In this document: positions 1 to 64,000 of the stretch, in pieces | Layout: every line of letters begins with the position of its first letter | Position numbering within the stretch: position 1 is the first letter of the stretch | Assembly: GCF_022899935.1 (NCBI RefSeq) | Contig: NZ_JALJCJ010000002.1 | Coordinates: 62,001 to 126,000, forward strand | Length of the DNA stretch: 64,000 bases | DNA from: Shinella curvata | Lineage (GTDB): Bacteria > Pseudomonadota > Alphaproteobacteria > Rhizobiales > Rhizobiaceae | Direction: 5' to 3' | Position numbers and translations under genes: made by a program | The notes under the pieces: generated by a model | What the model saw: only the letters and a program-made list of their open reading frames with translations | The model's database searches: none | What the model was told of the DNA's origin: nothing

Positions 1-5
1 GCCAT
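1..5 (-). CDS. Start codon of a divergent gene cut by the left edge
   Basis: On the minus strand an ATG reads from position 5, preceded by an AAGGA-type ribosome-binding site at 16..12 with six bases between. Only the first codon and two bases lie in the window, so the product cannot be named. Its position, divergent from an iron-regulated receptor gene, would suit a regulator or transporter of the same system, but that is a guess. Confidence 0.3.
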
Positions 6-170
6 TCTCAATCCTTCAATCGTATCGTGCCTGAACCGCGCATCTTGACCCGCGGGTGTTACCGGACCTTCACGCCCGCGTGAGATTTGCTGGATCGCAA
101 AGGCATCTGCGTGTCCCGCAAAGGAACCGTCATTGCGGGTCGTGTACCTGTTGTCCTAAGGAATAACTTA

Positions 171-191
171 ACTTGATTTACAAGGTCAAGT
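171..191 (+). promoter_or_regulatory. Iron-responsive operator (RirA-type IRO box)
   Basis: The site reads ACTTGA, nine bases, TCAAGT: a perfect 6-bp inverted repeat containing TGA-N9-TCA. This is the published core of the iron-responsive operator bound by RirA in Rhizobiaceae. It ends about 30 bp upstream of the preferred start of a TonB siderophore receptor, as expected for iron repression. A possible -35 (TTGTCC, 151-156) would place the operator over the -10 region. RirA itself is not in the window. Confidence 0.7.
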
Positions 192-222
192 TTAAGTGAA
201 GCGACTGGACGTTGGGGCCGGA

Positions 223-2460
223 ATGATGAACTTGCTAGAGACGATGGATATGGGCGCGGTGACGAACAGGGGACGTGGACTTTGGCGCAATCGCCTGTGG
301 CTCGTCTCGTCCGTGGCGCTCGTCGCCGTGGGGGTCGCCGGCCCTGTGCGTGCGCAGGAGGCCGGCGCCACGGCGCTGGAGACCATCACTATCGAGGGTG
401 GCGTGGATACCGGTCGCGGACCGGACCAGGGCATCGTCGCAAAGCGCAGCCGCAGCGCATCCAAGACGAACACCTCTCTGCGCGAGACGCCACAGGCCGT
501 CAGCGTCGTCACGCGTGACCAGATGGAGGCGCAGGGTGCCAACACGGTTGCCGAGGCGCTGCGGTATACGCCAGGCGTTCATCCAGATCCGAACGGCTAC
601 GACATCCGCTACGACTGGCTCTATATTCGCGGTTTCAACACCTATGGCACGATGTGGCTGGATGGCCTCGTCCTGCCGGGCGACAGCAGCAACTACGCAA
701 CGCCGAGCATCAATCCCTTCGCGCTGGAGCGTGTCGACGTCATCAAGGGACCGGCTTCCGTGCTATACGGCCGCGCCGTGCCGGGCGGTCTGGTCAACCA
801 GGTCAGCAAGCGTCCGCAGGACACGGCGATGAACGAGGTCGGCGTCCAGACCTCCTCGCATGGCGGCATCCAGGGCACGCTCGACATGACCGGTCCGCTG
901 ACCGCGGACGGCGAATGGCTCTACCGGATCGTCGCTCTGGGCAAGAACATGGGAAGCCAGGTCGATCGGGAGCGCGAGAAGCAGCTGATGCTTGCCCCGA
1001 GCCTCACCTGGGCGCCGACCGACCAGACGTCGCTCACGCTCTACGGCTATTACCAGAAGGACCGTCCGATTTTCTCGCCGCGCTTCTATCCGGCGGTCGG
1101 CACGCTGATCGACAATCCGGCCGGCCAGATTCCGCGTGATCTCTATCTCGGCGATCCCAACGCTGAAATCTTCGAGCGGGATTTCTTTACGCTCGGCTAC
1201 GAATTCGAGCATGAATTCAACGAGACATGGACGGTGCGCCAGAACCTGCGCTACGCCAAGTCCGACCAGTACATGTTCCTGGCGCTCGTCAATCCCGCCT
1301 TCAACGCGCTTCAGCCGGATGGACATACGTTGAATCGCGTTTCGGCGGTCTCGGACGAGTGGGTATCGAGCTTCAACGTGGATACGCAGGTCGAGGCGCG
1401 CTTCGATACCGGGGCGCTCGACCATACGCTGCTGCTCGGCCTCGACTATCTCCGCGCGAGTTCCTCCACCAATTTCGGCAACGGCTTCGACGTGCCGCCG
1501 CTCGATTTCCTCGATCCGCACTATGGCACGGCGCCGATTGCCGTTCCCGCTGTGACGCGCTCGGGCCTGCAGGAACAACAGCAGGTCGGCCTCTATGCGC
1601 AGGACCAGATCCGCTACGGCAACTGGGTCGGCACATTCGGCATGCGCTATGATTTTTCCGACATCGACACGACGGACCGAATGAAGGCGCCCGCCGTCGT
1701 CACCTCCACCGAAGATCAGAAACTTACCTGGCGCGCCGGTCTCACCTACCTCTTCGACAACGGGCTTGCGCCCTATGCGAGCTATTCCACCGCATTTCTG
1801 CCGACCCTCGGCCGCGACAGGCTCGGCAATGCCTTCGAGGCGCAGACGGCCGCACAATATGAAATCGGCATCAAATACGAGCCGGTGGAAGGGCGCGGCA
1901 TGATCGCCGCCTCGCTCTTCGACATGACGCTCGAAAATGCGCTGACACCGGATGCGGAAAATCCGCTCTTCAACATCCAGACGGGCGAGCAGCGCGTGCG
2001 CGGCCTGGAAATCGAGGGCAAATACGAGCTGACGCCGGAATTCAGCCTGCTTGCCGCCTACGCCTATTCCGACTCGGAGATTGTAAAAAGCAACAAGGCG
2101 GCGGAACTCGGCCGCGAGATGCTGCGCCTGCCGAAGCATCAGGGCGGCGTCTGGCTAAGCTACCAGCCTTCCGTCATCGAGGGGCTGACGCTGACTGCCG
2201 GGGTGCGGGCGATGTCGTCCTACCAGACCGACACTACCTATCTGCCGGAACTGCGCATACCCGCGCGGGCCCTTGTGGATATCGGCGCGGAATATGATTT
2301 CTCCGCGATCGACAAGGATTTCGCGGGCACCAAGCTCAGGATCAATGTGACCAATCTGTTCGACAAGGAGTACGTTTCCCATTGCCTCAACACGACGGGC
2401 GGAAGTTGCAACTACGGCGCGGGCCGCGCCATCACCGCAAGTCTGAAATATTCGTGGTGA
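223..2460 (+). CDS. TonB-dependent siderophore receptor
   Basis: Outer-membrane gated channel that takes up a ferric siderophore using TonB energy. About 745 residues from the ATG at 223. A GTG at 196 is also in frame but lies directly behind the operator, while 223 has a GGGG-rich ribosome site, so 223 is preferred. A signal peptide ends near VRAQEA. It is followed by a plug domain (SLRETPQAVSVVTRDQM, then the IKGPASVLYG box) and a 22-strand-type barrel ending in an aromatic residue (LKYSW), as this family requires. No N-terminal STN signalling extension is seen, so it probably does not signal to an ECF sigma factor. It resembles FhuA/ferrichrome-type receptors; the actual siderophore cannot be told. 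The binding protein and reductase follow directly. Confidence 0.93.
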   Translation: MMNLLETMDMGAVTNRGRGLWRNRLWLVSSVALVAVGVAGPVRAQEAGATALETITIEGGVDTGRGPDQGIVAKRSRSASKTNTSLRETPQAVSVVTRDQMEAQGANTVAEALRYTPGVHPDPNGYDIRYDWLYIRGFNTYGTMWLDGLVLPGDSSNYATPSINPFALERVDVIKGPASVLYGRAVPGGLVNQVSKRPQDTAMNEVGVQTSSHGGIQGTLDMTGPLTADGEWLYRIVALGKNMGSQVDREREKQLMLAPSLTWAPTDQTSLTLYGYYQKDRPIFSPRFYPAVGTLIDNPAGQIPRDLYLGDPNAEIFERDFFTLGYEFEHEFNETWTVRQNLRYAKSDQYMFLALVNPAFNALQPDGHTLNRVSAVSDEWVSSFNVDTQVEARFDTGALDHTLLLGLDYLRASSSTNFGNGFDVPPLDFLDPHYGTAPIAVPAVTRSGLQEQQQVGLYAQDQIRYGNWVGTFGMRYDFSDIDTTDRMKAPAVVTSTEDQKLTWRAGLTYLFDNGLAPYASYSTAFLPTLGRDRLGNAFEAQTAAQYEIGIKYEPVEGRGMIAASLFDMTLENALTPDAENPLFNIQTGEQRVRGLEIEGKYELTPEFSLLAAYAYSDSEIVKSNKAAELGREMLRLPKHQGGVWLSYQPSVIEGLTLTAGVRAMSSYQTDTTYLPELRIPARALVDIGAEYDFSAIDKDFAGTKLRINVTNLFDKEYVSHCLNTTGGSCNYGAGRAITASLKYSW

Positions 2461-2465
2461 CGTGC

Positions 2466-3596
2466 ATGGATGAAACCAAGACGAGGAGAGGGGGCGCCGG
2501 TTTGCCGGCGACCCTTTTCCGGCTGCTGGCATCACTCTTCACGCTGGCGGCCGTGTTCGCTACGCCGGTACGAGCGGAAATCGTGCTCTCGGACGCAGCG
2601 GGACGCGAAGTCCGACTTGCCGGACCGGCGCAGCGCATTGCGACGAACGAGAGCCTGATCCTGATGTCGCTGGCGCTGGTCGATCCGGACCCGGTCGCGC
2701 GCATTGCGGGCTGGGCGGCGCCGCAGCGCATCGACCGCGGCTTCTACGACGCCTATCGGCGGCGGTTTCCCGCTATTGACGCGATTCCGGCCGTCGGCGG
2801 CGTCCTGCCGGCAAAAACCTCGGTTGAGGCGATCCTGTCGGTGAAGCCGGATCTTTTTGTCGTCTCGATCTGGGAACCTGGATGGGCGGAGGCGACCGCG
2901 ACATTGGAGGCGGCGGGTGTGCCCGTGCTGTTCCTCGATGGACCGGTGAACGACGGCAAGGGTCCCGCCGAGACGGCGGCCTTCTCCGTCGAGACGCTGG
3001 CGCAAGCCGTCGGGCAGGAGGCGAAGGGCAAGGCCTTTGGCGATTTCCTGCGCGGCCGCTTCAAGCGCATCACGGACCGCACGGCGGCACTTGCGCCGGT
3101 TTCGGTCCTTGTCGATGCCCATGCCGGGGCAACCTGCTGTTCGACGCCGGGCAAGGACAACCGCATGACGGACTATCTGCGGCTCGCCGGAGGACGAAGC
3201 ATCGGCGCCGACGTGCCGGGCTATGACGGCAAGCTCAGTCCGGAGGCCGTGCTCGGCGCGGATCCCGCGGTCTATATTGCGACCGGCGGGCCGCATCTCG
3301 CTGCCCAGGGCGGCCTGGTGCTCGGCGGCGGCATCGACGCGCAGGCGGCGAAAAAGTCCCTCGCCGACATTCTCGGCAAGGATATACGCGGCGCGCTGGC
3401 CGCGGTGCGCGAGGGACGAGCCCATGCCGTTTCGCACCAGTTGTCGATTTCCGTGCTCAACATCCTCGTTTTCGAGTGCTTTGCAAAATGGATGCATCCC
3501 GCAGTTTTCGCGGATGTGGATCCTGCCGAGACGCTTGCCGAGATCAACCGGACTTTCCTGACGGTGCCGCTCGAGGGCACGTTCTGGATCGATTGA
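2466..3596 (+). CDS. Periplasmic iron-siderophore ABC substrate-binding protein
   Basis: Binds a ferric siderophore (or another iron chelate) in the periplasm and hands it to an inner-membrane ABC permease. About 376 residues from the ATG six bases after the receptor stop. A signal peptide ends around PVRAEI, followed by the class III periplasmic-binding fold: an N-terminal LSDAAGREV...RIA strand typical of BtuF/FhuD-like proteins and a long alpha linker. The receptor, this protein and the reductase are tightly packed, so they probably form one iron-controlled operon. No permease or ATPase gene for it is in the window, so the transporter core must be encoded elsewhere. Confidence 0.85.
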   Translation: MDETKTRRGGAGLPATLFRLLASLFTLAAVFATPVRAEIVLSDAAGREVRLAGPAQRIATNESLILMSLALVDPDPVARIAGWAAPQRIDRGFYDAYRRRFPAIDAIPAVGGVLPAKTSVEAILSVKPDLFVVSIWEPGWAEATATLEAAGVPVLFLDGPVNDGKGPAETAAFSVETLAQAVGQEAKGKAFGDFLRGRFKRITDRTAALAPVSVLVDAHAGATCCSTPGKDNRMTDYLRLAGGRSIGADVPGYDGKLSPEAVLGADPAVYIATGGPHLAAQGGLVLGGGIDAQAAKKSLADILGKDIRGALAAVREGRAHAVSHQLSISVLNILVFECFAKWMHPAVFADVDPAETLAEINRTFLTVPLEGTFWID

Positions 3597-3605
3597 GGAC
3601 ATATC

Positions 3606-4685
3606 ATGCAGACCAGGGAATACACGGCAAAGGCCCGGATCGCGCTCCGCAATCCCGGACCGGTCATCGCGGAATTTTGCGACCATATGCTGGAACACAA
3701 TGCCGAGGTGAACGAAGGGCCTGATGGTCCCGTGCTGCGGCTCGGGCACATCCGCGCCGCTTTCTCCCGCGATGGCGCGGAAACGCTGGTCGCGGTTGCC
3801 GCGCCGGATCTGGAAGGCCTCTATCTCGCGCGCATGTCGGTGGCGTCGCATATCCTGGAGTTTGCCGGCGACGATCCGCCGGTCATCGAATGGACGGGCG
3901 ATGGCGGGGAAATCGCCCGCCCGCCGAACTTCCAGATCCTCGACGTCGTCGGCTGTCGGATGCTGACCCCGCACATGCGCCGCCTGACACTGTCTGGTGA
4001 GGATGTCGCGCGCTTCGCCGGCCTCGAGGCATTGCACCTCAATCTCATGATACAGCGCCCCGAGGCCGGCGAGCCGCAATGGCCGCATGTCGGCGCCAAC
4101 GGCGTCATCGCCTGGGACGACCCTGGCCTCCGGCCTCTCATGCGCAAATATACGGTGCGCTCCGTCGACCTCGCCGCCGGCACGCTCGATATCGATTTCG
4201 TGCTTCATGCCGATGCCGGTCCGGGCTCGGGCTTTGCGCAAGCGGCCGCGGTGGGCGACCGTGTCGGCGTCGTCGGTCCCGGTGGCGGCGGTCTGGTCGA
4301 AGCCGAGTGGTATCTTTTTGCCGGTGACGAAACGGCGCTTCCCGCCATCGCCCGCATGCTGGAGCACCTGCCGACCGGCGCGCGGGGCAAGGTTTTTCTC
4401 GAAGTGGCCGATGCCGCCGAGGTGCAGCCGCTGACGACGACGGCATCGCTCGAAATCGAATGGCTCCTGCGGAACGGCCGTCCCGCCGGTGGGACGACGC
4501 TCCTGATGGATGCAATCCGCAACACCGATTTTCCGACGAGCGATCAACGGCGATACCTCTGGGCCGGCTGCGAGTTCGAGGCTTTTCGCGCCATCCGGAC
4601 TTTCGCCCGCCAGGAAAAACGCCTGGCCAATACCGAGCACCTCGTCGTCTCCTACTGGCGTCGCGGTGCGGCAGAGGCAGAGTAA
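3606..4685 (+). CDS. Siderophore-interacting protein (ferric-siderophore reductase, SIP family)
   Basis: Cytoplasmic flavoprotein expected to reduce Fe(III)-siderophore and release Fe(II). 359 residues in two parts. Residues 1-90 match the DUF2218 domain often fused to these proteins. Residues about 105-355 form the FAD/NAD(P)H-binding SIP domain: a flavin-binding segment ending in the MRKYTVR motif, then a pyridine-nucleotide half with YLFAGDETALPAI and a C-terminal YLWAGCEFEAFRAIR-like stretch. It starts nine bases after the binding-protein stop and is the last gene of the iron operon; a hairpin follows it. Confidence 0.9.
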   Translation: MQTREYTAKARIALRNPGPVIAEFCDHMLEHNAEVNEGPDGPVLRLGHIRAAFSRDGAETLVAVAAPDLEGLYLARMSVASHILEFAGDDPPVIEWTGDGGEIARPPNFQILDVVGCRMLTPHMRRLTLSGEDVARFAGLEALHLNLMIQRPEAGEPQWPHVGANGVIAWDDPGLRPLMRKYTVRSVDLAAGTLDIDFVLHADAGPGSGFAQAAAVGDRVGVVGPGGGGLVEAEWYLFAGDETALPAIARMLEHLPTGARGKVFLEVADAAEVQPLTTTASLEIEWLLRNGRPAGGTTLLMDAIRNTDFPTSDQRRYLWAGCEFEAFRAIRTFARQEKRLANTEHLVVSYWRRGAAEAE

Positions 4686-4716
4686 GGCTACGGACCTCAG
4701 TCGCATGAAGAAGCGG

Positions 4717-4745
4717 CCGTGCGCAGTGAAAGGCGCACGGTTTAG
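4717..4745 (+). terminator. Probable intrinsic terminator of the iron operon
   Basis: Perfect 8-bp stem CCGTGCGC / GCGCACGG with an 8-base loop, followed by TTTAGATTTATA. It lies about 30 bp after the reductase stop. The U-tract is broken by AG, so termination may be partial. Confidence 0.6.
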
Positions 4746-4826
4746 ATTTATATATATGAAAATAAATGATTTTTTTGGCGTCTTTCTCGGTTTGGCGTAT
4801 TGCCTCGCGCTGTCCAGAATTGCCAC

Positions 4827-4855
4827 TTGACAAAACTTCAGACTTCAAACAATTC
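4827..4855 (+). promoter_or_regulatory. Candidate promoter of the NicX-like catabolic operon
   Basis: The rest of the 4686-4910 gap is AT-rich and holds a consensus -35 (TTGACA, 4827-4832) and, 17 bases on, a weak -10 (CAATTC). Between them ACTTCA occurs twice in tandem, seven bases apart. A TetR-type regulator is encoded in the operon and could act here. The assignment rests only on position and motif shape. Confidence 0.3.
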
Positions 4856-4910
4856 TTAACTCATAAGTAAAGAAATCGCTGAGGGGCGATCCAAAAATCG
4901 GGAGGGTTCA

Positions 4911-5960
4911 ATGCTGCAGGAGCGCATTGAAGGGAAGTGGCTTGCCTGCTTCCGACGGGTTTTCGTGCTCAATGGAATAGGTCCGGGAACGCGGGTGGCG
5001 ATCGTGGCGGAAACGCAGTCGCGGCCGGTGCTGGTGCAGCTCGCCGATCTCGCTTGTCACGATCTCGGCGCCGACTATTGCATGATCACCATGCCGACCC
5101 CGCGCCAGACGGCGCCCGTTCCGGTGAAGTCGACCGGTACCTCGCTTGCCATCCAGGGTAACCGTGCGGCGATCGAAGCCATGAAGCAGTGTGAGATCAT
5201 CGTCGACTGCACGGTGGAGGGCATGATCCATGCCGCCGAATGGCCTGAGATCGAAGAGGCGGGCGCGCGTATCCTCGTCGTCTGCAACGAGCATCCGGAA
5301 ATCCTCGAACGCTGCGAGCCGACGGCCGAGCTTGGCCCCAAGGTGGCGCTCGGCATCCAGATGCTGCGCGAGGCGAAGGAGATGCGCGTGACCTCGGCCG
5401 CGGGCACCGATCTCGTCATCGATCTCAGGGATGCGCCCTGCGGCGGCACGCCGGGCTTCGGCACGACGCCGGGGGCCGTGGCGCACTGGCCGGGCGGCCT
5501 GTGCCTGGCCTTCCCCGGCCCGAACACCGTCAACGGCCGTATCGTCATGGATGTCGGCGATATGAACCTGACCTTCAAGAGCTACCTGACGAGCCGCATC
5601 GATTTCACCGTCGAGAACGATTTCGTCAAGGAAATCAAAGGTGACGGTTTGGATGCCGAGCTTTTCCGCGAGTACATGGAAGCCTGGGAAGATCCGTTGG
5701 CCTACGGCTTCTCGCATGTCGGCTGGGGCATGAACCCCGCCGCCCGCTGGGTCTCTGGCGCGCTCTATGACAAGCGCGACATGCAGGCCGTCGAGTTCCG
5801 CGCCTGGGCTGGCAATTTCCTCTGGTCCACCGGCGCCAACCAATATGCCGGCCGCTTCACCGAGGGGCATTTCGACCTGCCGATGCGCAAATGCACGATC
5901 ACGCTCGATGGCCGCGTGGTGGTGAAGGAAGGCCGTCTCCAGGGTGACCTCGCCCTCTGA
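4911..5960 (+). CDS. 2,5-dihydroxypyridine 5,6-dioxygenase (NicX)-like ring-opening dioxygenase
   Basis: Resembles NicX of nicotinate degradation, a mononuclear Fe(II) extradiol-type dioxygenase that opens 2,5-dihydroxypyridine to N-formylmaleamate. Length (349) fits the family, about 350. The known NicX metal ligands His265, His318 and Asp320 have counterparts here at His269 (GFSHVGWG), His320 and Asp322 (GHFDLP). NicX also belongs to the wider aminopeptidase-T-like superfamily, the likely label from automated annotation. It heads a tight run of catabolic genes. The substrate is uncertain: no nicotinate hydroxylase, maleamate amidase or maleate isomerase is visible in the window, so a related hydroxylated N-heterocycle is as likely as 2,5-dihydroxypyridine. 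Confidence 0.75.
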   Translation: MLQERIEGKWLACFRRVFVLNGIGPGTRVAIVAETQSRPVLVQLADLACHDLGADYCMITMPTPRQTAPVPVKSTGTSLAIQGNRAAIEAMKQCEIIVDCTVEGMIHAAEWPEIEEAGARILVVCNEHPEILERCEPTAELGPKVALGIQMLREAKEMRVTSAAGTDLVIDLRDAPCGGTPGFGTTPGAVAHWPGGLCLAFPGPNTVNGRIVMDVGDMNLTFKSYLTSRIDFTVENDFVKEIKGDGLDAELFREYMEAWEDPLAYGFSHVGWGMNPAARWVSGALYDKRDMQAVEFRAWAGNFLWSTGANQYAGRFTEGHFDLPMRKCTITLDGRVVVKEGRLQGDLAL

Positions 5961-5982
5961 CCGGATTTGAGAAGGACTGATC

Positions 5983-7293
5983 ATGAGCGAACCTGCAGAC
6001 TACTATGACCTCTCCCGCATCCGGCCCGAAGTGCTCGATGTCCTGACCCGCATCAACGAACTCGGCCGCGAGCGTTTTGCCCCACGCGCCAAAAGCGTCG
6101 ATGACGAGGCGTCCTTCCCGGTCGAGAACTACAAGGATCTCGCCGCCGAGGGTTTTCTGACATTGACGGTGCCAAAGGAATTCGGCGGCCACGGCTTCAG
6201 CCTCGGCGAATATGCCATGGTCGGCGCGGAGATCGGCAAATATTGCGGCGCCACCGCGCTCACCTTCAACATGCACAATTCCTCCATGATGTGGTCGCGC
6301 TTCATGTACGAGTTGCCGAACCTCACGGATGAGGACCGCGCCGCCTTCGCGCCGCTGCGCGAGCGCCAGTTCCGCCGTGCGGTGAAGGAGCAGGGCATCT
6401 ATTCGCAGCCGATCTCCGAGGCCGGGCAGAACTGGACCTCGAAGCCGGCGCAGACCTCTTGCTGCAAGGTCGAGGGCGGCTGGAAGATCAACGGCTTCAA
6501 GAAGTTCGCCTCGCTCGCCGGCTATTGTGACTATTACTCCATCGTCTGCACCGAGCATTTCGAGGGCATCGAGCCGCGCCACGAGGACACGATGATCTTC
6601 GTCGTGCACAAGGATGCGCCGGGGCTTTCCGTGACGGGCAGCTGGGATCCGCTCGGCATGCGCGGCACCAACAGCCGCGACCTGATCCTCAAGGACGTCT
6701 TCGTCACCGAGGAAGACCTGATGATGCCACGCGGCATCTTCATCAAGACCCTGCCGCACTGGCCGCATATGATGGCGACACTGTCGCCGACCTATATGGG
6801 CGTGGCGCAGGGCGCCTTCGATTTCACGGTCGCCTATCTGCGCGGCGAGGTGCCCGGCCAGCCGGCGGCCGACCGGCGCATGTTCGGCACCAAGCGCATC
6901 ACCGTGGGCAAGATGTACACCCAGCTCGCCGCCATGCGCGCGCTGTGGTGGCAGGCCTTCATGGAAGCGCAGGGCTTTCCGACCAAGGCGCAGGTCATGC
7001 GCATGTATGCCGCGCAGTACAATGTCATGGAGGGTGTGCAGGAGATCGCAGCACTCGCCATCCGCACCTGCGGCGGGCAGTCCATGCTGAAGACCATGCC
7101 GCTGGAGCGCATGTATCGCGACAGCCGATGCGGCGCGCTGATGCTGCCCTACACGACTGAGATCATGGAGGATTACCTCTCAGTCCTGACCCTTTACGAC
7201 ATGGACGAACTCGACAAAGCGCCGGGCGATGAGGGCGGTGCGCGCTCTTCGCTGTGGCGTGGTACGGGCGGCACGCTCAAGGGGCTGCGCTGA
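5983..7293 (+). CDS. Acyl-CoA dehydrogenase-fold flavoprotein lacking the usual catalytic Glu
   Basis: 436 residues with the three-part acyl-CoA dehydrogenase fold: helical N-domain, a beta domain near 140-250 (with MRGTNSRDLILKDVFV), and a C-terminal helical domain. In ordinary family members the base is the Glu of a C-terminal YEGT motif. Here the matching stretch reads LMLPYTTEI (about 386-394), so Pro389 stands where that Glu should be. The other acyl-CoA dehydrogenase in this window (31540-32727) keeps IYEG. Loss of the base, with a flavin reductase gene three genes downstream of it, suggests a two-component flavin monooxygenase of this fold rather than a dehydrogenase. Other base positions exist in the superfamily, so this is inference. 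Confidence 0.7.
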   Translation: MSEPADYYDLSRIRPEVLDVLTRINELGRERFAPRAKSVDDEASFPVENYKDLAAEGFLTLTVPKEFGGHGFSLGEYAMVGAEIGKYCGATALTFNMHNSSMMWSRFMYELPNLTDEDRAAFAPLRERQFRRAVKEQGIYSQPISEAGQNWTSKPAQTSCCKVEGGWKINGFKKFASLAGYCDYYSIVCTEHFEGIEPRHEDTMIFVVHKDAPGLSVTGSWDPLGMRGTNSRDLILKDVFVTEEDLMMPRGIFIKTLPHWPHMMATLSPTYMGVAQGAFDFTVAYLRGEVPGQPAADRRMFGTKRITVGKMYTQLAAMRALWWQAFMEAQGFPTKAQVMRMYAAQYNVMEGVQEIAALAIRTCGGQSMLKTMPLERMYRDSRCGALMLPYTTEIMEDYLSVLTLYDMDELDKAPGDEGGARSSLWRGTGGTLKGLR

Positions 7294-7296
7294 GCC

Positions 7297-8589
7297 ATGG
7301 TGGAGGAGCGGGTTCAGGTCATCGGATATTCCGCGGCAGAACCTGCTGCGGTCTGGGCGATCGTCGGCAATTTCTGCGGCGCCTGGCATCCCGTGATCGC
7401 GGAAATCAGGGCCGAACGCGATGAGCACGGCGCGCTGATCCGCGCCTTCACTACGAAGGGCGAGGAGACGCTCTATCGCGAACAGCTGACCTACCGTTCC
7501 GACACTGATCGTGTGCTCGCCTATACCCATCTCGAAGGCATTGTCGGTGTCGAGCGCTACGACGCCCGGCTTCAGGTCTTTGCCGGAGAGACCGGCGGCA
7601 GCCGGATCGAATGGTCGGCACGGCTTTCCGCCCCCGCCGAACGGGCATCGGCGATTGCCGCCGGCACCCGGGCGATTTTCGAAATGGGTCTTGCGGCACT
7701 TGATGGTTTCGTCGGGGATGTGCAGCCGAGCAAATCTGCTGCCTCCGAAGAGGAAGCACCTGTTCTCCGGACACTTTTCATTGACGGCGGTGCGCAACTC
7801 GCGCTGACCATCTCGCCGCAAAAGCCGGGGCCGCTGGTGCTGTTCCTGCACGGTATTGGCGGGGGCCGCAGCAATTGGTTGGCGCAGCTTCGCGCGGTTG
7901 CCCCAGCCCTGCGGGCTACCGCGCTCGACCTGCGGGGCTATGGCGAAAGCACTCTCGGCGCATCGCAAAGCACGGTCGAAGACTATTGCGATGACATTCT
8001 TCGGATTGCCGACGCGTTGGGGGCTCAAAAACTTGTGCTCTGCGGTCTCTCCTACGGATCGTGGATCGCCACCTCTTTCGCCATGCGCCATCCAGAAAGA
8101 CTGGCCGGCCTCGTTCTCTCCGGAGGTTGCACCGGCATGTCCGAGGCCGGTGTCGCGGAACGCGAGGCCTTTCGCACCGCGCGGGAAGTGCCGCTCGATG
8201 CCGGCAAGACCCCGGCCGATTTCGCGCCCGCCGTCGTCGATGTGCTGGCCGGTCCGAATGCGGGGGAGGCCGTGCGACAGGCGCTTTTCGCCTCGATGGC
8301 GGCCATTCCGACCGCAACGTATCGCGATGCGCTCACCTGCTTCACCAACCCGCCGGAGCGCTTCGATTTTGCCAGGCTCACCATGCCGGTGCTGATGATG
8401 ACCGGCGAACACGACCGCCTCGCATCCCCGGCCGAAATCCGCGGCGTGGCGAACCGCATAGTCGAGGCGGCCCCACGCGCCTGCGTCCGCTTCGAAGTCA
8501 TCGCGGATGCCGGCCATGTCTGCAATGTCGAGCAGCCCGAGACCTACAATCGGGTGCTCACGGAATTCCTCTCGGAGGTCGCATCATGA
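7297..8589 (+). CDS. START-like (SRPBCC) domain fused to an alpha/beta hydrolase
   Basis: 430 residues. About 1-140 looks like a polyketide-cyclase/START-like helix-grip domain that binds hydrophobic ligands. About 155-428 is an alpha/beta hydrolase with LHGIGGG (oxyanion loop), nucleophile Ser252 in GLSYGSW, acid Asp373 in EHDRL and His407 in DAGHVCN. In nicotinate degradation the step after NicX is catalysed by the alpha/beta hydrolase NicD (N-formylmaleamate deformylase), so a similar hydrolysis of the ring-opened product is plausible. The fusion is not part of NicD. It starts three bases after the preceding stop and overlaps the next start (ATGA), so translation is probably coupled. Confidence 0.75.
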   Translation: MVEERVQVIGYSAAEPAAVWAIVGNFCGAWHPVIAEIRAERDEHGALIRAFTTKGEETLYREQLTYRSDTDRVLAYTHLEGIVGVERYDARLQVFAGETGGSRIEWSARLSAPAERASAIAAGTRAIFEMGLAALDGFVGDVQPSKSAASEEEAPVLRTLFIDGGAQLALTISPQKPGPLVLFLHGIGGGRSNWLAQLRAVAPALRATALDLRGYGESTLGASQSTVEDYCDDILRIADALGAQKLVLCGLSYGSWIATSFAMRHPERLAGLVLSGGCTGMSEAGVAEREAFRTAREVPLDAGKTPADFAPAVVDVLAGPNAGEAVRQALFASMAAIPTATYRDALTCFTNPPERFDFARLTMPVLMMTGEHDRLASPAEIRGVANRIVEAAPRACVRFEVIADAGHVCNVEQPETYNRVLTEFLSEVAS

Positions 8590-9263
8590 CGGCTCTTCCC
8601 AAGCGCCAGCAGAACCGCATCCTGCGCGAGCGCCGCATTCTTGATGCCGCTCTCGTCGTCTTCTCGCAGAAGGGTTTCGTCAGCGCCTCGATGGATGACA
8701 TTGCCGCCGAGGCGGGCCTGACCAAGCCGACCCTCTATCAGTATTTCCCCTCCAAGGACGAGCTTTTCACGGCCATGATGACCGAGGAGCGGGATCACAT
8801 GCTCGAATCCTTCGAGTATCCTTCGGCATCCGGCATGGTCGCCGAACTCTACGCCTTCTCCTGGCACTATGCCGATGTCGTGCTGCGCCCTGACATGCTG
8901 AACCTCGCCCGGCTGATCATCGGGGAGGCGCAGCGACTGCCGGATGTCGGCCGGGCCTATCAGGCCTCCGGTCCCGACCGGGTGCTTGCCGGTATGATCG
9001 CCTATCTCGAGCGCCAGCGCGCAGCCGGCCGGCTCGTCTTCGACGATGCGGAACTGGCGGCGGAAGACCTCTGGGGTCTTATCCTTTCCGCGCCGCGCAA
9101 CAGGGCACTGCACATTCCCGATGCCGTGCCCGATCGTGGAACCATCGAACGCTACATCCGCAACGGTCTTCGTGTCTTCCTGCGCGCCTATTCCACGGCG
9201 CCGGAAAAGGACCTTGCCGCCCTTTCATCCCTGACGCCGCCGCCGGCCACCGCAACGGAGTGA
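8586..9263 (+). CDS. TetR-family transcriptional regulator
   Basis: 225 residues. The N-terminal helix-turn-helix (about 18-65) has the family pattern ILDAALVVFSQKGF, then MDDIAAEAGLTKPTLYQYF. The rest is a helical ligand-binding domain with a TetR_C-like stretch. It starts at an ATG overlapping the stop of the hydrolase fusion and overlaps the next gene at its own stop, so it is made with the pathway enzymes. It is the obvious candidate for controlling the 4.9-12.6 kb operon in response to a pathway intermediate, though no matching operator was identified. Confidence 0.9.
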   Translation: MTALPKRQQNRILRERRILDAALVVFSQKGFVSASMDDIAAEAGLTKPTLYQYFPSKDELFTAMMTEERDHMLESFEYPSASGMVAELYAFSWHYADVVLRPDMLNLARLIIGEAQRLPDVGRAYQASGPDRVLAGMIAYLERQRAAGRLVFDDAELAAEDLWGLILSAPRNRALHIPDAVPDRGTIERYIRNGLRVFLRAYSTAPEKDLAALSSLTPPPATATE

Positions 9264-9265
9264 CC

Positions 9266-10609
9266 ATGACCCTCGATGCCTATCTCGACGATCCCGCCAG
9301 CCGTTTCGCCACCGTCGCCATGACCGATACGAACGGCCTGCTGCGCGGCCAGATGGTGTCCGTGCGCTCGCTCGCCGGCATCGCGCGTGCGGGCATGGGC
9401 ATGTCGCCGGTCACCTTCGCGCTCGATCCGACCGACGTCGTGCTCACCATTCCCGGCGTCTCGGATGAAACCTCGGATTTCCACGACGACCCGCTGCTGC
9501 TGGATCCCTCGACGGTCCGCCGCCTGCCGTGGTCGAAGCCGGGGCACGACCTGCTGGTGCTCTCCAACTATGGCGGCGCGACGTCCGCACTTTGCCCGCG
9601 CTCGCTTCTGACGCGGGTGCTTGCGCGGGCCGGGGAGGCGGGTTATGCGCCGCGCTACGGCATGGAGCTGGAATATACGCTGTTCGACGAGACGCCGGAA
9701 AGCGCGCGCGAAAAGGGCTATCGCAACCTCAAGACCGCGACCATGCACAAGAGCCACGACCTCGTGCTCTATCAGGTGCAGCAGACGGAATGGTACGAGG
9801 CGCTCGCCGAAATCTGCGGGCCGCTGAAGATCGACCTCGCCAAGATGCATGAGGAGATCGGCGGCGGCTTCCTCGAAGCCTGCATCGCCGCCGGCACGGG
9901 GCTGGAGCCGGCCGACCAGCTCGTGCTTCTCAAGAATTTCGTGCGCGCGCTGGCGCAGCGGCAGGGCAAATGCGTCACCTTCATGCCGCGCTGGACGGAG
10001 GAGGCGGATAGCCAGTCGATCCATCTCCATGTCAGCCTCATGGGCAAGGACGGCGAAAAGGTCTTCCACGACCCCGCGGGTAAAAACGGCATGTCGCAGA
10101 CCTTCCGCCACTTCATCGGCGGCCTGCAGAAATATATCGGCGACATGACGCTGATCTTCCAGCCGACCGTCAATTCCTACCGCCGCTTCGCGCCGGGCAC
10201 CTTCGCGCCACCCGGCCTGACCTGGGGCTTCGAGAACCGCACGACCTGCTTCCGCGTCGTCGGCCATGATGCGGGCTCGCTGCGCGTCGAAAACCGTCTG
10301 CCGGGCGCCGATACCAATCCCTATCTGACGGTCGCCGCGACGGTTGCGGCCGGTGTCGCCGGCATCGTCGAGGGCATCGAGCCGGAGCCTGAGGTCATCG
10401 GCAATGGCTATGTGCAGGCGGGTGCCGGACCGGATTTCGCCCGCTCCATGCCCGAGGCGATCCAGCGCCTGCGCAATTCTGCCTTCACCAAGGACTGGCT
10501 CGGCGAGCGCTTCGTCGAGGCTTTCGCCGCGAGCCGCCAGAGCCAGCATGACGAATTCTGCAAGAAAGTACCCGATGTAGAACTGCAACGCTTCTTTGAC
10601 CTGGGGTAG
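9266..10609 (+). CDS. Glutamine synthetase-like ligase (possible gamma-glutamyl-amine synthetase)
   Basis: 447 residues from the ATG at 9266 (GGAG five bases upstream; a GTG at 9260 is also in frame). It has the glutamine synthetase catalytic domain: the MELEYTLFDE metal-binding strand, EEIGGGFLEA, the ATP/glutamate loop NSYRRFAPGTFAPPG and ENRLPGADTNPYL near the end. Such paralogues (PuuA, IpuC, aniline-type enzymes) often ligate glutamate to an amine instead of ammonia. Inside an operon for what looks like an N-containing aromatic, gamma-glutamylation of an amine is the most interesting reading; ammonium assimilation cannot be excluded. Confidence 0.8.
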   Translation: MTLDAYLDDPASRFATVAMTDTNGLLRGQMVSVRSLAGIARAGMGMSPVTFALDPTDVVLTIPGVSDETSDFHDDPLLLDPSTVRRLPWSKPGHDLLVLSNYGGATSALCPRSLLTRVLARAGEAGYAPRYGMELEYTLFDETPESAREKGYRNLKTATMHKSHDLVLYQVQQTEWYEALAEICGPLKIDLAKMHEEIGGGFLEACIAAGTGLEPADQLVLLKNFVRALAQRQGKCVTFMPRWTEEADSQSIHLHVSLMGKDGEKVFHDPAGKNGMSQTFRHFIGGLQKYIGDMTLIFQPTVNSYRRFAPGTFAPPGLTWGFENRTTCFRVVGHDAGSLRVENRLPGADTNPYLTVAATVAAGVAGIVEGIEPEPEVIGNGYVQAGAGPDFARSMPEAIQRLRNSAFTKDWLGERFVEAFAASRQSQHDEFCKKVPDVELQRFFDLG

Positions 10610-10613
10610 TGCC

Positions 10614-11120
10614 ATGAAACCGGAACTTCGCCTGCAATTCCTCGAAGGCATGAGCCGCGCCGCAACCTTCGTTGCCGTGGTGACGACGGATGGCGAGGCG
10701 GGACGCTTCGGCGTCACGATCAGTTCCCTCACATCGGTCTCGGCCGATGGCGACCATCCTTCGCTTCTCGCCTGCCTCCACCATATGAGCCCGGTTGCCG
10801 CGGCGATTCTGAAAAACCGCTCCTTCTGCGCGAACCTCCTCCACGAGGACCAGCATCAGGTCTCCGACCTTTTCGCGGGGCGGCTTTCGGCCGGCGAACA
10901 TGCCGAGCGTTTCGAGCGCACGCCCTGGTCGGCGGGCGAACTCGCCCAGCCGGCGCTCGACGGGGCGACGGCGAGCTTCCAGTGCCAGGTCGCGAGCTCG
11001 GTGCTCTGGGAAACGCATCACATCATCATCGGACGCGTCATGAACGTCCGCTTGTCGGAAAATCCGGCCTCTCTGCTCTACGGCCACCGGGCCTATCACC
11101 GGGCGGTTCAACTGTCGTAG
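10614..11120 (+). CDS. Flavin reductase (FMN-binding split-barrel)
   Basis: 168 residues, the usual size of the small flavin reductase component of two-component monooxygenases. Family hallmarks: FVAVVTTDGEAGRFGVTISS near the start, LLACLHH and the mid-protein FCANLLHEDQHQVSDLF stretch, and FQCQVASSV before the C-terminal H-x-I-x-x-G segment. It would reduce FMN or FAD with NAD(P)H and pass it to a partner oxygenase. The nearest candidate partner is the acyl-CoA-dehydrogenase-fold protein of this operon. It starts four bases after the ligase stop. Confidence 0.87.
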   Translation: MKPELRLQFLEGMSRAATFVAVVTTDGEAGRFGVTISSLTSVSADGDHPSLLACLHHMSPVAAAILKNRSFCANLLHEDQHQVSDLFAGRLSAGEHAERFERTPWSAGELAQPALDGATASFQCQVASSVLWETHHIIIGRVMNVRLSENPASLLYGHRAYHRAVQLS

Positions 11121-11196
11121 CGCACATAAAAACGAAAAGAGGCTGCGGATGCCGGTGGGGTGAGCCGGCGAATGGGGAACAAAACTGGAGAGACCA

Positions 11197-12639
11197 ATGA
11201 CTGACGTGACGACGGCGGGGGTAAACCAACTCCGCAGAAATTCGCTGGGGCTGATCGCCGTGACCTTCATGGTCATCTCGGCCGCCGCCCCGCTCACGGG
11301 CGTGGCCGGCGCGGTGCCCATCGCCTTCCTGCTCGGCAACGGCACGGGCATTCCCGCGACCTTCCTTCTGATGACGCTGATCATGCTGGCCTTCTCGGCC
11401 GGCTATGTGGCGATGTCGCGCCATGTCACCAATGCCGGTGCCTTCTATGCCTATGCCGCGCGCGGGCTCGGTGGGCGCATGGCCGGCGCGGTCGCGATCA
11501 TCGCGGTCGTTGCCTATAACGCCATGCAGTTCGGCCTGATCGGCCTGCTCGGCGGCGTGGCAGCGGGCGTCTTCGCCGGCTTCGGCATCGAATTGCCCTG
11601 GTATCTCTGGAGCCTGATTGCCGTCGCCCTCGTCGGCGTCCTCGGCTACCGGCAGGTCGATCTCTCCGCGAAGGTGATGATCGTGCTGGTGCTGCTCGAA
11701 TATCTCATCGTGCTCATCGTCGATTTCGCCATCCTCGCCAAGGGCGGCGCGGGCACGCTGTCGTTCAATTTCTTCGACACGACGGCCATGTTCTCCGGCT
11801 CGCTGACGGCGGCGATCCTGTTCTGCCTCGGCTCCTTCATCGGCTTCGAGGCGACGACGATCTATGCCGAGGAGGCACGCGATCCGGAAAAGACCATTCC
11901 ACGCGCGACTTATTTGTCCGTGTTGATGATCGGCCTGTTCTTCGTCTTCACCACCTGGCTGATGATCGCCGGCGTTGGCGCCGACAAGCTCCTGCCGACG
12001 ATCGGCGCGCTTCCGGATCCGACCGCCTTCTTCTTCGATCTCGCCGGCGCCTATGTCGGCGGCCCGGTACCGGCCATTGCCGGCCTGCTTCTGGTGTCGA
12101 GCCTGTTTGCGGCGATCAGCGCCTTCCATAACTACATCGCCCGCTACAGCTATGTCGCCGGTCGTGAAGGCCTGCTGCCGGCCGCCTTCGGCCGCACGCA
12201 TGATGCGCACCAGAGCCCGCATGTCGGCTCGGTGGTGCAGACGGTGATGGCACTGGTGGTGCTTGCGGTCTTTGCCGGTCTCGGGCTCGATCCGGTGCTC
12301 AACATGTTCACCTGGATCAGCCAGGTCGGCACGCTCGGCGTGCTCGGCATGATGACGATCACCTCGCTCTCGGTCATCGTCTTCTTCCGCAAGAAAGGCG
12401 GCGACGCTCCGGTGCTGACGACGCTCGTCCTGCCGGCCGTCTCGGGCCTCGTGATGGCGGCGCTCTTCGTCTACATCTTCATCAACTTCGGCGATCTCAC
12501 CCAGACCGCCGGCGGTTCGCTCGGCATCATCCTGCCGGCGCTGATCCCCGTCGCGGGCATTGCCGGTTTCCTGATGGCGAGCCGCCTCAAGGCATCCGAC
12601 CCGGCGGCCTATGCCCGCATGGGCCAGAATCGCGGTTAA
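11197..12639 (+). CDS. APC-family amino acid/amine permease
   Basis: 480 residues with about twelve hydrophobic helices and the APC-superfamily first-helix signature around SAAAPLTGVAGAVPIAFLLG. It is a secondary transporter for amino acids, polyamines or related amines in the inner membrane. A GGAGAG ribosome site precedes the ATG. It lies 76 bases after the flavin reductase and is the last gene of the operon, followed by a strong hairpin, so it probably imports the operon's substrate. The substrate is unknown. Confidence 0.88.
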   Translation: MTDVTTAGVNQLRRNSLGLIAVTFMVISAAAPLTGVAGAVPIAFLLGNGTGIPATFLLMTLIMLAFSAGYVAMSRHVTNAGAFYAYAARGLGGRMAGAVAIIAVVAYNAMQFGLIGLLGGVAAGVFAGFGIELPWYLWSLIAVALVGVLGYRQVDLSAKVMIVLVLLEYLIVLIVDFAILAKGGAGTLSFNFFDTTAMFSGSLTAAILFCLGSFIGFEATTIYAEEARDPEKTIPRATYLSVLMIGLFFVFTTWLMIAGVGADKLLPTIGALPDPTAFFFDLAGAYVGGPVPAIAGLLLVSSLFAAISAFHNYIARYSYVAGREGLLPAAFGRTHDAHQSPHVGSVVQTVMALVVLAVFAGLGLDPVLNMFTWISQVGTLGVLGMMTITSLSVIVFFRKKGGDAPVLTTLVLPAVSGLVMAALFVYIFINFGDLTQTAGGSLGIILPALIPVAGIAGFLMASRLKASDPAAYARMGQNRG

Positions 12640-12648
12640 ACAATCTGG

Positions 12649-12674
12649 GCGGCGCCGGCCTGTGCCGGCGCCGC
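12649..12674. terminator. Bidirectional hairpin between convergent genes
   Basis: Perfect 11-bp stem GCGGCGCCGGC / GCCGGCGCCGC with a four-base loop (CTGT), placed between the permease stop and the stop of the convergent hydrolase gene. It lacks a U-tract, but stem strength and position suit a two-way transcription barrier. Confidence 0.6.
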
Positions 12675-12682
12675 TGATCTCG

Positions 12683-13513
12683 TCAGATGGACAGAAGCTG
12701 GCGCGTCAGCGGATGCTGCGCATCGGCAAGGCCGTCGATGACGTTGAAATGGTGCCTGTCCGGCTCGACGACTTCAGCCGTGGTCGCGCCGAGACCGGTC
12801 CAGATATTGGCGAGCAGCGCATTCTGCCGCAGGAATTCCGACCGCTCGTTGCCGCCCACCCAGCAGGTGATGCGGGCATTTTCCATGGGCCGCAGCAAGG
12901 CGGGGCTTTCCGCGAGCGCTTCCGCCTCATCGATGGCAAGCCTCGCATTCATGGCGGTCGAGAGCATCGGGCGCAGGTCGTGCACGCCTGAAATCGAGAC
13001 GACGTTGCGGATGCGCCCCTGGACCTCCGGCGCGAGTGGCGCCGTCGCCGTCACCATGCGGCTGGCGAGATGCCCGCCGGCCGAATGCCCGGTCAGCAGC
13101 AGCGGTCCCTCGACATGGCGTGCCGCCTCCGTCACCGCCGCGGCGATCTCCTTGACGATCACGGCGATGCGCACCTCGGGGCAAAGCGTATAGGACGGCA
13201 TGGCGACGGCATAACCGCTCTCGATGCTGCCGGCGGCCAGATGCGACCAGAAACTCTTGTCGAGTTGCAGCCAGAAGCCGCCATGCACGAAGACGACAAG
13301 GCCTTTTGGCGTGCCCTCCGGCAGGAAAAGGTCGAGGCGGTTGCGCGGCCGCTCGCCATAAGCGAGGTCGAGTTTCGCGCGACCTGCGGCGGAAAGCGTG
13401 GTGCGGAAGGTTTCGGCGGGCTCCACCCAGGCGGCCGGCCAGCGATCGCCGCGCGCGATATTCGCGCCGTTGGAATAGGCGTCGTCCCAGTCCGATATAC
13501 GGTGTTCCAGCAT
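12683..13513 (-). CDS. Alpha/beta hydrolase, probable kynurenine formamidase
   Basis: Likely hydrolyses N-formylkynurenine to kynurenine and formate. 276 residues from an ATG with a strong GGGAGGAG ribosome site; the open frame runs further upstream but has no good start. Fold and motifs match the alpha/beta-hydrolase arylformamidase type, not the metal-dependent KynB type: HGGFW oxyanion loop (77-81), nucleophile Ser144 in GHSAGGHLA, an acidic residue in GGNERSEFLRQ and His in HHFNVID near 254-259. The assignment leans on context: tryptophan dioxygenase and an anthranilate-CoA ligase are divergent from it and kynureninase lies a few kilobases on, and no other formamidase candidate is seen. 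Confidence 0.75.
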   Translation of the reverse strand: MLEHRISDWDDAYSNGANIARGDRWPAAWVEPAETFRTTLSAAGRAKLDLAYGERPRNRLDLFLPEGTPKGLVVFVHGGFWLQLDKSFWSHLAAGSIESGYAVAMPSYTLCPEVRIAVIVKEIAAAVTEAARHVEGPLLLTGHSAGGHLASRMVTATAPLAPEVQGRIRNVVSISGVHDLRPMLSTAMNARLAIDEAEALAESPALLRPMENARITCWVGGNERSEFLRQNALLANIWTGLGATTAEVVEPDRHHFNVIDGLADAQHPLTRQLLSI

Positions 13514-13591
13514 TGCCGCACTCCTCCCTCGTGTTGCCAGCGGGGTAGAAATCGCGCGGATGCGCCACAAACGCAATGCCATTACGCGAGA

Positions 13592-13619
13592 AACTTTAGG
13601 CTTGAAATAATTTTTGACA
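13592..13619 (+). promoter_or_regulatory. Shared palindromic operator and -35 of the anthranilate-CoA ligase operon
   Basis: CTTTAGGCTTGAAA (13594-13607) matches 12 of 14 bases of the palindrome at 27494-27507 in front of the 2-aminobenzoyl-CoA monooxygenase/reductase gene. Extended to 17 bases (13592-13608 against 27492-27508), 15 match. A consensus -35 (TTGACA, 13614-13619) follows seven bases later. The site lies between the divergent formamidase and ligase genes and could serve both. The MarR regulator at 26883 is the best candidate binder. Confidence 0.5.
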
Positions 13620-13805
13620 GGTGCCATGCTGCCTCATGTTCAGCGCGGAAGTGGAGGTCTTCGCTGTGCCCATCACACCAGATGATTTTTTCCGCGCGAC
13701 GACACGGTCCGGCGAGGCTTCGCCCGACTATGCGGCTCCGCGCGGCGCGTTGACCGGCCGGCTTTGACCATGCGGGCCGGCACGAACAGGGGGAATAGCC
13801 GTCAC

Positions 13806-15422
13806 ATGCTTGGACCGACCGCTCACGTCGATACGTTCACCCGCGACAACCTGCCGCCGCCGGAGGAATGGCCGGATTTCCTGCTCGACGGGTTCGATTA
13901 TCCCGATCGCATCAACGCTGCCGTCGAGCTGACGGATGCCTTGGTCGCCAAGGGTTTCGGCGATCGCACCGCGCTCATCGGCAACGGCCGCCGCCGCACC
14001 TACAAGGAGCTGTCCGATTGGACGAACCGGCTGGCCCATGCGCTGGTCGAGAATTACGGCGTGAAGCCCGGCAACCGCATCCTCATCCGTTCGGCCAACA
14101 ATCCCGCCATGGTCGCTTGCTGGCTCGCCGCCACCAAGGCGGGCGCGGTCGTCGTCAACACGATGCCGATGCTGCGCGCCGGCGAACTCACCAAGATCGT
14201 CGACAAGGCGGAGATCAGCCTCGCGCTCTGCGACACGCGCCTGATGGACGAGATGATCGCCTGCGCCAAGGACAGCCGCTTCCTCAAGCAGGTCATCGGC
14301 TTCGACGGCACCGCCAATCACGATGCCGAACTCGACCGGGCCGCGCTCGATAAGTCCGTGATCTTCGAGGCCGTGCACACCGGCCGCGACGACGTGGCGC
14401 TGCTCGGCTTCACCTCGGGCACGACGGGCGTGCCCAAGGCGACCATGCATTTCCACCGCGACCTGCTGATGATCGCCGACGGCTATGCCAAGGACGTGCT
14501 CGGCGTGACGCCGGAGGACGTGTTCGTCGGCTCGCCGCCGCTTGCCTTCACCTTCGGCCTCGGCGGCCTCGCCATCTTCCCGCTGCGTTTCGGCGCGGCC
14601 GCGACCCTGCTCGAACAGGCGACGCCGCCGCAGATGGTCGAGATCATCGAGACCTACAAGGCAACGATCTCGTTCACAGCACCCACTGCCTATCGCGCCA
14701 TGCTGAAGGCGATGGATGCCGGCGCCGACCTCTCATCGCTGCGCGTCGCCATTTCCGCCGGCGAAACCTTGCCCGGTCCGGTCTTCGAGGAATGGACGCA
14801 AAAGACCGGCAAACCGATCCTCGACGGCATCGGTGCGACCGAGATGCTGCATATCTTCATTTCCAACCGCTTCGAGGACCGCAAGCCGGCCTCCACCGGC
14901 AAGCCGGTCGGCGGTTACGAGGCGCGCATCGTCGACGAGGACATGCAGGAAGTGCCGCGCGGCACGGTCGGCCGTCTTGCCGTGCGCGGCCCGACCGGCT
15001 GCCGCTACATGGCCGATGACCGTCAGCGCGACTATGTCCGCGACGGCTGGAACCTCACCGGCGACGCCTTTCTGCAGGACGAGGACGGCTTCTTCCATTT
15101 CGCCGCCCGATCGGACGACATGATCGTCAGCGCCGGCTACAACATTGCAGGCCCGGAAGTGGAGGCGGCCCTGATCGCGCATGCCGATGTGGCCGAATGC
15201 GCCGTGGTCGGTGCGCCGGATGGCGACCGCGGCCAGATTGTCGAGGCTCACGTCGTGCTGGTGGCCGGCGTCTCGGCAGACGAGGCGACGATCAAGCGGC
15301 TGCAAGATCATGTGAAGGCGCTGATCGCCCCTTACAAATATCCACGCTCGGTGAAGTTCCTGGATACCCTGCCGAAGACGGCGACCGGAAAGATCCAGCG
15401 TTTTCGCCTGCGGGAGCATTGA
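13806..15422 (+). CDS. 2-aminobenzoate (anthranilate)-CoA ligase
   Basis: Activates anthranilate with ATP and CoA to 2-aminobenzoyl-CoA, the first step of the aerobic CoA-thioester route. About 538 residues from the ATG at 13806; the frame extends to a TTG at 13764, but the family start fits MLGPTAHVDTF. It is an AMP-forming acyl-CoA synthetase: P-loop FTSGTTGVPKA, GATEM (A5), SDDMIVSAGYNIAGPEVE (hinge, A8) and the C-terminal catalytic Lys in TATGKIQRF. Its benzoate-CoA-ligase-like form and neighbours (tryptophan dioxygenase immediately after, matching monooxygenase at 27.6 kb) favour anthranilate over benzoate. It probably starts a long operon continuing into the ABC importer genes. Confidence 0.85.
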   Translation: MLGPTAHVDTFTRDNLPPPEEWPDFLLDGFDYPDRINAAVELTDALVAKGFGDRTALIGNGRRRTYKELSDWTNRLAHALVENYGVKPGNRILIRSANNPAMVACWLAATKAGAVVVNTMPMLRAGELTKIVDKAEISLALCDTRLMDEMIACAKDSRFLKQVIGFDGTANHDAELDRAALDKSVIFEAVHTGRDDVALLGFTSGTTGVPKATMHFHRDLLMIADGYAKDVLGVTPEDVFVGSPPLAFTFGLGGLAIFPLRFGAAATLLEQATPPQMVEIIETYKATISFTAPTAYRAMLKAMDAGADLSSLRVAISAGETLPGPVFEEWTQKTGKPILDGIGATEMLHIFISNRFEDRKPASTGKPVGGYEARIVDEDMQEVPRGTVGRLAVRGPTGCRYMADDRQRDYVRDGWNLTGDAFLQDEDGFFHFAARSDDMIVSAGYNIAGPEVEAALIAHADVAECAVVGAPDGDRGQIVEAHVVLVAGVSADEATIKRLQDHVKALIAPYKYPRSVKFLDTLPKTATGKIQRFRLREH

Positions 15423-16259
15423 ATGAGCAAGCCTTACGACCCCTCGAAGGAAGGCGCGCAGATGTCGTTCGAAGGGCGCATGTCCTACAGCGATTATCTC
15501 ATGCTGGAAAAGGTGCTGACCGCGCAGGAGCCGCTTTCGACGGCGCATGACGAGATGCTGTTCATCATCCAGCATCAGACCTCCGAGCTCTGGATGAAGC
15601 TGGCGCTGCACGAGATCAGCTCAGCCATCCGTGCCGTGCGCGAGGACCGGCTGGAACCGGCCTTCAAGATGCTGACGCGGGTCGCACGTATCTTCGAGCA
15701 GCTGAACAGCGCCTGGGACGTGCTGCGCACGATGACGCCGAGCGAATATACCGAATTCCGCGAGAGCCTCGGCCAGTCCTCCGGCTTCCAGTCCTGGCAG
15801 TACCGGGCCATCGAATTCCTCGCCGGCAACCGCAACCTCGCCATGCTGCGCCCGCATGCCCATCGCCCCGACCTGATGGAAAAGCTCGAGGCGATCCTGG
15901 CGGCGCCTTCGCTCTACGACGAGGCGATCCGGCTTCTCGCCCGCAACGGTTTCGACGTCGGGGAAGAAGCCGAGCGCCGGGACTGGCGTGAGACGCGCGC
16001 CGAAAACGACAAGGTTTTTGCCGCCTGGCAGACCGTCTATCGCAATCCGCAGCGCTACTGGATGCTCTACGAACTGGCCGAAAAGCTCGTCGATTTCGAG
16101 GACTATTTCCGCCGCTGGCGCTTCAACCATGTCACGACCGTCGAGCGCATCATCGGCTTCAAGCGCGGCACCGGCGGCACGTCCGGGGCATCCTACCTGA
16201 AGAAGATGCTGGAAGTGGAACTCTTCCCCGAGCTATGGCATGTTCGCACAGAGCTTTGA
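15423..16259 (+). CDS. kynA: Tryptophan 2,3-dioxygenase
   Basis: Haem enzyme that opens the indole ring of L-tryptophan to N-formylkynurenine. 278 residues, typical for bacteria. Key residues of the well-studied Xanthomonas enzyme (His55, Arg117, haem ligand His240, Thr254) map with a constant shift of four to His51 in IIQHQTSE, Arg113 in EFRESL, His236 in [10 protein letters not shown] and Thr250 in KRGTGG. The ATG comes directly after the ligase stop, so the two are co-translated. With the formamidase and kynureninase it completes the conversion of tryptophan to anthranilate. Confidence 0.96.
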
Positions 16260-16298
16260 TAGAAAACGATAAAAACCTGGTTATATGAGGAGAACAGC

Positions 16299-17435
16299 AT
16301 GAAGCGCATTCTGGCAGCCAGCCTTTTCGGCCTTTCGCTCGCGACATCCGGCCTTGCCTATGCCGAGCCGGTCAAGATCGGCGTCATCACCACGCTTTCC
16401 GGCGGTGGCGCGGGGCTGGGGATCGACGCACGCGACGCCTTCCAGCTTGCCATCAAGCAGTCGGGCAACAAGGATATCGAGCTCGTCGTGGAGGACGACG
16501 CGCAGAAGCCGGAACTGGCCGTCCAGATCGCCGAAAAGATGATCCAGGGTGACAAGGTCGACCTGATGACCGGCATCATCTGGTCGAACCTCGCCATGGC
16601 CGTCGTGCCGAACACGGTGGCGCAGGACGTCATTTACCTCTCGGTGAATGCCGGCCCTTCGGCGCTGGCCGGCGCAAACTGCAATGCGAACTATTTCAAC
16701 GTCGCCTACCAGAACGACAATTTCCATGAAGGCATGGGCGAATACGCCAACAAGGACTACAAGAACACCTTCATCCTGGCGCCCAACTATCCCGCCGGCA
16801 AAGACGCGCTGACCGGCTTCAAGCGCTACTACAAGGGCGCGCTGTCGGGCGAGGTCTATACCCAGGTCGGTCAGACGGACTACGCCGCCGAAATCGCGCA
16901 GATCCGCGCGTCGGGTGCCGATTCCGTCTATTTCTTCCTGCCCGGCGGCATGGGCATCGCCTTCATGAAGCAATATGCGCAGTCAGGCGTCGGCATCCCG
17001 GTCATGGGACCGGCCTTCTCCTTCGACCAGGACGTTCTGCCGGCCGTGGGCGACGCAGCCCTTGGCGTGAAGAACTCCGCCAGCTGGTCGCCGGACCTCG
17101 ACAATGAGGCGAGCAAGGCCTTCGTCCAGGCCTTCAAGGCCGAATACAACCGCCTCCCGTCGGTCTATGCCGCGCAGAGCTGGGATACGGCAAACCTCAT
17201 CCTCTCGGCTCTGTCAAAGGCGAGCGTCAAGGACAAGGACGCCTTCCGCGCGGCCCTGAAGGCGGCGGATTTCAAGTCCGTGCGTGGTGACTTCACCTTC
17301 AACACCAACCAGCACCCGATCCAGAACATCTATGTGCGCGAGGTGGTGAAGGACGGCGACGTGTTGACCAACAAGATCGTCGCGACCGCCTTCGAAAAAC
17401 ACAAGGACGCCTACGCCGAACAGTGCGGCCTCTAA
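16299..17435 (+). CDS. Branched-chain-type ABC substrate-binding protein
   Basis: Periplasmic type I binding protein (Peripla_BP_6 / LivJ-like), 378 residues. A signal peptide ends at LAYAEP; the mature part opens with VKIGVITTLSGGGAGLG and shows the usual two-lobe pattern. It begins a five-gene Liv-type importer (binding protein, two permeases, two ATPases) downstream of ligase and kynA. In this context the ligand is more likely tryptophan, kynurenine, anthranilate or another aromatic than leucine. LivJ-like proteins of aromatic clusters commonly bind aromatic acids, but the sequence alone does not decide. Confidence 0.9.
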   Translation: MKRILAASLFGLSLATSGLAYAEPVKIGVITTLSGGGAGLGIDARDAFQLAIKQSGNKDIELVVEDDAQKPELAVQIAEKMIQGDKVDLMTGIIWSNLAMAVVPNTVAQDVIYLSVNAGPSALAGANCNANYFNVAYQNDNFHEGMGEYANKDYKNTFILAPNYPAGKDALTGFKRYYKGALSGEVYTQVGQTDYAAEIAQIRASGADSVYFFLPGGMGIAFMKQYAQSGVGIPVMGPAFSFDQDVLPAVGDAALGVKNSASWSPDLDNEASKAFVQAFKAEYNRLPSVYAAQSWDTANLILSALSKASVKDKDAFRAALKAADFKSVRGDFTFNTNQHPIQNIYVREVVKDGDVLTNKIVATAFEKHKDAYAEQCGL

Positions 17436-17453
17436 GGTTTTCGCTGCTTGATC

Positions 17454-17483
17454 TCCGGGCGCTGGCTTCTGTCGGCGTCCGGA
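17454..17483 (+). other. Intercistronic hairpin after the binding-protein gene
   Basis: Stem TCCGGGCGC / GCGTCCGGA (nine pairs including one G-U) with a 12-base loop, no U-tract, between binding-protein and permease genes. Such hairpins commonly protect the upstream mRNA and give binding protein in excess of membrane parts. Confidence 0.45.
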
Positions 17484-17520
17484 CCATGCCCCACGCGCTC
17501 CCGACCCTGGACCCGACGCT

Positions 17521-18441
17521 GTGTTCACCGCACTCCTGATCGAACAATTGCTCAACGGGCTTCAGCTCGGCGTGATGCTGTTTCTGATGGCCGCCGGCCT
17601 GACGCTGATCTTCGGCGTCATGGGGCTGATCAATCTCGCCCACGGCTCGCTCTACATGATCGGTGCCTTCGCCTGCGCCGTCGTCGCCTCCGCCACCGGT
17701 TCCTTCTGGCTCGGCCTCATCGCCAGCCTTGTCGCTGCGGCCGGTGTCGGCGCGCTGATCGAGGTTGCGGTCATCCGGCGGCTCTATGACCGCGACCATC
17801 TCGACCAGGTGCTCGCCACCTTCGCGCTGATCCTGATCCTGTCGGAAGGCGCGCGCTGGCTGTTCGGCTCGTTCCCGCTCTATCTCGATATTCCGAAGCT
17901 GCTGCAGGGCGCGGTGCCGCTGCCGGGTGGCGGGCAATACCAGCTCTATCGCCTCGCCATCATCGCCGTCGGCATCGTCGTCGCCGTTGGCCTCTATCTG
18001 CTGATCGCGAGGACCCGGCTCGGCATGCGCATCCGCGCCGGCGAATCCGACCGAGAGATGATCGCCGCCCTCGGCGTCGATATCAGCACGCTCTATACGG
18101 TCGTCTTCGCGCTCGGCGCAGCGCTTGCCGGTCTCGCCGGTGCGCTGGTCGGCGCGCTGCAATCCGTGCAGGTCGGCATGGGCGAACCGGTTCTCATCCT
18201 CGCCTTCGTCGTCATCGTCATCGGCGGCATCGGCTCCATCAAGGGCGCATTGGTCGGCGCCGTTATCGTCGGCGTGGTCGATACGATGGGGCGTTTCCTG
18301 CTGCCCTCGCTTTTGGCACTCACCATGCCCGCCGCGCAGGCGACCACCATCGGTGCGGCGCTCGCCTCCATGCTGATCTATGTTGTCATGGCCCTCATCC
18401 TTGCCTTCAGGCCGAGCGGCCTGTTCGCCGCACAGTCGTGA
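17521..18441 (+). CDS. Branched-chain-type ABC permease (LivH-like)
   Basis: Inner-membrane permease, 306 residues, with a GTG start. Eight or more hydrophobic segments and the LivH pattern: LNGLQLGVMLFLMAAGLTLI at the N-terminus, then LINLAHGSLYMIG and, near the C-terminus, GGIGSIKGALVGAVIVGVVD, the ATPase-coupling region. It pairs with the LivM-like permease that starts eight bases after its stop. Confidence 0.92.
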   Translation: MFTALLIEQLLNGLQLGVMLFLMAAGLTLIFGVMGLINLAHGSLYMIGAFACAVVASATGSFWLGLIASLVAAAGVGALIEVAVIRRLYDRDHLDQVLATFALILILSEGARWLFGSFPLYLDIPKLLQGAVPLPGGGQYQLYRLAIIAVGIVVAVGLYLLIARTRLGMRIRAGESDREMIAALGVDISTLYTVVFALGAALAGLAGALVGALQSVQVGMGEPVLILAFVVIVIGGIGSIKGALVGAVIVGVVDTMGRFLLPSLLALTMPAAQATTIGAALASMLIYVVMALILAFRPSGLFAAQS

Positions 18442-18448
18442 GGGGCCG

Positions 18449-19420
18449 ATGACCCGCGAAACCGCCATCAACCTGCTGCTCGCAGCCCTGCTTCTCGCCC
18501 TGCCGCTGATTGCCGCCGGCATAGGGGAGCCCTTCTATGTAACGCTCGCGACCCGTGTCGTCGTGCTGGCGCTTGCCGCCGTCGGCCTCAATCTGGCGCT
18601 CGGCCTCGGTGGGCTCCTGTCCTTCGGCCACGCCGCCTTCTTCGGCCTCGGCGGCTATGCCGCCGGCATCCTGGCAACCCATGCCTTCAATGCCGAGCCT
18701 CTGTTCGCCGGCATTCCCGGAACGACATCGATGCCGTTGATCTGGCTCGTTGCCATCGCGGTCGCCGGCCTCGTCGCCTTGCCGATCGGCGCGATCAGCC
18801 TGCGCACCACGGGCGTCTACTTCATCATGATCACGCTCGCCTTCGCGCAGATGATCTACTATTTCGCCATCTCCTGGCCGGCCTATGGCGGCGAGGACGG
18901 CCTGTCGATCTATGTGCGAAACAGCTTCCCCGGCCTCAACACCGCGCAGCCGTTGCCCTATTTCCTGATTTGCTTTGCCGTGCTCATAGCGGCCCTTCTC
19001 CTCTTCCGCCTCATCGAGGGTTCGCGCTTCGGCAGCGCCGTGCAGGCGGCGCGGCAGAATGGTGTTCGCCTCGCCGCGGTCGGCATTCCACCGTTCAGGA
19101 TCCGGCTCGTCGCCTTCGTGCTGTCGGCCATGATCACCGGGCTTGCCGGCGCGCTTTACGCCGATCTCAACCGCTTCGTCGGCCCGTCCATGCTGTCCTG
19201 GCACATGTCGGGCGAACTGATGGTGCTGATCATCCTCGGCGGCAAGGGGCGGCTGTTCGGGCCGGTCGCCGGCGCCATGATTTTCGTCTGCCTCGAATAT
19301 GTGCTCGGCGGCATAACCGAGCGCTGGCAGTTCTTCCTCGGCCTCATCCTGCTCGGCATCGTGCTGTTCGCGCGCGGCGGGTTTTTGGGCCTCCTTTCGG
19401 GAAAGCCGCGCCATGTCTGA
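18449..19420 (+). CDS. Branched-chain-type ABC permease (LivM-like)
   Basis: 323 residues from the ATG at 18449; the open frame begins earlier, inside the LivH-like gene, but that part is not protein-like. LivM hallmarks: LGLGGLLSFGHAAFFGLGGY, LRTTGVYFIMITLAFAQM and the C-terminal LIILGGKGRLFGPVAGA coupling loop. Second half of the transmembrane channel. Its stop overlaps the start of the first ATPase gene by eight bases. Confidence 0.92.
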   Translation: MTRETAINLLLAALLLALPLIAAGIGEPFYVTLATRVVVLALAAVGLNLALGLGGLLSFGHAAFFGLGGYAAGILATHAFNAEPLFAGIPGTTSMPLIWLVAIAVAGLVALPIGAISLRTTGVYFIMITLAFAQMIYYFAISWPAYGGEDGLSIYVRNSFPGLNTAQPLPYFLICFAVLIAALLLFRLIEGSRFGSAVQAARQNGVRLAAVGIPPFRIRLVAFVLSAMITGLAGALYADLNRFVGPSMLSWHMSGELMVLIILGGKGRLFGPVAGAMIFVCLEYVLGGITERWQFFLGLILLGIVLFARGGFLGLLSGKPRHV

Positions 19421-20158
19421 GCCGATCCTCGAAATCCGCGACTTGAAAAAATCCTTCAACGCACTGAAGGCGACGGATGGTGTTAGCCTCGATCTCCAAC
19501 CCGGCCAGATCCATGCGCTGATCGGCCCAAATGGTGCCGGCAAGAGCACGCTGATCCACCAGATCGCCGGTTCGTTGAAGGCCGACAGCGGCACGATCCG
19601 CTTCCTCGGCCAGGATATCGGCAGCCTCGACATGGCGGCGCGCGCACGGCTCGGCCTTGCCCGCAGCTTCCAGATCTCCTCGCTCGCCCAGGAGTTTTCC
19701 GCGCTGCGCAACGTCATGCTGGCGGTGCAGGCGAAGGCGGGCAGCAGCTTCCGTTTCTTCCGGCAGGTGACGAGCGACAGGAGGCTGATCGATCCTGCGA
19801 TGGCCATGCTGGAGCGCGTCGGTCTCGCCCACCGCGCCCATGTGCCGGCGGCCGAGCTGTCCCACGGCGAACGCCGCCAGCTCGAAATCGCCATCGCTCT
19901 GGCGCTTCAGCCAAAAGCCTTCCTGTTCGACGAGCCGATGGCCGGCATGGGTCCGGAAGGCTCCAAACAGCTGACCACCTTCCTGGACGGCTTGCGCCAC
20001 GAAGCGCCGATGCTCTTGGTCGAGCACGACATGGACGCCGTCTTCGCGCTGGCGGACCGTATCTCGGTGCTCGTCTATGGCCGCATCATCGCCACCGGCA
20101 CGGTCGATGAAATCCGCCGCGACCCCGAAGTGCGCCGCGCCTATCTGGGAGAAGCCGC

Positions 20159-20162
<4 letters not shown>
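19413..20162 (+). CDS. Branched-chain-type ABC ATPase (LivG-like)
   Basis: Cytoplasmic ATPase, 249 residues. Walker A GPNGAGKST, Q-loop in FQISSLAQEF, signature LSHGERRQLEIA, Walker B AFLFDEPMAGMG and switch His in LLVEHDMDAVF are all present. The signature serine is followed by His rather than Gly, a common LivG variation. Start overlaps the LivM-like gene and its stop overlaps the LivF-like GTG, so translation is coupled. Confidence 0.93.
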
Positions 20163-20845
<683 letters not shown>

Positions 20846-20848
20846 TTT

Positions 20849-21817
20849 TCAGGCGGCCGGGATGCCGCCCGCGAGCACCGTGGAATAGGCTTCCGCATCG
20901 ATATTGCCGCCGGAGATGACGCAGACCACGTTGCCGGTGAGATCGGGCCGCGCGATGGCGGCGGCCAGCGAGGCGGCGCCCGCACCCTCGGCGACGATCT
21001 TGGCCTTGCGGAACAGCAGGCGCATCGCCTCTGTAACCTCCGCGGGGCTGACGGCGATGGCGCCGTCGATCAGGTCTTTCGCGATGGGCCAGAGCTGCGG
21101 CACAAGCGACGGGCCGCCGATGCTCTTGATGAAGGAGGGGCGGGTCTCGATCGTCACGATCTCTTCGGCCGCGAGCGCCGCGGTGACAGGGGTGGCGCTG
21201 TCGTCCTCGACGGCAAAGACGCGTGCTCGGGCGGACATGGCCTTGACGGCGCTGGCGACGCCGGTGGTCATGCTGCCGCCGCCGTAGGGCGTCAGCATCA
21301 CGTCGACCTCGGGCAGGTCCTCGACGATCTCCATGCCGATGGAGCCGTTGCCATCGAGCACCGCCTGATCGGTCACCGGGTTGATCAGCAGTTCCGGCGC
21401 ATCCGGCCGGTCCGCGCCGATGATGTAGCCCCACCAGGTCTCCGCGCTGATGAAGCGCACTTCGCCGCCGAGTGCGCGCACCCCGTCGATCTTGGTCTGC
21501 GGCGCGCCGCGATACATGTAGGCGACCATCGGCACGCCGATCAGCCGCGCCGCCCAGGCCATGCCATAGGCCATGTTGCCGGAACTGGTGACCGCGACGC
21601 CGTTGCGAAGGCTTTCCGGATCGCGCGATAAAACCGCGTTGAGGGCAGGACGCAGCTTGAAGGCGCCGATCGGCGAGAGGGTTTCGAGCTTGAGGAAAAT
21701 CTGCCGGTCCGGCAGGCCGAGATCGAGTTTGACGAGCGGCGTGCGGGCGAGGTGGGGAGCGATGCGTGCCCGCGCCTGCGCGATTTCGTCGAGGCTGGGG
21801 CGGTGTGGTGCGGTCAT
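20849..21817 (-). CDS. Serine/threonine dehydratase-like PLP enzyme
   Basis: 322 residues, fold type II PLP enzyme of the threonine/serine dehydratase group. Lys54 in SPIGAFKLRPA is the expected Schiff-base lysine (family form SFKxRGA, here altered to AFKLRPA). A glycine-rich phosphate loop appears as PYGGGSMTTG and a substrate loop as TSSGNMAYG. It would deaminate a hydroxy-amino acid to a keto acid, or act as a racemase or beta-lyase. It is the downstream gene of a minus-strand run with kynureninase and an ABC importer. Alanine from kynureninase is not its normal substrate, so its place in the pathway is unclear. Confidence 0.75.
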   Translation of the reverse strand: MTAPHRPSLDEIAQARARIAPHLARTPLVKLDLGLPDRQIFLKLETLSPIGAFKLRPALNAVLSRDPESLRNGVAVTSSGNMAYGMAWAARLIGVPMVAYMYRGAPQTKIDGVRALGGEVRFISAETWWGYIIGADRPDAPELLINPVTDQAVLDGNGSIGMEIVEDLPEVDVMLTPYGGGSMTTGVASAVKAMSARARVFAVEDDSATPVTAALAAEEIVTIETRPSFIKSIGGPSLVPQLWPIAKDLIDGAIAVSPAEVTEAMRLLFRKAKIVAEGAGAASLAAAIARPDLTGNVVCVISGGNIDAEAYSTVLAGGIPAA

Positions 21818-21872
21818 GGCAAAATCCCCGGATGAAAAACCACGGGCGGTGGTGCCGCCCGCAGCCGAAAAT

Positions 21873-23120
21873 TCAGGTCACGGCCGCGCGGACTGCGAAA
21901 CGCGCATCCTTCCACGCGCCGGTCGTCAGGATATCCTCGAGGATTTCGACGGACTTCCACACATCTTCATAGCTGACATAGAGCGGCGTGAAGCCGAAGC
22001 GCATGGTGGATGGCGCGCGGAAATCGCCGATGACGCCGCGGGCGATCAGCGCCTGCATGATCTCATAGGCGTGCGGATGGCTGAACGAGACCTGGCTGCC
22101 GCGCTTGGCGCGGTCGCGCGGGCTTTCGAGCTCCAGGCCATGCGCCGCGCATTTTGCCTCGACCAACGCGATGAACAGATCGGTCAGGCCGAGGCTTTTT
22201 TCACGCAGCGCCGCCATGTCGACCTCTTCCCAGATGTCGAGCGCACCTTTCAGCGCGCGCATCGAGAGGATCGGCTGGGTGCCGCAGAGGAAGCGCAGCA
22301 TGCCCTTGCCGGCGGCATAGCTTTTCTCGAAGGCAAAAGGCCGGGCGTGGCCCCACCAGCCGCTGAGCGGTTGGCTGACATCGCCGTGGTGGCGTGTCGC
22401 GGCATAGATGAAGGCCGGGGCGCCCGGGCCGCCGTTGAGATATTTGTAGGTGCAGCCAACGGCGAAATCGACATCGGCGCCATCGAGATCGACGGGCAGG
22501 GCGCCGGCCGTATGGCAGAGGTCCCAGATGACGAGCACGCCGTGTTCATGCGCCTTCTTCGTCAGCGCCGCCATGTCGCGCAGTTCACCGGACTTGTAGT
22601 TGACGTGATTGACGAGCACCACAGCGACGCTGTCATCGATCAGCTCCTCAATGGTGTCGGCATCGACGCCTTCGAGGCGCAACGTTCCGCCCGGCCGGGT
22701 CGAGAGGACGCCTTCGGCCATGTAGAGGTCCGTCGGGAAGCTGCCACCCTCGCTGACGATGACCGAGCGGTCGGGCCGAAGCGCCATCGCGGCATGCAGC
22801 GCCTTGTAGATGTTGATCGAGGTCGTGTCGCAGACGGCGGTCTGGCCGGCGGCGGCCCCGATGAGCCGGCCGACGCGGTCGCCTAGCGTCAGCGGCATGT
22901 CGAACCAGCCGGCCGTGTTCCAGCTGCGGATGAGATCCTGGCCCCATTCCTGGGTGGCGGCCTGCTGCAGTTCGGCAAAGGCGGCCTTGGAGGCGACGCC
23001 GAGCGAATTGCCGTCGAGATAGATCAGGCCATCCGGCAGGATGAAGCGGTCGCGGAAGGCGCGTAGTGCATCGGCCGCATCCATGGCCTCGACGGCGGAG
23101 AAATCGGGAATGGCAGTCAT
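21873..23120 (-). CDS. kynU: Kynureninase
   Basis: PLP enzyme splitting kynurenine into anthranilate and alanine. 415 residues, normal length. The Schiff-base Lys226 lies in GCTYKYLNGGPG, matching the kynureninase motif, with Asp in VIWDLCHTAG contacting the cofactor. N-terminal YLDGNSLG is also characteristic. Its product is the substrate of the CoA ligase at 13.8 kb, tying the two arms together. It lies ten bases downstream of the ABC permease gene in the same minus-strand operon, which suggests that importer brings in kynurenine or tryptophan. Confidence 0.95.
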   Translation of the reverse strand: MTAIPDFSAVEAMDAADALRAFRDRFILPDGLIYLDGNSLGVASKAAFAELQQAATQEWGQDLIRSWNTAGWFDMPLTLGDRVGRLIGAAAGQTAVCDTTSINIYKALHAAMALRPDRSVIVSEGGSFPTDLYMAEGVLSTRPGGTLRLEGVDADTIEELIDDSVAVVLVNHVNYKSGELRDMAALTKKAHEHGVLVIWDLCHTAGALPVDLDGADVDFAVGCTYKYLNGGPGAPAFIYAATRHHGDVSQPLSGWWGHARPFAFEKSYAAGKGMLRFLCGTQPILSMRALKGALDIWEEVDMAALREKSLGLTDLFIALVEAKCAAHGLELESPRDRAKRGSQVSFSHPHAYEIMQALIARGVIGDFRAPSTMRFGFTPLYVSYEDVWKSVEILEDILTTGAWKDARFAVRAAVT

Positions 23121-23129
23121 CGGAAATTC

Positions 23130-24053
23130 CTATTCACGAACGGTTTCGCGGGCAGGGGCGGGCCCACGGCTGCGCTTGAGGCTCGGCAGGGCCAGCATGG
23201 CGAGCACGAAGAGGCCCGTCGCCAGCTTCAGGTCCGGCGGCGGCATGCCGGCAGCAAGGCAGAAGGAGACGAGCTGGTAATAGACGATGGCGCCGACGAA
23301 GGGTGCGGCGAGCTGGCGCAGCACGCTCTGCTTGCCGACGATCGCCTCGCCGATCATCAGGGCCGCCAGTCCGTTGATGAGGATGCCGAGACCCATATTG
23401 ACGTCGGCAAAACCCTGCGACTGCACCATCAGCGCACCGCCGGCGGCGGAGAACGCGCCGGCAAGGCCGACACCGCCGATGGTGGCGAGCCAGACATTGA
23501 TGCCCTGCGCCTCGGCCATATCAGGGTTGGCACCAACGGCGCGCACAGCCGTGCCCTTTTCCGTGCGGAAGAAATGCAGGAGCAGCGCGAAGACGATGAG
23601 GCCGAAGGCGCCAGCCATCACGATCTTGCTGGCCGGGAAGCCCGGTTGCAGGCCCGGCACCCAGTCGAACACCGTCGCGGAGCCGAAGACCGAGAGGTTC
23701 GAACGGCCCATGATGCGCAGGTTGATCGAATAGAGCATCGTCATCATCAGAATGCCCGCGAGTAGAGTATGGATGCGGAAGCGCAGGTGGATGAAGGCGG
23801 TGCAGCAGCCGGCGACGAAGCCGGCGACAAGCGCGATCAGGATCGCCGGCAGGGGCGACATGCCCGCCGCCATCAGCACGCCGCAGACGCAGCCGCCGAG
23901 CGGGAAGGCGCCCTCGCTCGTCAGGTCCGGAAAGCTCAGCATGCGGAAGGGGATCATGATGCCGAGCACGACGAAGGCGAGGATGAGGCTCTGCGCCAGC
24001 GTGACGGGAACGAGCGAGATAAAGCTCGCAATTGTGTTTTGCAGGAAATCCAT
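23130..24053 (-). CDS. ABC permease of the TrpY-like type
   Basis: 307 residues with eight to ten hydrophobic helices, related to LivH-like permeases but of the group that works with DUF534/ABC_sub_bind proteins (TrpXYZ of Gram-positives, where the system imports tryptophan). Features include the MIPFRMLSFPDLTSEGAFPL segment. It is five bases from the ATPase gene and ten from kynureninase. The tryptophan or kynurenine assignment is by analogy and context. Confidence 0.82.
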   Translation of the reverse strand: MDFLQNTIASFISLVPVTLAQSLILAFVVLGIMIPFRMLSFPDLTSEGAFPLGGCVCGVLMAAGMSPLPAILIALVAGFVAGCCTAFIHLRFRIHTLLAGILMMTMLYSINLRIMGRSNLSVFGSATVFDWVPGLQPGFPASKIVMAGAFGLIVFALLLHFFRTEKGTAVRAVGANPDMAEAQGINVWLATIGGVGLAGAFSAAGGALMVQSQGFADVNMGLGILINGLAALMIGEAIVGKQSVLRQLAAPFVGAIVYYQLVSFCLAAGMPPPDLKLATGLFVLAMLALPSLKRSRGPAPARETVRE

Positions 24054-24058
24054 GGGTC

Positions 24059-24838
24059 TCAGCTCGCCAGAAACATGCGGTCGGTTTTGACGGAGAAATG
24101 GCCGATCAGGTCGGGGACCGTGATCGACGTCTTCTCGGCGCCGGCGATTTCGAGACGCACGCGGCCGGCATCGAGCATGATGACCCGGTGGCCGAAATCC
24201 ACGGCGTGCTGCATGTTGTGCGTTACCATCAGTGTGGTGAGTTTCAGCGCCTCCACGGCGCGGATCGTTGCCTGCATGACGATGTCGGCGGTGCGCGGAT
24301 CGAGCGCCGCGGTGTGTTCGTCGAGCAGAAGCAGTTCCGGCGACCCACCGACCGCCATGATCAGCGACAGCGATTGCCGCTGGCCGCCGGAGAGCAGTTC
24401 CACGCGGGTGTCGAGCCGGTTTTCCAGCCCGAGGCCGAGCAGCGACAGCCGCTCCTTGTAGGCAGCGAGCCGTGCCGGATTGAGGCCCCGGCGCAGCGTG
24501 CGCTTGTTGGCGCGTAGCTCCGCGAGCAGCATGTTTTCGGCCACCGTCATCGAGGCGGCGGTGCCCTTCATCGGGTCCTGGAAGACGCGGGCGAGCCGCA
24601 TGGCGCGCTTGTGCACGGGCATGGCCGTCACATCGTCGCCGTTGATGACGATCTTGCCGCTGTCGAGCACCAGCGCGCCCGAGATGGCATTGAGCATGCT
24701 GCTCTTGCCCGCGCCGTTCGAGCCGATGACGACACCGAACTCGCCCGTTTCGAGCCGCAGGTTGAGATCGTTGAGAGCGGTCTTTTCGTCCGCCTGTCCC
24801 TTGTAGAACACTTTTCGCGCCGACTGGATTTCCAGCAT
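24059..24838 (-). CDS. ABC ATPase of the TrpZ-like type
   Basis: 259 residues. Walker A GSNGAGKSSM, signature LLSGGQRQSLSLIMA, Walker B LLLLDEHTAALDP and switch His in LMVTHNMQHAV are present. The Asp-Glu-His after Walker B (usual DEP/DEA) is typical for this subfamily. It forms an operon with the binding protein upstream and the permease downstream; a ribosome site GGGGAAG precedes the start. Confidence 0.88.
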   Translation of the reverse strand: MLEIQSARKVFYKGQADEKTALNDLNLRLETGEFGVVIGSNGAGKSSMLNAISGALVLDSGKIVINGDDVTAMPVHKRAMRLARVFQDPMKGTAASMTVAENMLLAELRANKRTLRRGLNPARLAAYKERLSLLGLGLENRLDTRVELLSGGQRQSLSLIMAVGGSPELLLLDEHTAALDPRTADIVMQATIRAVEALKLTTLMVTHNMQHAVDFGHRVIMLDAGRVRLEIAGAEKTSITVPDLIGHFSVKTDRMFLAS

Positions 24839-24857
24839 GAGCTTCCCCTTTTTATAG

Positions 24858-24883
24858 GGTGACGGCGTGCAAACGCCGTCACC
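24858..24883 (-). other. Intercistronic hairpin after the TrpX-like gene
   Basis: Perfect 10-bp stem GGTGACGGCG / CGCCGTCACC with a six-base loop between the binding-protein and ATPase genes, with no U-tract on the transcribed strand. As with the other binding-protein genes here, it could stabilise the upstream message and lower expression of the ATPase and permease. Confidence 0.55.
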
Positions 24884-24902
24884 GGATAGAAGCGCGATCG
24901 GA

Positions 24903-25889
24903 TCAGTCGACGATGCAGCCGCAATCGGCGAGCGAGGCGGGCACTTCGACGCCGAAGGCGGCGAGCGTCTTCTTGGAGATCAGCGCGCGGTGGTCCTCAT
25001 AGGCCGGACGCCAGGGGGCGATGGTCTTCGGGTCCTTGCCCTTCAGGATTTCCGCGGCGATCTTGCCGGCGGCCAGGCCGACCTGCTCGTAGTTCACGGC
25101 GAAGCTTGCCGGAACGACGCCGTCGCGCACGGCACCGTCGTCGGAATTGACGATCGGGATCTGTGCCTGGCGGGCAGCGGCCGAAACGGCGGCGATGGCC
25201 GGCTGGAGCAGGTTGGAGGCGGGCGTGTAGATCACGTCCGCCTTGCCGGCGAAGGAGGCGATGCGCTGCTGGATGTCGTTGACATTGTCGACGCCGACGG
25301 CCTCGACCTCGAAGCCGGCCGCGGGTGCCGCTTCCTTGATCTTGTCGAGCACGGCCACGTCATTGGCTTCACCCGGATTGTACGGCACGCCGAAACGCTT
25401 GGCGTTCGGCAGCAGCTTGTGGGCGAACTCCATCACGGCGGCGACGTCCTGAAGGTCGGTCGCACCGGTCATGCCGTCGTCGCCGGCTTCCCAGGAGGGC
25501 ACCAGCTTGGCGGCGACCGGATCCGTAACGGCCGAGAAGACGACCGGAATGCCGGAGCCGGCGAGTGCCTTCTTGGCGATCTGCGAGACGGGCGTGGTGA
25601 TCGTGTAGATCAGCTTCGGCTGTTCGGCTTGCAGCTTGGCGATCATCTGCGGCACCAGCGAGGCGTCGAAATTGGTGTGGCTCTCGGAATAGACGACGTC
25701 CTTGCCTTCGACGAAGCCGTTTTCGGCCATCGCCTTCTTGAAGCCGGCAATCGAGGCGGCAAGCTGCGGATGTTCGCCGAAATTGGCGATGCCGATGCGG
25801 ATCGGCTCGGCGAGCGCGTTTGCGGCGCCGAGCGCCAGTGCGCCGGCCAGAACCAGTCCCGAAACGAATGACTTTGTAAGCCTGCTCAT
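24903..25889 (-). CDS. ABC substrate-binding protein, TrpX-like (DUF534)
   Basis: 328 residues with a signal peptide ending around ANALAEP. Mature protein begins IRIGIANFGEHPQL and has the tandem periplasmic-binding lobes of the ABC_sub_bind family, with ITTPVSQIAKKALAGSGIPV and the YTPASNLLQPA hinge segment. This family includes streptococcal TrpX. First gene of the operon that runs on to the ATPase, permease, kynureninase and dehydratase. Candidate ligands: tryptophan or kynurenine. Confidence 0.85.
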   Translation of the reverse strand: MSRLTKSFVSGLVLAGALALGAANALAEPIRIGIANFGEHPQLAASIAGFKKAMAENGFVEGKDVVYSESHTNFDASLVPQMIAKLQAEQPKLIYTITTPVSQIAKKALAGSGIPVVFSAVTDPVAAKLVPSWEAGDDGMTGATDLQDVAAVMEFAHKLLPNAKRFGVPYNPGEANDVAVLDKIKEAAPAAGFEVEAVGVDNVNDIQQRIASFAGKADVIYTPASNLLQPAIAAVSAAARQAQIPIVNSDDGAVRDGVVPASFAVNYEQVGLAAGKIAAEILKGKDPKTIAPWRPAYEDHRALISKKTLAAFGVEVPASLADCGCIVD

Positions 25890-25975
25890 GAAATCCTCCC
25901 AGAGATGACAAGCGGCCGCCGTTCCTCAGCGGCTTGGCGCGGATCATGGCGGCGGTGGAGCGGCTTGTCAAATAA

Positions 25976-26018
25976 TATATATATTTTGATCAACGGGCTA
26001 AAAGTATATATATTTGAT
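25976..26018. promoter_or_regulatory. AT-rich direct repeats between the TrpX-like importer and its divergent GntR gene
   Basis: TATATATATTTTGAT (25976-25990) and TATATATATTTGAT (26005-26018) form a near-identical direct repeat, 29 bases apart. The spacer starts with CAACGGGC. The stretch sits in otherwise GC-rich DNA between divergent genes and is the natural place for promoters of both and for an operator of the GntR protein. Confidence 0.4.
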
Positions 26019-26049
26019 GCAGAGAGTTGCCGGGTGCCAGGGGACCGCG

Positions 26050-26814
26050 ATGCAAGAGCACGAGCAAGCGACCAAGACCGAATCCGCCTATCGCCTGCTG
26101 CGCCGCGATATCCTCGCGACGCGGCTGAAGCCCGGCGCGCCGATGAAGCTGAGTGCGCTGCGCGATCGCTACGACCTCGGCTGGACGCCGTTGCGCGAGG
26201 CGCTGTCGCGGCTGGAGGCCGAAGGGCTGGTGACGGCGATCAGCAATCGCGGCTTTGCGGTCGCACCCGTCTCCCTCGATGCGCTGGAGGATCTGACCCG
26301 CGCCCGCATGGTGGTGGAAATCCCGCTCCTGCTGGAATCGATCGCCAACGGCGACAGCGCTTGGGAATCGGAGGTGGTCACGGCGCACTACCGGCTGTCA
26401 CGGTGCAAGCTCGTCGTCGAAACGGCGACGGAGGCCGAGATCGACGAGTGGGATGAACGGCACGCCGCCTTCCACACCGCACTGCTCAGCGCGGCCCGCT
26501 CAAACTGGCTCATGCGCTTCCAGGCGACGGTGTCCGACCAGCTGCGCCGCCATCACCGCTTCCTTAGCCTTGCTCCGGCGCTCCGGGCGGCCGAAGGCCG
26601 GACGGAAGGTTATGAGGCGGCGGTCGCGGCGCTTCATGATGCCATGTCGATCGAGCATCATACCGAGTTGATGGAAGCCGCGCTCGACCGGGATGCCGCG
26701 CGCGCGCAGGCCCTGATGGCGCAGCATATCGGCCTGACGGTGAACGTCTTTGCCCAATCGGAGGACGGCGACCGCGCCGAGCCGCAACCTTCCGCGCTGC
26801 ACGCCGCCAAATGA
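26050..26814 (+). CDS. GntR-family regulator (FadR/FCD type)
   Basis: 254 residues from ATG 26050, which has AGGGGA upstream; in-frame TTG 26014 and ATG 26017 lie inside the operator-like repeat and are less likely. An N-terminal winged helix (about 12-75: YRLLRRDILATRLKPGAPMK, TPLREALSRLEAEGLV) is followed by an FCD helical effector domain with an expected metal-binding His set (HAAFHTAL, HHTELMEAAL). Divergent from the TrpX-like importer/kynureninase operon, which it probably represses; the effector may be kynurenine or an intermediate. Confidence 0.88.
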   Translation: MQEHEQATKTESAYRLLRRDILATRLKPGAPMKLSALRDRYDLGWTPLREALSRLEAEGLVTAISNRGFAVAPVSLDALEDLTRARMVVEIPLLLESIANGDSAWESEVVTAHYRLSRCKLVVETATEAEIDEWDERHAAFHTALLSAARSNWLMRFQATVSDQLRRHHRFLSLAPALRAAEGRTEGYEAAVAALHDAMSIEHHTELMEAALDRDAARAQALMAQHIGLTVNVFAQSEDGDRAEPQPSALHAAK

Positions 26815-26882
26815 CGGCGCTGTCCAAGCGCGGCAAACATCTCTAAAAGGCAAGGCGACGGGACAGGAAACGGACCTTTGTT

Positions 26883-27407
26883 ATGACGGGTGACGACGAA
26901 TTCGCCATCGCGCCGGATTGGGTGGATGGCGAGACCAAGGCTCTGGAAGCGCCGCACGATCACCGTGCCGAGCTTCGCCTCTGGCTGCGCCTGCTCACCT
27001 GCTCGACGCTGGTGGAAAGCGAAGTGCGCCGCCGCCTGCGCGAGGAATTCGATTCGACCCTGCCGCGCTTCGACCTGATGGCCCAGCTGGAGCGCGCGCC
27101 CGACGGCATGGTGCTCGGCGAAGTCTCCAAGCGCATGATGGTGTCGCCCGGAAACATCACCGTGCTCGTCGAGCGCCTGACGGAGAGCGGCCATCTCAGC
27201 CGCACGACGCTTCCGACCGACCGCCGCGTGCAGATCATCGCGCTCACCCCCTTCGGCCGTGCCGAATTCGAGAAGATGGCGGCCCGCCACGCCGACTGGA
27301 TTTCCGACCTCTTCGCCGGCCTCGAACCGGTGGATGGCGGTGTGCTGATGGATGAGCTTGCCAAGCTCAAGCGCTCGGTCATCGCCTCGCTCGCCAAGGG
27401 CGGTTGA
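26883..27407 (+). CDS. MarR-family transcriptional regulator
   Basis: 174 residues. Winged helix about 50-135 with the family core DLMAQLERAPDGMVLGEVSK, the recognition helix around SPGNITVLVERLTESGHLSR and a wing with the conserved TDRR. It directly precedes the 2-aminobenzoyl-CoA monooxygenase/reductase gene in the same orientation. MarR proteins beside aromatic-CoA genes usually respond to the CoA thioester, so a 2-aminobenzoyl-CoA sensor is plausible. A near-perfect 18-bp palindrome lies between the two genes and recurs at 13.6 kb. Confidence 0.9.
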   Translation: MTGDDEFAIAPDWVDGETKALEAPHDHRAELRLWLRLLTCSTLVESEVRRRLREEFDSTLPRFDLMAQLERAPDGMVLGEVSKRMMVSPGNITVLVERLTESGHLSRTTLPTDRRVQIIALTPFGRAEFEKMAARHADWISDLFAGLEPVDGGVLMDELAKLKRSVIASLAKGG

Positions 27408-27491
27408 GAAACCTTTTCGCCTTTCCAACAGTGTTTTGACCCGTGCGCCGTGCTCGGCGGACTGCGCTTGCGCGTATCGTTACGCCAAAAC

Positions 27492-27509
27492 AATTTTAAG
27501 CTTGAAATT
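27492..27509. promoter_or_regulatory. 18-bp palindromic operator, probable MarR site
   Basis: AATTTTAAGCTTGAAATT is a palindrome with a single mismatched pair (positions 6 and 13). It lies in the 191-bp gap between the MarR stop and the monooxygenase/reductase start, and 15 of its first 17 bases recur at 13592-13608. Size and symmetry suit a MarR dimer. No clear -10/-35 pair was found nearby. Confidence 0.6.
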
Positions 27510-27598
27510 TCTCTGAAACGGGTCCAACCTGCTGCCACAGTCCGGATGCCCGTGCGGCGTCTGCGGCGCACGCGGCCGGAGCTCGGGAGGAGAACGAC

Positions 27599-29917
27599 AT
27601 GCGGATCGTCTGTATCGGTGGTGGGCCTGCCGGTCTCTATTTCGCGCTTCTGATGAAGCGCCAGCATCCCGAACACCAGATCACCGTCGTCGAGCGCAAC
27701 CGGGCTTTCGATACCTTCGGCTGGGGTGTTGTCTTTTCCGATGCCACCATGCAGTCGATGCGCCAGTGGGATCCGGAAACAGCGGAAGCGATCGAGGTTT
27801 CTTTCAACCATTGGGATGATATCGAGCTGGTCTTCAAGGGCCGCAAGATCCGTACCACCGGCCATGGCTTCGTCGGCATCGGCCGCAAGAAGATGCTCAA
27901 CATCCTGCAGGAGCGCTGCCTGGAACTCGGCGTCGAGCTGCTGTTCGAGCGCGACGTGCAGGGCGACGAGGAATTCCCGGACGCCGACCTCATCATCGCG
28001 GCCGATGGCGTGAATTCCCGCATCCGCAACAAATATGCCGACGTCTTCCAGCCCGACATGGTGGTGCGGCCGAACCGCTATATCTGGCTCGGCACCAACA
28101 AGCCGTTCGATGCCTTCACCTTCGATTTCCAGCGCACCGAACACGGCTGGTTCCAGGCGCATGTCTACCGCTTCGACGACACGACCTCGACCTTCATCGT
28201 CGAGACGACCGACGAGGTCTTCAAGGCGCATGGGCTCGATAAGATGGACCAGGACCAGTCCATCGCCTTCTGCGAAAAGCTCTTTGCCGAAACGCTCGAC
28301 GGCCACAGTCTAATGACCAATGCGCGCCACATGCGCGGCTCCGCTTGGCTGAATTTCGGCCGGCTGATCTGTGAGAAATGGAGCCATTTCAACGGCAACA
28401 GCCATGTTGTGCTGATGGGTGACAGCGCCCACACCGCCCACTTCGCCATCGGCTCCGGCACCAAGCTTGCCATCGACGACGCGATCGAGCTGACCCGCCA
28501 GTTCGACATCCTCGGCCACGACAAGGCCAATATCCCGGCCGTGCTCGCGGCTTACGAAGAGGTGCGCCGGGTCGATGTCGCGCGCATCCAGAATGCCGCG
28601 CGCAACGCCATGGAATGGTTCGAGGTGGTCGGCACGCGCTATGCCGATACGCTGGAGCCGGAACAGTTCATGTATTCCATGCTGACGCGCTCGCAGCGCA
28701 TCAGCCACGAGAATCTACGCCTGCGCGACCGGGAGTGGCTGGAAGGTTTCGAGCGCTGGTTCGCCGAACGCGCGGGCGCGGAAAAGGCCGCCAACGGCGC
28801 CGTGCCGCCGCCGATGTTCACGCCCTTCAAGCTGCGCGGCCTGACGCTTCGCAACCGCATCGTCGTCTCGCCGATGGCGATGTATTCGGCGACGGATGGA
28901 ATGCCGGGCGACTTCCATCTCGTGCATCTCGGCGCGCGCGCCATGGGCGGTGCCGCGCTCGTTTTTCCCGAAATGACCTGCGTCTCGCCGGATGCGCGCA
29001 TCACGCCCGGTTGCCTTGGTCTGTGGAAAGACGAGCAGCAGCAAGCCTTCCAGCGCATCGTCGATTTCGTGCATCACGAAACGCCCGCCAAGATCGGCAT
29101 CCAGCTCGGTCATGCCGGGCGCAAGGGGGCGACGAAGCTTGCGTGGGAGGGCATCGACCAGCCGCTGTCGGAAGGCGGCTGGCCGCTGATCTCGGCTTCG
29201 GCCTTGCCCTATCTCAAGCATTCTGAGACGCCGCGCGAAATGACCCGCGAGGACATGGACCGTGTCATCGCGGATTTCGTGACGGCGACCGAACGGGCGC
29301 GTGATATCGGCTTCGACATTCTCGAACTGCATGCCGCGCACGGCTATCTCCTGTCGAGCTTCCTCTCGCCGCTCACCAACCAGCGCACCGACGACTACGG
29401 TGGCGACCACGCGGCGCGCGCGCGCTTCCCGCTCGAAGTGTTCCACGCAATCCGCAAGGTCTGGCCTGAGGACAGGCCGATCTCGGTGCGCCTCTCGACC
29501 AACGACTGGCACGAAGGCGGCAACACGCCGGAGGATGCGGCGATCTTCGCGAAGATGTTCAAGGAGGCCGGGGCCGACATGATCGACTGCTCGTCCGGTC
29601 AGGTGGTGAAGGAGGAGAAGCCGGTCTATGGCCGCCTGTTCCAGACGCCGTTCTCCGACAAGATCCGCAACGAGATCCAGGTGCCGACCATCGCCGTCGG
29701 TGCGATTTCCGAGGCCGACCACGCCAATTCGATCATTGCCGCCGGCCGCGCCGATCTCTGCGCCGTCGCCCGCCCGCATCTCGCCGACCCGTCCTTCGTC
29801 ATGCATGAGGCCGCGAAGATCGGCTATGACGCCCAGCCCTGGCCGAAACAATATCATTCCGCCCGCGCGCAATATGTGAACAATCTCGCCCGCGCGACGA
29901 CGGCAGGTAAATCATGA
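27599..29917 (+). CDS. 2-aminobenzoyl-CoA monooxygenase/reductase (two-domain flavoenzyme)
   Basis: Dearomatises 2-aminobenzoyl-CoA by hydroxylation and hydride reduction to a 2-amino-5-oxo-cyclohexene-carboxyl-CoA product. 772 residues, the size of the Azoarcus evansii enzyme. Residues 1-385 form a class A flavin monooxygenase half: GGGPAGLYF dinucleotide loop and [20 protein letters not shown], the second FAD motif. Residues about 402-770 form an old-yellow-enzyme/FMN half: [43 protein letters not shown] and YGG. The same architecture is often labelled salicylyl-CoA 5-hydroxylase, so salicylyl-CoA is an alternative; the ligase and kynurenine genes favour anthranilate. First gene of a seven-gene operon, with an ATGA overlap into the next gene. 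Confidence 0.88.
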
Positions 29918-30684
29918 GCAAACGGCACGCTTTCGTCACGGGTGCCGGCAGCGGCATCGGCAAGGCCATCGCGCTGGCGCTTGCGGCCGAGGGCCATATC
30001 GTCAGCCTCGCCGGCCGGCGGGCCGGGCCTCTCGAGGCCGTGCGTGACGAAATCCGCGCGGCCGGCGGCGAGGCCTTCGTCCACGAGGGTTTCGACGTAA
30101 CGGATGCTGCTGCGGTCGAACGTGGCATCGCGGCTGCCATCTCCTCGGCCGGCGAGATCGCTGTGCTCGTCAATTGTGCCGGTGAGGCCCCTTCGGCACC
30201 CTTCGAAAAGACCGATTTCGCCCTCTGGCAGCGTGTGCTCTCCATCAACCTCACGGGCGTCTATATCGTTATGCAGGCGGCACTTCCCTCCGTGCGCCGC
30301 GCCGGCAAGGGCCGCATCATTAATGTCGCGAGCACGGCAGGCCTGACCGGCTATGCCTATGTCTCGGCTTACTGCGCTTCCAAACATGGCGTCATCGGCC
30401 TGACGCGGGCGCTGGCGCTGGAACTGGCACGCACCGACGTCACCGTCAACGCCGTCTGCCCCGGCTTCACCGATACGCCGCTGATAGACAACGCGCTCGA
30501 TACGATCACGGAAAAAACCGGCCGCTCGCGCGAGGAGGCGCGCGCCAGCCTCGCCCGCTCTAATCCGCAGGGCCGGCTGGTGAGCCCGGCCGAGGTGGCG
30601 CACACCGTTTCCTGGCTCGCCTCGGAAGGGGCAAGCGCGATCACCGGACAGGCCATTGCGGTCGCCGGCGGCGAAATTCTCTGA
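29914..30684 (+). CDS. Short-chain dehydrogenase/reductase (3-hydroxyacyl-CoA dehydrogenase-like)
   Basis: 256 residues. Classical [15 protein letters not shown] cofactor loop, NCAGEAP, Ser of [10 protein letters not shown] and Tyr/Lys in YCASKHGV. The catalytic Tyr position reads YVSAYCASK, as in active family members. It starts inside the stop of the monooxygenase/reductase gene (ATGA). In the pathway it could oxidise a 3-hydroxyacyl-CoA or act on the alicyclic intermediate. Confidence 0.88.
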
Positions 30685-30695
30685 GGGATGACGAC

Positions 30696-31538
30696 ATGAC
30701 GAACCCCATGCAGGCCAAGCAGCGTCCCTTCAGGGATCACAAGGCAAAACACTTCCTGTTCGAGACGGATACCGATGGCCGCGTCGCAACGATCACGCTC
30801 AACCGCCCGGACAAGAAGAACCCGCTGACCTTCGAAAGCTATGAGGAACTGGGTGACCTCTTCCGGTCGCTGACGCGGGCCAGCGATGTGCGTGTCGTGG
30901 TGCTGACGGGTGCCGCCGGCAATTTCTCCTCCGGTGGCGACGTGTTCGATATCATCAAGCCGCTCACCGAAATGGCGATGCCCGATCTTCTCGCCTTCAC
31001 CCGCATGACGGGCGAACTCGTGCGCCAGATGCGCGCCTGCCCGCAGCCGATCATCGCCGCCGTCGACGGCATCTGCGCCGGTGCCGGCGCGATCCTCGCC
31101 ATGGCCTCGGATTACCGCGTGGCGACACCGGAAACGAAGACCGCCTTCCTCTTCACCCGTGTGGGGCTTGCCGGAGCGGACATGGGCGCCTGCGGGATCC
31201 TTCCCCGCATCATCGGCCAGGGCCGCGCCGCCGAATTGCTGTTCACCGGCCGCGTGATGAGCGCCCCAGAAGGGCACAATTGGGGTTTCTACAACGCCCT
31301 GCATGAGCGCGACATCGTGCTCGCCGAAGCCCAAAAGTTTGCCCGCAATCTCGCCGATGGCCCGTGGTTCGCCCATGCCATGACGAAGAAGATGCTCGAT
31401 CAGGAATGGGCGATGGGCATCGACCAGATGATCGAGGCGGAAGCGCAGGCGCAGGCGATCTGCATGGCGACCGGCGATTTCCGTCGCGCCTTCGAGGCCT
31501 TCGCCGCCAAGGCCAAGCCTGCATTCGAGGGGAACTGA
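30696..31538 (+). CDS. Enoyl-CoA hydratase/isomerase family protein
   Basis: 280 residues of the crotonase fold. The oxyanion-hole segments appear as [11 protein letters not shown] and [15 protein letters not shown]. The Glu usually used for hydration lies in a region reading [15 protein letters not shown], where the typical E is replaced, so the exact reaction (hydration, isomerisation or ring-cleavage hydrolysis) is open. A crotonase-type hydrolase could open the ring of the alicyclic CoA ester. Lies 11 bases after the SDR gene. Confidence 0.83.
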
Positions 31539-31539
31539 T

Positions 31540-32727
31540 ATGCAGCCTGCTGCCATGGCGCCGACCCGCGATCATCTCGACTGGCCATTCTTTGACGACA
31601 GCCACCGCGCCCTTGCGGCCGATCTCGATGGCTTTGTCGCCCGTGGCGGTCTCGACAACGTCGATCATGGCAATGTCGATGCGGCCTGCCGGCAGCTGGT
31701 CGCGGCCCTCGGTGCCGCCGGTATCCTGCGCCATTGCGTCCCAAAAGCCTTCAGCGGGGTGAGCGAGGAGATCGACAGCCGGGCACTCTGCCTGGTGCGC
31801 GAGACGCTGGCCTATGTCGACGGCCTCGCCGATTTCGCGTTTGCCATGCAGGGGCTCGGCACCGGTGCGATCAGCTTGGCGGGTTCGCCCGCGCTGAAGG
31901 AGCAGGTGCTGCCGAAAGTGGCGCGCGGCGAATGGCTCTCCGCCTTCGCACTCTCCGAGCCCGACGCCGGCTCCGACGTCGCCGCCATGGCCTGCGCCGC
32001 CCGGCGCGAGGGCGATCACTTCATTCTCGACGGCGAAAAAACCTGGATTTCCAACGGCGGCATCGCCGATGTCTATACGCTCTTTGCTCGCACCGGTGAG
32101 GCGCCCGGCACGCGCGGCATCTCCGCCTTCGTCGTCTTCGCGGATACGCCCGGCTTCACCATCGCCGAGCGCATTGAGACCATCGCGCCGCATCCGCTCG
32201 CCCGCATCCGCTTCGATAATTGCCGCATTCCCGCGACGCAGCTCCTCGGCAACCCCGGCGAAGGCTTCAAGATCGCCATGCGCACGCTCGACATTTTCCG
32301 CCCGTCCGTGGCGGCGGCCGCCACCGGCTTTGCCCGCCGCGCACTCGATGAAGCGGTAGCCCATGCGAAAAGCCGAAAAATGTTCGGCGCCACCCTCTCC
32401 GACCTGCCGACGGCGCAGAGCACGCTCGGCGAAATGGCGACCGCCATCGATGCCGCCGCGCTGCTGACCACTCGCACCGCGTGGAAGCGCGATGTGCAGA
32501 AGCAGCCGACGACGCGCGAGGCGGCGATGGCCAAGATGACCGCGACGGAAAACGCGCAATGGGTCATCGATCAGGCGCTGCAGCTGTTCGGGGGCAGGGG
32601 CGTGCGCTCGGGTGAGATCACCGAGCGGCTCTACCGAGAGATTCGGGCGCTGCGCATCTATGAGGGCGCGACGGAAGTCCAGAAACTCATCATCGGCCGC
32701 GAGCTGATGAAGGCGCCGGTGCGCTAG
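31540..32727 (+). CDS. Acyl-CoA dehydrogenase
   Basis: 395 residues, FAD enzyme introducing an alpha-beta double bond into an acyl-CoA. Standard motifs: [27 protein letters not shown], and a C-terminal [12 protein letters not shown] with the catalytic Glu in place. It therefore serves as an internal contrast to the variant protein at 5983. It begins one base after the hydratase stop and belongs to the beta-oxidation section of the anthranilate operon. Confidence 0.92.
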
Positions 32728-32736
32728 GGAGGCTTC

Positions 32737-33165
32737 GTGTTCACCATCACCAAGCCGCTCAGGTTCGGAGACTGCGATCCCTCGGGCATCGCCTATTTCC
32801 CGTCCTATCTCAACATCCTCGTCGGCGTACTGGAGGATTTTTTCGCCTCGCTCGGTTTCCCCTGGCGGGCGATGAACGAGGTTCGGCGGATGAGCGTGCC
32901 GACGGTGCGCCTTGACCTCACGTTTCAAAACCCCGGCTTCCAGGGCGATGCGCTGGATTTCGCGCTCTCGGTGCGCGCCATCGGCCGGTCGTCGCTCGAT
33001 CTGGAGCATACGGTCTCGCGTGGCGACACCGTGCTCTGGAGTGCAAGACACCGCATCGTCGCCACCTCGCTCGATACGAACCGTTCGCTTGCCTGGCCGG
33101 AGGATATCCGCGCCGCACTGACCCATCATCTGGAGACGCCCCATGCACACGATCCTGCAACCTGA
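32737..33165 (+). CDS. Acyl-CoA thioesterase (4-hydroxybenzoyl-CoA thioesterase family)
   Basis: 142 residues, GTG start, single hot-dog domain. The motif FGDCDPSGIAYFPSY contains the catalytic Asp of the 4-hydroxybenzoyl-CoA thioesterase/YbgC family. It would hydrolyse an aromatic or dead-end CoA ester and so recycle CoA in this pathway. Its end overlaps the next start by 23 bases. Confidence 0.85.
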   Translation: MFTITKPLRFGDCDPSGIAYFPSYLNILVGVLEDFFASLGFPWRAMNEVRRMSVPTVRLDLTFQNPGFQGDALDFALSVRAIGRSSLDLEHTVSRGDTVLWSARHRIVATSLDTNRSLAWPEDIRAALTHHLETPHAHDPAT

Positions 33166-33538
33166 AGGCTGGGCAAAGCCCATCGGCTATGCCAACGGCG
33201 TGGCGGCGTCGGGCCGCACGCTCTTCGTCGGCGGCCAGATCGGCTGGAATGCGCAGGCGCAGTTCGAGACCGACGATTTCGTCGAGCAGGTGCGCCAGAC
33301 GCTGAAGAACGTCGTGGCCGTGCTCGCAGCCGGCGGCGCGGAGCCGCACCACATCACCACCATGACCTGGTATTTCACCGACAAGCAGGAATATCTCGGC
33401 AATCTGCGCGGCATCGGCCAGGCCTATCGCGAAACCATCGGCCGGCATTATCCCGCCATGGCGGCCATGCAGGTGGTGGCGCTGGTGGAAGACCGCGCCA
33501 AGATCGAAATCCAGGCCACGGCCGTCATTCCCGAATAG
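33143..33538 (+). CDS. RidA-family (YjgF/YER057c/UK114) deaminase
   Basis: 131 residues, a trimeric fold that hydrolyses reactive imines/enamines or acts as an amino-group hydrolase. Family landmarks: LFVGGQIGWNAQ, VVAVLAAGGAEPHHITTMTWY and the C-terminal KIEIQATAVIPE. In this operon its likely job is release of ammonia from the enamine formed when 2-aminobenzoyl-CoA is dearomatised: the ring amino group must leave, and no other deaminase is in the operon. This role is inferred. Confidence 0.85.
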   Translation: MHTILQPEGWAKPIGYANGVAASGRTLFVGGQIGWNAQAQFETDDFVEQVRQTLKNVVAVLAAGGAEPHHITTMTWYFTDKQEYLGNLRGIGQAYRETIGRHYPAMAAMQVVALVEDRAKIEIQATAVIPE

Positions 33539-33546
33539 GCGTGAAG

Positions 33547-35505
33547 ATGCGGTTTTCCGAGAGCGTTTCGGCTTCCAGCCATGACGGCGTGCTCGTCGTC
33601 ACCATCGACAATCCGCCGGTCAACGCGCTCTCGGCGCATGTCCGGGCCGGGCTGGTTGCGGCGTTGGACCATGTCGCGGGGACACCCGCCATTCTGGGTG
33701 TCGTGATCGCCGGCGCGGGCCGCACCTTCATCGGCGGGGCCGATATCCGCGAATTCGGCAAGCCGCCGGTCGCGCCTATGCTGCCCGAGGTGATCGAGCG
33801 GATCGAAGGCTTGGAGAAGCCGGTGGTTTCGGCCGTGAACGGTGCCGCCCTCGGCGGCGGCTGCGAGGTGGCGCTGGCCTGCCATGGACGTATCGCCGGG
33901 GAAGGCGCGAGCTTCGGCCTGCCGGAAGTGAAGCTCGGCCTCGTGCCCGGTGCCGGCGGAACGCAGCGCCTGCCGCGTCTAGTCGGTACGGTTGCGGCCA
34001 TCGACCTCATTGGAACGGGACGAGCGGTGAAGAGCGCGGAGGCTGTCGCACTGGGCCTTGCCGATGCCGTTGCCGCCGATGCTGTCGCTGTCGCCATCGC
34101 CACCGTGCGGGAAAAGGCCGGGCAGTCGTTGCGCCGCACGGGCGCGCTTGCCGTACCAGCTGCGGACGAGGTTGCCGTAAACGCGGCGGAGGCGAAGGTC
34201 ATCGGCAAGAGCCGGGGCCAGACGGCCCCCGTCGAGGCCATCCGCCTCGTCAGGGCCGCCGGCCGGCTCGACCTTGAACAGGGTCTGGCGGAAGAGCGGG
34301 CCACCTTCCTGCGCCTGCGCGATTCCAAGGAATCCGCCGCCTTGCGGCATGTCTTCTTCGCCGAGCGCGCCGCCGGCAAGGTTGACGCGCTTGAGGGCAT
34401 TCAGCCGCGGCGCATCGAAACCATTGGTGTGGTCGGCACGGGGTTGATGGGCTCCGGCATCGCCGTCTCGGCGCTCACCGGCGGCTACCGCGTCGTTGCG
34501 CTGGAGCAGAGTGTGGAGGCGGCCGAGAGCGGCCGCGCGCGCATAGCCGGCCTGCTCGACAAGGCCGTCCAGTCAAAGCGCCTCACGCCGGAGACGCGCG
34601 ATGCCTGCCTCGCCCGGCTGGAAACGACCGCCGAGCCCAAAGACCTTGCGACGGCCAATCTGGTCATCGAAGCGGTTTTCGACGACCTCGCGGTCAAGAC
34701 CGAGCTGTTCCGCAGGCTCGACGGCATCGTCGCGCCGCAGGCCATCCTGGCCACCAATACGAGTTATCTCGATCCCGACGCGATCGCCGCCACGACCGCT
34801 GATCCGTCCCGCGTGGTCGGCCTGCACTTCTTCTCGCCGGCCAATATCATGCGGCTGGTGGAAGTGGTCGACTGCACGAGAACCGCGCCCGATGTGCTGG
34901 CAAGCGCGCTCGCCTTTGTCAAACGTCTCGGCAAGCTCCCCATCGTCTGCGGCGTCACCGAAGGTTTTGTCGGCAACCGCATCTTCTCCGCCTATCGCCG
35001 CGAGGCGGAATTCATGGTGGAGGATGGCGCGCTGCCGCAGGAGATCGATGCCGCGATGGAGGCCTATGGTTTCCCCATGGGCTTTTTCGCCGTCAGCGAC
35101 ATGGCCGGTCTCGAAATCGCCTGGGCGCGCCGCAAGCGCCAGGCCGCGACGCGCGATCCCGCCGAACGTTATGTCGAGATCGCCGACAGGCTGTGCGAGG
35201 CGGGCCGTATCGGCCGCAAGACCGGACTCGGCTGGTATGCCTATCCGGGGGGCGAGAAAACCGTCGATCCCGCCGTTACCGCTGTCATCGACGCGGCGCG
35301 GGCCGCGAAGGGCATCGTGCCGCGCGCCTTCACGGCAGAGGAGATCATGGACCGGCTTCTGACCGTGATGGCCGACGAGGGCAGGGCGCTGCTTTCCGAG
35401 GGCATTGCCGCGCGCGCCAGCGATATCGATCTGGTGATGATCAACGGTTACGGCTTTCCCGCACACAAGGGCGGGCCGATGTTCGCCGCCGGCCTCATCT
35501 CCTAG
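33547..35505 (+). CDS. Bifunctional enoyl-CoA hydratase/3-hydroxyacyl-CoA dehydrogenase, short C-terminus
   Basis: FadB-like, about 652 residues from ATG 33547 (GTG 33541 also in frame). Crotonase domain about 1-190 with GAGRTFIGGADIREF, NGAALGGGCEVALAC and GLPEVKLGLVPGAGGTQ (both catalytic Glu regions intact); NAD domain about 290-470 with GVVGTGLMGSGIA; 3HCDH C-domains to the end. The protein stops right after GGPMFAAGLIS. Close relatives usually continue about 40-50 residues past the GGPMF motif, so the C-terminus is shortened. Only about 70 bases remain before the next gene. It would finish degradation of the ring-opened dicarboxyl-CoA. Confidence 0.87.
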   Translation: MRFSESVSASSHDGVLVVTIDNPPVNALSAHVRAGLVAALDHVAGTPAILGVVIAGAGRTFIGGADIREFGKPPVAPMLPEVIERIEGLEKPVVSAVNGAALGGGCEVALACHGRIAGEGASFGLPEVKLGLVPGAGGTQRLPRLVGTVAAIDLIGTGRAVKSAEAVALGLADAVAADAVAVAIATVREKAGQSLRRTGALAVPAADEVAVNAAEAKVIGKSRGQTAPVEAIRLVRAAGRLDLEQGLAEERATFLRLRDSKESAALRHVFFAERAAGKVDALEGIQPRRIETIGVVGTGLMGSGIAVSALTGGYRVVALEQSVEAAESGRARIAGLLDKAVQSKRLTPETRDACLARLETTAEPKDLATANLVIEAVFDDLAVKTELFRRLDGIVAPQAILATNTSYLDPDAIAATTADPSRVVGLHFFSPANIMRLVEVVDCTRTAPDVLASALAFVKRLGKLPIVCGVTEGFVGNRIFSAYRREAEFMVEDGALPQEIDAAMEAYGFPMGFFAVSDMAGLEIAWARRKRQAATRDPAERYVEIADRLCEAGRIGRKTGLGWYAYPGGEKTVDPAVTAVIDAARAAKGIVPRAFTAEEIMDRLLTVMADEGRALLSEGIAARASDIDLVMINGYGFPAHKGGPMFAAGLIS

Positions 35506-35574
35506 GTGGATGGCGGCGACGGGCGGAACGCGGCACACAGGAGCGACAACAGCGTTCTGAAAAGGGTGCCGCCC

Positions 35575-36810
35575 ATGACTGCCTATCCGATCGACCTCAT
35601 CCGCGCTTCCTTCCCGGCCTTGGAGGATTCGCGCACCGCCTATCTCGACAATCCCGCCGGAACGCTGGTTCCCCAAACGGTGATCGATGCCGTGGCCGGG
35701 GCGATGGCGACGGCCTCGTCCAATCTCGGCGGGCGCTTTGCTGCGTCCCAGCGCGCGGATGCCACCTGGCGTGCGGCGCATGATGCGGCGGCGGAGTTCG
35801 TCAACGCGTCCTCCTGGCAGGAGATGATCATCGGCCCGAACATGACGACGCTCGCCTTCCAGATGGCGCGCGTCATCGGCAGCACGCTGTCGCCTGGCGA
35901 CGAGATCATCGTCACGCGCATGGATCATGAAGGCAATGTCTCACCCTGGCTTTCCATGGCCGAGACCTATGGGCTGAAGGTGAAGTGGCTGCCCTTCAAC
36001 AAGGAGACCTGGCGCATCGAGCCGGAAGACCTTGCCGCCCTTCTGACGCCGCGCACGAAATTCCTGGCGCTCAATTACGCCTCGAACATGACCGGCAGCA
36101 TCAACGACGTCGCTGCGTTGACGGCGCTGGCCAAGGCGGCGGGCGCGCTGGTCTGGATCGATGCGGTGCAGCTTGCGCCGCACCACCTGCCGGATGTACA
36201 GGCGATCGGCTGCGATTTCCTCGTCTGCTCGTCCTACAAGTTCTTCGGCCCGCATCTCGGCGTGCTCTGGGGCCGCGGCGATCTCCTGCGCGCGCTGCCG
36301 CCGCATCGCGTGCGCTGCCAGAGCGACGACATTCCGGACCGTTTCTGCACCGGCACGCCGCAGACCGAGCTTCTTGCCGGTCTCACTGCGACGATCGATT
36401 ATCTGGCATCGACAGGCGAAGCCGCCGGCAGCACGGGCACGCGGCGCGAAAAGATGGCCGGTGCCTATCAGGCGTTCGATGCCTATGAGGCGGGCCTGAC
36501 GCGCCGGCTGATCGGCGGCCTGATCGCGCTGCCGGGTGTCCGGCTGGTCGGCATCGCCAATCCCAACCTCTTCGCCCATCGCGTGCCGACGATCTCGTTT
36601 ACGCATGCTCGCGTCTCGACGCATCGTTTCGCCGAAGCGCTGGCAGGCGAGGACATCAATATCTGGTCGGGCCACAACTACGCGCTGGAGCCCGCCCGCC
36701 ATCTCGGCCTTTCCGAGGATGAGGGCGTGGTGCGCATCGGTATCGCGCATTATAATTCCGCCGAGGAGATCGAGCGGACGCTCACCGCGATCGGCAAGCT
36801 TGTCGCGTGA
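35575..36810 (+). CDS. Cysteine-desulfurase-like class V aminotransferase
   Basis: 411 residues from the ATG at 35575; the frame opens at a GTG directly after the preceding TAG, but those 23 codons are not protein-like. Fold type I PLP enzyme: Schiff-base Lys222 in CSSYKFFGPHLG, with WIDAVQLAPH (cofactor Asp) and YLDNPAGT at the N-terminus. No C-terminal active-site Cys loop of a true cysteine desulfurase is obvious, so it may be a lyase, epimerase or aminotransferase. Last gene before a terminator; its role in the pathway is unknown. Confidence 0.78.
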   Translation: MTAYPIDLIRASFPALEDSRTAYLDNPAGTLVPQTVIDAVAGAMATASSNLGGRFAASQRADATWRAAHDAAAEFVNASSWQEMIIGPNMTTLAFQMARVIGSTLSPGDEIIVTRMDHEGNVSPWLSMAETYGLKVKWLPFNKETWRIEPEDLAALLTPRTKFLALNYASNMTGSINDVAALTALAKAAGALVWIDAVQLAPHHLPDVQAIGCDFLVCSSYKFFGPHLGVLWGRGDLLRALPPHRVRCQSDDIPDRFCTGTPQTELLAGLTATIDYLASTGEAAGSTGTRREKMAGAYQAFDAYEAGLTRRLIGGLIALPGVRLVGIANPNLFAHRVPTISFTHARVSTHRFAEALAGEDINIWSGHNYALEPARHLGLSEDEGVVRIGIAHYNSAEEIERTLTAIGKLVA

Positions 36811-36812
36811 GG

Positions 36813-36847
36813 ACGGCTGTCGTAAAGGGGTATAAATAGCCGTTTTT
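36813..36847 (+). terminator. Intrinsic terminator after the anthranilate operon
   Basis: Stem ACGGCT / AGCCGT (extendable by G-U pairs) with a 19-base loop, then TTTTC. It lies three bases after the aminotransferase stop, so it ends the operon starting at 27.6 kb. Confidence 0.5.
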
Positions 36848-36872
36848 CTTCGGGAATCTTGCAGATGGAACC

Positions 36873-37688
36873 ATGACCGATAGTGCCAGCTGGATAGAGC
36901 CTTTCGCCCATGCGCTCGACCGCTACGACCAGCCCGACAGTGTGTCGGCGCTGCTGGCGGCCATCGGCTCGGTGGCGCGGTTCCATCTGGCGCTGTCTGT
37001 GGTGCATCGCAAGAACGGCGGGCCGAGTTATGTGTTCGACACGTTTTCCGGGCCCAAGGCCAAGCGGGCGGTGCAGCTGTTCATCGCCGGCACCTATCTG
37101 CTCAATCCGTTCTACAACGCCTATCTCGCCGGCCTGCCGGCGGGAATCTACCTGATGCGGGATCTGGCGCCGGACGAGTATCTCGGCTCCGATCTCTATC
37201 GCGGCCTCGACATCCGCCGCCATGAGGACGAGGAGCTGGGTTATCGCACCCATGGCTGGCCGGAGGGCATGGAGGAGCTGCTGATTGCCATCGAATTGCC
37301 GGGTGGCGAAATGGCGGAGATCAGCCTGTCCCGCATCCGGAGCGAAGGCGGTTTCGACGCGGCGTCCGTCGCACGGCTGCGCGAGGCGCATCCCTTGATC
37401 GCGGCGATCTTCCGAAGGCTCTGGGCGCATCTGTCGCGCAACGAGAGTGCGCCGCAGGCGCGCCCCATCGATCATCTCTTCAGCGATTTCGGTCGCGATG
37501 TGCTGAGCCCGCGCGAGCGGGAGGTGGCGCTTCTGATCCTGAAGGGGCATTCCAGCGAATCGATCAGCTTCCACCTGGGCATCTCGATCGCCACCGTGAA
37601 GACGCACCGGCAGAAGCTCTATGCCAAGCTCAATCTCTCCACGCAGCAGGAGCTGTTCTCGACGTTCCTGCGCAGTCTCAATCTGTGA
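36873..37688 (+). CDS. LuxR-type helix-turn-helix regulator
   Basis: 271 residues. C-terminal GerE/LuxR helix-turn-helix about 205-265: LSPREREVALLILKGHSSES, then ISIATVKTHRQKLYAKLNLS. The N-terminal 190 residues are not recognised; they lack the conserved acyl-homoserine-lactone pocket, so this looks like an orphan regulator with an unknown sensor domain. It stands alone between a terminator and a repeat element. Targets could be either the upstream operon or the aminotransferase/importer downstream. Confidence 0.85.
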   Translation: MTDSASWIEPFAHALDRYDQPDSVSALLAAIGSVARFHLALSVVHRKNGGPSYVFDTFSGPKAKRAVQLFIAGTYLLNPFYNAYLAGLPAGIYLMRDLAPDEYLGSDLYRGLDIRRHEDEELGYRTHGWPEGMEELLIAIELPGGEMAEISLSRIRSEGGFDAASVARLREAHPLIAAIFRRLWAHLSRNESAPQARPIDHLFSDFGRDVLSPREREVALLILKGHSSESISFHLGISIATVKTHRQKLYAKLNLSTQQELFSTFLRSLNL

Positions 37689-37747
37689 GGCGAGGGGCGC
37701 GCGCTCGTCTCAAGCCGTACCCACAACCCGTGCTCCACCCACCAACG

Positions 37748-37833
37748 TCATCCTCGGCCTTGAGCCGAGGATCCATGCCACAAATTCAACGCGTGCCGTG
37801 ATATGTGGATCCTCGGCTCAAGGCCGAGGATGA
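37748..37833. repeat. RIME-like intergenic inverted repeat
   Basis: Two perfectly complementary 28-base arms (37748-37775 and 37806-37833), each itself able to fold as CCTCGGC / GCCGAGG, separated by 30 bases. The layout, with the core ATCCTCGG...GCCGAGGAT, is like the intergenic mosaic elements (RIME) of Rhizobium and relatives. It sits between the LuxR gene and the convergent aminotransferase gene, where it could also act as a bidirectional terminator. Confidence 0.75.
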
Positions 37834-37899
37834 GGGAGGAGAGGGGTGGAGACTGTGTCGGCGGCTAGGGGCGAACCTGGTTCGCCCCACGCTCATTCT

Positions 37900-39012
37900 T
37901 CAAGCCTTCAGGTTTTCACGGATCGCGGCCGAGATCGCCGCAAGCCCCTTGCGCAACTCGTCCTCGGTCGGCCAGGCATAGCCGATGCGGAAGTGCCGGT
38001 CGTCCTGTTCGAACCAGCTGCCGCGGCCGACATAGGCCTGGTGGCGGCTGTAGAGGCTTTCGTGGAAGCCGGCGAGATCGACATTGGCCGAGGGCACGAT
38101 GCGCGGGAAACAGACGCAGCCGCCTGACGGCTCGATCCACTCGACGAGCGGCTCGGAAGTGATCCAGTCCTTGACGATGGCAAAGGCGCTGGCGATGCGG
38201 GTATTGTTGAAGGCGAGCCACGCATCGCGCTGGCTGAGCGCGACATAGGCGATGTATTCATCCACCGTGCTGCCGGAAATGCCGATCTGCTCGCGCGCGG
38301 CCAGGAAGGTTTCCATCAGGACCGCATCGCGCGTGATCAGCCAGCCGATGCGGATGCCGGGAATGCCGTAGGTCTTGGAGAGCGAGGACACGCTGATCAC
38401 CCGGTCCGACAGGCTGGCGGCGACCGGCAGCATCGTGCCCGCGGTCATCTCGCGATAGGTCTCGTCGAAGAGCAGGCGGGTGCCCTTGCGCTCGATGAGG
38501 GCGACCAGCGCCTTCAGCTCGCTTTCGGAAATCATCACGCCGGTCGGGTTGTGCGGATAGGTGACCGAGACATATTTCGTCTCCGGCCGGATTGCCGCCT
38601 CGATGGCGGCGAGGTCAATCCGGTAGCCGGTCTCGAAGGTGAGATCGACAATGCTCATGTCGGCGCCGATGGTGCGCGGCGTCTCAAGGTTCGTCGCGTA
38701 GTTCGGCCGCACGACGACGATGTGGTCGCCGGCCTCCAGCATCGAGGTCGCGATGATGAAGAGCGCGCCCGCCGCACCCGCCGTGACGAGCACGTCGTCG
38801 GCCTTCAGGCCGTCACCCGCGCCGGCAATCAGGCCGCGCAGATCCGGCGCGCCGCGGTGGTCGCCGTAGCAGAGCAGGATGTCGTCCAGCCTGAGGTTCA
38901 GCTCACCGAGGCGGCGGTCGGCGACTGAGCTTTCCGAGAGATTGTAGCGGATCGTGTCGTATCCGAGCTGCTCGGGGGATTCCAGCTCGATGGGCATGCG
39001 GACATATTTCAT
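37900..39012 (-). CDS. Class I/II PLP aminotransferase
   Basis: 370 residues from the ATG at 39012 (AGAGGAGAG ribosome site). Fold type I: GALFIIATSMLEAGDHIVV, PHNPTGVMIS, LLFDETYREM, and the Schiff-base lysine in VSSLSKTYGIPGIRIGW. It would transfer the amino group of an amino acid to a keto acid. It is divergent from a polar amino acid ABC importer, so it probably uses the imported amino acid. The exact substrate cannot be read from the sequence. Confidence 0.87.
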   Translation of the reverse strand: MKYVRMPIELESPEQLGYDTIRYNLSESSVADRRLGELNLRLDDILLCYGDHRGAPDLRGLIAGAGDGLKADDVLVTAGAAGALFIIATSMLEAGDHIVVVRPNYATNLETPRTIGADMSIVDLTFETGYRIDLAAIEAAIRPETKYVSVTYPHNPTGVMISESELKALVALIERKGTRLLFDETYREMTAGTMLPVAASLSDRVISVSSLSKTYGIPGIRIGWLITRDAVLMETFLAAREQIGISGSTVDEYIAYVALSQRDAWLAFNNTRIASAFAIVKDWITSEPLVEWIEPSGGCVCFPRIVPSANVDLAGFHESLYSRHQAYVGRGSWFEQDDRHFRIGYAWPTEDELRKGLAAISAAIRENLKA

Positions 39013-39215
39013 GGGGCTCTCCTCTGGCCTGCATACCAAAGGGCTAGATCAACCTGATGTCACATTCCATCCACCCCGAGGGTGATGGCGGTCGTCATTT
39101 TCGGGCTCATCGGCATCATCCCCTAGGTGGATTTCCTCCCCCCCTCCTGGCGGCGCATCGTTGCCCATCGGCGGAGTGAGGACCGTCGTCAGAGCCAACA
39201 AAGAAGGGGAATGCC

Positions 39216-40030
39216 ATGAAACTCATGACCGGTCTGTTGTCCGCCACAGTTGTCAGCCTGATGGCGGTTGCCATGCCCGCCCAAGCCGAAACGCTGCGCG
39301 TCGGCATGGAATGCACCTACGCGCCCTTCAATTACCGCACGCCCGAAGGCGAGATGGCCGGCTACGATGTCGACGTCGCCAAGGGCATTGCCGAGCGCAT
39401 CGGCGTCGAGCTTGATTACGTCTGCCAGGAATGGGACGGCATGATCCCGGCGCTGCTCGCCAGCAAATTCGACCTGATCGTCGCCTCCATGTCGATCACC
39501 GAGGAGCGCAAGCAGAAGATCGATTTCTCGGTTCCCTATCGTGTGTCGCTCGGCCGCATCCTCGGCTCAAAGGACGCAGCGCTGAAACTGTTCGACGCGG
39601 ACGGCAAGCCGATCCCGGACGCCTTCAATGGCCTGCGCTTCGGCGTGGAGCGTGCTTCGACCTATGCGAAATGGGTGGAAGCCAAGCTGCCGGGCGCGGA
39701 AATCGCGCTTTACGACGGCGCCCAGCCCATGCTGCTCACCTGCAGAACGGCCGCATCGATATCGCCATCACCAATCCGATGAAGGCCTATCTCGACTTCC
39801 TCAGCAAGGAGAACGGTGCCGGCTTCGAATTCGTCTCGCCGCCGATTGACGAGGTCGAATATTTCGGCCCGGGCGTCGGCGTGGGCCTGCGCAAGGGCAA
39901 TGACGAACTGCTCGCCAAGATCGACAAGGCGCTCGAGGAGATGATCAAGGACGGCTCGCTGGAAAAGTTCAGCCTGAAATATTTCCCCTTCTCCATCCAG
40001 CCGGCAAACTGGAAGGGCGTCGGCCAATAA
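39216..40030 (+). pseudogene. Polar amino acid ABC substrate-binding protein, disrupted by a one-base frameshift
   Basis: The first frame gives signal peptide (MPAQAE end), TLRVGMECTYAPFNY and the HisJ-type lobes until about codon 174, then runs out of frame and stops at 39782. A second frame, one base back, continues the protein as LQNGRIDIAITNPMKAY to KYFPFSIQPANWKGVGQ, ending at 40030. The break is at about 39737, where CTCACCTGCAG would read CTC-GAC-CTG-CAG with one G inserted. A full protein would have about 271 residues. The rest of the operon is intact, so either a recent mutation or a sequencing error explains it; without the binding protein the importer would not work. Confidence 0.88.
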
Positions 40031-40039
40031 CAAGACCTC

Positions 40040-40066
40040 CGGGCGTCGCGTCAGACGCGGCGCCCG
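40040..40066 (+). other. Intercistronic hairpin after the binding-protein gene
   Basis: Stem CGGGCGTCGCGT / ACGCGGCGCCCG, twelve pairs with one U-G, and a three-base loop (CAG). No U-tract. It stands between the binding-protein region and the first permease gene, as in the other two importer loci in the window. Confidence 0.55.
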
Positions 40067-40094
40067 ATCCGCATAGAGATTCTGGAGGTACGGC

Positions 40095-40790
40095 ATGTCG
40101 ATACTCGACGGCTGGTGGGACGACTTCTTCTTCGGCCTGATGACGGTGCTTCAGGTCTTTTCGGTGTCGCTGGTGATCGCGGTCGTGTGCGGTCTCCTCG
40201 GCGCCTCGGCGAAACTGTCCAAAAGCCGCATCCTGCGCGGCATCGCCCAAGGCTACACCATCGTGTTTCGCGGTGCGCCGGAACTTCTGGTCCTGCTGCT
40301 CTTCTATTTCGGCATGGCGATCGCGCTCACCAAGCTGGTGCAGTTCGTCAATCCATCGGTGAAATTCATCGACCTGCCGCCGTTCTGGGCGGGCTCCATC
40401 GCCATCGGCCTGATCGTCGGCGCCTATATGACCGAGACCTTCCGGGGCGCCTTCCTCGGCGTCGATCGCGGGCAGGTCGAGGCGGCGCGGGCGCTCAGCC
40501 TCAAGCGTCATCAGATCTTCCGCTATGTGCGCCTGCCGCAGATGTGGCGGCTGGCGCTGCCGAATTTCGGCAATCACATGCTGTCCATCATGAAGGACAC
40601 CGCACTCGTCTCGATCATCGGGCTGGAGGAAATCCTCTTCGTCGCCAAGATGGCGAACTCGCTCATCCACCGCCCCTTCCTGCTCTACATGACCGTCGCC
40701 CTGATCTACCTGGCCATGACCACTGTCATCACGCTCGCCGTCGGCTGGCTGGAGCAGCGCGCCAACCGTCATCTGAGAGGTGCCCGATGA
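40095..40790 (+). CDS. Polar amino acid ABC permease (HisQ type)
   Basis: 231 residues with five predicted membrane helices; inner-membrane permease of the HisMQ family. The ATPase-contacting EAA loop appears as DRGQVEAARALSLKRHQIFR. It starts 64 bases after the disrupted binding-protein gene and overlaps the next permease by four bases. Paired with the HisM-type permease in a heterodimeric channel. Confidence 0.92.
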   Translation: MSILDGWWDDFFFGLMTVLQVFSVSLVIAVVCGLLGASAKLSKSRILRGIAQGYTIVFRGAPELLVLLLFYFGMAIALTKLVQFVNPSVKFIDLPPFWAGSIAIGLIVGAYMTETFRGAFLGVDRGQVEAARALSLKRHQIFRYVRLPQMWRLALPNFGNHMLSIMKDTALVSIIGLEEILFVAKMANSLIHRPFLLYMTVALIYLAMTTVITLAVGWLEQRANRHLRGAR

Positions 40791-41479
40791 GCTTCGATCT
40801 CTCGCTGATCGCCACCAGCCTGCCGAAGATCCTTCAGGGCCTGGGGCTGACCCTCAACCTTCTCGCCGTCTCCACCCTGTTCGGCCTGATCCTAGCCGTC
40901 GGCATCCTGCTGATGCGGCTGTCGCACCGGTCCTGGCTCGTCTGGCCGGCCAAGGCCTATATCTACTTCTTCCGCGGCACCCCGCTGCTCGTCCAGCTCT
41001 TCGTCATCTATCACGGGCTGCCGCAGTTCGGCTTCATCCGGCAGAGCGTGCTCTGGCCGATCCTGCGCGAACCCTACTGGTGCTCGGTCATTGCGTTGTC
41101 GCTCAACACGGCGGCTTACGTCTCGGAAATCCTGCGCGGCGGCGTGCTCGGCGTCGACAAGGGTTTTGTCGAGGCCGGCAAGGCGCTCGGCCTTTCCAAG
41201 TTCCAGCGCACCACCCGCATCACCGCCCCGCTCGCCGTCCGGCTGGCGCTGCCCGCCTACAGCAACGAGATCGTCTCCATGCTGAAGTCGACCGCGCTCG
41301 CCTCCACCGTCACGCTGATGGAAATGACGGGTGTCGCCCGCACCATCGTGGCCGATACCTTCGCCCCTTATGAGATCTTCATCGCCGCGACGATCATCTA
41401 TCTCGTGCTCGTCTGGATCATCCAGACCGGCTTCACGCTGATCGAGACCTATGCGAACCGCCATGTGAGAAAGACCTGA
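40787..41479 (+). CDS. Polar amino acid ABC permease (HisM type)
   Basis: 230 residues; the ATG overlaps the previous stop (ATGA). HisM-like features: [20 protein letters not shown] at about 62-82 and the EAA loop [20 protein letters not shown]. The open frame extends far upstream, but only the part from 40787 is protein-like. Overlaps the ATPase start by one base. Confidence 0.92.
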
Positions 41480-42216
41480 TGGCCGATATCATTGTCCTGG
41501 AAAAGATGAACAAGTTCTACGGCACCTATCACGCGCTGAAGGACGTCAATCTCACGATCGCCAAGGGCGAGAAGGTCGTGGTCTGCGGCCCCTCGGGCTC
41601 GGGGAAATCGACCATGATCCGCTGCATCAACCGGCTCGAGGAGCATGACGGCGGCCGCATCGTCGTCGGCGGCCAGGAGCTGACCGATGACGAGAAGAAG
41701 ATCGATCTGGTGCGCCGCGAAGTCGGCATGGTGTTCCAGAGCTTCAACCTCTTCCCGCATATGACCGTGCTGGAGAACCTGACGCTCGCGCCGCGCCTGG
41801 TGCGCAAGATGGCGACGGCGGAGGCGGAAGCCATCGCCATGAAATATCTCAGCCGCGTGCGCATTCCCGACCAGGCGCACAAATATCCATCACAGCTTTC
41901 GGGCGGTCAGCAGCAGCGCGTCGCGATCGCCCGTGCGCTCTGCATGAACCCGGAGGTGATGCTGTTCGACGAGCCGACCTCGGCGCTAGACCCGGAAATG
42001 ATCTCCGAAGTGCTCGACGTGATGACCGACCTGGCCCGCGAAGGCATGACGATGGTCTGCGTGACGCACGAGATGGGCTTTGCCCGCTCCGTCGCCGACC
42101 GCATCGTCTTCATGGACCAGGGCGAGATCGTCGAAGTCTCCACCCCCGCCGAATTCTTCGCAGCCCCCAAGTCCGAGCGTGCCCGCACCTTCCTCGGACA
42201 GATCCTTGCCCATTGA
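41479..42216 (+). CDS. Polar amino acid ABC ATPase (GlnQ/HisP type)
   Basis: 245 residues. Walker [12 protein letters not shown]-loop in [17 protein letters not shown], signature [15 protein letters not shown], Walker [16 protein letters not shown] and switch His in [13 protein letters not shown]. All motifs intact, so the importer core should still be functional even though the neighbouring binding protein is frameshifted. Confidence 0.95.
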
Positions 42217-42227
42217 GTAGAGCAGCC

Positions 42228-43007
42228 ATGACCGACAGCACCGAAACCTTCCTCGCCTTCGCCCAAGAGATCGCCGACAGCTCCCGCGCCCTGCTGCTGG
42301 CCGCCGCCGAAGAGGCGCCCCGCGTCGATCTGAAACAGGATGCGAGCTTCGTCACCGCCACCGACCGCGCCGTGGAAGCCCGGCTGCGCGAGCTGATCCG
42401 CGCCGCTTTTCCCGAGCACGGCATCATGGGCGAGGAATATGGCAGCGAGCGGCTGGATGCCGAATTCGTCTGGGTTCTCGACCCGATCGACGGCACCGCC
42501 GCCTGGGTCGCCGGCATCCCCGTCTATGGCACGCTGATCTCGCTGGCGCATGGCGGCAAGCCGCTGCTCGGCGTCATCGATCTGCCCGCAACGGCCGAGC
42601 GCCTGACCGGCATTTCCGGCCGCGGCGCCTGGCACAATGGTAAGCCGATCCGCTGCCGTAAGGGCACGGCGCTGGCCGATGCCTATATGACCTCCTCCAA
42701 CCCGCGCTTCGTGCCGGAAGCCGACCGCGCGCCCTTCGCGCGTCTCGACAATGCCGTGCAGTTCACGCAATACGGCGGCAGCTGCTACAGCTATGCCTGC
42801 CTTGCGCGTGGCCGCACCGACCTCGCCGTCGATGCCGGCTTCGACGCCTACGACCTCTTTGCCCCGACCGCCATCATCGAAGGTGCTGGCGGTGTCGTCA
42901 CCGACTGGCAGGGCGGTCCGCTCGATCTCGGCTGGAAGGGCTGCGTCGTCGCGGCCGGCGATGCGGCGCTTCATAGGCGTGCACTCGAGGTGCTTTCCTC
43001 TGGCTGA
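42228..43007 (+). CDS. Inositol monophosphatase-family phosphatase (histidinol-phosphatase-like)
   Basis: 259 residues from ATG 42228. Family motifs: metal-binding Glu in IMGEEYGSE, the WVLDPIDGTAAW signature and a C-terminal YDLFAPTAIIEGAGGVVTDW. It needs Mg2+ and hydrolyses phosphate monoesters such as inositol phosphate, histidinol phosphate or 3'-phosphoadenosine-5'-phosphate. The C-terminal Trp-Asp of the usual WDxAA motif is replaced by AYDLFAP, as in the HisN subgroup. It follows the amino acid ABC operon by twelve bases; a histidinol-type substrate would fit an importer of polar amino acids, but this is not proven. Confidence 0.83.
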   Translation: MTDSTETFLAFAQEIADSSRALLLAAAEEAPRVDLKQDASFVTATDRAVEARLRELIRAAFPEHGIMGEEYGSERLDAEFVWVLDPIDGTAAWVAGIPVYGTLISLAHGGKPLLGVIDLPATAERLTGISGRGAWHNGKPIRCRKGTALADAYMTSSNPRFVPEADRAPFARLDNAVQFTQYGGSCYSYACLARGRTDLAVDAGFDAYDLFAPTAIIEGAGGVVTDWQGGPLDLGWKGCVVAAGDAALHRRALEVLSSG

Positions 43008-43027
43008 CACACAACGCGACTGTTCGG

Positions 43028-43046
43028 CCCGGCTTCGGCTGCCGGG
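43028..43046. terminator. GC-rich hairpin between convergent genes
   Basis: CCCGGC / GCCGGG stem with a seven-base loop, in the 50-bp gap between the phosphatase stop and the convergent DUF982 stop. No U-tract, so the role in termination is tentative. Confidence 0.35.
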
Positions 43047-43057
43047 TCGTCTTCGCG

Positions 43058-43312
43058 TCAGTGCACGGTGATTGCGATATTCGCGTCGTAGGCCGCCGCG
43101 AGAAAAGCGTCGCGCACGTCTTCGTCCTCGACGTCCCCGTCCAGCGCGTCGGCACAGATTCGGATGGCGTTGTAGAAGGCGGCGCCATGCTGTTTCGGCC
43201 AGAATTCAAGCAGATAGGCCGCCGCTTCGAGGGAGCTGCGTACGATCACGAAGGTTCGCGCTTCGTCGTTGGTGACCACGACGGGCATCGGCCAGTTGTG
43301 CGTGCTTTCCAT
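43058..43312 (-). CDS. DUF982 protein
   Basis: 84 residues from an ATG with a perfect AAAGGAGG ribosome site; the open frame continues upstream but only this part is protein-like. It has the DUF982 pattern: LEAAAYLLEFWP, then a middle AIRICADALDG and a C-terminal RDAFLAAAYDANI. The family is small, of unknown function and frequent in Rhizobiales. A second member lies at 49359-49625. A stress-type promoter precedes it. Confidence 0.8.
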   Translation of the reverse strand: MESTHNWPMPVVVTNDEARTFVIVRSSLEAAAYLLEFWPKQHGAAFYNAIRICADALDGDVEDEDVRDAFLAAAYDANIAITVH

Positions 43313-43345
43313 GACGAGCCTCCTTTCGCTGCCCCTCTCCCCTAC

Positions 43346-43370
43346 AATCAGGGATGGCGGAAAAAGTTCC
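43346..43370 (-). promoter_or_regulatory. Candidate EcfG (RpoE2) promoter of the DUF982 gene
   Basis: On the minus strand: GGAAC (43370-43366), 16 bases, GATT (43349-43346), then 33 bases to the ATG. The -35 and spacing are perfect; the -10 is weaker than CGTT. Confidence 0.45.
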
Positions 43371-43412
43371 ACGCGAAGGGAATGAGGCTGCTGGCTGGAG
43401 GCGCTTTGTCGT

Positions 43413-43790
43413 CTAGCTGCGGATCTGATGGCGCTTGAAGTCCGTCCGTGACACCACACCGGAAAGTCGGCTCTGGCGGTCGAGCACGGCGAGACGGCGC
43501 AGATGCAGCGATTGCATGTTGGCGAGCACGTTTTCCGGCGCCTCGTCGTCATAACAATAGGTGATGTTGGTCGTCATTATGTCGGCGACCTTGGTTGTCT
43601 CGGCGTCGAGACCGGGAGCGACCGCGCGCAGGATGATGTCGCGATCCGTCAATGTGCCGACGAGTCCGCTAGCATCGGCCACCGGCAGGAAGGCGATGTC
43701 CCATTCCGCCATGAGGTTTGCGGCATATTGCAAGGTTTCCTCCGGGCGGACGAGGTGAACGTTGCGGGTCATGATGTCGCCGATGTGCAT
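43413..43790 (-). CDS. Two-CBS-domain protein
   Basis: 125 residues from ATG 43790. CBS 1 about 1-60 (MHIGDIMTRNVHLVRPEETL, TDRDIILRA) and CBS 2 about 67-123 (VADIMTTNITYCYDDE, SGVVSRTDFKRH). Stand-alone CBS proteins bind adenine nucleotides as energy or redox sensors. Its start lies 22 bases inside the treZ C-terminus. Sibling of the protein at 49622; both are adjacent to DUF982 genes and to stress-type promoters. Confidence 0.87.
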   Translation of the reverse strand: MHIGDIMTRNVHLVRPEETLQYAANLMAEWDIAFLPVADASGLVGTLTDRDIILRAVAPGLDAETTKVADIMTTNITYCYDDEAPENVLANMQSLHLRRLAVLDRQSRLSGVVSRTDFKRHQIRS

Positions 43791-45622
43791 GGGGGCCTCT
43801 CGAAAATGACTTCTGTAGGAACCACCGAGCGCATTTTTGGTTCCAGGACCCGTCGTGTTCGATCGAGAGCGACGCATATCCAGGGGCCGCTGCTCTCGCG
43901 GGGCGAAAGCGAGAAGATCGTGTCGCCCGGAACGGAAGGCTGCACGCCGCCTCCCGCCGTCAGGTGCGCGCGAAGCTGGAGCGTTCCTGCGGATGAGCGC
44001 CAGTCGATTGCGACAATGCCGTCTCCGGCCGGCGGGATGTGCGGCTCCACCCGGCCGTTTTTCAGCAGCGGTACGATATGTTGCTGCCGCAGGCGGATCA
44101 GGTCGCGGATGAAATCCATATGCCGCCGGCCCTCCGGAGAGGCGGCGCGGGTCCAGTCGAGTTTCGAGCGCAGGAAGGTTTCGTCGGCCAGTGGATCGGG
44201 CAGGTCGTCTATAGTCTTGCCTTCCGGCAGGCCGCCGAATTTTTCCGCCTCGACCTCGCGTCCTGCCTTCGTCGCCTGGGCGAGCTCGCCTTCGAAATCC
44301 ACGAAGAACTGGAAGGGCTGTTCTTCGCCGTATTCGTCACCCATGAAGATGAGCGGCACCGGCGGGGACAGCATCAAGAGCGCCGTCATGACCCTGAGCA
44401 TGTGGGGGTCGGCCAGCGTCGTCAGCCGGTCGCCGAAGGCGCGGTTGCCGATCTGGTCGTGGTTCTGCAGGAAATTGATATTGACGTCGGGCGGCAGCGG
44501 ATCCTGCGGGGCCGGGCCGATGCGATCCTTCGCGCGGTCGGCGCGGGCAAAGCCTTTGGCGGCGGCGGCCTGGAGCGTGCCGAGCGTATCGTCGAGGAAA
44601 TCCTTGTAGTAGCCGCCCGTCTCACCGGTTGCGAGGACATGCAGCGCGTGGTGGAACTCGTCGTTCCAGCCGGCGGTATAGTGGCGGGTGACGCCGTCGT
44701 CGCGGTTCAGCAGGCTCCTGCGGCTCAGTTGATCCTCCACGACAAGGTGAGTGTGCCGACCGGGCGTTGCCGCCCGCACGGTTTCGGCCAGCTCGATGAG
44801 CAGGTGCGGCTCGCTGTCGTCGATGATCTCTTCGGTGGCATCGAACCGAAGGCCGTCGAACCGATAGTCGACGAGCCAGTGCAGCGCGTTCTCGATGAAG
44901 TAGCGCCGTACCGCCGCTTCGTCGAAAGCGATGGACGAACCCCACGGTGTGTGGCGTTCGGGATGGAAGAAACGCGGCGCAAGGCGGGGCAGGACATTCC
45001 CGACCGGACCGAAGTGATTGTAGACGACGTCGAGCAGCACCATGATGCCATGACCGTGCGCGGCGTCGATCAGCGCCTTCAGATCGTCGGGGGTGCCATA
45101 GGCGGTATGCGGCGCATAGGGCAATACACCGTCGTAGCCCCAGCCGCGTGTGCCCGCGAAGTGGGAAACCGGCATGATCTCCATGGCGGTGATGCCGATG
45201 TTTCGCAGGTGCGGCAAGCGGTCGATTGCGGCGCGGAACGTGCCTTCGGGCGTGAAGGTGCCGATGTGCAGTTCGTAGAGGATCGCTTCTTCCCAGGGGC
45301 GCCCCGTCCAGCCGGTATGTTTCCAGGGGTAGCCACCATGATCGACGACGCGGGAGGGGCCATGGACATCATGCGCCTGCGCATGGGCGGCGGGGTCGGG
45401 GAGCGTCATGCCGTCGAAGAGGCGGAAGGCATAGTCGTCGCCGGGCTTCGCGTTTGTGCGCAGGCTATGCCATCCGTCGCCTGTTTGCCGCATGGCACTT
45501 TCGCGGCCGGCAACGACGAGCGTGACGGTTTCTTCCTCCGGCGCCCAGAGACGGAACGTGACGCCGCCCTCCTTTTCCAGGATAGGGCCCCAGCTGCGCC
45601 GCGTCATCGATGGCTCTGTCAT
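43769..45622 (-). CDS. treZ: Malto-oligosyltrehalose trehalohydrolase
   Basis: Releases trehalose from malto-oligosyltrehalose; cytoplasmic. 617 residues, GH13 type. An N-terminal beta-sandwich (about 10-100, WGPILEKEGGVTFRLWAPEE) is followed by the catalytic barrel: nucleophile Asp in YRFDGLRFDATEEI, acid Glu in LVVEDQLSRRS, stabilising Asp in LQNHDQIGNRAFG. The trehalose synthase partner TreY is not in the window. Divergent from glgX, whose product debranches the glycogen that feeds this route; both have stress-type promoters in the intergenic gap. The last 22 bases overlap the CBS gene. Confidence 0.93.
   Translation of the reverse strand: MTEPSMTRRSWGPILEKEGGVTFRLWAPEEETVTLVVAGRESAMRQTGDGWHSLRTNAKPGDDYAFRLFDGMTLPDPAAHAQAHDVHGPSRVVDHGGYPWKHTGWTGRPWEEAILYELHIGTFTPEGTFRAAIDRLPHLRNIGITAMEIMPVSHFAGTRGWGYDGVLPYAPHTAYGTPDDLKALIDAAHGHGIMVLLDVVYNHFGPVGNVLPRLAPRFFHPERHTPWGSSIAFDEAAVRRYFIENALHWLVDYRFDGLRFDATEEIIDDSEPHLLIELAETVRAATPGRHTHLVVEDQLSRRSLLNRDDGVTRHYTAGWNDEFHHALHVLATGETGGYYKDFLDDTLGTLQAAAAKGFARADRAKDRIGPAPQDPLPPDVNINFLQNHDQIGNRAFGDRLTTLADPHMLRVMTALLMLSPPVPLIFMGDEYGEEQPFQFFVDFEGELAQATKAGREVEAEKFGGLPEGKTIDDLPDPLADETFLRSKLDWTRAASPEGRRHMDFIRDLIRLRQQHIVPLLKNGRVEPHIPPAGDGIVAIDWRSSAGTLQLRAHLTAGGGVQPSVPGDTIFSLSPRESSGPWICVALDRTRRVLEPKMRSVVPTEVIFERPPCTSATS
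43820..43844 (-). promoter_or_regulatory. Candidate EcfG (RpoE2) promoter of the CBS gene
   Basis: On the minus strand: GGAAC (43844-43840), 16 bases, GGTT (43823-43820), then 29 bases to the CBS start at 43790. It lies inside the treZ 3' end, so the CBS gene can be transcribed on its own. Confidence 0.6.
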
Positions 45623-45651
45623 CCGTTTCCTCTTCTGTTTGCCGGATTGGG

Positions 45652-45676
45652 AACCGTGCGAGCGGCGAAATGTTCC
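45652..45676 (-). promoter_or_regulatory. Candidate EcfG (RpoE2) promoter of treZ
   Basis: On the minus strand: GGAAC (45676-45672), 16 bases, GGTT (45655-45652), then 29 bases to the treZ ATG. Its -35 directly abuts the -35 of the glgX promoter on the other strand (TTCCGGAA). Confidence 0.65.
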
Positions 45677-45701
45677 GGAACAATCCTCGTCTTTTCGCGT
45701 T
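45677..45701 (+). promoter_or_regulatory. EcfG (RpoE2) promoter of glgX
   Basis: GGAAC (45677-45681), 16 bases, CGTT (45698-45701): an exact match to the alphaproteobacterial general-stress consensus. Distance to the glgX ATG is 130 bases, leaving a longer leader than at the other sites. Confidence 0.75.
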
Positions 45702-45831
45702 GCACCATCGCGTTTTCACACCCTGCCGAAGGTTGCGCAGAGACCTTTCGGGTGTGAATCCGCATTGGCCGCTTCAGCCAGCCGCAGCTGCATCCGGGAG
45801 GCCATCCGTTCGCTCGAAGGGGACATATTGC

Positions 45832-47919
<2,088 letters not shown>

Positions 47920-47928
47920 TCGTCTGCC

Positions 47929-48993
47929 ATGGCGCCGGACACTCTTTCGCAAACCGGTCTCGTCTATGTCTCCGACAGCGAGCCGGGAATCCGGCGCCAG
48001 CGCGCCGGCCGCAGTTTCTGCTACCGTTTGCCGGACGGCGCGCTCGTGCGGGATGCGGCGCTGAAGGCGCGCATATCCGCGCTCGGCCTGCCGCCGGCCT
48101 ATGAGAACGTCTGGATATGTGTTCAGGACAACGGCCATCTGCAGGCGACCGGCTATGATGCGCGCGGTCGAAAACAGTATCGTTATCATGCCGACTGGCA
48201 GGCGCTGAAAAGCGGCGACAAGTTCGGCCAGCTCATCGCTTTCGGCCGAGCGCTGCCGAAACTGAGGCGGGTGGTGCGGCGCGATCTCGACGGCACGGCC
48301 GGCACCGTCGATACGATGCTGGCGGCCATCACGGTCCTGCTCGATGAGGCGCAGCTGCGTGTCGGGAACCGCACTTATGCGCAGGAGAACAAGACCTATG
48401 GCGCGACAACGCTGTTGAAGCGCCATGTCTCGCTGGCCGATGGCCATGTCGAGCTGCGTTTCACGGCAAAGGGCGGCAAACGTGTTCGCCGCACGTTGAA
48501 ACACCCGCGCCTGCAGCGGATTCTGGAAGAATGCGCCGACTTGCCCGGCCGGCAACTCTTTGTCTGGAGGGACGAGGCCAATCTGGTGCGACCGGTCGAT
48601 TCCGGCCGGCTCAACGCCTATCTTGCCGACATCTCAGGCATCAGCGTCTCGGCGAAGACGTTCCGTACCTGGGCAGGCAGCCTCGCGGCGTTCTCCCTGG
48701 CACGCCATGCCATCGAGGCCGGGGGGCGCGCGACGATCAAGGCTATGGCGATGGCCGCCTCCGAGGTTCTGCACAATACGCCGGCCATTGCACGGTCGAG
48801 CTATATTCACCCCGATATCATCGCCCTTGCCGAGACGCCGGAGATGCTTCGCATCGCCATGCGCCGCCCGCCATTGGCACTTGCAGGCCTGCGGGCGGAG
48901 GAGGAGCGGCTTCTGCGTTTTCTCGAAAGCCGCCGCAATGCACGTCGCCGCGCAGGCAGGAAAGCGCCGGTGCTATCGTCGCCCAAGGCGTGA
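47929..48993 (+). CDS. DNA topoisomerase IB
   Basis: 354 residues, poxvirus-like type IB enzyme that relaxes supercoils through a 3'-phosphotyrosine link. The Arg-containing LRVGNRTYAQENKTYG, a Lys loop FTAKGGKR, Arg in TFRTWAGS and catalytic Tyr292 in IARSSYIHPDI are all present, so it should be active. It starts nine bases after glgX and is probably co-transcribed from the same promoter. Stand-alone topoisomerase IB genes in rhizobia are often stress-linked; context agrees. Confidence 0.92.
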   Translation: MAPDTLSQTGLVYVSDSEPGIRRQRAGRSFCYRLPDGALVRDAALKARISALGLPPAYENVWICVQDNGHLQATGYDARGRKQYRYHADWQALKSGDKFGQLIAFGRALPKLRRVVRRDLDGTAGTVDTMLAAITVLLDEAQLRVGNRTYAQENKTYGATTLLKRHVSLADGHVELRFTAKGGKRVRRTLKHPRLQRILEECADLPGRQLFVWRDEANLVRPVDSGRLNAYLADISGISVSAKTFRTWAGSLAAFSLARHAIEAGGRATIKAMAMAASEVLHNTPAIARSSYIHPDIIALAETPEMLRIAMRRPPLALAGLRAEEERLLRFLESRRNARRRAGRKAPVLSSPKA

Positions 48994-49069
48994 GCATCGA
49001 CACAGCGTGACGCGGCCCTTCGAGAACATTCCAAGCCGGAGCAAGGTCGCTTCGGCATCGGAAAATACT

Positions 49070-49330
49070 CTAGGGCCGGAGTGGTGTCTCCTTGGGGGTG
49101 GCTTTGCGCCGGGGCTGCCGGGTCGAATCAATGGCCCTTCGGGTGGCGGCATCGGCTTCGACCGCGTTGCGTTTTGTTCGCAGATGTTCGGGAAGGGCAA
49201 TTCTTTCGAGCTCTGCGCGTTCGCGCGCTGCCTGTTCCCAATGCTCTTGGTCCTTGCCGTGCGGTCGGCCTGCCGTCTCCCAGAGACTGTAGGCGCGTTT
49301 GCTGATCCATTCCTGGCGTTCGTCTTGCAC
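49070..49330 (-). CDS. DUF2934 protein
   Basis: 86 residues. The N-terminal half matches DUF2934: QEWISKRAYSLWETAGRPHG followed by a WxxA-type helix (HWEQAARERAEL). The C-terminus is basic and variable. The function of the family is unknown. Last member of a four-gene minus-strand run (50233 down to 49070) that has an EcfG-type promoter at its head. Confidence 0.72.
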   Translation of the reverse strand: MQDERQEWISKRAYSLWETAGRPHGKDQEHWEQAARERAELERIALPEHLRTKRNAVEADAATRRAIDSTRQPRRKATPKETPLRP

Positions 49331-49358
49331 GATGATGTCCCTTTGAAAGTGTCGGCGG

Positions 49359-49625
49359 TTATGCCACCGTCCACGCGTTCACGCTGAAGCCGGCCTCTCT
49401 GGCGGCTTCGATAAAGGCCCGGCGGGCAAATGCAGGGTCGTCGTCGCTGGTCAGCCCCTGCTCGCCGACGCTTATCGCCGTCCGCATGGCAGGGCCGTTC
49501 TCGGTTGGCCAATGGTTCTTGAGGCAGAGCAGGGCGTCGCGCGTGCTCTGCACGCGCAGCACGCGTCCCTTCGCTTCGAGAACCACCGCTTCGTCCCACA
49601 GCCTGTCCGTCGCGTAGATGGTCAC
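49359..49625 (-). CDS. DUF982 protein
   Basis: 88 residues. Shares the DUF982 core with the protein at 43058: DALLCLKNHWP, an acidic middle and RRAFIEAAREAGFSV. The start overlaps the stop of the upstream CBS gene by four bases, so translation is coupled. Function of the family is unknown. Confidence 0.77.
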   Translation of the reverse strand: MTIYATDRLWDEAVVLEAKGRVLRVQSTRDALLCLKNHWPTENGPAMRTAISVGEQGLTSDDDPAFARRAFIEAAREAGFSVNAWTVA

Positions 49626-50011
49626 TTCACGCCCTCCATCGCCGGTTCGGCCGGAATATCGACGAGGCTGACGATGCCGACGACGCGCCTGTCGTCGTTG
49701 ACGACCACCAGCCGCCGCACCGCGAGGTCGCGCATGCGGGTCGCCACTGCGGCCGTCTCGTCATTCTCGTTACACACTTCAGGTGACACCGTCATGAATT
49801 CGGCAACGCCGGTCGAGGTTGAAAGACCCTTCGCCAGCACGGAAACGACAATGTCGCGGTCGGTGATGATGCCGACGATGGCACCGATGCCGGGCACCTC
49901 CACGGGTAGCGCACCCACTTCCGTTTCCAGCATCAGCCGGGCGGCCGACTGGGCGGTGTCGTTGGGGGAGGCGGTTACGATCTGGGCGGACATGACGTCC
50001 TTTACGCGCAT
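49622..50011 (-). CDS. Two-CBS-domain protein
   Basis: 129 residues. CBS 1 about 1-60 (MRVKDVMSAQIVTASPNDTA, ITDRDIVVSVL) and CBS 2 about 69-128 (EFMTVSPEVCNENDE, VVNDDRRVVGIVSLVDI). Likely binds adenine nucleotides. It lies 15 bases from the small protein gene upstream and overlaps the DUF982 gene downstream. Same gene pairing (CBS with DUF982) as at 43.1-43.8 kb. Confidence 0.88.
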   Translation of the reverse strand: MRVKDVMSAQIVTASPNDTAQSAARLMLETEVGALPVEVPGIGAIVGIITDRDIVVSVLAKGLSTSTGVAEFMTVSPEVCNENDETAAVATRMRDLAVRRLVVVNDDRRVVGIVSLVDIPAEPAMEGVK

Positions 50012-50026
50012 CTTCGCTCGCCTCCT

Positions 50027-50233
50027 TCAGAGCCGTCCATTGGCAAGGCTGCGGCCGTTCGGCGCCGCGGGAACGACCACCTCGTCGCGATGCCCCGGCC
50101 CGAGCGGCAGATCGACCTGATGCGGCACGATGATTTGCGGATCCCAGGCGTTGCGGCGTTTGTTTCTTGGCGGGGTATCGACATCCGTATGCGCGGCGGG
50201 TTTGCGGGCGATCGGCTTTTTTTTCTGGCGCAC
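50027..50233 (-). CDS. Small basic protein of unknown function
   Basis: 68 residues from a GTG at 50233 that has an AGGAG ribosome site seven bases upstream. The open frame extends to 50329, but a perfect EcfG promoter overlaps that part and would start transcription near 50263, so the short form is preferred. Sequence is lysine/arginine-rich at the start (RQKKKPIARKP), then AWDPQIIVPHQVDLP. I do not recognise a family. First gene of a stress operon. Confidence 0.6.
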   Translation of the reverse strand: MRQKKKPIARKPAAHTDVDTPPRNKRRNAWDPQIIVPHQVDLPLGPGHRDEVVVPAAPNGRSLANGRL

Positions 50234-50269
50234 GTAAAACTCCTGCGAATGGTCTTCGTCTTCGAAACA

Positions 50270-50294
50270 AACGTCGCTGTCCGGCCATGGTTCC
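50270..50294 (-). promoter_or_regulatory. EcfG (RpoE2) promoter of the CBS/DUF982/DUF2934 operon
   Basis: On the minus strand: GGAAC (50294-50290), 16 bases, CGTT (50273-50270), an exact consensus match. The GTG start of the small basic protein follows 36 bases later. Confidence 0.75.
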
Positions 50295-50305
50295 GAAAAA
50301 ACCTC

Positions 50306-50330
50306 GGAACAGGACTGCTTCGGAGGCATT
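50306..50330 (+). promoter_or_regulatory. Candidate EcfG (RpoE2) promoter of the SDR gene
   Basis: GGAAC (50306-50310), 16 bases, CATT (50327-50330), then 31 bases to the ATG at 50362. Back-to-back with the promoter at 50270-50294. The -10 is imperfect (CATT for CGTT). Confidence 0.5.
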
Positions 50331-50361
50331 TCTGTCAGGCTCTTGGAATGGAGGAGACGCG

Positions 50362-51144
50362 ATGCTGTTTGCAGGAAAGGTTGTCCTCGTGACGGGAGCC
50401 GGATCCGGGATCGGTCAGTCGACCGCCGAAGCGTTCGCCCGCCATGGCGCCAGTGTCGGCGTGCTGAGCCGGACCGAAGAGGAAGTCGTGGCCGTTGTGC
50501 GCGATATCCGGGCGCTGGGCGGAGATGCTATGGCGCTGGTCGCCGATATCGCGGATGAGACGTCGATGCGGGCGGCGGTCGACCGGCTTGTCGAGGGCTT
50601 CGGGGCTCTCGATATCGTCATCGCCAATGCGGGCATCAACGGCGTCTGGGCGCCGATCGACGACCTCAAACCCGCCGAGTGGGATGAGACGATCGCGGTC
50701 AACCTGCGCGGAACCTACCTGACCCTGCACCTTACCGTGCCGCATCTGAAGGCGGGAAGGGAGGCGAGCATCGTCGTGGTATCCTCCATTAATGGCAACC
50801 GCACCTTTACCACGCCGGGCGCGACCGCCTACGCCGCGACCAAGGCCGCGCAGCTCGCGATGGTGCAGCAGCTGGCGCTGGAACTCGGCAAGTCGCAGAT
50901 CCGCGTCAATGCCATATGCCCCGGGGCAATCGACACGAGCATAGGCGACAACACCCGTCAGCGCGGCGCAGCCGAGGCGGGCATCCCCGTCGTGTGGCCG
51001 GAAGGTGAGGTCCCTATCTCATCGGGCGAGCCGGGTACGGCGGCGGATGTCGCGGATGCGATCCTCTTTCTCGCGTCCTCCAAGGCACGCCACATCACGG
51101 GTGTTCCACTCTGGATCGATGGCGGTCAGGGATTGCTGCGGTGA
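50362..51144 (+). CDS. Short-chain dehydrogenase/reductase
   Basis: 260 residues from ATG 50362 (GAGGAG upstream). Classical [50 protein letters not shown](P)H preference is not evident from the second strand. A variable insertion near 195-215 suggests a substrate different from the SDR at 29914. It stands beside CBS/DUF982 genes with its own stress-type promoter. Confidence 0.9.
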   Translation: MLFAGKVVLVTGAGSGIGQSTAEAFARHGASVGVLSRTEEEVVAVVRDIRALGGDAMALVADIADETSMRAAVDRLVEGFGALDIVIANAGINGVWAPIDDLKPAEWDETIAVNLRGTYLTLHLTVPHLKAGREASIVVVSSINGNRTFTTPGATAYAATKAAQLAMVQQLALELGKSQIRVNAICPGAIDTSIGDNTRQRGAAEAGIPVVWPEGEVPISSGEPGTAADVADAILFLASSKARHITGVPLWIDGGQGLLR

Positions 51145-51281
51145 AACCAGGGAACCAAATGCGCCCCCGTGAACTTCGGGTCGCGTGCCGCCGTGCATGA
51201 CAGTGCGTTTGCAAGTCGTGCCTCTGACCATCTGCCCCGACCTCGATATCGGTGACGATTTGGAGAAGACAGGGCGGATTG

Positions 51282-51306
51282 GGAACTTCTTGGCGAGGAT
51301 CGAGTT
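51282..51306 (+). promoter_or_regulatory. Candidate EcfG (RpoE2) promoter of the 51334 gene
   Basis: GGAAC (51282-51286), 16 bases, AGTT (51303-51306); the GGAGGAG ribosome site and ATG follow, with 27 bases between -10 and ATG. The 51145-51281 stretch otherwise shows nothing. Confidence 0.55.
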
Positions 51307-51333
51307 TCCTTCTGTCGTGTGGAGGAGAATGAG

Positions 51334-51543
51334 ATGAACGAACAGTCCCATATCCAGTTGCATTTCGACGTATTGAGTTGCCGGGCAATGCTGTCCTGCG
51401 AGGGCAAGGACTATGTGCTGCCGGATACCTATCCCACCAAGGAAGCGGCGGCGGCGGCCGCGAAGACCTTCGCCTGGGAGCGGTTGGGGGTGAGAGGCGG
51501 CCGTGTTGCCAAGCCTTCGGACCTTCCCGTGTTCCAGCGCTAG
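51334..51543 (+). CDS. Small protein of unknown function
   Basis: 69 residues from ATG 51334, with GGAGGAG ideally placed (the frame opens at a GTG 15 bases earlier, inside the ribosome site). Sequence: QLHFDVLSCRAMLSCEG, then an alanine-rich helix KEAAAAAAKTFAWERLG. Predicted as a small beta-hairpin plus helix; the domain is not recognised. The promoter makes it a member of the stress set. Confidence 0.65.
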   Translation: MNEQSHIQLHFDVLSCRAMLSCEGKDYVLPDTYPTKEAAAAAAKTFAWERLGVRGGRVAKPSDLPVFQR

Positions 51544-51717
51544 GTAAAACCGGCAGCGGTTCCACGGCGTCATTTGACGTCGCGTATTCCCGCCCTATTT
51601 CCGTGGCTGCCGTCAGGCGCTTTCGGCGAGGGCGGGACAAATTCGAATAACGGTATCGATCACGATCTTCCGGTGGGAAAGCAGTCCGGGAAGACCGGCG
51701 GGCACAGGGGGCGATGA

Positions 51718-54700
51718 ATGCGGGTGGAAGACGGGCTGGAGGGGGCGGTCAACAGCCGTTACCCGTTTCTCAGCGGTGGTGGCGATGTCGCCCGCCTGAT
51801 TACCGCCTTCGACTGGAGCCACAGTTCCATAGGCGACCTCGACAAGTGGCCGTCGAGCCTCAAGAACACCGTCAGCCTCATGCTGCGCTCTCCGGTGCCG
51901 ATCGTCCTCCTCTGGGGGGAAGACGGCATCATGATCTACAACGATGCCTATTCCGTCTTCGCGGGTGGCCGCCATCCGGCGCTGCTCGGAAGCAAGGTTC
52001 GTGAAGGCTGGCCCGAGGTCGCCGATTTCAACGACAATGTCATGAAGGTCGGTCTGGCTGGCGGCACGCTTGCCTACAAGGATCAGGAACTGACGCTCCT
52101 GCGCCATCGTGGCGAGCCGGAGCAGGTCTGGATGAATCTGGATTATTCGCCCGTGCTCGGAGAGGATGGTCACCCCGCGGGTGTCATTGCCATCGTGGTC
52201 GAGACGACCGGCAAGGTGAAGGCCGAGGAGCGATTGAAATCGGAAGGCGAGCGGCTGCGCGAGATGTTCGAGCAGGCGCCCGGATTCGTGGCTACCCTTG
52301 TCGGTCCGGATCATGTCTTCAGCGGTGCCAACAATGCCTATCGCCAACTGGTGAATCACCGGGACATCATCGGCAAACCGCTCCGCGCGGCGCTGCCCGA
52401 AGTGGTCGAGCAGGGCTTCGTCGATCTGCTGGATCGTGTTCTCGCCACCCGGCGCCCCTATGTCGGCAAGGGTGTGCGCGTGCTCCTTGAACGGCGCCAT
52501 GACACCGCGCCGGACGAGCGTTTTCTCGATTTCATCTATCAGCCGGTCTTCGGCGAGGACGGCAGGCCGACGGGCATTTTCGTGCAGGGCCACGACGTGA
52601 CCGAGCAGAAGGCGGCGGAGGATGCGTTGCGCGAAAGCGAGGCGCGGTTTCGTCTTGCGGCCGACAACGCCCCGGTCATGCTCTGGATGGGAGACGAAAC
52701 CGGCAAGTGCCTCTATCTGAACGCGGCAAAACGCGCTTTCTGGGGTGTCGAGCCGGACGAGGTCGCCAGCTTCGATTGGAATACGACGGTGCATCCCGAC
52801 GACCGCCAGATGCTGGCCGAGGTCTTCGGGGATGCGATGCGCCGGCGAGCGCCGTTCGTCGTCGAGGCGCGCTATCGCCGCAAGCTGGGTTGCTACCGCC
52901 TCCTACGGACCGATGCGCATCCGCGTTTCGATGCCTCGGGCGAATTCCTCGGCATGATCGGCGTGAATGTCGATGTCACCGAAATGCGCGCCGAAGAGAT
53001 CAGGCGCGATGCGCTGATCGCATTGACAGACCGCCTCGGACAGCTCACGGATCCCGCCGACATCGCCTTCGCGGCGGCAGAAATGCTCGCCAAGGTGCAC
53101 CATGTTAGCCGCGCCGGTTATGGCACGATCGACCTCGTCGCCGAGACGATCACGATCGAGCGCGACTGGAACGCGCCGGGCGTGAAGACGATTGCCGGCG
53201 TGCTGAATTTTCGCGAATACGGCAACTACATCGACGATCTCAAACACGGCGAAACCGTCGTCGTGGCGGACGCGGAAAAGGACCCGCGCACGAAGGCGAC
53301 GGCCGAAGCGCTGAAGGCGATCAAGGCGCGGGCCTTCATCAACATGCCGGTGACGGAAGCGTCGGGCCTCGTCGCGCTGCTTTATCTCAATCACGAGGAC
53401 GTGCGCGAATGGTCGGCGAGTGAGCTGGATTTCGTGCGTGATGTCGCCGCGCGCACCCGCATCGCGGTGGAGCGCCGCCGGGCGGAGCAGAAGCTGGAGC
53501 AGCTCGCCAACTCGCTGGAGCGGCAGGTCGCCGAGCGTACGGCGGAGGTGAACCGCCTCTGGCGCAACGCGCGCGACCTCCTCGTCGTCACCGGTGAGGA
53601 TGGCACGATCCGGTCCGTCAATCCCGCCTGGTCGGATGTGCTCGGCTTTGCGGCGCGCGAAAGCATTGGGCGGCGCCTTGGCACGTTCGTCCTGCCGGAG
53701 GATTCCGCGCGCTTCCTTACCGGCGACCGGCGGTTCGGTTCAGCTGAACTGGAGGTGCGCTTCCGTCATTTCGACGGCTCTGCGCGATGGATTTCCTGGC
53801 GAATTTTCGTGGAGGAAGGACTGAATTTCGCCTATGGCCGGGATGTTACGGCCGAGCGCGAGCAGGCGCGCGCGCTGGCTGAGGCGGAGGAGTTGCTGCG
53901 CCAGGCGCAGAAGATGGAAGCCATCGGCCAGCTGACAGGTGGCGTCGCGCATGACTTCAACAACCTGCTTCAGGTGATTTCCGGAAATCTCCAGCTCCTA
54001 GGCAAGGACATCGCCGGTAATGCGCGTGCCGAGCAGCGCGTCGTCAATGCCATTGCGGGCGTCAGCCGCGGTTCCAAGCTCGCAAGCCAGTTGCTGGCCT
54101 TCGGGCGCCGACAGGCTCTGGAGCCGAAGGTCATCAATATCGGCCGCTTCGTCGCCGGCCTCGAGGACCTCCTGCGCCGTACAATCGGTGAGGCAATCGA
54201 GATCGAGACGATCCGCTCCGGCGGCCTCTGGAACACCTTTGTCGATCCGCTGCAGATCGAAAATGCCGTGCTCAATCTCGCGATCAATGCGCGCGATGCC
54301 ATGAAGGGCGTCGGCAAGCTGACGGTCGAGGTCGGAAATGCCTTCATCGATGACGCCTATGCCCGGCAGCATGGCGATATCAAACCCGGCCAATACGTTC
54401 TCGTTGCCGTGACGGATACCGGCGAGGGCATGGCGGTGGATGTGATGGAACGGGCTTTCGAGCCGTTCTTCTCGACAAAGCCCGCCGGAAAGGGCAGCGG
54501 CCTCGGTCTGTCCATGGTCTACGGCTTCGTCAAGCAGTCGGGCGGGCATATCAAGATCTACAGCGAGCCGCGCGAAGGCACGACCGTGCGCATCTATCTG
54601 CCGCGGTCCCTCGAGGAGGAGGATCGTCTCGCGGAAGCCGATTTCGGGCCCATCATCGGCGGGACGGAAACCATTCTCGTCGCGGAGGACGACGACGAGG

Positions 54701-55440
54701 TGCGCGCGACCGTCGTCGAGATGCTGGGCGACCTCGGATATTCCGTGCTGAAGGCGCGCGATGCCGCTGGTGCTCTGACGGTCATCGAAAGCGGCGTGCC
54801 GATCGACCTCCTGTTCACCGATGTCGTCATGCCGGGGCCGTTGCGCAGCCCGGACCTCGCCCGCAAGGCGCGCGAACGCCTGCCCGGTCTCGTGGTGCTC
54901 TTCACCTCCGGCTATACGGAAAACTCCATCGTCCACGAGGGGCGGCTCGATGCCGGGGTCGATCTTCTGCCGAAGCCCTATACGCGCGAGGCGCTGGCGC
55001 GAAAGCTGCGTGCCACGCTTGCCGGCCGCAAGCCGACGCCGCCCAAGGCCGACGCCGCGTCTCTGCCGCAGGAAACGCCCGAAAAGCCGCGCCGTCTCAG
55101 CATCCTGCTGGTTGAGGACGACTTCCTGATCCGCCTCAACGCCGTCGATCTCGTGCAGGAGCTCGGTCACGAGGTGGTCGAAGCTGCGACGGCGGAGGAG
55201 GCGTTGCCGCTTCTCAAAAGCCGTACTTTCGATGTGCTTCTGGCCGATGTCGGCCTGCCCGGCATGTCGGGCGTGGAACTGGCGATCCATGCCCGCGAGG
55301 AAAGGCCTGCCATCGGCGTCGTTTTCGCCACGGGGCATAGCGAGCTGCCGGCCGTTCCGGGCGAAGGTCCCGCCATTCTCCTGCAGAAACCGTACGGCCC
55401 CCTGGAGATCGCCGAGGCGCTTGCAGCCACGGGCGTGTGA
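51718..55440 (+). CDS. Hybrid sensor histidine kinase with multiple PAS domains, GAF and two receivers
   Basis: 1240 residues, no obvious membrane helix, so probably cytosolic. Order: PAS-like domains about 30-170, 180-305 and 305-430 ([18 protein letters not shown]), GAF about 440-590, another PAS about 605-720, HisKA with phospho-acceptor His745 in [12 protein letters not shown], HATPase about 850-960 ([20 protein letters not shown]), receiver 1 with Asp1035 (FTDVVMPG) and receiver 2 with Asp1177 (LADVGLPG). The HDFNN motif marks the NtrB-like HisKA class, not the HWE class of the general-stress phosphorelay. A receiver-only protein follows after a small gene and may be its output partner. 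Input unknown. Confidence 0.9.
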
Positions 55441-55446
55441 CCGCAT

Positions 55447-55471
55447 GGAACCTTGCACGGCTTCGCCTGTT
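55447..55471 (+). promoter_or_regulatory. Candidate EcfG (RpoE2) promoter of the DUF3008 gene
   Basis: GGAAC (55447-55451), 16 bases, TGTT (55468-55471), then 32 bases to the ATG at 55504. Starts seven bases after the kinase stop. Confidence 0.55.
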
Positions 55472-55503
55472 TGACGGTCATATCGTCAAAAGGAGATCGT
55501 CCC

Positions 55504-55695
55504 ATGCCTGCAAAATCCAAATCGCAGCAGAAAGCCGCCGGTGCCGCGCTTGCGGCAAAACGTGGCGACATCAAAAAGAGCGCGCTGAAAGGCGCTTCGA
55601 AGGACATGGAGAAATCCATGTCCGAAAAAGAGCTCAAGGAGATGGCCTCGACCAGGCGCAAGGGCAAGCCCGAACATGTCTCCAGATCGGCCTGA
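55504..55695 (+). CDS. DUF3008 protein
   Basis: 63 residues, AAGGAG ribosome site. The sequence is typical of DUF3008: MPAKSKSQQKAAGAALAAKR at the start, GASKDMEKSMSEKELKEMAS, and a basic tail RRKGKPEHVS. A small, charged, probably intrinsically disordered protein common in Proteobacteria; function unknown, often listed among stress-induced proteins. Confidence 0.85.
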   Translation: MPAKSKSQQKAAGAALAAKRGDIKKSALKGASKDMEKSMSEKELKEMASTRRKGKPEHVSRSA

Positions 55696-55709
55696 AGCGG
55701 GAGAACGTC

Positions 55710-56081
55710 ATGCGCGTCATGATCGTCGAGGATGAATTCCTTATCGCCAGCCTCCTGGAGGCCGTTGTGCATGACAGCGGCCATGAAACTCTCGGGCCGG
55801 TTTCGACCGTCGAGCAGGCGCTCGCCTATGCGCCGCGTGCCGATATCGCCCTGGTGGATCTCGGCCTCTCCGATGGCAACAGCGGTCATCTGCTGGCGCG
55901 GCGCCTGATCGACCGCTTCGGCATCGACGTCATTTTCGTCACCGGCGATCCCGGATCTTTACCCTACGGGTTCGACGGGGCGCTGGCGGTCATCGCCAAG
56001 CCGTTCCGCGACGAGGACATCACCGACGCGCTGCAAAGGGCGATCGACAAGCGCAGCCGCTCTGTTGCCAGGCAGGGGTGA
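55710..56081 (+). CDS. Single-domain response regulator (receiver only)
   Basis: 123 residues from ATG 55710. CheY-like: acidic pair in MIVEDEFLIA, phospho-acceptor Asp50 in ALVDLGLSDG, Thr in FVTGDPG and Lys in IAKPFRDED. No output domain. Its position 14 bases after the DUF3008 gene and soon after the hybrid kinase suggests a role as phosphate sink or adaptor. Its stop is eight bases from the convergent M81 gene. Confidence 0.92.
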   Translation: MRVMIVEDEFLIASLLEAVVHDSGHETLGPVSTVEQALAYAPRADIALVDLGLSDGNSGHLLARRLIDRFGIDVIFVTGDPGSLPYGFDGALAVIAKPFRDEDITDALQRAIDKRSRSVARQG

Positions 56082-56089
56082 CCGAAAGG

Positions 56090-57580
56090 TCAGCGTGCCG
56101 TCGTGTCCAGGCCCAGCGGGTCGGCGATGCGTGGCCACAGGTCGGAACGCGCCTTGCGATAGGGCGTCGTTGCCGGGTCGGTCGGGTAGGAGGTCGGGGC
56201 GGCGATATAGACGATTTCGGATGAAACCGGCTGGAAGCCGGCATGGAAATGGTTGGTGGACTTCACCAGCAGAAAGTCCTTCTTCGCGAAATCCACGCCC
56301 TGGTTGGAGAAAATGTCGGGCTCATAGGTTTGCGTGCGGCTGGTGATCAGCACGATATCGATCGTCGTGCCGACCGGGCGCACCACGGCCGTGCTGCCGA
56401 GCGTCACGCGGCTGTTGCGGAAACTCTGCCAGCCGGCATCGAAGACACGCTGCACGGTCACGCGCAGGTCCAGCGGCTCGCCGCCCTGCGGGCCGGACTT
56501 GCCGCCGAAGCGCAGCGCCAGCTCCGCGCCTTCACCCGCTGCATGGCAGAAGGAGACGGCGATGGGGTCCCAGATGGTTGCGACGGCGACGTTTTCGAAG
56601 CCGCGCTCGATCATGCGGCGCAGGATGAAGGTCGCGTCGCCTGCAACGCCACCGCCCGGATTGTCCCAGACGTCGGCGATGACGACAGGTTTTTCCGGCC
56701 GGGCTGTCTGGATCGCCCGGGCTTCGTCGAGGCCGGCTTCGGTATCGAGCATCGGCATGGCCGTCCGCTTGCGCAAGCCGTAGAGTTCATGGCCGAGCGA
56801 CTTTGCCAGCGCGTCGCCCTTCGCCTTGTCGCCATCGGTGACGACGACGATGCGCGTTCCCATCTCCGGCACGTCGCCGGCCATGAAGCCGTGGATGACG
56901 GAAATCGAGAGAATGCCGTCCTTGCCCTCCATCGCCTTCAGCCGGTCGACGAAGGAGCGCATCGGCTCGCGGCTCGTCGGATAGATTGTGATCATCCGGC
57001 AGTCGAAGGTGGAGACAACGGGGCGGATCTCGCCCTTCAGCGTGCGCAGCGCCAGGTCCACGACATGCTCGCCCCGTTCCTCGAAATCGGTATGCGGAAA
57101 CTCGAGGAAGGCCGCCATCAGGTCGAGATTGGCGACGCGCTTGGCGGTAAGGTGACTGTGCGGATCGAATTCCACCGCGATCAACACGTCCGCACCGACG
57201 AGGTCGCGGATACGGGCAAGGAAATCGCCTTCCGGATCGTCATAGCCCTGCGCGACCATCGCGCCATGCAGGCCGAGCACGACGGCGTCGACGGGCAGTG
57301 CTGCGGTGAGTTCGCCGAGGATCTGGTCGCGCAGCGTCTCATAGGTCCCACGCTGGATGAGCCCGGCGGGCTCGGCCCAGCAGGACGTGCCCTCGATGAC
57401 GGTAAAGCCCTCCGCGCGGCCACGCCGGCGCAGGATCGGCACGACCGAGGAGCAGAGCGTCGGCGTATCCGGATGCTCGCCCGGCCCGGCATAGAACGCG
57501 GCCTTGAAGGCGTTCATATCCGTCGGCACGGGAGAAAACGTGTTGGTTTCCGTTGCAAGCGAAGCCGTGAAAATGCGCAT
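56090..57580 (-). CDS. M81 family (MlrC-like) metallo-hydrolase
   Basis: 496 residues from the ATG at 57580 (the frame opens upstream, but MRIFTASLATETNTFSP is the family start). Relative of microcystinase C: N-terminal DUF1485 part with GLHGAMVAQGYDDPEGDFLA and EFDPHSHLTAKRVANLDLMA, then the C-terminal MlrC part with VVIADVWDNPGGGVAGDAT. MlrC proteins are thought to hydrolyse small peptides. The substrate here is unknown; RpiR and amidase genes nearby point to uptake and breakdown of an amide or peptide. Confidence 0.85.
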   Translation of the reverse strand: MRIFTASLATETNTFSPVPTDMNAFKAAFYAGPGEHPDTPTLCSSVVPILRRRGRAEGFTVIEGTSCWAEPAGLIQRGTYETLRDQILGELTAALPVDAVVLGLHGAMVAQGYDDPEGDFLARIRDLVGADVLIAVEFDPHSHLTAKRVANLDLMAAFLEFPHTDFEERGEHVVDLALRTLKGEIRPVVSTFDCRMITIYPTSREPMRSFVDRLKAMEGKDGILSISVIHGFMAGDVPEMGTRIVVVTDGDKAKGDALAKSLGHELYGLRKRTAMPMLDTEAGLDEARAIQTARPEKPVVIADVWDNPGGGVAGDATFILRRMIERGFENVAVATIWDPIAVSFCHAAGEGAELALRFGGKSGPQGGEPLDLRVTVQRVFDAGWQSFRNSRVTLGSTAVVRPVGTTIDIVLITSRTQTYEPDIFSNQGVDFAKKDFLLVKSTNHFHAGFQPVSSEIVYIAAPTSYPTDPATTPYRKARSDLWPRIADPLGLDTTAR

Positions 57581-58141
57581 CTCTGTACGTTCCCGATGGT
57601 CTTTTGGCGCGCCGGACCATCCGCCAAACTGGCGCCGTGCAGGCCCACTTTGCCACGTCTCCGGCATTGCGCAGCTGAAATTAATTTTCTTAACAGAGCA
57701 GAATTCTATGAAAAGTCAATGCGTTAGCTGCTGTTGCGATGGCTTGGGCCTTCGCGTTCATGGCGGTCTGGAACGTGAGCGATTTTTCAACGCCGAGAAT
57801 TGGGCGCGGAGCAGAAAGATGATGGGTTGTCTATAAAATCTCGTTTTATGCCAGTGTATTAGGGCGATCCTTCGATGCCGCAGCCTGTCAAGAGGGGAAG
57901 GCGATCGTGAAATTATCGGGCGAAAGTCCCTTGCGAGTTTCACCGGCCGTCATCTCGCGTGCGAACGGATCGCAATTTTTCTTGAAGATTTTTTGAAATG
58001 CGGCCGGTGGCCCCGGAATACCAGGCATCCGGAGATGCTCCGCTAAGCTGCGACGGCTTGATGTGCTCTGGTGCTATGGTACGACGGCTTTGTCTGAGAA
58101 ATTCGTTTTCACGATCTGGCGATCGCGGGATGGGAGAACCG
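57581..58141. promoter_or_regulatory. Intergenic region with RpiR-type operator candidate
   Basis: A 561-bp gap between divergent genes with no convincing gene. It holds TGAAATTAATTTTCT (57676-57690), whose core AAATTAATTT is a perfect palindrome resembling published RpiR-family (MurR/HexR-like) operators. A second half-site, TGAAATTA, lies near 57907. The site is about 96 bp upstream of the M81 gene, so the divergent RpiR protein is the natural binder. Otherwise nothing is seen. Confidence 0.35.
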
Positions 58142-59005
58142 ATGGATCTTTTTCACGCATTGGGGGATGAGGGCGGCAAGCTGTCGGCCCTCGACAGGAA
58201 GCTGGCGCAGATCGCGCTCGATGATGTCGATTTCGTCGTCAATGCCTCGATCGGCGTCATGGCCGCGCGGGCCGGCGTGTCGCCACCCACCGTCACGCGC
58301 TTCTGTCGTCGAGTCGGCTGCAGGGGCTATCCGGATTTCAAGGTTCAGCTCGCCAGGCTGTCCGCCGTGGGGCTGCGCTACGTCAAGCCCGACATGCCGG
58401 CCGAAACACCCGCAGAGGTGGCCGGCGACATTGTCGCAAAGGCCCAGAACGCCTTGTTCCAGCTGCATCGCCAGCTCGATTTGGCCGCGCTGGAAACGGC
58501 CGCCCGCCTGTTGAGCGGCGCGCAGTTCATCCAGGCCTTCGGTGCTAGCGGCAATTCGGCGATGATCGTCAACGAGTTGCACAACCGGCTTTTCCGTCTC
58601 GGCTGCCGCATCAGCGCCTCGAACGACCACAACATGAACGCCATGCTGTCGGCGGCGGCGCAGCCGGGCACCGTGGTGTTCGGCTCCTCCTTCACCGGGC
58701 GTGATCCGGCGCTCGTTCACTGCCTGGAGCTTCTGCGCGAGCGACACGTGCCGACCATCGTCGTCACGCAAAGCGGTTCGCCCGTGTCGGCCGCGGCCGA
58801 TGTCGTCATCTCCATCGACCTGCCGGAAGGTCGCAACATCTTTCGCCCCACTGCGACGCGCTACGCCTATCTCGCCGTCATCGACATGCTCGCCAATCTC
58901 GTCGCCCATGCCGATCGCACCAGGGCGCTGAGAACGCTGCGCGGCATCAAGCAGGAACTCGTCAGCCGCCGCGACGGCGATGACAGCCAGCTGCTCGGGG
59001 ATTGA
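58142..59005 (+). CDS. RpiR-family regulator
   Basis: 287 residues from ATG 58142 (GGGAG six bases before). N-terminal HTH_6 domain about 1-75 (SIGVMAARAGVSPPTVTRFC) and a C-terminal SIS sugar-isomerase-type domain about 110-240 (FIQAFGASGNSAMIVNEL, VFGSSFTGRDPALVHCLELL). Such proteins usually sense a phosphorylated sugar or amino sugar. Divergent from the M81 gene, which it probably controls; a palindrome of RpiR type lies between. GTG/ATG alternatives upstream (57998, 58130) lack a good ribosome site. Confidence 0.88.
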   Translation: MDLFHALGDEGGKLSALDRKLAQIALDDVDFVVNASIGVMAARAGVSPPTVTRFCRRVGCRGYPDFKVQLARLSAVGLRYVKPDMPAETPAEVAGDIVAKAQNALFQLHRQLDLAALETAARLLSGAQFIQAFGASGNSAMIVNELHNRLFRLGCRISASNDHNMNAMLSAAAQPGTVVFGSSFTGRDPALVHCLELLRERHVPTIVVTQSGSPVSAAADVVISIDLPEGRNIFRPTATRYAYLAVIDMLANLVAHADRTRALRTLRGIKQELVSRRDGDDSQLLGD

Positions 59006-59221
59006 CGCCGCGCTGATTTCGGCTTTTGCCCGCTACGGCAACGGAATCCTGGGCTCGGAAAGGTTCGTGCTGCCGGACGTGCAGGCGCTCTACACGAAAA
59101 TCTGGACCGCGTGCTGAAATGAGCCGATGATGCGCGTCGCCGCCACGGTCACGCTTGGCCGCGACGGAGATGGGTCTTCTTGCTACAGTCTGCGCCCCAG
59201 CCATGAGATACGGAATTTGCC
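59006..59221 (+). other. Gap with a coding-like remnant
   Basis: A 216-bp gap. Part of it (about 59018-59119) reads in one frame as LISAFARYGNGILGSE and on to YTKIWTAC before a stop, with protein-like composition and no start codon. It may be the 3' end of a decayed gene. The family is not recognised. The last 50 bases hold the amidase leader; no strong ribosome site was seen. Confidence 0.3.
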
Positions 59222-60652
59222 ATGAACCTTTCAGACTATTGCAGCCACGATGCTACCGGTCTTGCCGATCTGGTCCGGCGCGGGGAGGTGTCTGCGCGCG
59301 AACTGGCCGAGGCTGCCCGCGCGGCGCATGAGAAGGTCGATCCCGAAATCAACGCGGTCGTCGAATTCTATGCCGATGCGGAAACCGTGAAAGGCTCCGG
59401 AGAGGGGACCTTCGTCGGCGTGCCTTTCCTGCGCAAGGATATCGGTTCCACTGAGGCCGGCCGCCTGCAGGAATGCGGCAGCCGCCTGATGAAAGGCAAT
59501 GTCGCGACCGAGGACAGCTATTATACGACACGCGCCAAGGGTGCTGGCCTGCGCTATATCGGCCGCAGCGCCGTGCCGGAATTCGCCTTTGCCGGTTTCA
59601 CCGAAACCCTGCTCGAAGGGATCACGCGCAATCCCTGGAGCCTCGACCGTTCGGCTGGCGGTTCCTCCGGCGGCGCGGCTGCGGCGGTGGCGGCGGGCGT
59701 CGTGCCAATGGCGCATGCCTCCGATGGCGGCGGCTCGATCCGCATCCCTGCCGGTTGGTGCGGCCTCGTCGGGCTTAATCCCTCGCGCGGCCGGGTATCG
59801 GGCGGCCCGGACAGTCAGGATTCGCTCTTCGGTCTGGCGCGCGAATTCGTCGTCTGCCGCACGGTGCGCGACATGGCCGCCGCGCTTGACGTGTTTTCCG
59901 GTCCCGAGCCGGGCGATCCCTTCATCATCGCCCAGCCGGAACGGCCCTATCTCGAAGAGTTGCAGCGCCCCACCGGCAAGCTGCGCGTCGGCCTGGCACG
60001 TACACCCTGGGGCCGGGTGCCGATCGCGGCGGATGTGCTCGCGGTTCTCGACGAGACGGCAGCACTCCTGGCTGCCATGGGCCACGAGATCGAAGAGATT
60101 TCTGCGCCGACCGATCCTGAGGACATCATGATCGGGGTCATGGGCGGCTTCAATCTCGGCCTTGCCGATATGCCGGCCCTTGCCCGTTCCCTGAACAAGC
60201 CGCTCGACAGCACCACGATGGAGCCGGTGCTGCTGAAACTGACGGAGCAGACGCTCGCCATGTCGCCGGCCGAGATCGTCAACATTTTCGAAGTCATGCG
60301 CAAGATCCGCCACGACGTCGCCATGGCCACGCAGCGCTTCGACATCCTGCTGACGCCGACAACACCGGTGACGGCACCCGAACACGGCCGGTTCGCGACG
60401 ACGCGCGAGGATCTGACGGCCGCGGCGTTTTCCGAGGGCGATACGACGCTCTTTACCTTCCTCGGCACCTTCAACGCCACCGGCCAGCCTTCCGTCAGCC
60501 TGCCGCTCGGCCTCGACGCCAACGCCATGCCGATCGGCATTCAGGTCGTCGGCCGCTTTGCCGAAGAGGCGACGCTGGTGCGTGTTGCCCGTGACCTCGA
60601 AGTAGCACGCCCCTGGAACGCGTTGCGCGCGCCGGTGCATGCTGCCCAGTGA
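59222..60652 (+). CDS. Amidase (amidase signature family)
   Basis: 476 residues, normal for the family. The Ser-cisSer-Lys triad is visible: Lys72 in PFLRKDIGS, the cis-Ser in GGSSGG (146-151) and nucleophile Ser172 in DGGGSIRIPAGW. It hydrolyses a carboxamide to acid and ammonia; it is not likely to be GatA because no gatB/gatC is adjacent. The neighbours suggest breakdown of an amide or peptide substrate. Followed by a terminator. Confidence 0.9.
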   Translation: MNLSDYCSHDATGLADLVRRGEVSARELAEAARAAHEKVDPEINAVVEFYADAETVKGSGEGTFVGVPFLRKDIGSTEAGRLQECGSRLMKGNVATEDSYYTTRAKGAGLRYIGRSAVPEFAFAGFTETLLEGITRNPWSLDRSAGGSSGGAAAAVAAGVVPMAHASDGGGSIRIPAGWCGLVGLNPSRGRVSGGPDSQDSLFGLAREFVVCRTVRDMAAALDVFSGPEPGDPFIIAQPERPYLEELQRPTGKLRVGLARTPWGRVPIAADVLAVLDETAALLAAMGHEIEEISAPTDPEDIMIGVMGGFNLGLADMPALARSLNKPLDSTTMEPVLLKLTEQTLAMSPAEIVNIFEVMRKIRHDVAMATQRFDILLTPTTPVTAPEHGRFATTREDLTAAAFSEGDTTLFTFLGTFNATGQPSVSLPLGLDANAMPIGIQVVGRFAEEATLVRVARDLEVARPWNALRAPVHAAQ

Positions 60653-60661
60653 GACGCATGG

Positions 60662-60695
60662 ACCCCGCTTTCTCGGCGGGGTTCTCTTCCTTTCT
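60662..60695 (+). terminator. Intrinsic terminator after the amidase
   Basis: Perfect 7-bp stem ACCCCGC / GCGGGGT with a seven-base loop, followed by the pyrimidine run TCTCTTCCTTTCT. Ten bases after the amidase stop. Confidence 0.6.
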
Positions 60696-61104
60696 AGCTG
60701 AACGCCGCCGAAGCGGAGAGGACGTAGCACGCGCTATCGGCCCAATGCCGATGAGGACTTGCACAGAACGGGACCTGCGCCGCATCGTTCTCCTTTGGCG
60801 CCGAAGACCTCAATCGATGGGCAGTCGCCCGGAAATCGTCCAGCACCCCGCATCTGGGCGTCTTCGCGCCGCAGCTTGCGGCTTTTGCGGCTGAACGGGC
60901 GCTGGTATAGCCGTGCAGGTCATTGGCCGACGTCTATGGCTCCTTGCTGCATGAGCGCGTCGTCGCCGATGGCCGGCTGGTGATGGGGCTGAACGGTTGT
61001 GCCATCCCGGCGAGAGCGTTTCGCCCTAGCGAGGCAAGGCGCAGGAACCTGTTGATCGTCCACGGAAAATGCCGCACCATCCCCGTCGTCTCGGAGGATT
61101 TGCC
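60696..61104 (+). other. Gap with probable decayed gene ends
   Basis: About 410 bp without an intact gene. One frame carries a protein-like stretch ending LGVFAPQLAAFAAERALV before a TAG near 60910, and another reads ADVYGSLLHERVVADGRLVM from about 60923. Neither has a credible start and the frames differ, as in a degraded gene. The families are not recognised. A CGGAGGA ribosome site for the next gene is at the end. Confidence 0.3.
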
Positions 61105-62229
61105 ATGGACACGACACCGGCCGTTTTCGGCGCCGAACCCGCGCCCTCGCTCGATGATTGCGCCGACCGCGCCTGGGCGCGCCACGCCATCGGCATTCTG
61201 GAGGGCGATGCGCGCCGGTCGGCGGATACGCATCTCGTCAACCCGGTGTTCAAGGGGCTGAAAGGCATCTCGATCTACCTCAAGGACGAGAGCACGCATC
61301 CGACGGGCAGCCTGAAGCATCGCCTGGCCCGCTCGCTTTTCCTCTATGGCATCTGCAACGGGCGGATCTGCAAGGGAACGACGCTGGTGGAAGCCTCGTC
61401 GGGCTCGACGGCCGTCTCGGAGGCCTACTTCGCCAATCTGCTCGAACTGCCCTTCATCGCCGTTATGCCGCGCAGCACCAGCCAGGCGAAGATCGACGTC
61501 ATCGAGCGTTTTGGCGGGCGCTGTGCGTTCGTGGACAGCCCGCGGGAGGTCTACGACACCGCAGCGCGCATCGCGACGGACACCGGTGGCCATTATCTCG
61601 ACCAGTTCACCAATGCCGAACGCGCCACCGACTGGCGCGGCAACAACAACATCGCCGAGAGCATTTTCGGTCAGATGGAGCGGGAAGCGCACCCGGTGCC
61701 AAGCTGGGTGATCATGGGCGCCGGTACCGGCGGCACCTCGGCCACCATCGGCCGCTACATCCGCTACCGCAACCTCGCGACGCGGCTCTGCGTCACGGAT
61801 GTCGAGAATTCCGTTTTCTACGATGCCTGGAAGAACCACGACCTGGAGGCGACCTGTACGCAACCGTCGCGCATCGAAGGCGTCGGTCGTCCCCGCGTCG
61901 AGCCTTCCTTCATCCCCACCGTCATCGACCACATGATCAAGGTGCCGGACGCGGCGTCCATCGCCGCCGCCCACGTCCTGTCCGACCGCCTCTTCCGCCG
62001 CGTCGGCGCATCGACCGGCACAAACTTCTTCGGCCTGCTATCGATTGCCGACGGCATGATGAAGCAAGGGCGAGAAGGCTCGCTCGTCACGCTGATCTGC
62101 GACAGCGGCGACCGCTATGCCGGCACCTATTTCAATACCGAGTGGCTCGCCCAGCGCAACATCGATATTGCCCCCTGGCGCCAGGCCATCGAGACTTTTC
62201 TTGATACGGGAATGTTTCCAGCGCCGTGA
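61105..62229 (+). CDS. Cysteine synthase-fold PLP enzyme (Cds1/cysteine desulfhydrase-like)
   Basis: 374 residues from ATG 61105 (CGGAGGA). Fold type II PLP enzyme: Schiff-base Lys71 in [13 protein letters not shown], substrate loop [11 protein letters not shown], phosphate loop [12 protein letters not shown] and C-terminal SGDRYAGTY. It resembles the group containing mycobacterial Cds1, an L-cysteine desulfhydrase that releases pyruvate, ammonia and sulfide, rather than a biosynthetic CysK. An unidentified leader of about 45 residues precedes the fold, as in Cds1. Convergent with the amidohydrolase gene. Confidence 0.83.
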
Positions 62230-62339
62230 AATCGGTGGGATTTTGTGGTCATGGACAGGCCCGATGAAGCTTCATGGTTTCCGCCCTGCTTTAGGATCCG
62301 CATGGCTGATGCGGCGGAGCGACCCGCCAGCAAATGACG

Positions 62340-63842
62340 TTACGGCTTTCGGCCGACGCGCGGATAACTTGAAGAAAAGATCGTCTCGAGCGGCGGATGG
62401 CCGTAGGTGCGGTCCGGGTAGCGAGCAAGCAGGCCGTCGAACTGCCGCTGGGCGCGGTCCTGCTCGGCGGCGGCATCGAAGCCGGAAATCTTGCCATCGA
62501 CCATGACGAAGCGGCCATCGATTATGACGGTGCGGACGTCGCGGCCGGAGGAATTCATCATCAGGCTCTGGATGGGGTCGATGACATGGCCGATACGGTC
62601 ATGGCCCATGTCGATCACGATCATGTCGGCCTTTGCACCCGGCTGGAGGCGGCCGAGATCAGGCCGGCGCAGCGCATCCGCGCCGTGGATCGTGGCAGCG
62701 TCGAAATAGTGCTCGGAGCGCACGCTTTCGATGGAGGCGTCCATGACGCGCGAGATCATGATGCCGACCTGCATGTTCTGGATGAAATCCGGCGGCCAGG
62801 TGTCGGTGCCAAGCCCGATGCGCACGCCCATCGCGCGGAATTTGCTGAAGCTGTCCATGAAGCCGCCATGGCGGGCGGAAACGATGGGGCAATGCACGAG
62901 TGTGGCGCCGGCATTGGCGAGGATATCGAGGTCTCGTCCGGCGCGGGCCACGTTGCGCGTGCCGGCGACGAGCTCACCATGCGGCAGCAGCATGCGCTCG
63001 GAGAGCGCGCCGAGGCTGTCGAGCCATTCCAGCGGCGTTGCATCATGCATCCGGGTGATGCGGTCGAATTCCAGCTCGGACTGGCAGCAATGCAGACGCA
63101 CCGGCACGTCGAGGTCGTGGCCGGCCGCGGCTGTGCGGCGCAGGAGTTCGGCCGTGCCGGTCTCTATGCGGTCGGGCGCCAGCATCGCGCGCACCAGCGG
63201 CGAGGCCATCGCTTCGATCCGCTCGGCGAAGGAAATGGCACCGGCAAGGTTTGCGAGGCCGCGCTCTTCGTCGAAATAGAAGTCGATCTTGCCGTTGTCG
63301 TCGACGAAGCTGTTGCCAGCGCGGTAGGCCGGACCGAGATAGACGCGCAGGCCGAGGTCATGGGCGGCATGGGCGGCCGCAGAAAACTCGCCGTCCGTTT
63401 CGCCCCATTCCCGATAGAACAGCGAGGCGATCGGAAGCGCCGTCGTCACCCCGTTGCGGATGAGTTGGGCGAAGGCGTAGCGCTTCTGGAAGGCAAGCTC
63501 CTCGGGCGTGTACATCTCGTAGGGGCCGCGGTCCATATAGGTCTTCGGCCAGACGCGACCCGTGCGCCAGGACGGCTGGTTGTCGAAGGCGAGCACCGTC
63601 GTGTCGAGGTCGGACAGCGCGTCGAGATCGATGAAGCCGGGCGAGAGAATGGCATTGCCATAGTCGATGCGATGCGCGACCTCGCCGGCATAGTCCTGGC
63701 CGACGAAGACGATCGTATCGCCCTCGAAGACGACGACACCGTCGTCATAGAGCACATGGTGGCCGTCCTGGTGGCCGACGACCCAGCGGGCCGTCACGAG
63801 CACCGGACCGGCGAGGCGTCCGGATTGAGGAAATGTCGTCAT
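62340..63842 (-). CDS. Amidohydrolase-superfamily protein with altered metal site
   Basis: 500 residues, closest in outline to the AtzA/TrzN/cytosine deaminase group: composite beta-sandwich ends, barrel with HCCQSELE (His on strand 5), LLPHGELVAGT, TLVHCPIVSARHGG and GLGTDTWPPD (Asp of strand 8). The first strand, normally PGFxxxHxH, reads PGFIDLDALSD (68-78): Asp74 and Leu76 replace the two His ligands. It may bind metal differently or act on another reaction. An operator-like palindrome lies directly upstream. The substrate is unknown; MlrC, amidase and PLP genes nearby suggest an amide- or amine-containing compound. Confidence 0.82.
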   Translation of the reverse strand: MTTFPQSGRLAGPVLVTARWVVGHQDGHHVLYDDGVVVFEGDTIVFVGQDYAGEVAHRIDYGNAILSPGFIDLDALSDLDTTVLAFDNQPSWRTGRVWPKTYMDRGPYEMYTPEELAFQKRYAFAQLIRNGVTTALPIASLFYREWGETDGEFSAAAHAAHDLGLRVYLGPAYRAGNSFVDDNGKIDFYFDEERGLANLAGAISFAERIEAMASPLVRAMLAPDRIETGTAELLRRTAAAGHDLDVPVRLHCCQSELEFDRITRMHDATPLEWLDSLGALSERMLLPHGELVAGTRNVARAGRDLDILANAGATLVHCPIVSARHGGFMDSFSKFRAMGVRIGLGTDTWPPDFIQNMQVGIMISRVMDASIESVRSEHYFDAATIHGADALRRPDLGRLQPGAKADMIVIDMGHDRIGHVIDPIQSLMMNSSGRDVRTVIIDGRFVMVDGKISGFDAAAEQDRAQRQFDGLLARYPDRTYGHPPLETIFSSSYPRVGRKP

Positions 63843-63856
63843 GGTTTCCGCCCAGA

Positions 63857-63893
63857 ATTGTATAATATTTCATTCATTTATTGCATACAATAA
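63857..63893. promoter_or_regulatory. AT-rich palindromic operator upstream of the amidohydrolase gene
   Basis: TTATTGCATACAATAA (63878-63893) is a 16-bp palindrome (six-base arms), like operators of GntR/FCD regulators. A further ATTGTAT at 63857-63863 is an inverted copy of ATACAAT at 63885-63891. This lies 15-50 bases upstream of the start at 63842, where a promoter should be. The binding protein is not identified. Confidence 0.45.
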
Positions 63894-63934
63894 GGCAATG
63901 TCAATCTAATGGGCCGTCACCGGCAGAGCGGGCG

Positions 63935-64000
63935 TTAGGCGCGCGGCGACAGGCCGCGCAGGCGCTGGAACTGACGGCCAGCGAAGCATAGCAGATGTCG
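63935..64000 (-). CDS. Possible C-terminus of a gene cut by the right edge
   Basis: On the minus strand 21 codons end in TAA at 63935, reading HLLCFAGRQFQRLRGLSPRA, a protein-like basic tail. If real, the gene lies upstream of the amidohydrolase in the same direction. Too little is present to name it. Confidence 0.3.
   Translation of the reverse strand, partial: RHLLCFAGRQFQRLRGLSPRA

Follow-up and report, generated by a model that had tools for sequence, protein, structure and literature searches.

The window, a 64,000-nucleotide stretch of Shinella curvata DNA, carries seven genes on the + strand between 4911 and 12639, whose joints, by open reading frame (ORF) coordinates, are short or overlapping. 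The initial annotation had described just such a codirectional run, and its two-domain hydrolase, TetR regulator, glutamine synthetase (GS)-like enzyme, flavin reductase, and APC permease each have a matching Pfam domain. The features are:

4811-4910, +: upstream stretch kept along with the operon (the megablast match to Ensifer plasmids starts at 4811), a probable promoter/operator region
4911-5960, +: NicX-like non-heme Fe(II) ring-cleavage dioxygenase, 349 aa (7cn3 match, Fe ligands)
5983-7293, +: acyl-CoA dehydrogenase (ACAD)-fold flavoprotein, putative two-component flavin monooxygenase, 436 aa (PF02771/02770/00441)
7297-8589, +: SRPBCC and alpha/beta-hydrolase (ABH) fusion, 430 aa (PF10604 + PF00561)
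8586-9263, +: TetR/AefR-like regulator, 225 aa (PF00440 + PF14246)
9266-10609, +: GS-like ligase, probably amine:glutamate, 447 aa (PF00120)
10614-11120, +: flavin reductase, 168 aa (PF01613)
11197-12639, +: APC-family permease, 480 aa (PF13520)

The start of the regulator gene (8586) overlaps the stop of the SRPBCC-hydrolase gene. An alternative GTG start at 9260 is possible for the GS-like gene, and a longer ORF for the flavin reductase begins with TTG at 10596. A promoter scan of 4600-12900 returned no sigma-70-like site, and the inverted repeats within 4690-4915 are short or are A+T palindromes.

On sequence grounds, the operon behaves as a transferable unit: an Ensifer adhaerens plasmid is 93% identical in DNA across 4811-12698, with unrelated, IS-bearing flanks. 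The initial annotation had staked its operon on these genes co-occurring in other genomes, and they do. Among 80 loci collected using the window flavoprotein as query, the NicX-flavoprotein-hydrolase order is kept in 68, a contiguous NicX-ACAD-ABH-TetR-GS-FR order in 47, and all seven genes in 31; because the order recurs in many genomes, the grouping is beyond chance. GS is absent from 18 of the 80 (short contigs counted in) and is therefore not essential to the core. A sister cluster type bears an acyl-CoA ligase and a TRAP transporter, the latter identified through the annotation that these families carry in Sagittula, in place of GS and APC; where APC would stand, locus L163 has the full TctABC carboxylate transporter and L166 has TctC. 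The GS/APC-type operon is a conserved, transferable breakdown pathway whose mobility, sister cluster, anthranilate link, and neighboring tryptophan-to-anthranilate genes were missed at first reading. The earlier remark that no described pathway has this set agrees with the full-text literature searched, including NicX, auxin/indole, homarine, and tryptamine topics, where no described cluster with the same gene set was found, subscription papers being mostly outside its coverage.

The first protein has NicX (7cn3) as its sole PDB sequence match at E ≤ 1 (E 4.2e-57), and no Pfam or NCBIfam model matches it at E ≤ 0.001. NicX has four iron ligands, His265, Ser302, His318, and Asp320 (PMC7910607). 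Each has its counterpart in the window protein (H269, S306, H320, and D322), so that the NicX metal ligands first annotated are indeed present, one more than the three counted. The His and Ser ligands occur in 77/77 and 29/29 proteins of two NicX-like sets, and the Asp ligand in 76/77 (the exception being L149) and 29/29. Likeness to NicX of Pseudomonas putida KT2440 extends to equivalents of Arg293, His105, and His189 and to an alpha/beta hydrolase encoded nearby. The window clade differs at Glu308, which becomes Tyr, and at Glu177, which in NicX holds the pyridine substrate at N1 and O1 (PMC7910607). The latter is T180 in the window protein and Thr in 74/74 proteins of its clade; position 180 is Thr in 74 of the 77, and the other three, the ligase-type L178-L180, have Val. 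Among the 29 other NicX-like proteins, only L079 has Glu there, the rest having mostly Val, Gly, or Ile.

With Thr in place of the substrate-holding Glu, 2,5-dihydroxypyridine is therefore not supported as the substrate. A pathway of nicotinate/hydroxypyridine type, running from this compound, which the initial annotation named for assay, to maleamate and fumarate, is improbable also in that a Pfam scan of 30 window proteins (196-35505) contains no maleamate-amidohydrolase or maleate-isomerase family, a further difference from NicX, and in that the 2-aminobenzoyl-CoA link described below would go unaccounted for. The retained Fe ligands and His105 and His189 equivalents speak for it, as does the nic pathway, which pairs NicX with an alpha/beta hydrolase. 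In the database records seen, the clade's NicX-like proteins carry a peptidase M29 annotation, which is probably wrong; a 2,5-dihydroxypyridine dioxygenase label is probably wrong too.

The flavoprotein (AlphaFold2 model, mean pLDDT 79.3) has among its closest sequences and folds 5z8t, entitled "Flavin-containing monooxygenase," 5gj7, nitrososynthases, and true ACADs. Near the C terminus, 82 of 83 relatives bear MLP(Y/F/W)T(T/S/A)E(I/L), the exception being L168, and none of the 83 has a YEG motif in its last 80 residues. By motif order, the MLP(Y/F/W)T site would take the place of the dehydrogenase glutamate, a register under which the protein lacks the family base, as first annotated. We infer a two-component flavin monooxygenase built on an ACAD fold without the dehydrogenase Glu. 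The partner reductase is encoded in the same operon (10614-11120); it is RutF/HpaC-like and scores below the NCBIfam equivalog cutoffs. In the SRPBCC-hydrolase (model mean pLDDT 87.6; fold matches of esterase/enol-lactonase type), a candidate triad assigned by motif, S252/D373/H407, is invariant in 17/17 rows of each of two alignments.

The GS-like protein reaches none of the NCBIfam cutoffs for GlnA, GGputSyn, and gln_synth_III, and reads PGTFAP where 8oow has PGYEAP, whose flap glutamate is a hallmark of ammonia-using glutamine synthetase. Among 66 relatives, PGTFAP occurs in 64 and PGxEAP in none, and the protein is probably an amine:glutamate ligase. GS-like ligases open the aniline, isopropylamine, and putrescine pathways by gamma-glutamylation; the window operon shares with these a GS-like ligase and an oxygenase, and adds a NicX-type dioxygenase and the SRPBCC-hydrolase. 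The class-I amidotransferase of such pathways adjoins the operon in L163 and L166 and is also found in Sagittula and Novosphingobium operons, where GS relatives 53-56% identical stand in a GS-amidotransferase-P450 arrangement, the Sagittula one flanked by 2-aminobenzoyl-CoA genes and iac-like genes. The window operon contains no gamma-glutamyl amidotransferase, and its genome no close one (best E 4e-7).

Anthranilate is most familiar as an intermediate of tryptophan catabolism, and genes for converting tryptophan to it adjoin the operon at 12683-35505, together with those of a CoA pathway:

12683-13513, -: alpha/beta hydrolase outside the operon, a kynurenine formamidase candidate by its neighbors (PF20434/PF07859 on ORF 12683-13627)
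13806-15422, +: aryl-CoA ligase, probably 2-aminobenzoate-CoA ligase (TIGR02262, 374 bits vs. cutoff 375)
15423-16259, +: tryptophan 2,3-dioxygenase, linked (PF03301)
21873-23120, -: kynureninase, linked (TIGR01814, above cutoff)
27599-29917, +: NF006101 two-domain flavoenzyme, linked (1354 bits vs. cutoff 1078; PF01494 + PF00724)
29914-35505, +: SDR, enoyl-CoA hydratase, acyl-CoA dehydrogenase, thioesterase-like protein, and 3-hydroxyacyl-CoA dehydrogenase, the rest of the CoA pathway (family searches)

NCBIfam names NF006101 salicylyl-CoA 5-hydroxylase/oxidoreductase; its architecture we take to be that of 2-aminobenzoyl-CoA monooxygenase/reductase.

Beyond the window, the operon has a genomic link, new here, to 2-aminobenzoyl-CoA (anthranilate) catabolism. 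NF006101 occurs in all 50 operon genomes tested (49 over cutoff), a subset of the 80 loci that omits 30 (short contigs, some MAG and other loci, and ligase-type L177-L180) and includes five with no GS called in the locus (L120, L124, L142, L165, L175). Background frequencies are 54/149 in Rhodobacteraceae, where 50 negatives searched again more deeply gave 0/50 positive, and 75/385 in the class and 61/199 in the order, perhaps undercounted because 2 and 4 candidates, respectively, were scored per genome. A control aromatic family, TIGR02422, is found in 26 of the 50 operon genomes. In genome draws, NF006101 accompanies 19/24 flavoprotein carriers, nearly all ligase-type, versus 56/361 others (p ~8e-11), and 22/23 genomes with a strong NicX match versus 39/176 (p ~4e-12), p-values that overstate the case because the genomes are related. 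Kynureninase occurs in 47 of the 50; of the three without it, L103 and L150 end the gene run with the aryl-CoA ligase described below, and the absence is weaker in L103 and L113 because both are MAGs.

Physical proximity tells the same story. An aryl-CoA ligase of the 2-aminobenzoyl-CoA kind lies directly 3' of the APC gene in 7/80 loci (gap 58-155 bp), 77-80% identical to the window ligase (13806-15422); ligases inside 2-aminobenzoyl-CoA clusters are similarly close to it (L058, 77.8%; L166, 76.6%). The 2-aminobenzoyl-CoA genes adjoin the operon in L166, lie two genes off in L163, and sit beside the sister-type cluster in L081, L087, and L091. The seven ligases and the 50/50 co-occurrence do not fit catabolism of an N-methylpyridinium such as homarine, to N-methylglutamate by C5-C6 cleavage and loss of formate. 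That reading is very improbable, even granting that NicX-type cleavage would suit the chemistry, that marine and soil organisms are among the matching records, and that one source cites earlier published work on homarine breakdown by environmental bacteria (PMC13390433).

The link is weak in an unselected Rhodobacteraceae draw, where 7/14 flavoprotein-positive genomes have NF006101 versus 47/135 of the rest. By flavoprotein identity, the counts are 4/4 at ≥81%, 2/6 at 69-71%, and 1/4 at about 50%, and the seven positive genomes lacking NF006101 stayed negative in a deeper search. This draw would suit a different aromatic amine, routed to gentisate or homoprotocatechuate, with the anthranilate link an inherited neighborhood. 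Adjacent cupin and FAA-hydrolase genes near the operon in 26/80 loci (families as in L032, where gentisate 1,2-dioxygenase is the nearest relative of the cupin) would suit it too, as would nearby hpa-like dehydrogenase (6/80) and dioxygenase (5/80) genes, named by length and order only. We consider it rather unlikely, since these genes are absent from the window block and most of the 80 loci, against NF006101 in 50/50. Neither the cupin/FAA-hydrolase pair nor a second flavin reductase, directly 5' of the NicX gene in 25/80 loci, is needed by anthranilate-CoA chemistry.

Our preferred reading, to which we assign a probability of roughly 45%, is that the operon converts an imported benzo-fused N-ring amine, likeliest of indole type, for example tryptamine, to anthranilate. 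The amine would enter through the APC permease and have its side-chain amine capped with gamma-glutamate by the GS-like ligase. The ACAD-fold flavoprotein, supplied with reduced flavin by the operon reductase, would hydroxylate the N-ring, and the NicX-like Fe(II) dioxygenase would break the bond joining the hydroxylated carbon to the one next to N, the type of bond that NicX cleaves in 2,5-dihydroxypyridine, giving an N-acyl/formyl product. The SRPBCC-hydrolase may then take off the acyl part to yield anthranilate, which the aryl-CoA ligase would pass as 2-aminobenzoyl-CoA to the monooxygenase pathway, an aerobic downstream route distinct from the operon itself. The reduced-flavin hydroxylation, ring opening, and glutamylated amine proposed at first fit these families; 2,5-dihydroxypyridine as a substrate is not supported. 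TctABC and TctC in L163 and L166, the lack of a close amidotransferase, and GTFAP in the closest PDB chains, 11zs and 5dm3, both named glutamine synthetases, count against the pathway, which also gives no account of side-chain removal.

A quinoline or quinolone ring (kynurenate, 4-quinolone, alkylquinolone) could also end in anthranilate, through hydroxylation at C3, a NicX-type cut that opens the pyridine ring, and deacylation. The same 2-aminobenzoyl-CoA link would fit, NicX does open a pyridine ring (PMC7910607), and the sister type's TRAP transporter suits acids. It is nonetheless unlikely, as it leaves unaccounted for the GS-like ligase and APC permease, which both suggest a primary amine, and Pfam detects no molybdopterin hydroxylase among the seven genes. 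Returning to indole-type substrates, a doubtful extension of our reading has two sister NicX-type ring-opening pathways, the GS/APC type acting on a gamma-glutamyl indole amine and the CoA-ligase/TRAP type on the CoA thioester of an indole acid such as indole-3-acetate. If true, the latter would supply the missing genes for the Bradyrhizobium auxin-to-anthranilate route, proposed to run via 2-formaminobenzoylacetate (PMC8383072).

Were the tryptamine-type reading correct, NicX-family ring cleavage would reach beyond simple pyridines, gamma-glutamyl protection would gain a new use, and Alphaproteobacteria of soil, fresh water, and sea would have a widespread source of anthranilate; indole amines or auxin as substrates would bear on plant-microbe signaling. 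Two known systems invite comparison. The IacA family is itself ACAD-like, with IacG as its reductase; a BLAST comparison of the window flavoprotein with Sagittula's IacA-like protein, named by gene order, gives no match at E ≤ 1. The iac and iad auxin loci likewise turn an indole ring into an aromatic acid, iac beginning with IacA and iad ending in anthranilate, but center on Rieske-type oxygenases (IacC/D, IadD/E), of which the window's seven genes have none (PMC9613470, PMC12633357 for the auxin loci). The iif/ind indole pathway shares a two-component flavin oxygenase and an anthranilate product; it differs in relying on IifA, a cofactor-independent oxygenase, along with a short-chain dehydrogenase, the accessible text describing no NicX, GS, or SRPBCC-hydrolase (PMC6221969). 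In Cupriavidus, a 2-aminobenzoyl-CoA cluster lies downstream of iif/ind, as in the route proposed here (PMC6221969).

An initial annotation had described seven unidirectional genes with short or overlapping joints, and these are confirmed in the following order, with families assigned from Pfam (ACAD, acyl-CoA-dehydrogenase; ABH, alpha/beta-hydrolase; GS, glutamine synthetase).

4911-12639, + strand: NicX-like protein, ACAD-fold flavoprotein, SRPBCC-ABH fusion, TetR regulator, GS-like ligase, flavin reductase, APC permease

Neither Pfam nor NCBIfam has a match for the NicX-like protein, whose sequence match in the PDB is NicX. According to the accessible part of its description, NicX holds its iron through four residues (PMC7910607), all of which are kept (H269, S306, H320 and D322); the retention of metal ligands claimed earlier stands, with their number corrected from three to four. 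The absence of the family base from the flavoprotein is likewise supported, the YEG base motif being missing. S252, D373 and H407 of the SRPBCC-ABH hydrolase are invariant in 17/17 aligned relatives. The GS-like protein scores under the NCBIfam cutoffs for GlnA and gamma-glutamylputrescine synthetase, and bears PGTFAP at the position of PGYEAP in 8oow; GTFAP also occurs in 11zs and 5dm3, its nearest PDB chains, both named glutamine synthetases. Structure searches place the hydrolase (esterase/enol-lactonase) and the flavoprotein (ACAD/FMO) in generic classes only, indicating a substrate for neither. Scans around the operon returned no promoter sites (0 versus a shuffled mean of 1.4) and no excess of terminators (5 versus 5.3 in shuffles), and the upstream inverted repeats have short or A+T arms only.

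A single genome-contig scan with the flavoprotein as query retained 80 of 86 relatives, mostly in Rhodobacteraceae, Rhizobiaceae and Mesorhizobium, and also in SAR116 and gammaproteobacteria (Granulosicoccaceae and a Bugula symbiont). With our own gene calling, clustering at >=40% identity and short contigs included, gene counts are lower bounds: among the 80 loci, the NicX-like gene is present in at least 76, the hydrolase in 72, TetR in 66, the GS-like gene in 62, the flavin reductase in 52 and APC in 35, and GS was not seen in 18/80. Co-occurrence in other genomes is upheld by contiguity, NicX-ACAD being adjacent in 73/80 loci, extended by the hydrolase in 68, TetR in 61 and GS in 53; the run reaches the flavin reductase in 47/80 and comprises all seven genes in 31/80. 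Two of these loci, L163 (11320-13281) and L166 (11311-13269), encode hydrolase and TetR regulator as a single ORF of 652-653 aa, an enzyme-regulator fusion that joins a TetR-like part (read by eye) to SRPBCC and alpha/beta hydrolase; both have an amidotransferase 3′ of the reductase and a TctC protein gene before NicX, with TctB/TctA following in L163. Cupin and FAA-hydrolase genes occur in 26/80 loci (the cupin of locus L032 is nearest to gentisate dioxygenase), and a nitrilase-family gene in 16/80 (the L032 copy was checked). At L032 19701-20879, a protein annotated as LysR combines a flavin reductase with a LysR substrate-binding domain; the domains were checked in L032 only, and the same fusion is indicated by length in L119, L134, L138, L141, L147, L148, L150, L157 and L172. 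An old-yellow-enzyme-type protein spans two overlapping ORFs at L032 22460-24608, possibly through a frameshift. A three-gene run of GS-like ligase, class-I amidotransferase and P450 is found in Sagittula and Novosphingobium (L058 11986-15293; L059 12007-15324).

The operon dioxygenase probably keeps NicX chemistry on a changed substrate, because catalytic-site residues are retained while Glu177 is replaced by T180. In the portion of the structural account available, NicX Glu177 hydrogen-bonds N1 and O1 of 2,5-dihydroxypyridine (PMC7910607). Excluding proteins of 330 aa or less, this position is T180 in 74/77 NicX-like proteins, the three exceptions being the ligase-type L178-L180, and the equivalents of His105 and His189 are retained in 77/77. 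Replacement in 74/77 of the residue that holds 2,5-dihydroxypyridine argues against this compound, which the initial annotation had proposed to assay, as the substrate. Of 29 further proteins, which lie outside the window set, 28 have Val, Gly, Ile or Gln at this position; L079 (7325-8362) is the only NicX homologue among them that has the substrate glutamate, and is a stronger candidate for a genuine dihydroxypyridine dioxygenase.

NicD takes off the N-formyl group left by NicX. NicX itself cuts the C(OH)-C(H)-N unit of 2,5-dihydroxypyridine such that an N-formyl group remains, as the accessible text has it (PMC7910607). With genes, residues, order and co-occurrence observed, we infer the reactions and substrates, and our main reading, at a probability of about 0.45, takes an indole-type amine to anthranilate. 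A two-component flavin monooxygenase would place a hydroxyl on an indole or quinolone ring, the NicX-type Fe(II) dioxygenase would turn the hydroxylated ring into an N-formyl or N-acyl anthranilate derivative, and the serine hydrolase would act on the latter; these three would be the enzymes required by such a route. The presence of a GS-like ligase and an APC permease points to a primary amine as substrate, with tryptamine as the simplest natural candidate. For gamma-glutamyl removal, no close amidotransferase was found in the window's genome.

A related NicX-ABH-ACAD module, seen in other alphaproteobacterial genomes, has a hydrolase that lacks SRPBCC. Behind it come an acyl-CoA ligase and a TRAP transporter, which suggest an acid substrate, and some loci also have a divergent flavin reductase and MarR. 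Across 37 loci (L062-L100, selected through a NicX or flavoprotein match and excluding two without called genes), NicX-ABH-ACAD is contiguous in 22, and the run extends to the ligase in 18 and through the whole of TRAP in 11. NicX proteins from module-bearing loci are 44-58% identical to the window protein, and the 21 GS-type rows form one branch of the NicX tree (support 98/99) with the ligase-type row L179 set aside. A flavin reductase-MarR regulator fusion occurs in the ligase-type cluster of L062 (8368-9312; Pfam).

As to the ANTHRANILATE link, window 12683-35505 holds a possible formamidase-type hydrolase, an aryl-CoA ligase, tryptophan 2,3-dioxygenase, kynureninase and a 2-aminobenzoyl-CoA monooxygenase set. 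This is an island from Trp through kynurenine and anthranilate to 2-aminobenzoyl-CoA, and it includes one ABC transporter of branched-chain type (16299-20845) and a second one at 23130-25889. The neighbouring anthranilate genes are perhaps accidental, and co-occurrence was therefore tested using NF006101, an NCBIfam model named salicylyl-CoA 5-hydroxylase/oxidoreductase, which we take to be the 2-aminobenzoyl-CoA monooxygenase/reductase architecture. It was present in 50/50 operon genomes searched (50 of the 80 loci, 5 without GS called in the locus), 49 above cutoff, with kynureninase in 47/50 and, as an aromatic control, the protocatechuate 3,4-dioxygenase beta family in 26/50. The background was 54/149 in Rhodobacteraceae, and 75/385 in the class and 61/199 in the order, where scoring was limited to 2 and 4 candidates per genome, respectively. 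The few candidates scored per genome in these three draws prompted a deeper re-search of 50 of the 95 Rhodobacteraceae negatives, in which up to 16 candidates yielded 0/50 matches; the model, matchless here, did match in the operon-genome, class, order and Rhodobacteraceae searches.

Within the class draw, NF006101 occurred in 19/24 flavoprotein-positive genomes, nearly all of ligase type, versus 56/361 others, and within the order draw in 22/23 genomes whose NicX match was strong (E<1e-90) versus 39/176. The Rhodobacteraceae draw counts against the link, with 7/14 flavoprotein-positive genomes versus 47/135; by flavoprotein identity, NF006101 was found in 4/4 at >=81%, 2/6 at 69-71% and 1/4 at about 50%, and the seven negatives stayed negative in the deeper re-search (up to 16 candidates scored). 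An aryl-CoA ligase 77-80% identical to the window's lies 58-155 bp 3′ of the APC gene in 7/80 loci (L103, L118, L121, L123, L125, L138 and L150), closing the run in five; L118 and L121 have more genes <=250 bp on. L103, a MAG that may be incomplete, and L150 are among the three genomes in which no kynureninase was matched, and therefore have no visible kynurenine supply for their 2-aminobenzoyl-CoA route.

Degradation of indole-3-acetate through iac or iad was rejected for the window genes, because the accessible parts of their descriptions name no NicX for either locus (PMC9613470, PMC12633357) and the operon flavoprotein had no match to the Sagittula IacA-like protein at E<=1. As far as these sources and that on the iif/ind indole loci (PMC6221969) extend, the enzymes of all these systems differ from those of the operon. 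The aryl-CoA ligase and the 2-aminobenzoyl-CoA link speak against homarine, which was considered owing to the marine spread. The earlier statement that no described pathway with this seven-gene set was known agrees with our literature search on the gene set, which found no matching cluster, nor was the set described in literature on NicX, auxin/indole, homarine or tryptamine. The enzyme families of this catabolic operon are known; their combination and its probable role are undescribed in the searchable literature.

The operon behaves as a mobile unit. Ensifer adhaerens plasmids match window 4811-12698 at 93.2% (megablast, query 4600-12700), and in its annotation the Ensifer copy lies between an IS3 transposase and, at the opposite end, toxin-antitoxin genes and an IS30 transposase. 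The window copy is flanked by a siderophore-uptake set on one side (196-4685) and tryptophan genes on the other; the former comprises a TonB receptor of ferrichrome/ferrioxamine type, a periplasmic binding protein and a siderophore-interacting FAD protein with DUF2218. A copy matching at 86.4% (megablast) is present in Shinella PSBB067 and Sinorhizobium RAC02. Plasmid pAA02 of Aminobacter aminovorans carries the operon too; there the flavoprotein is 79% identical and the flavin reductase is fused to a LysR effector domain. A lone flavoprotein homologue (44%) lies amid integrase and transposase genes on a Dolichospermum plasmid (L057 9956-11203).
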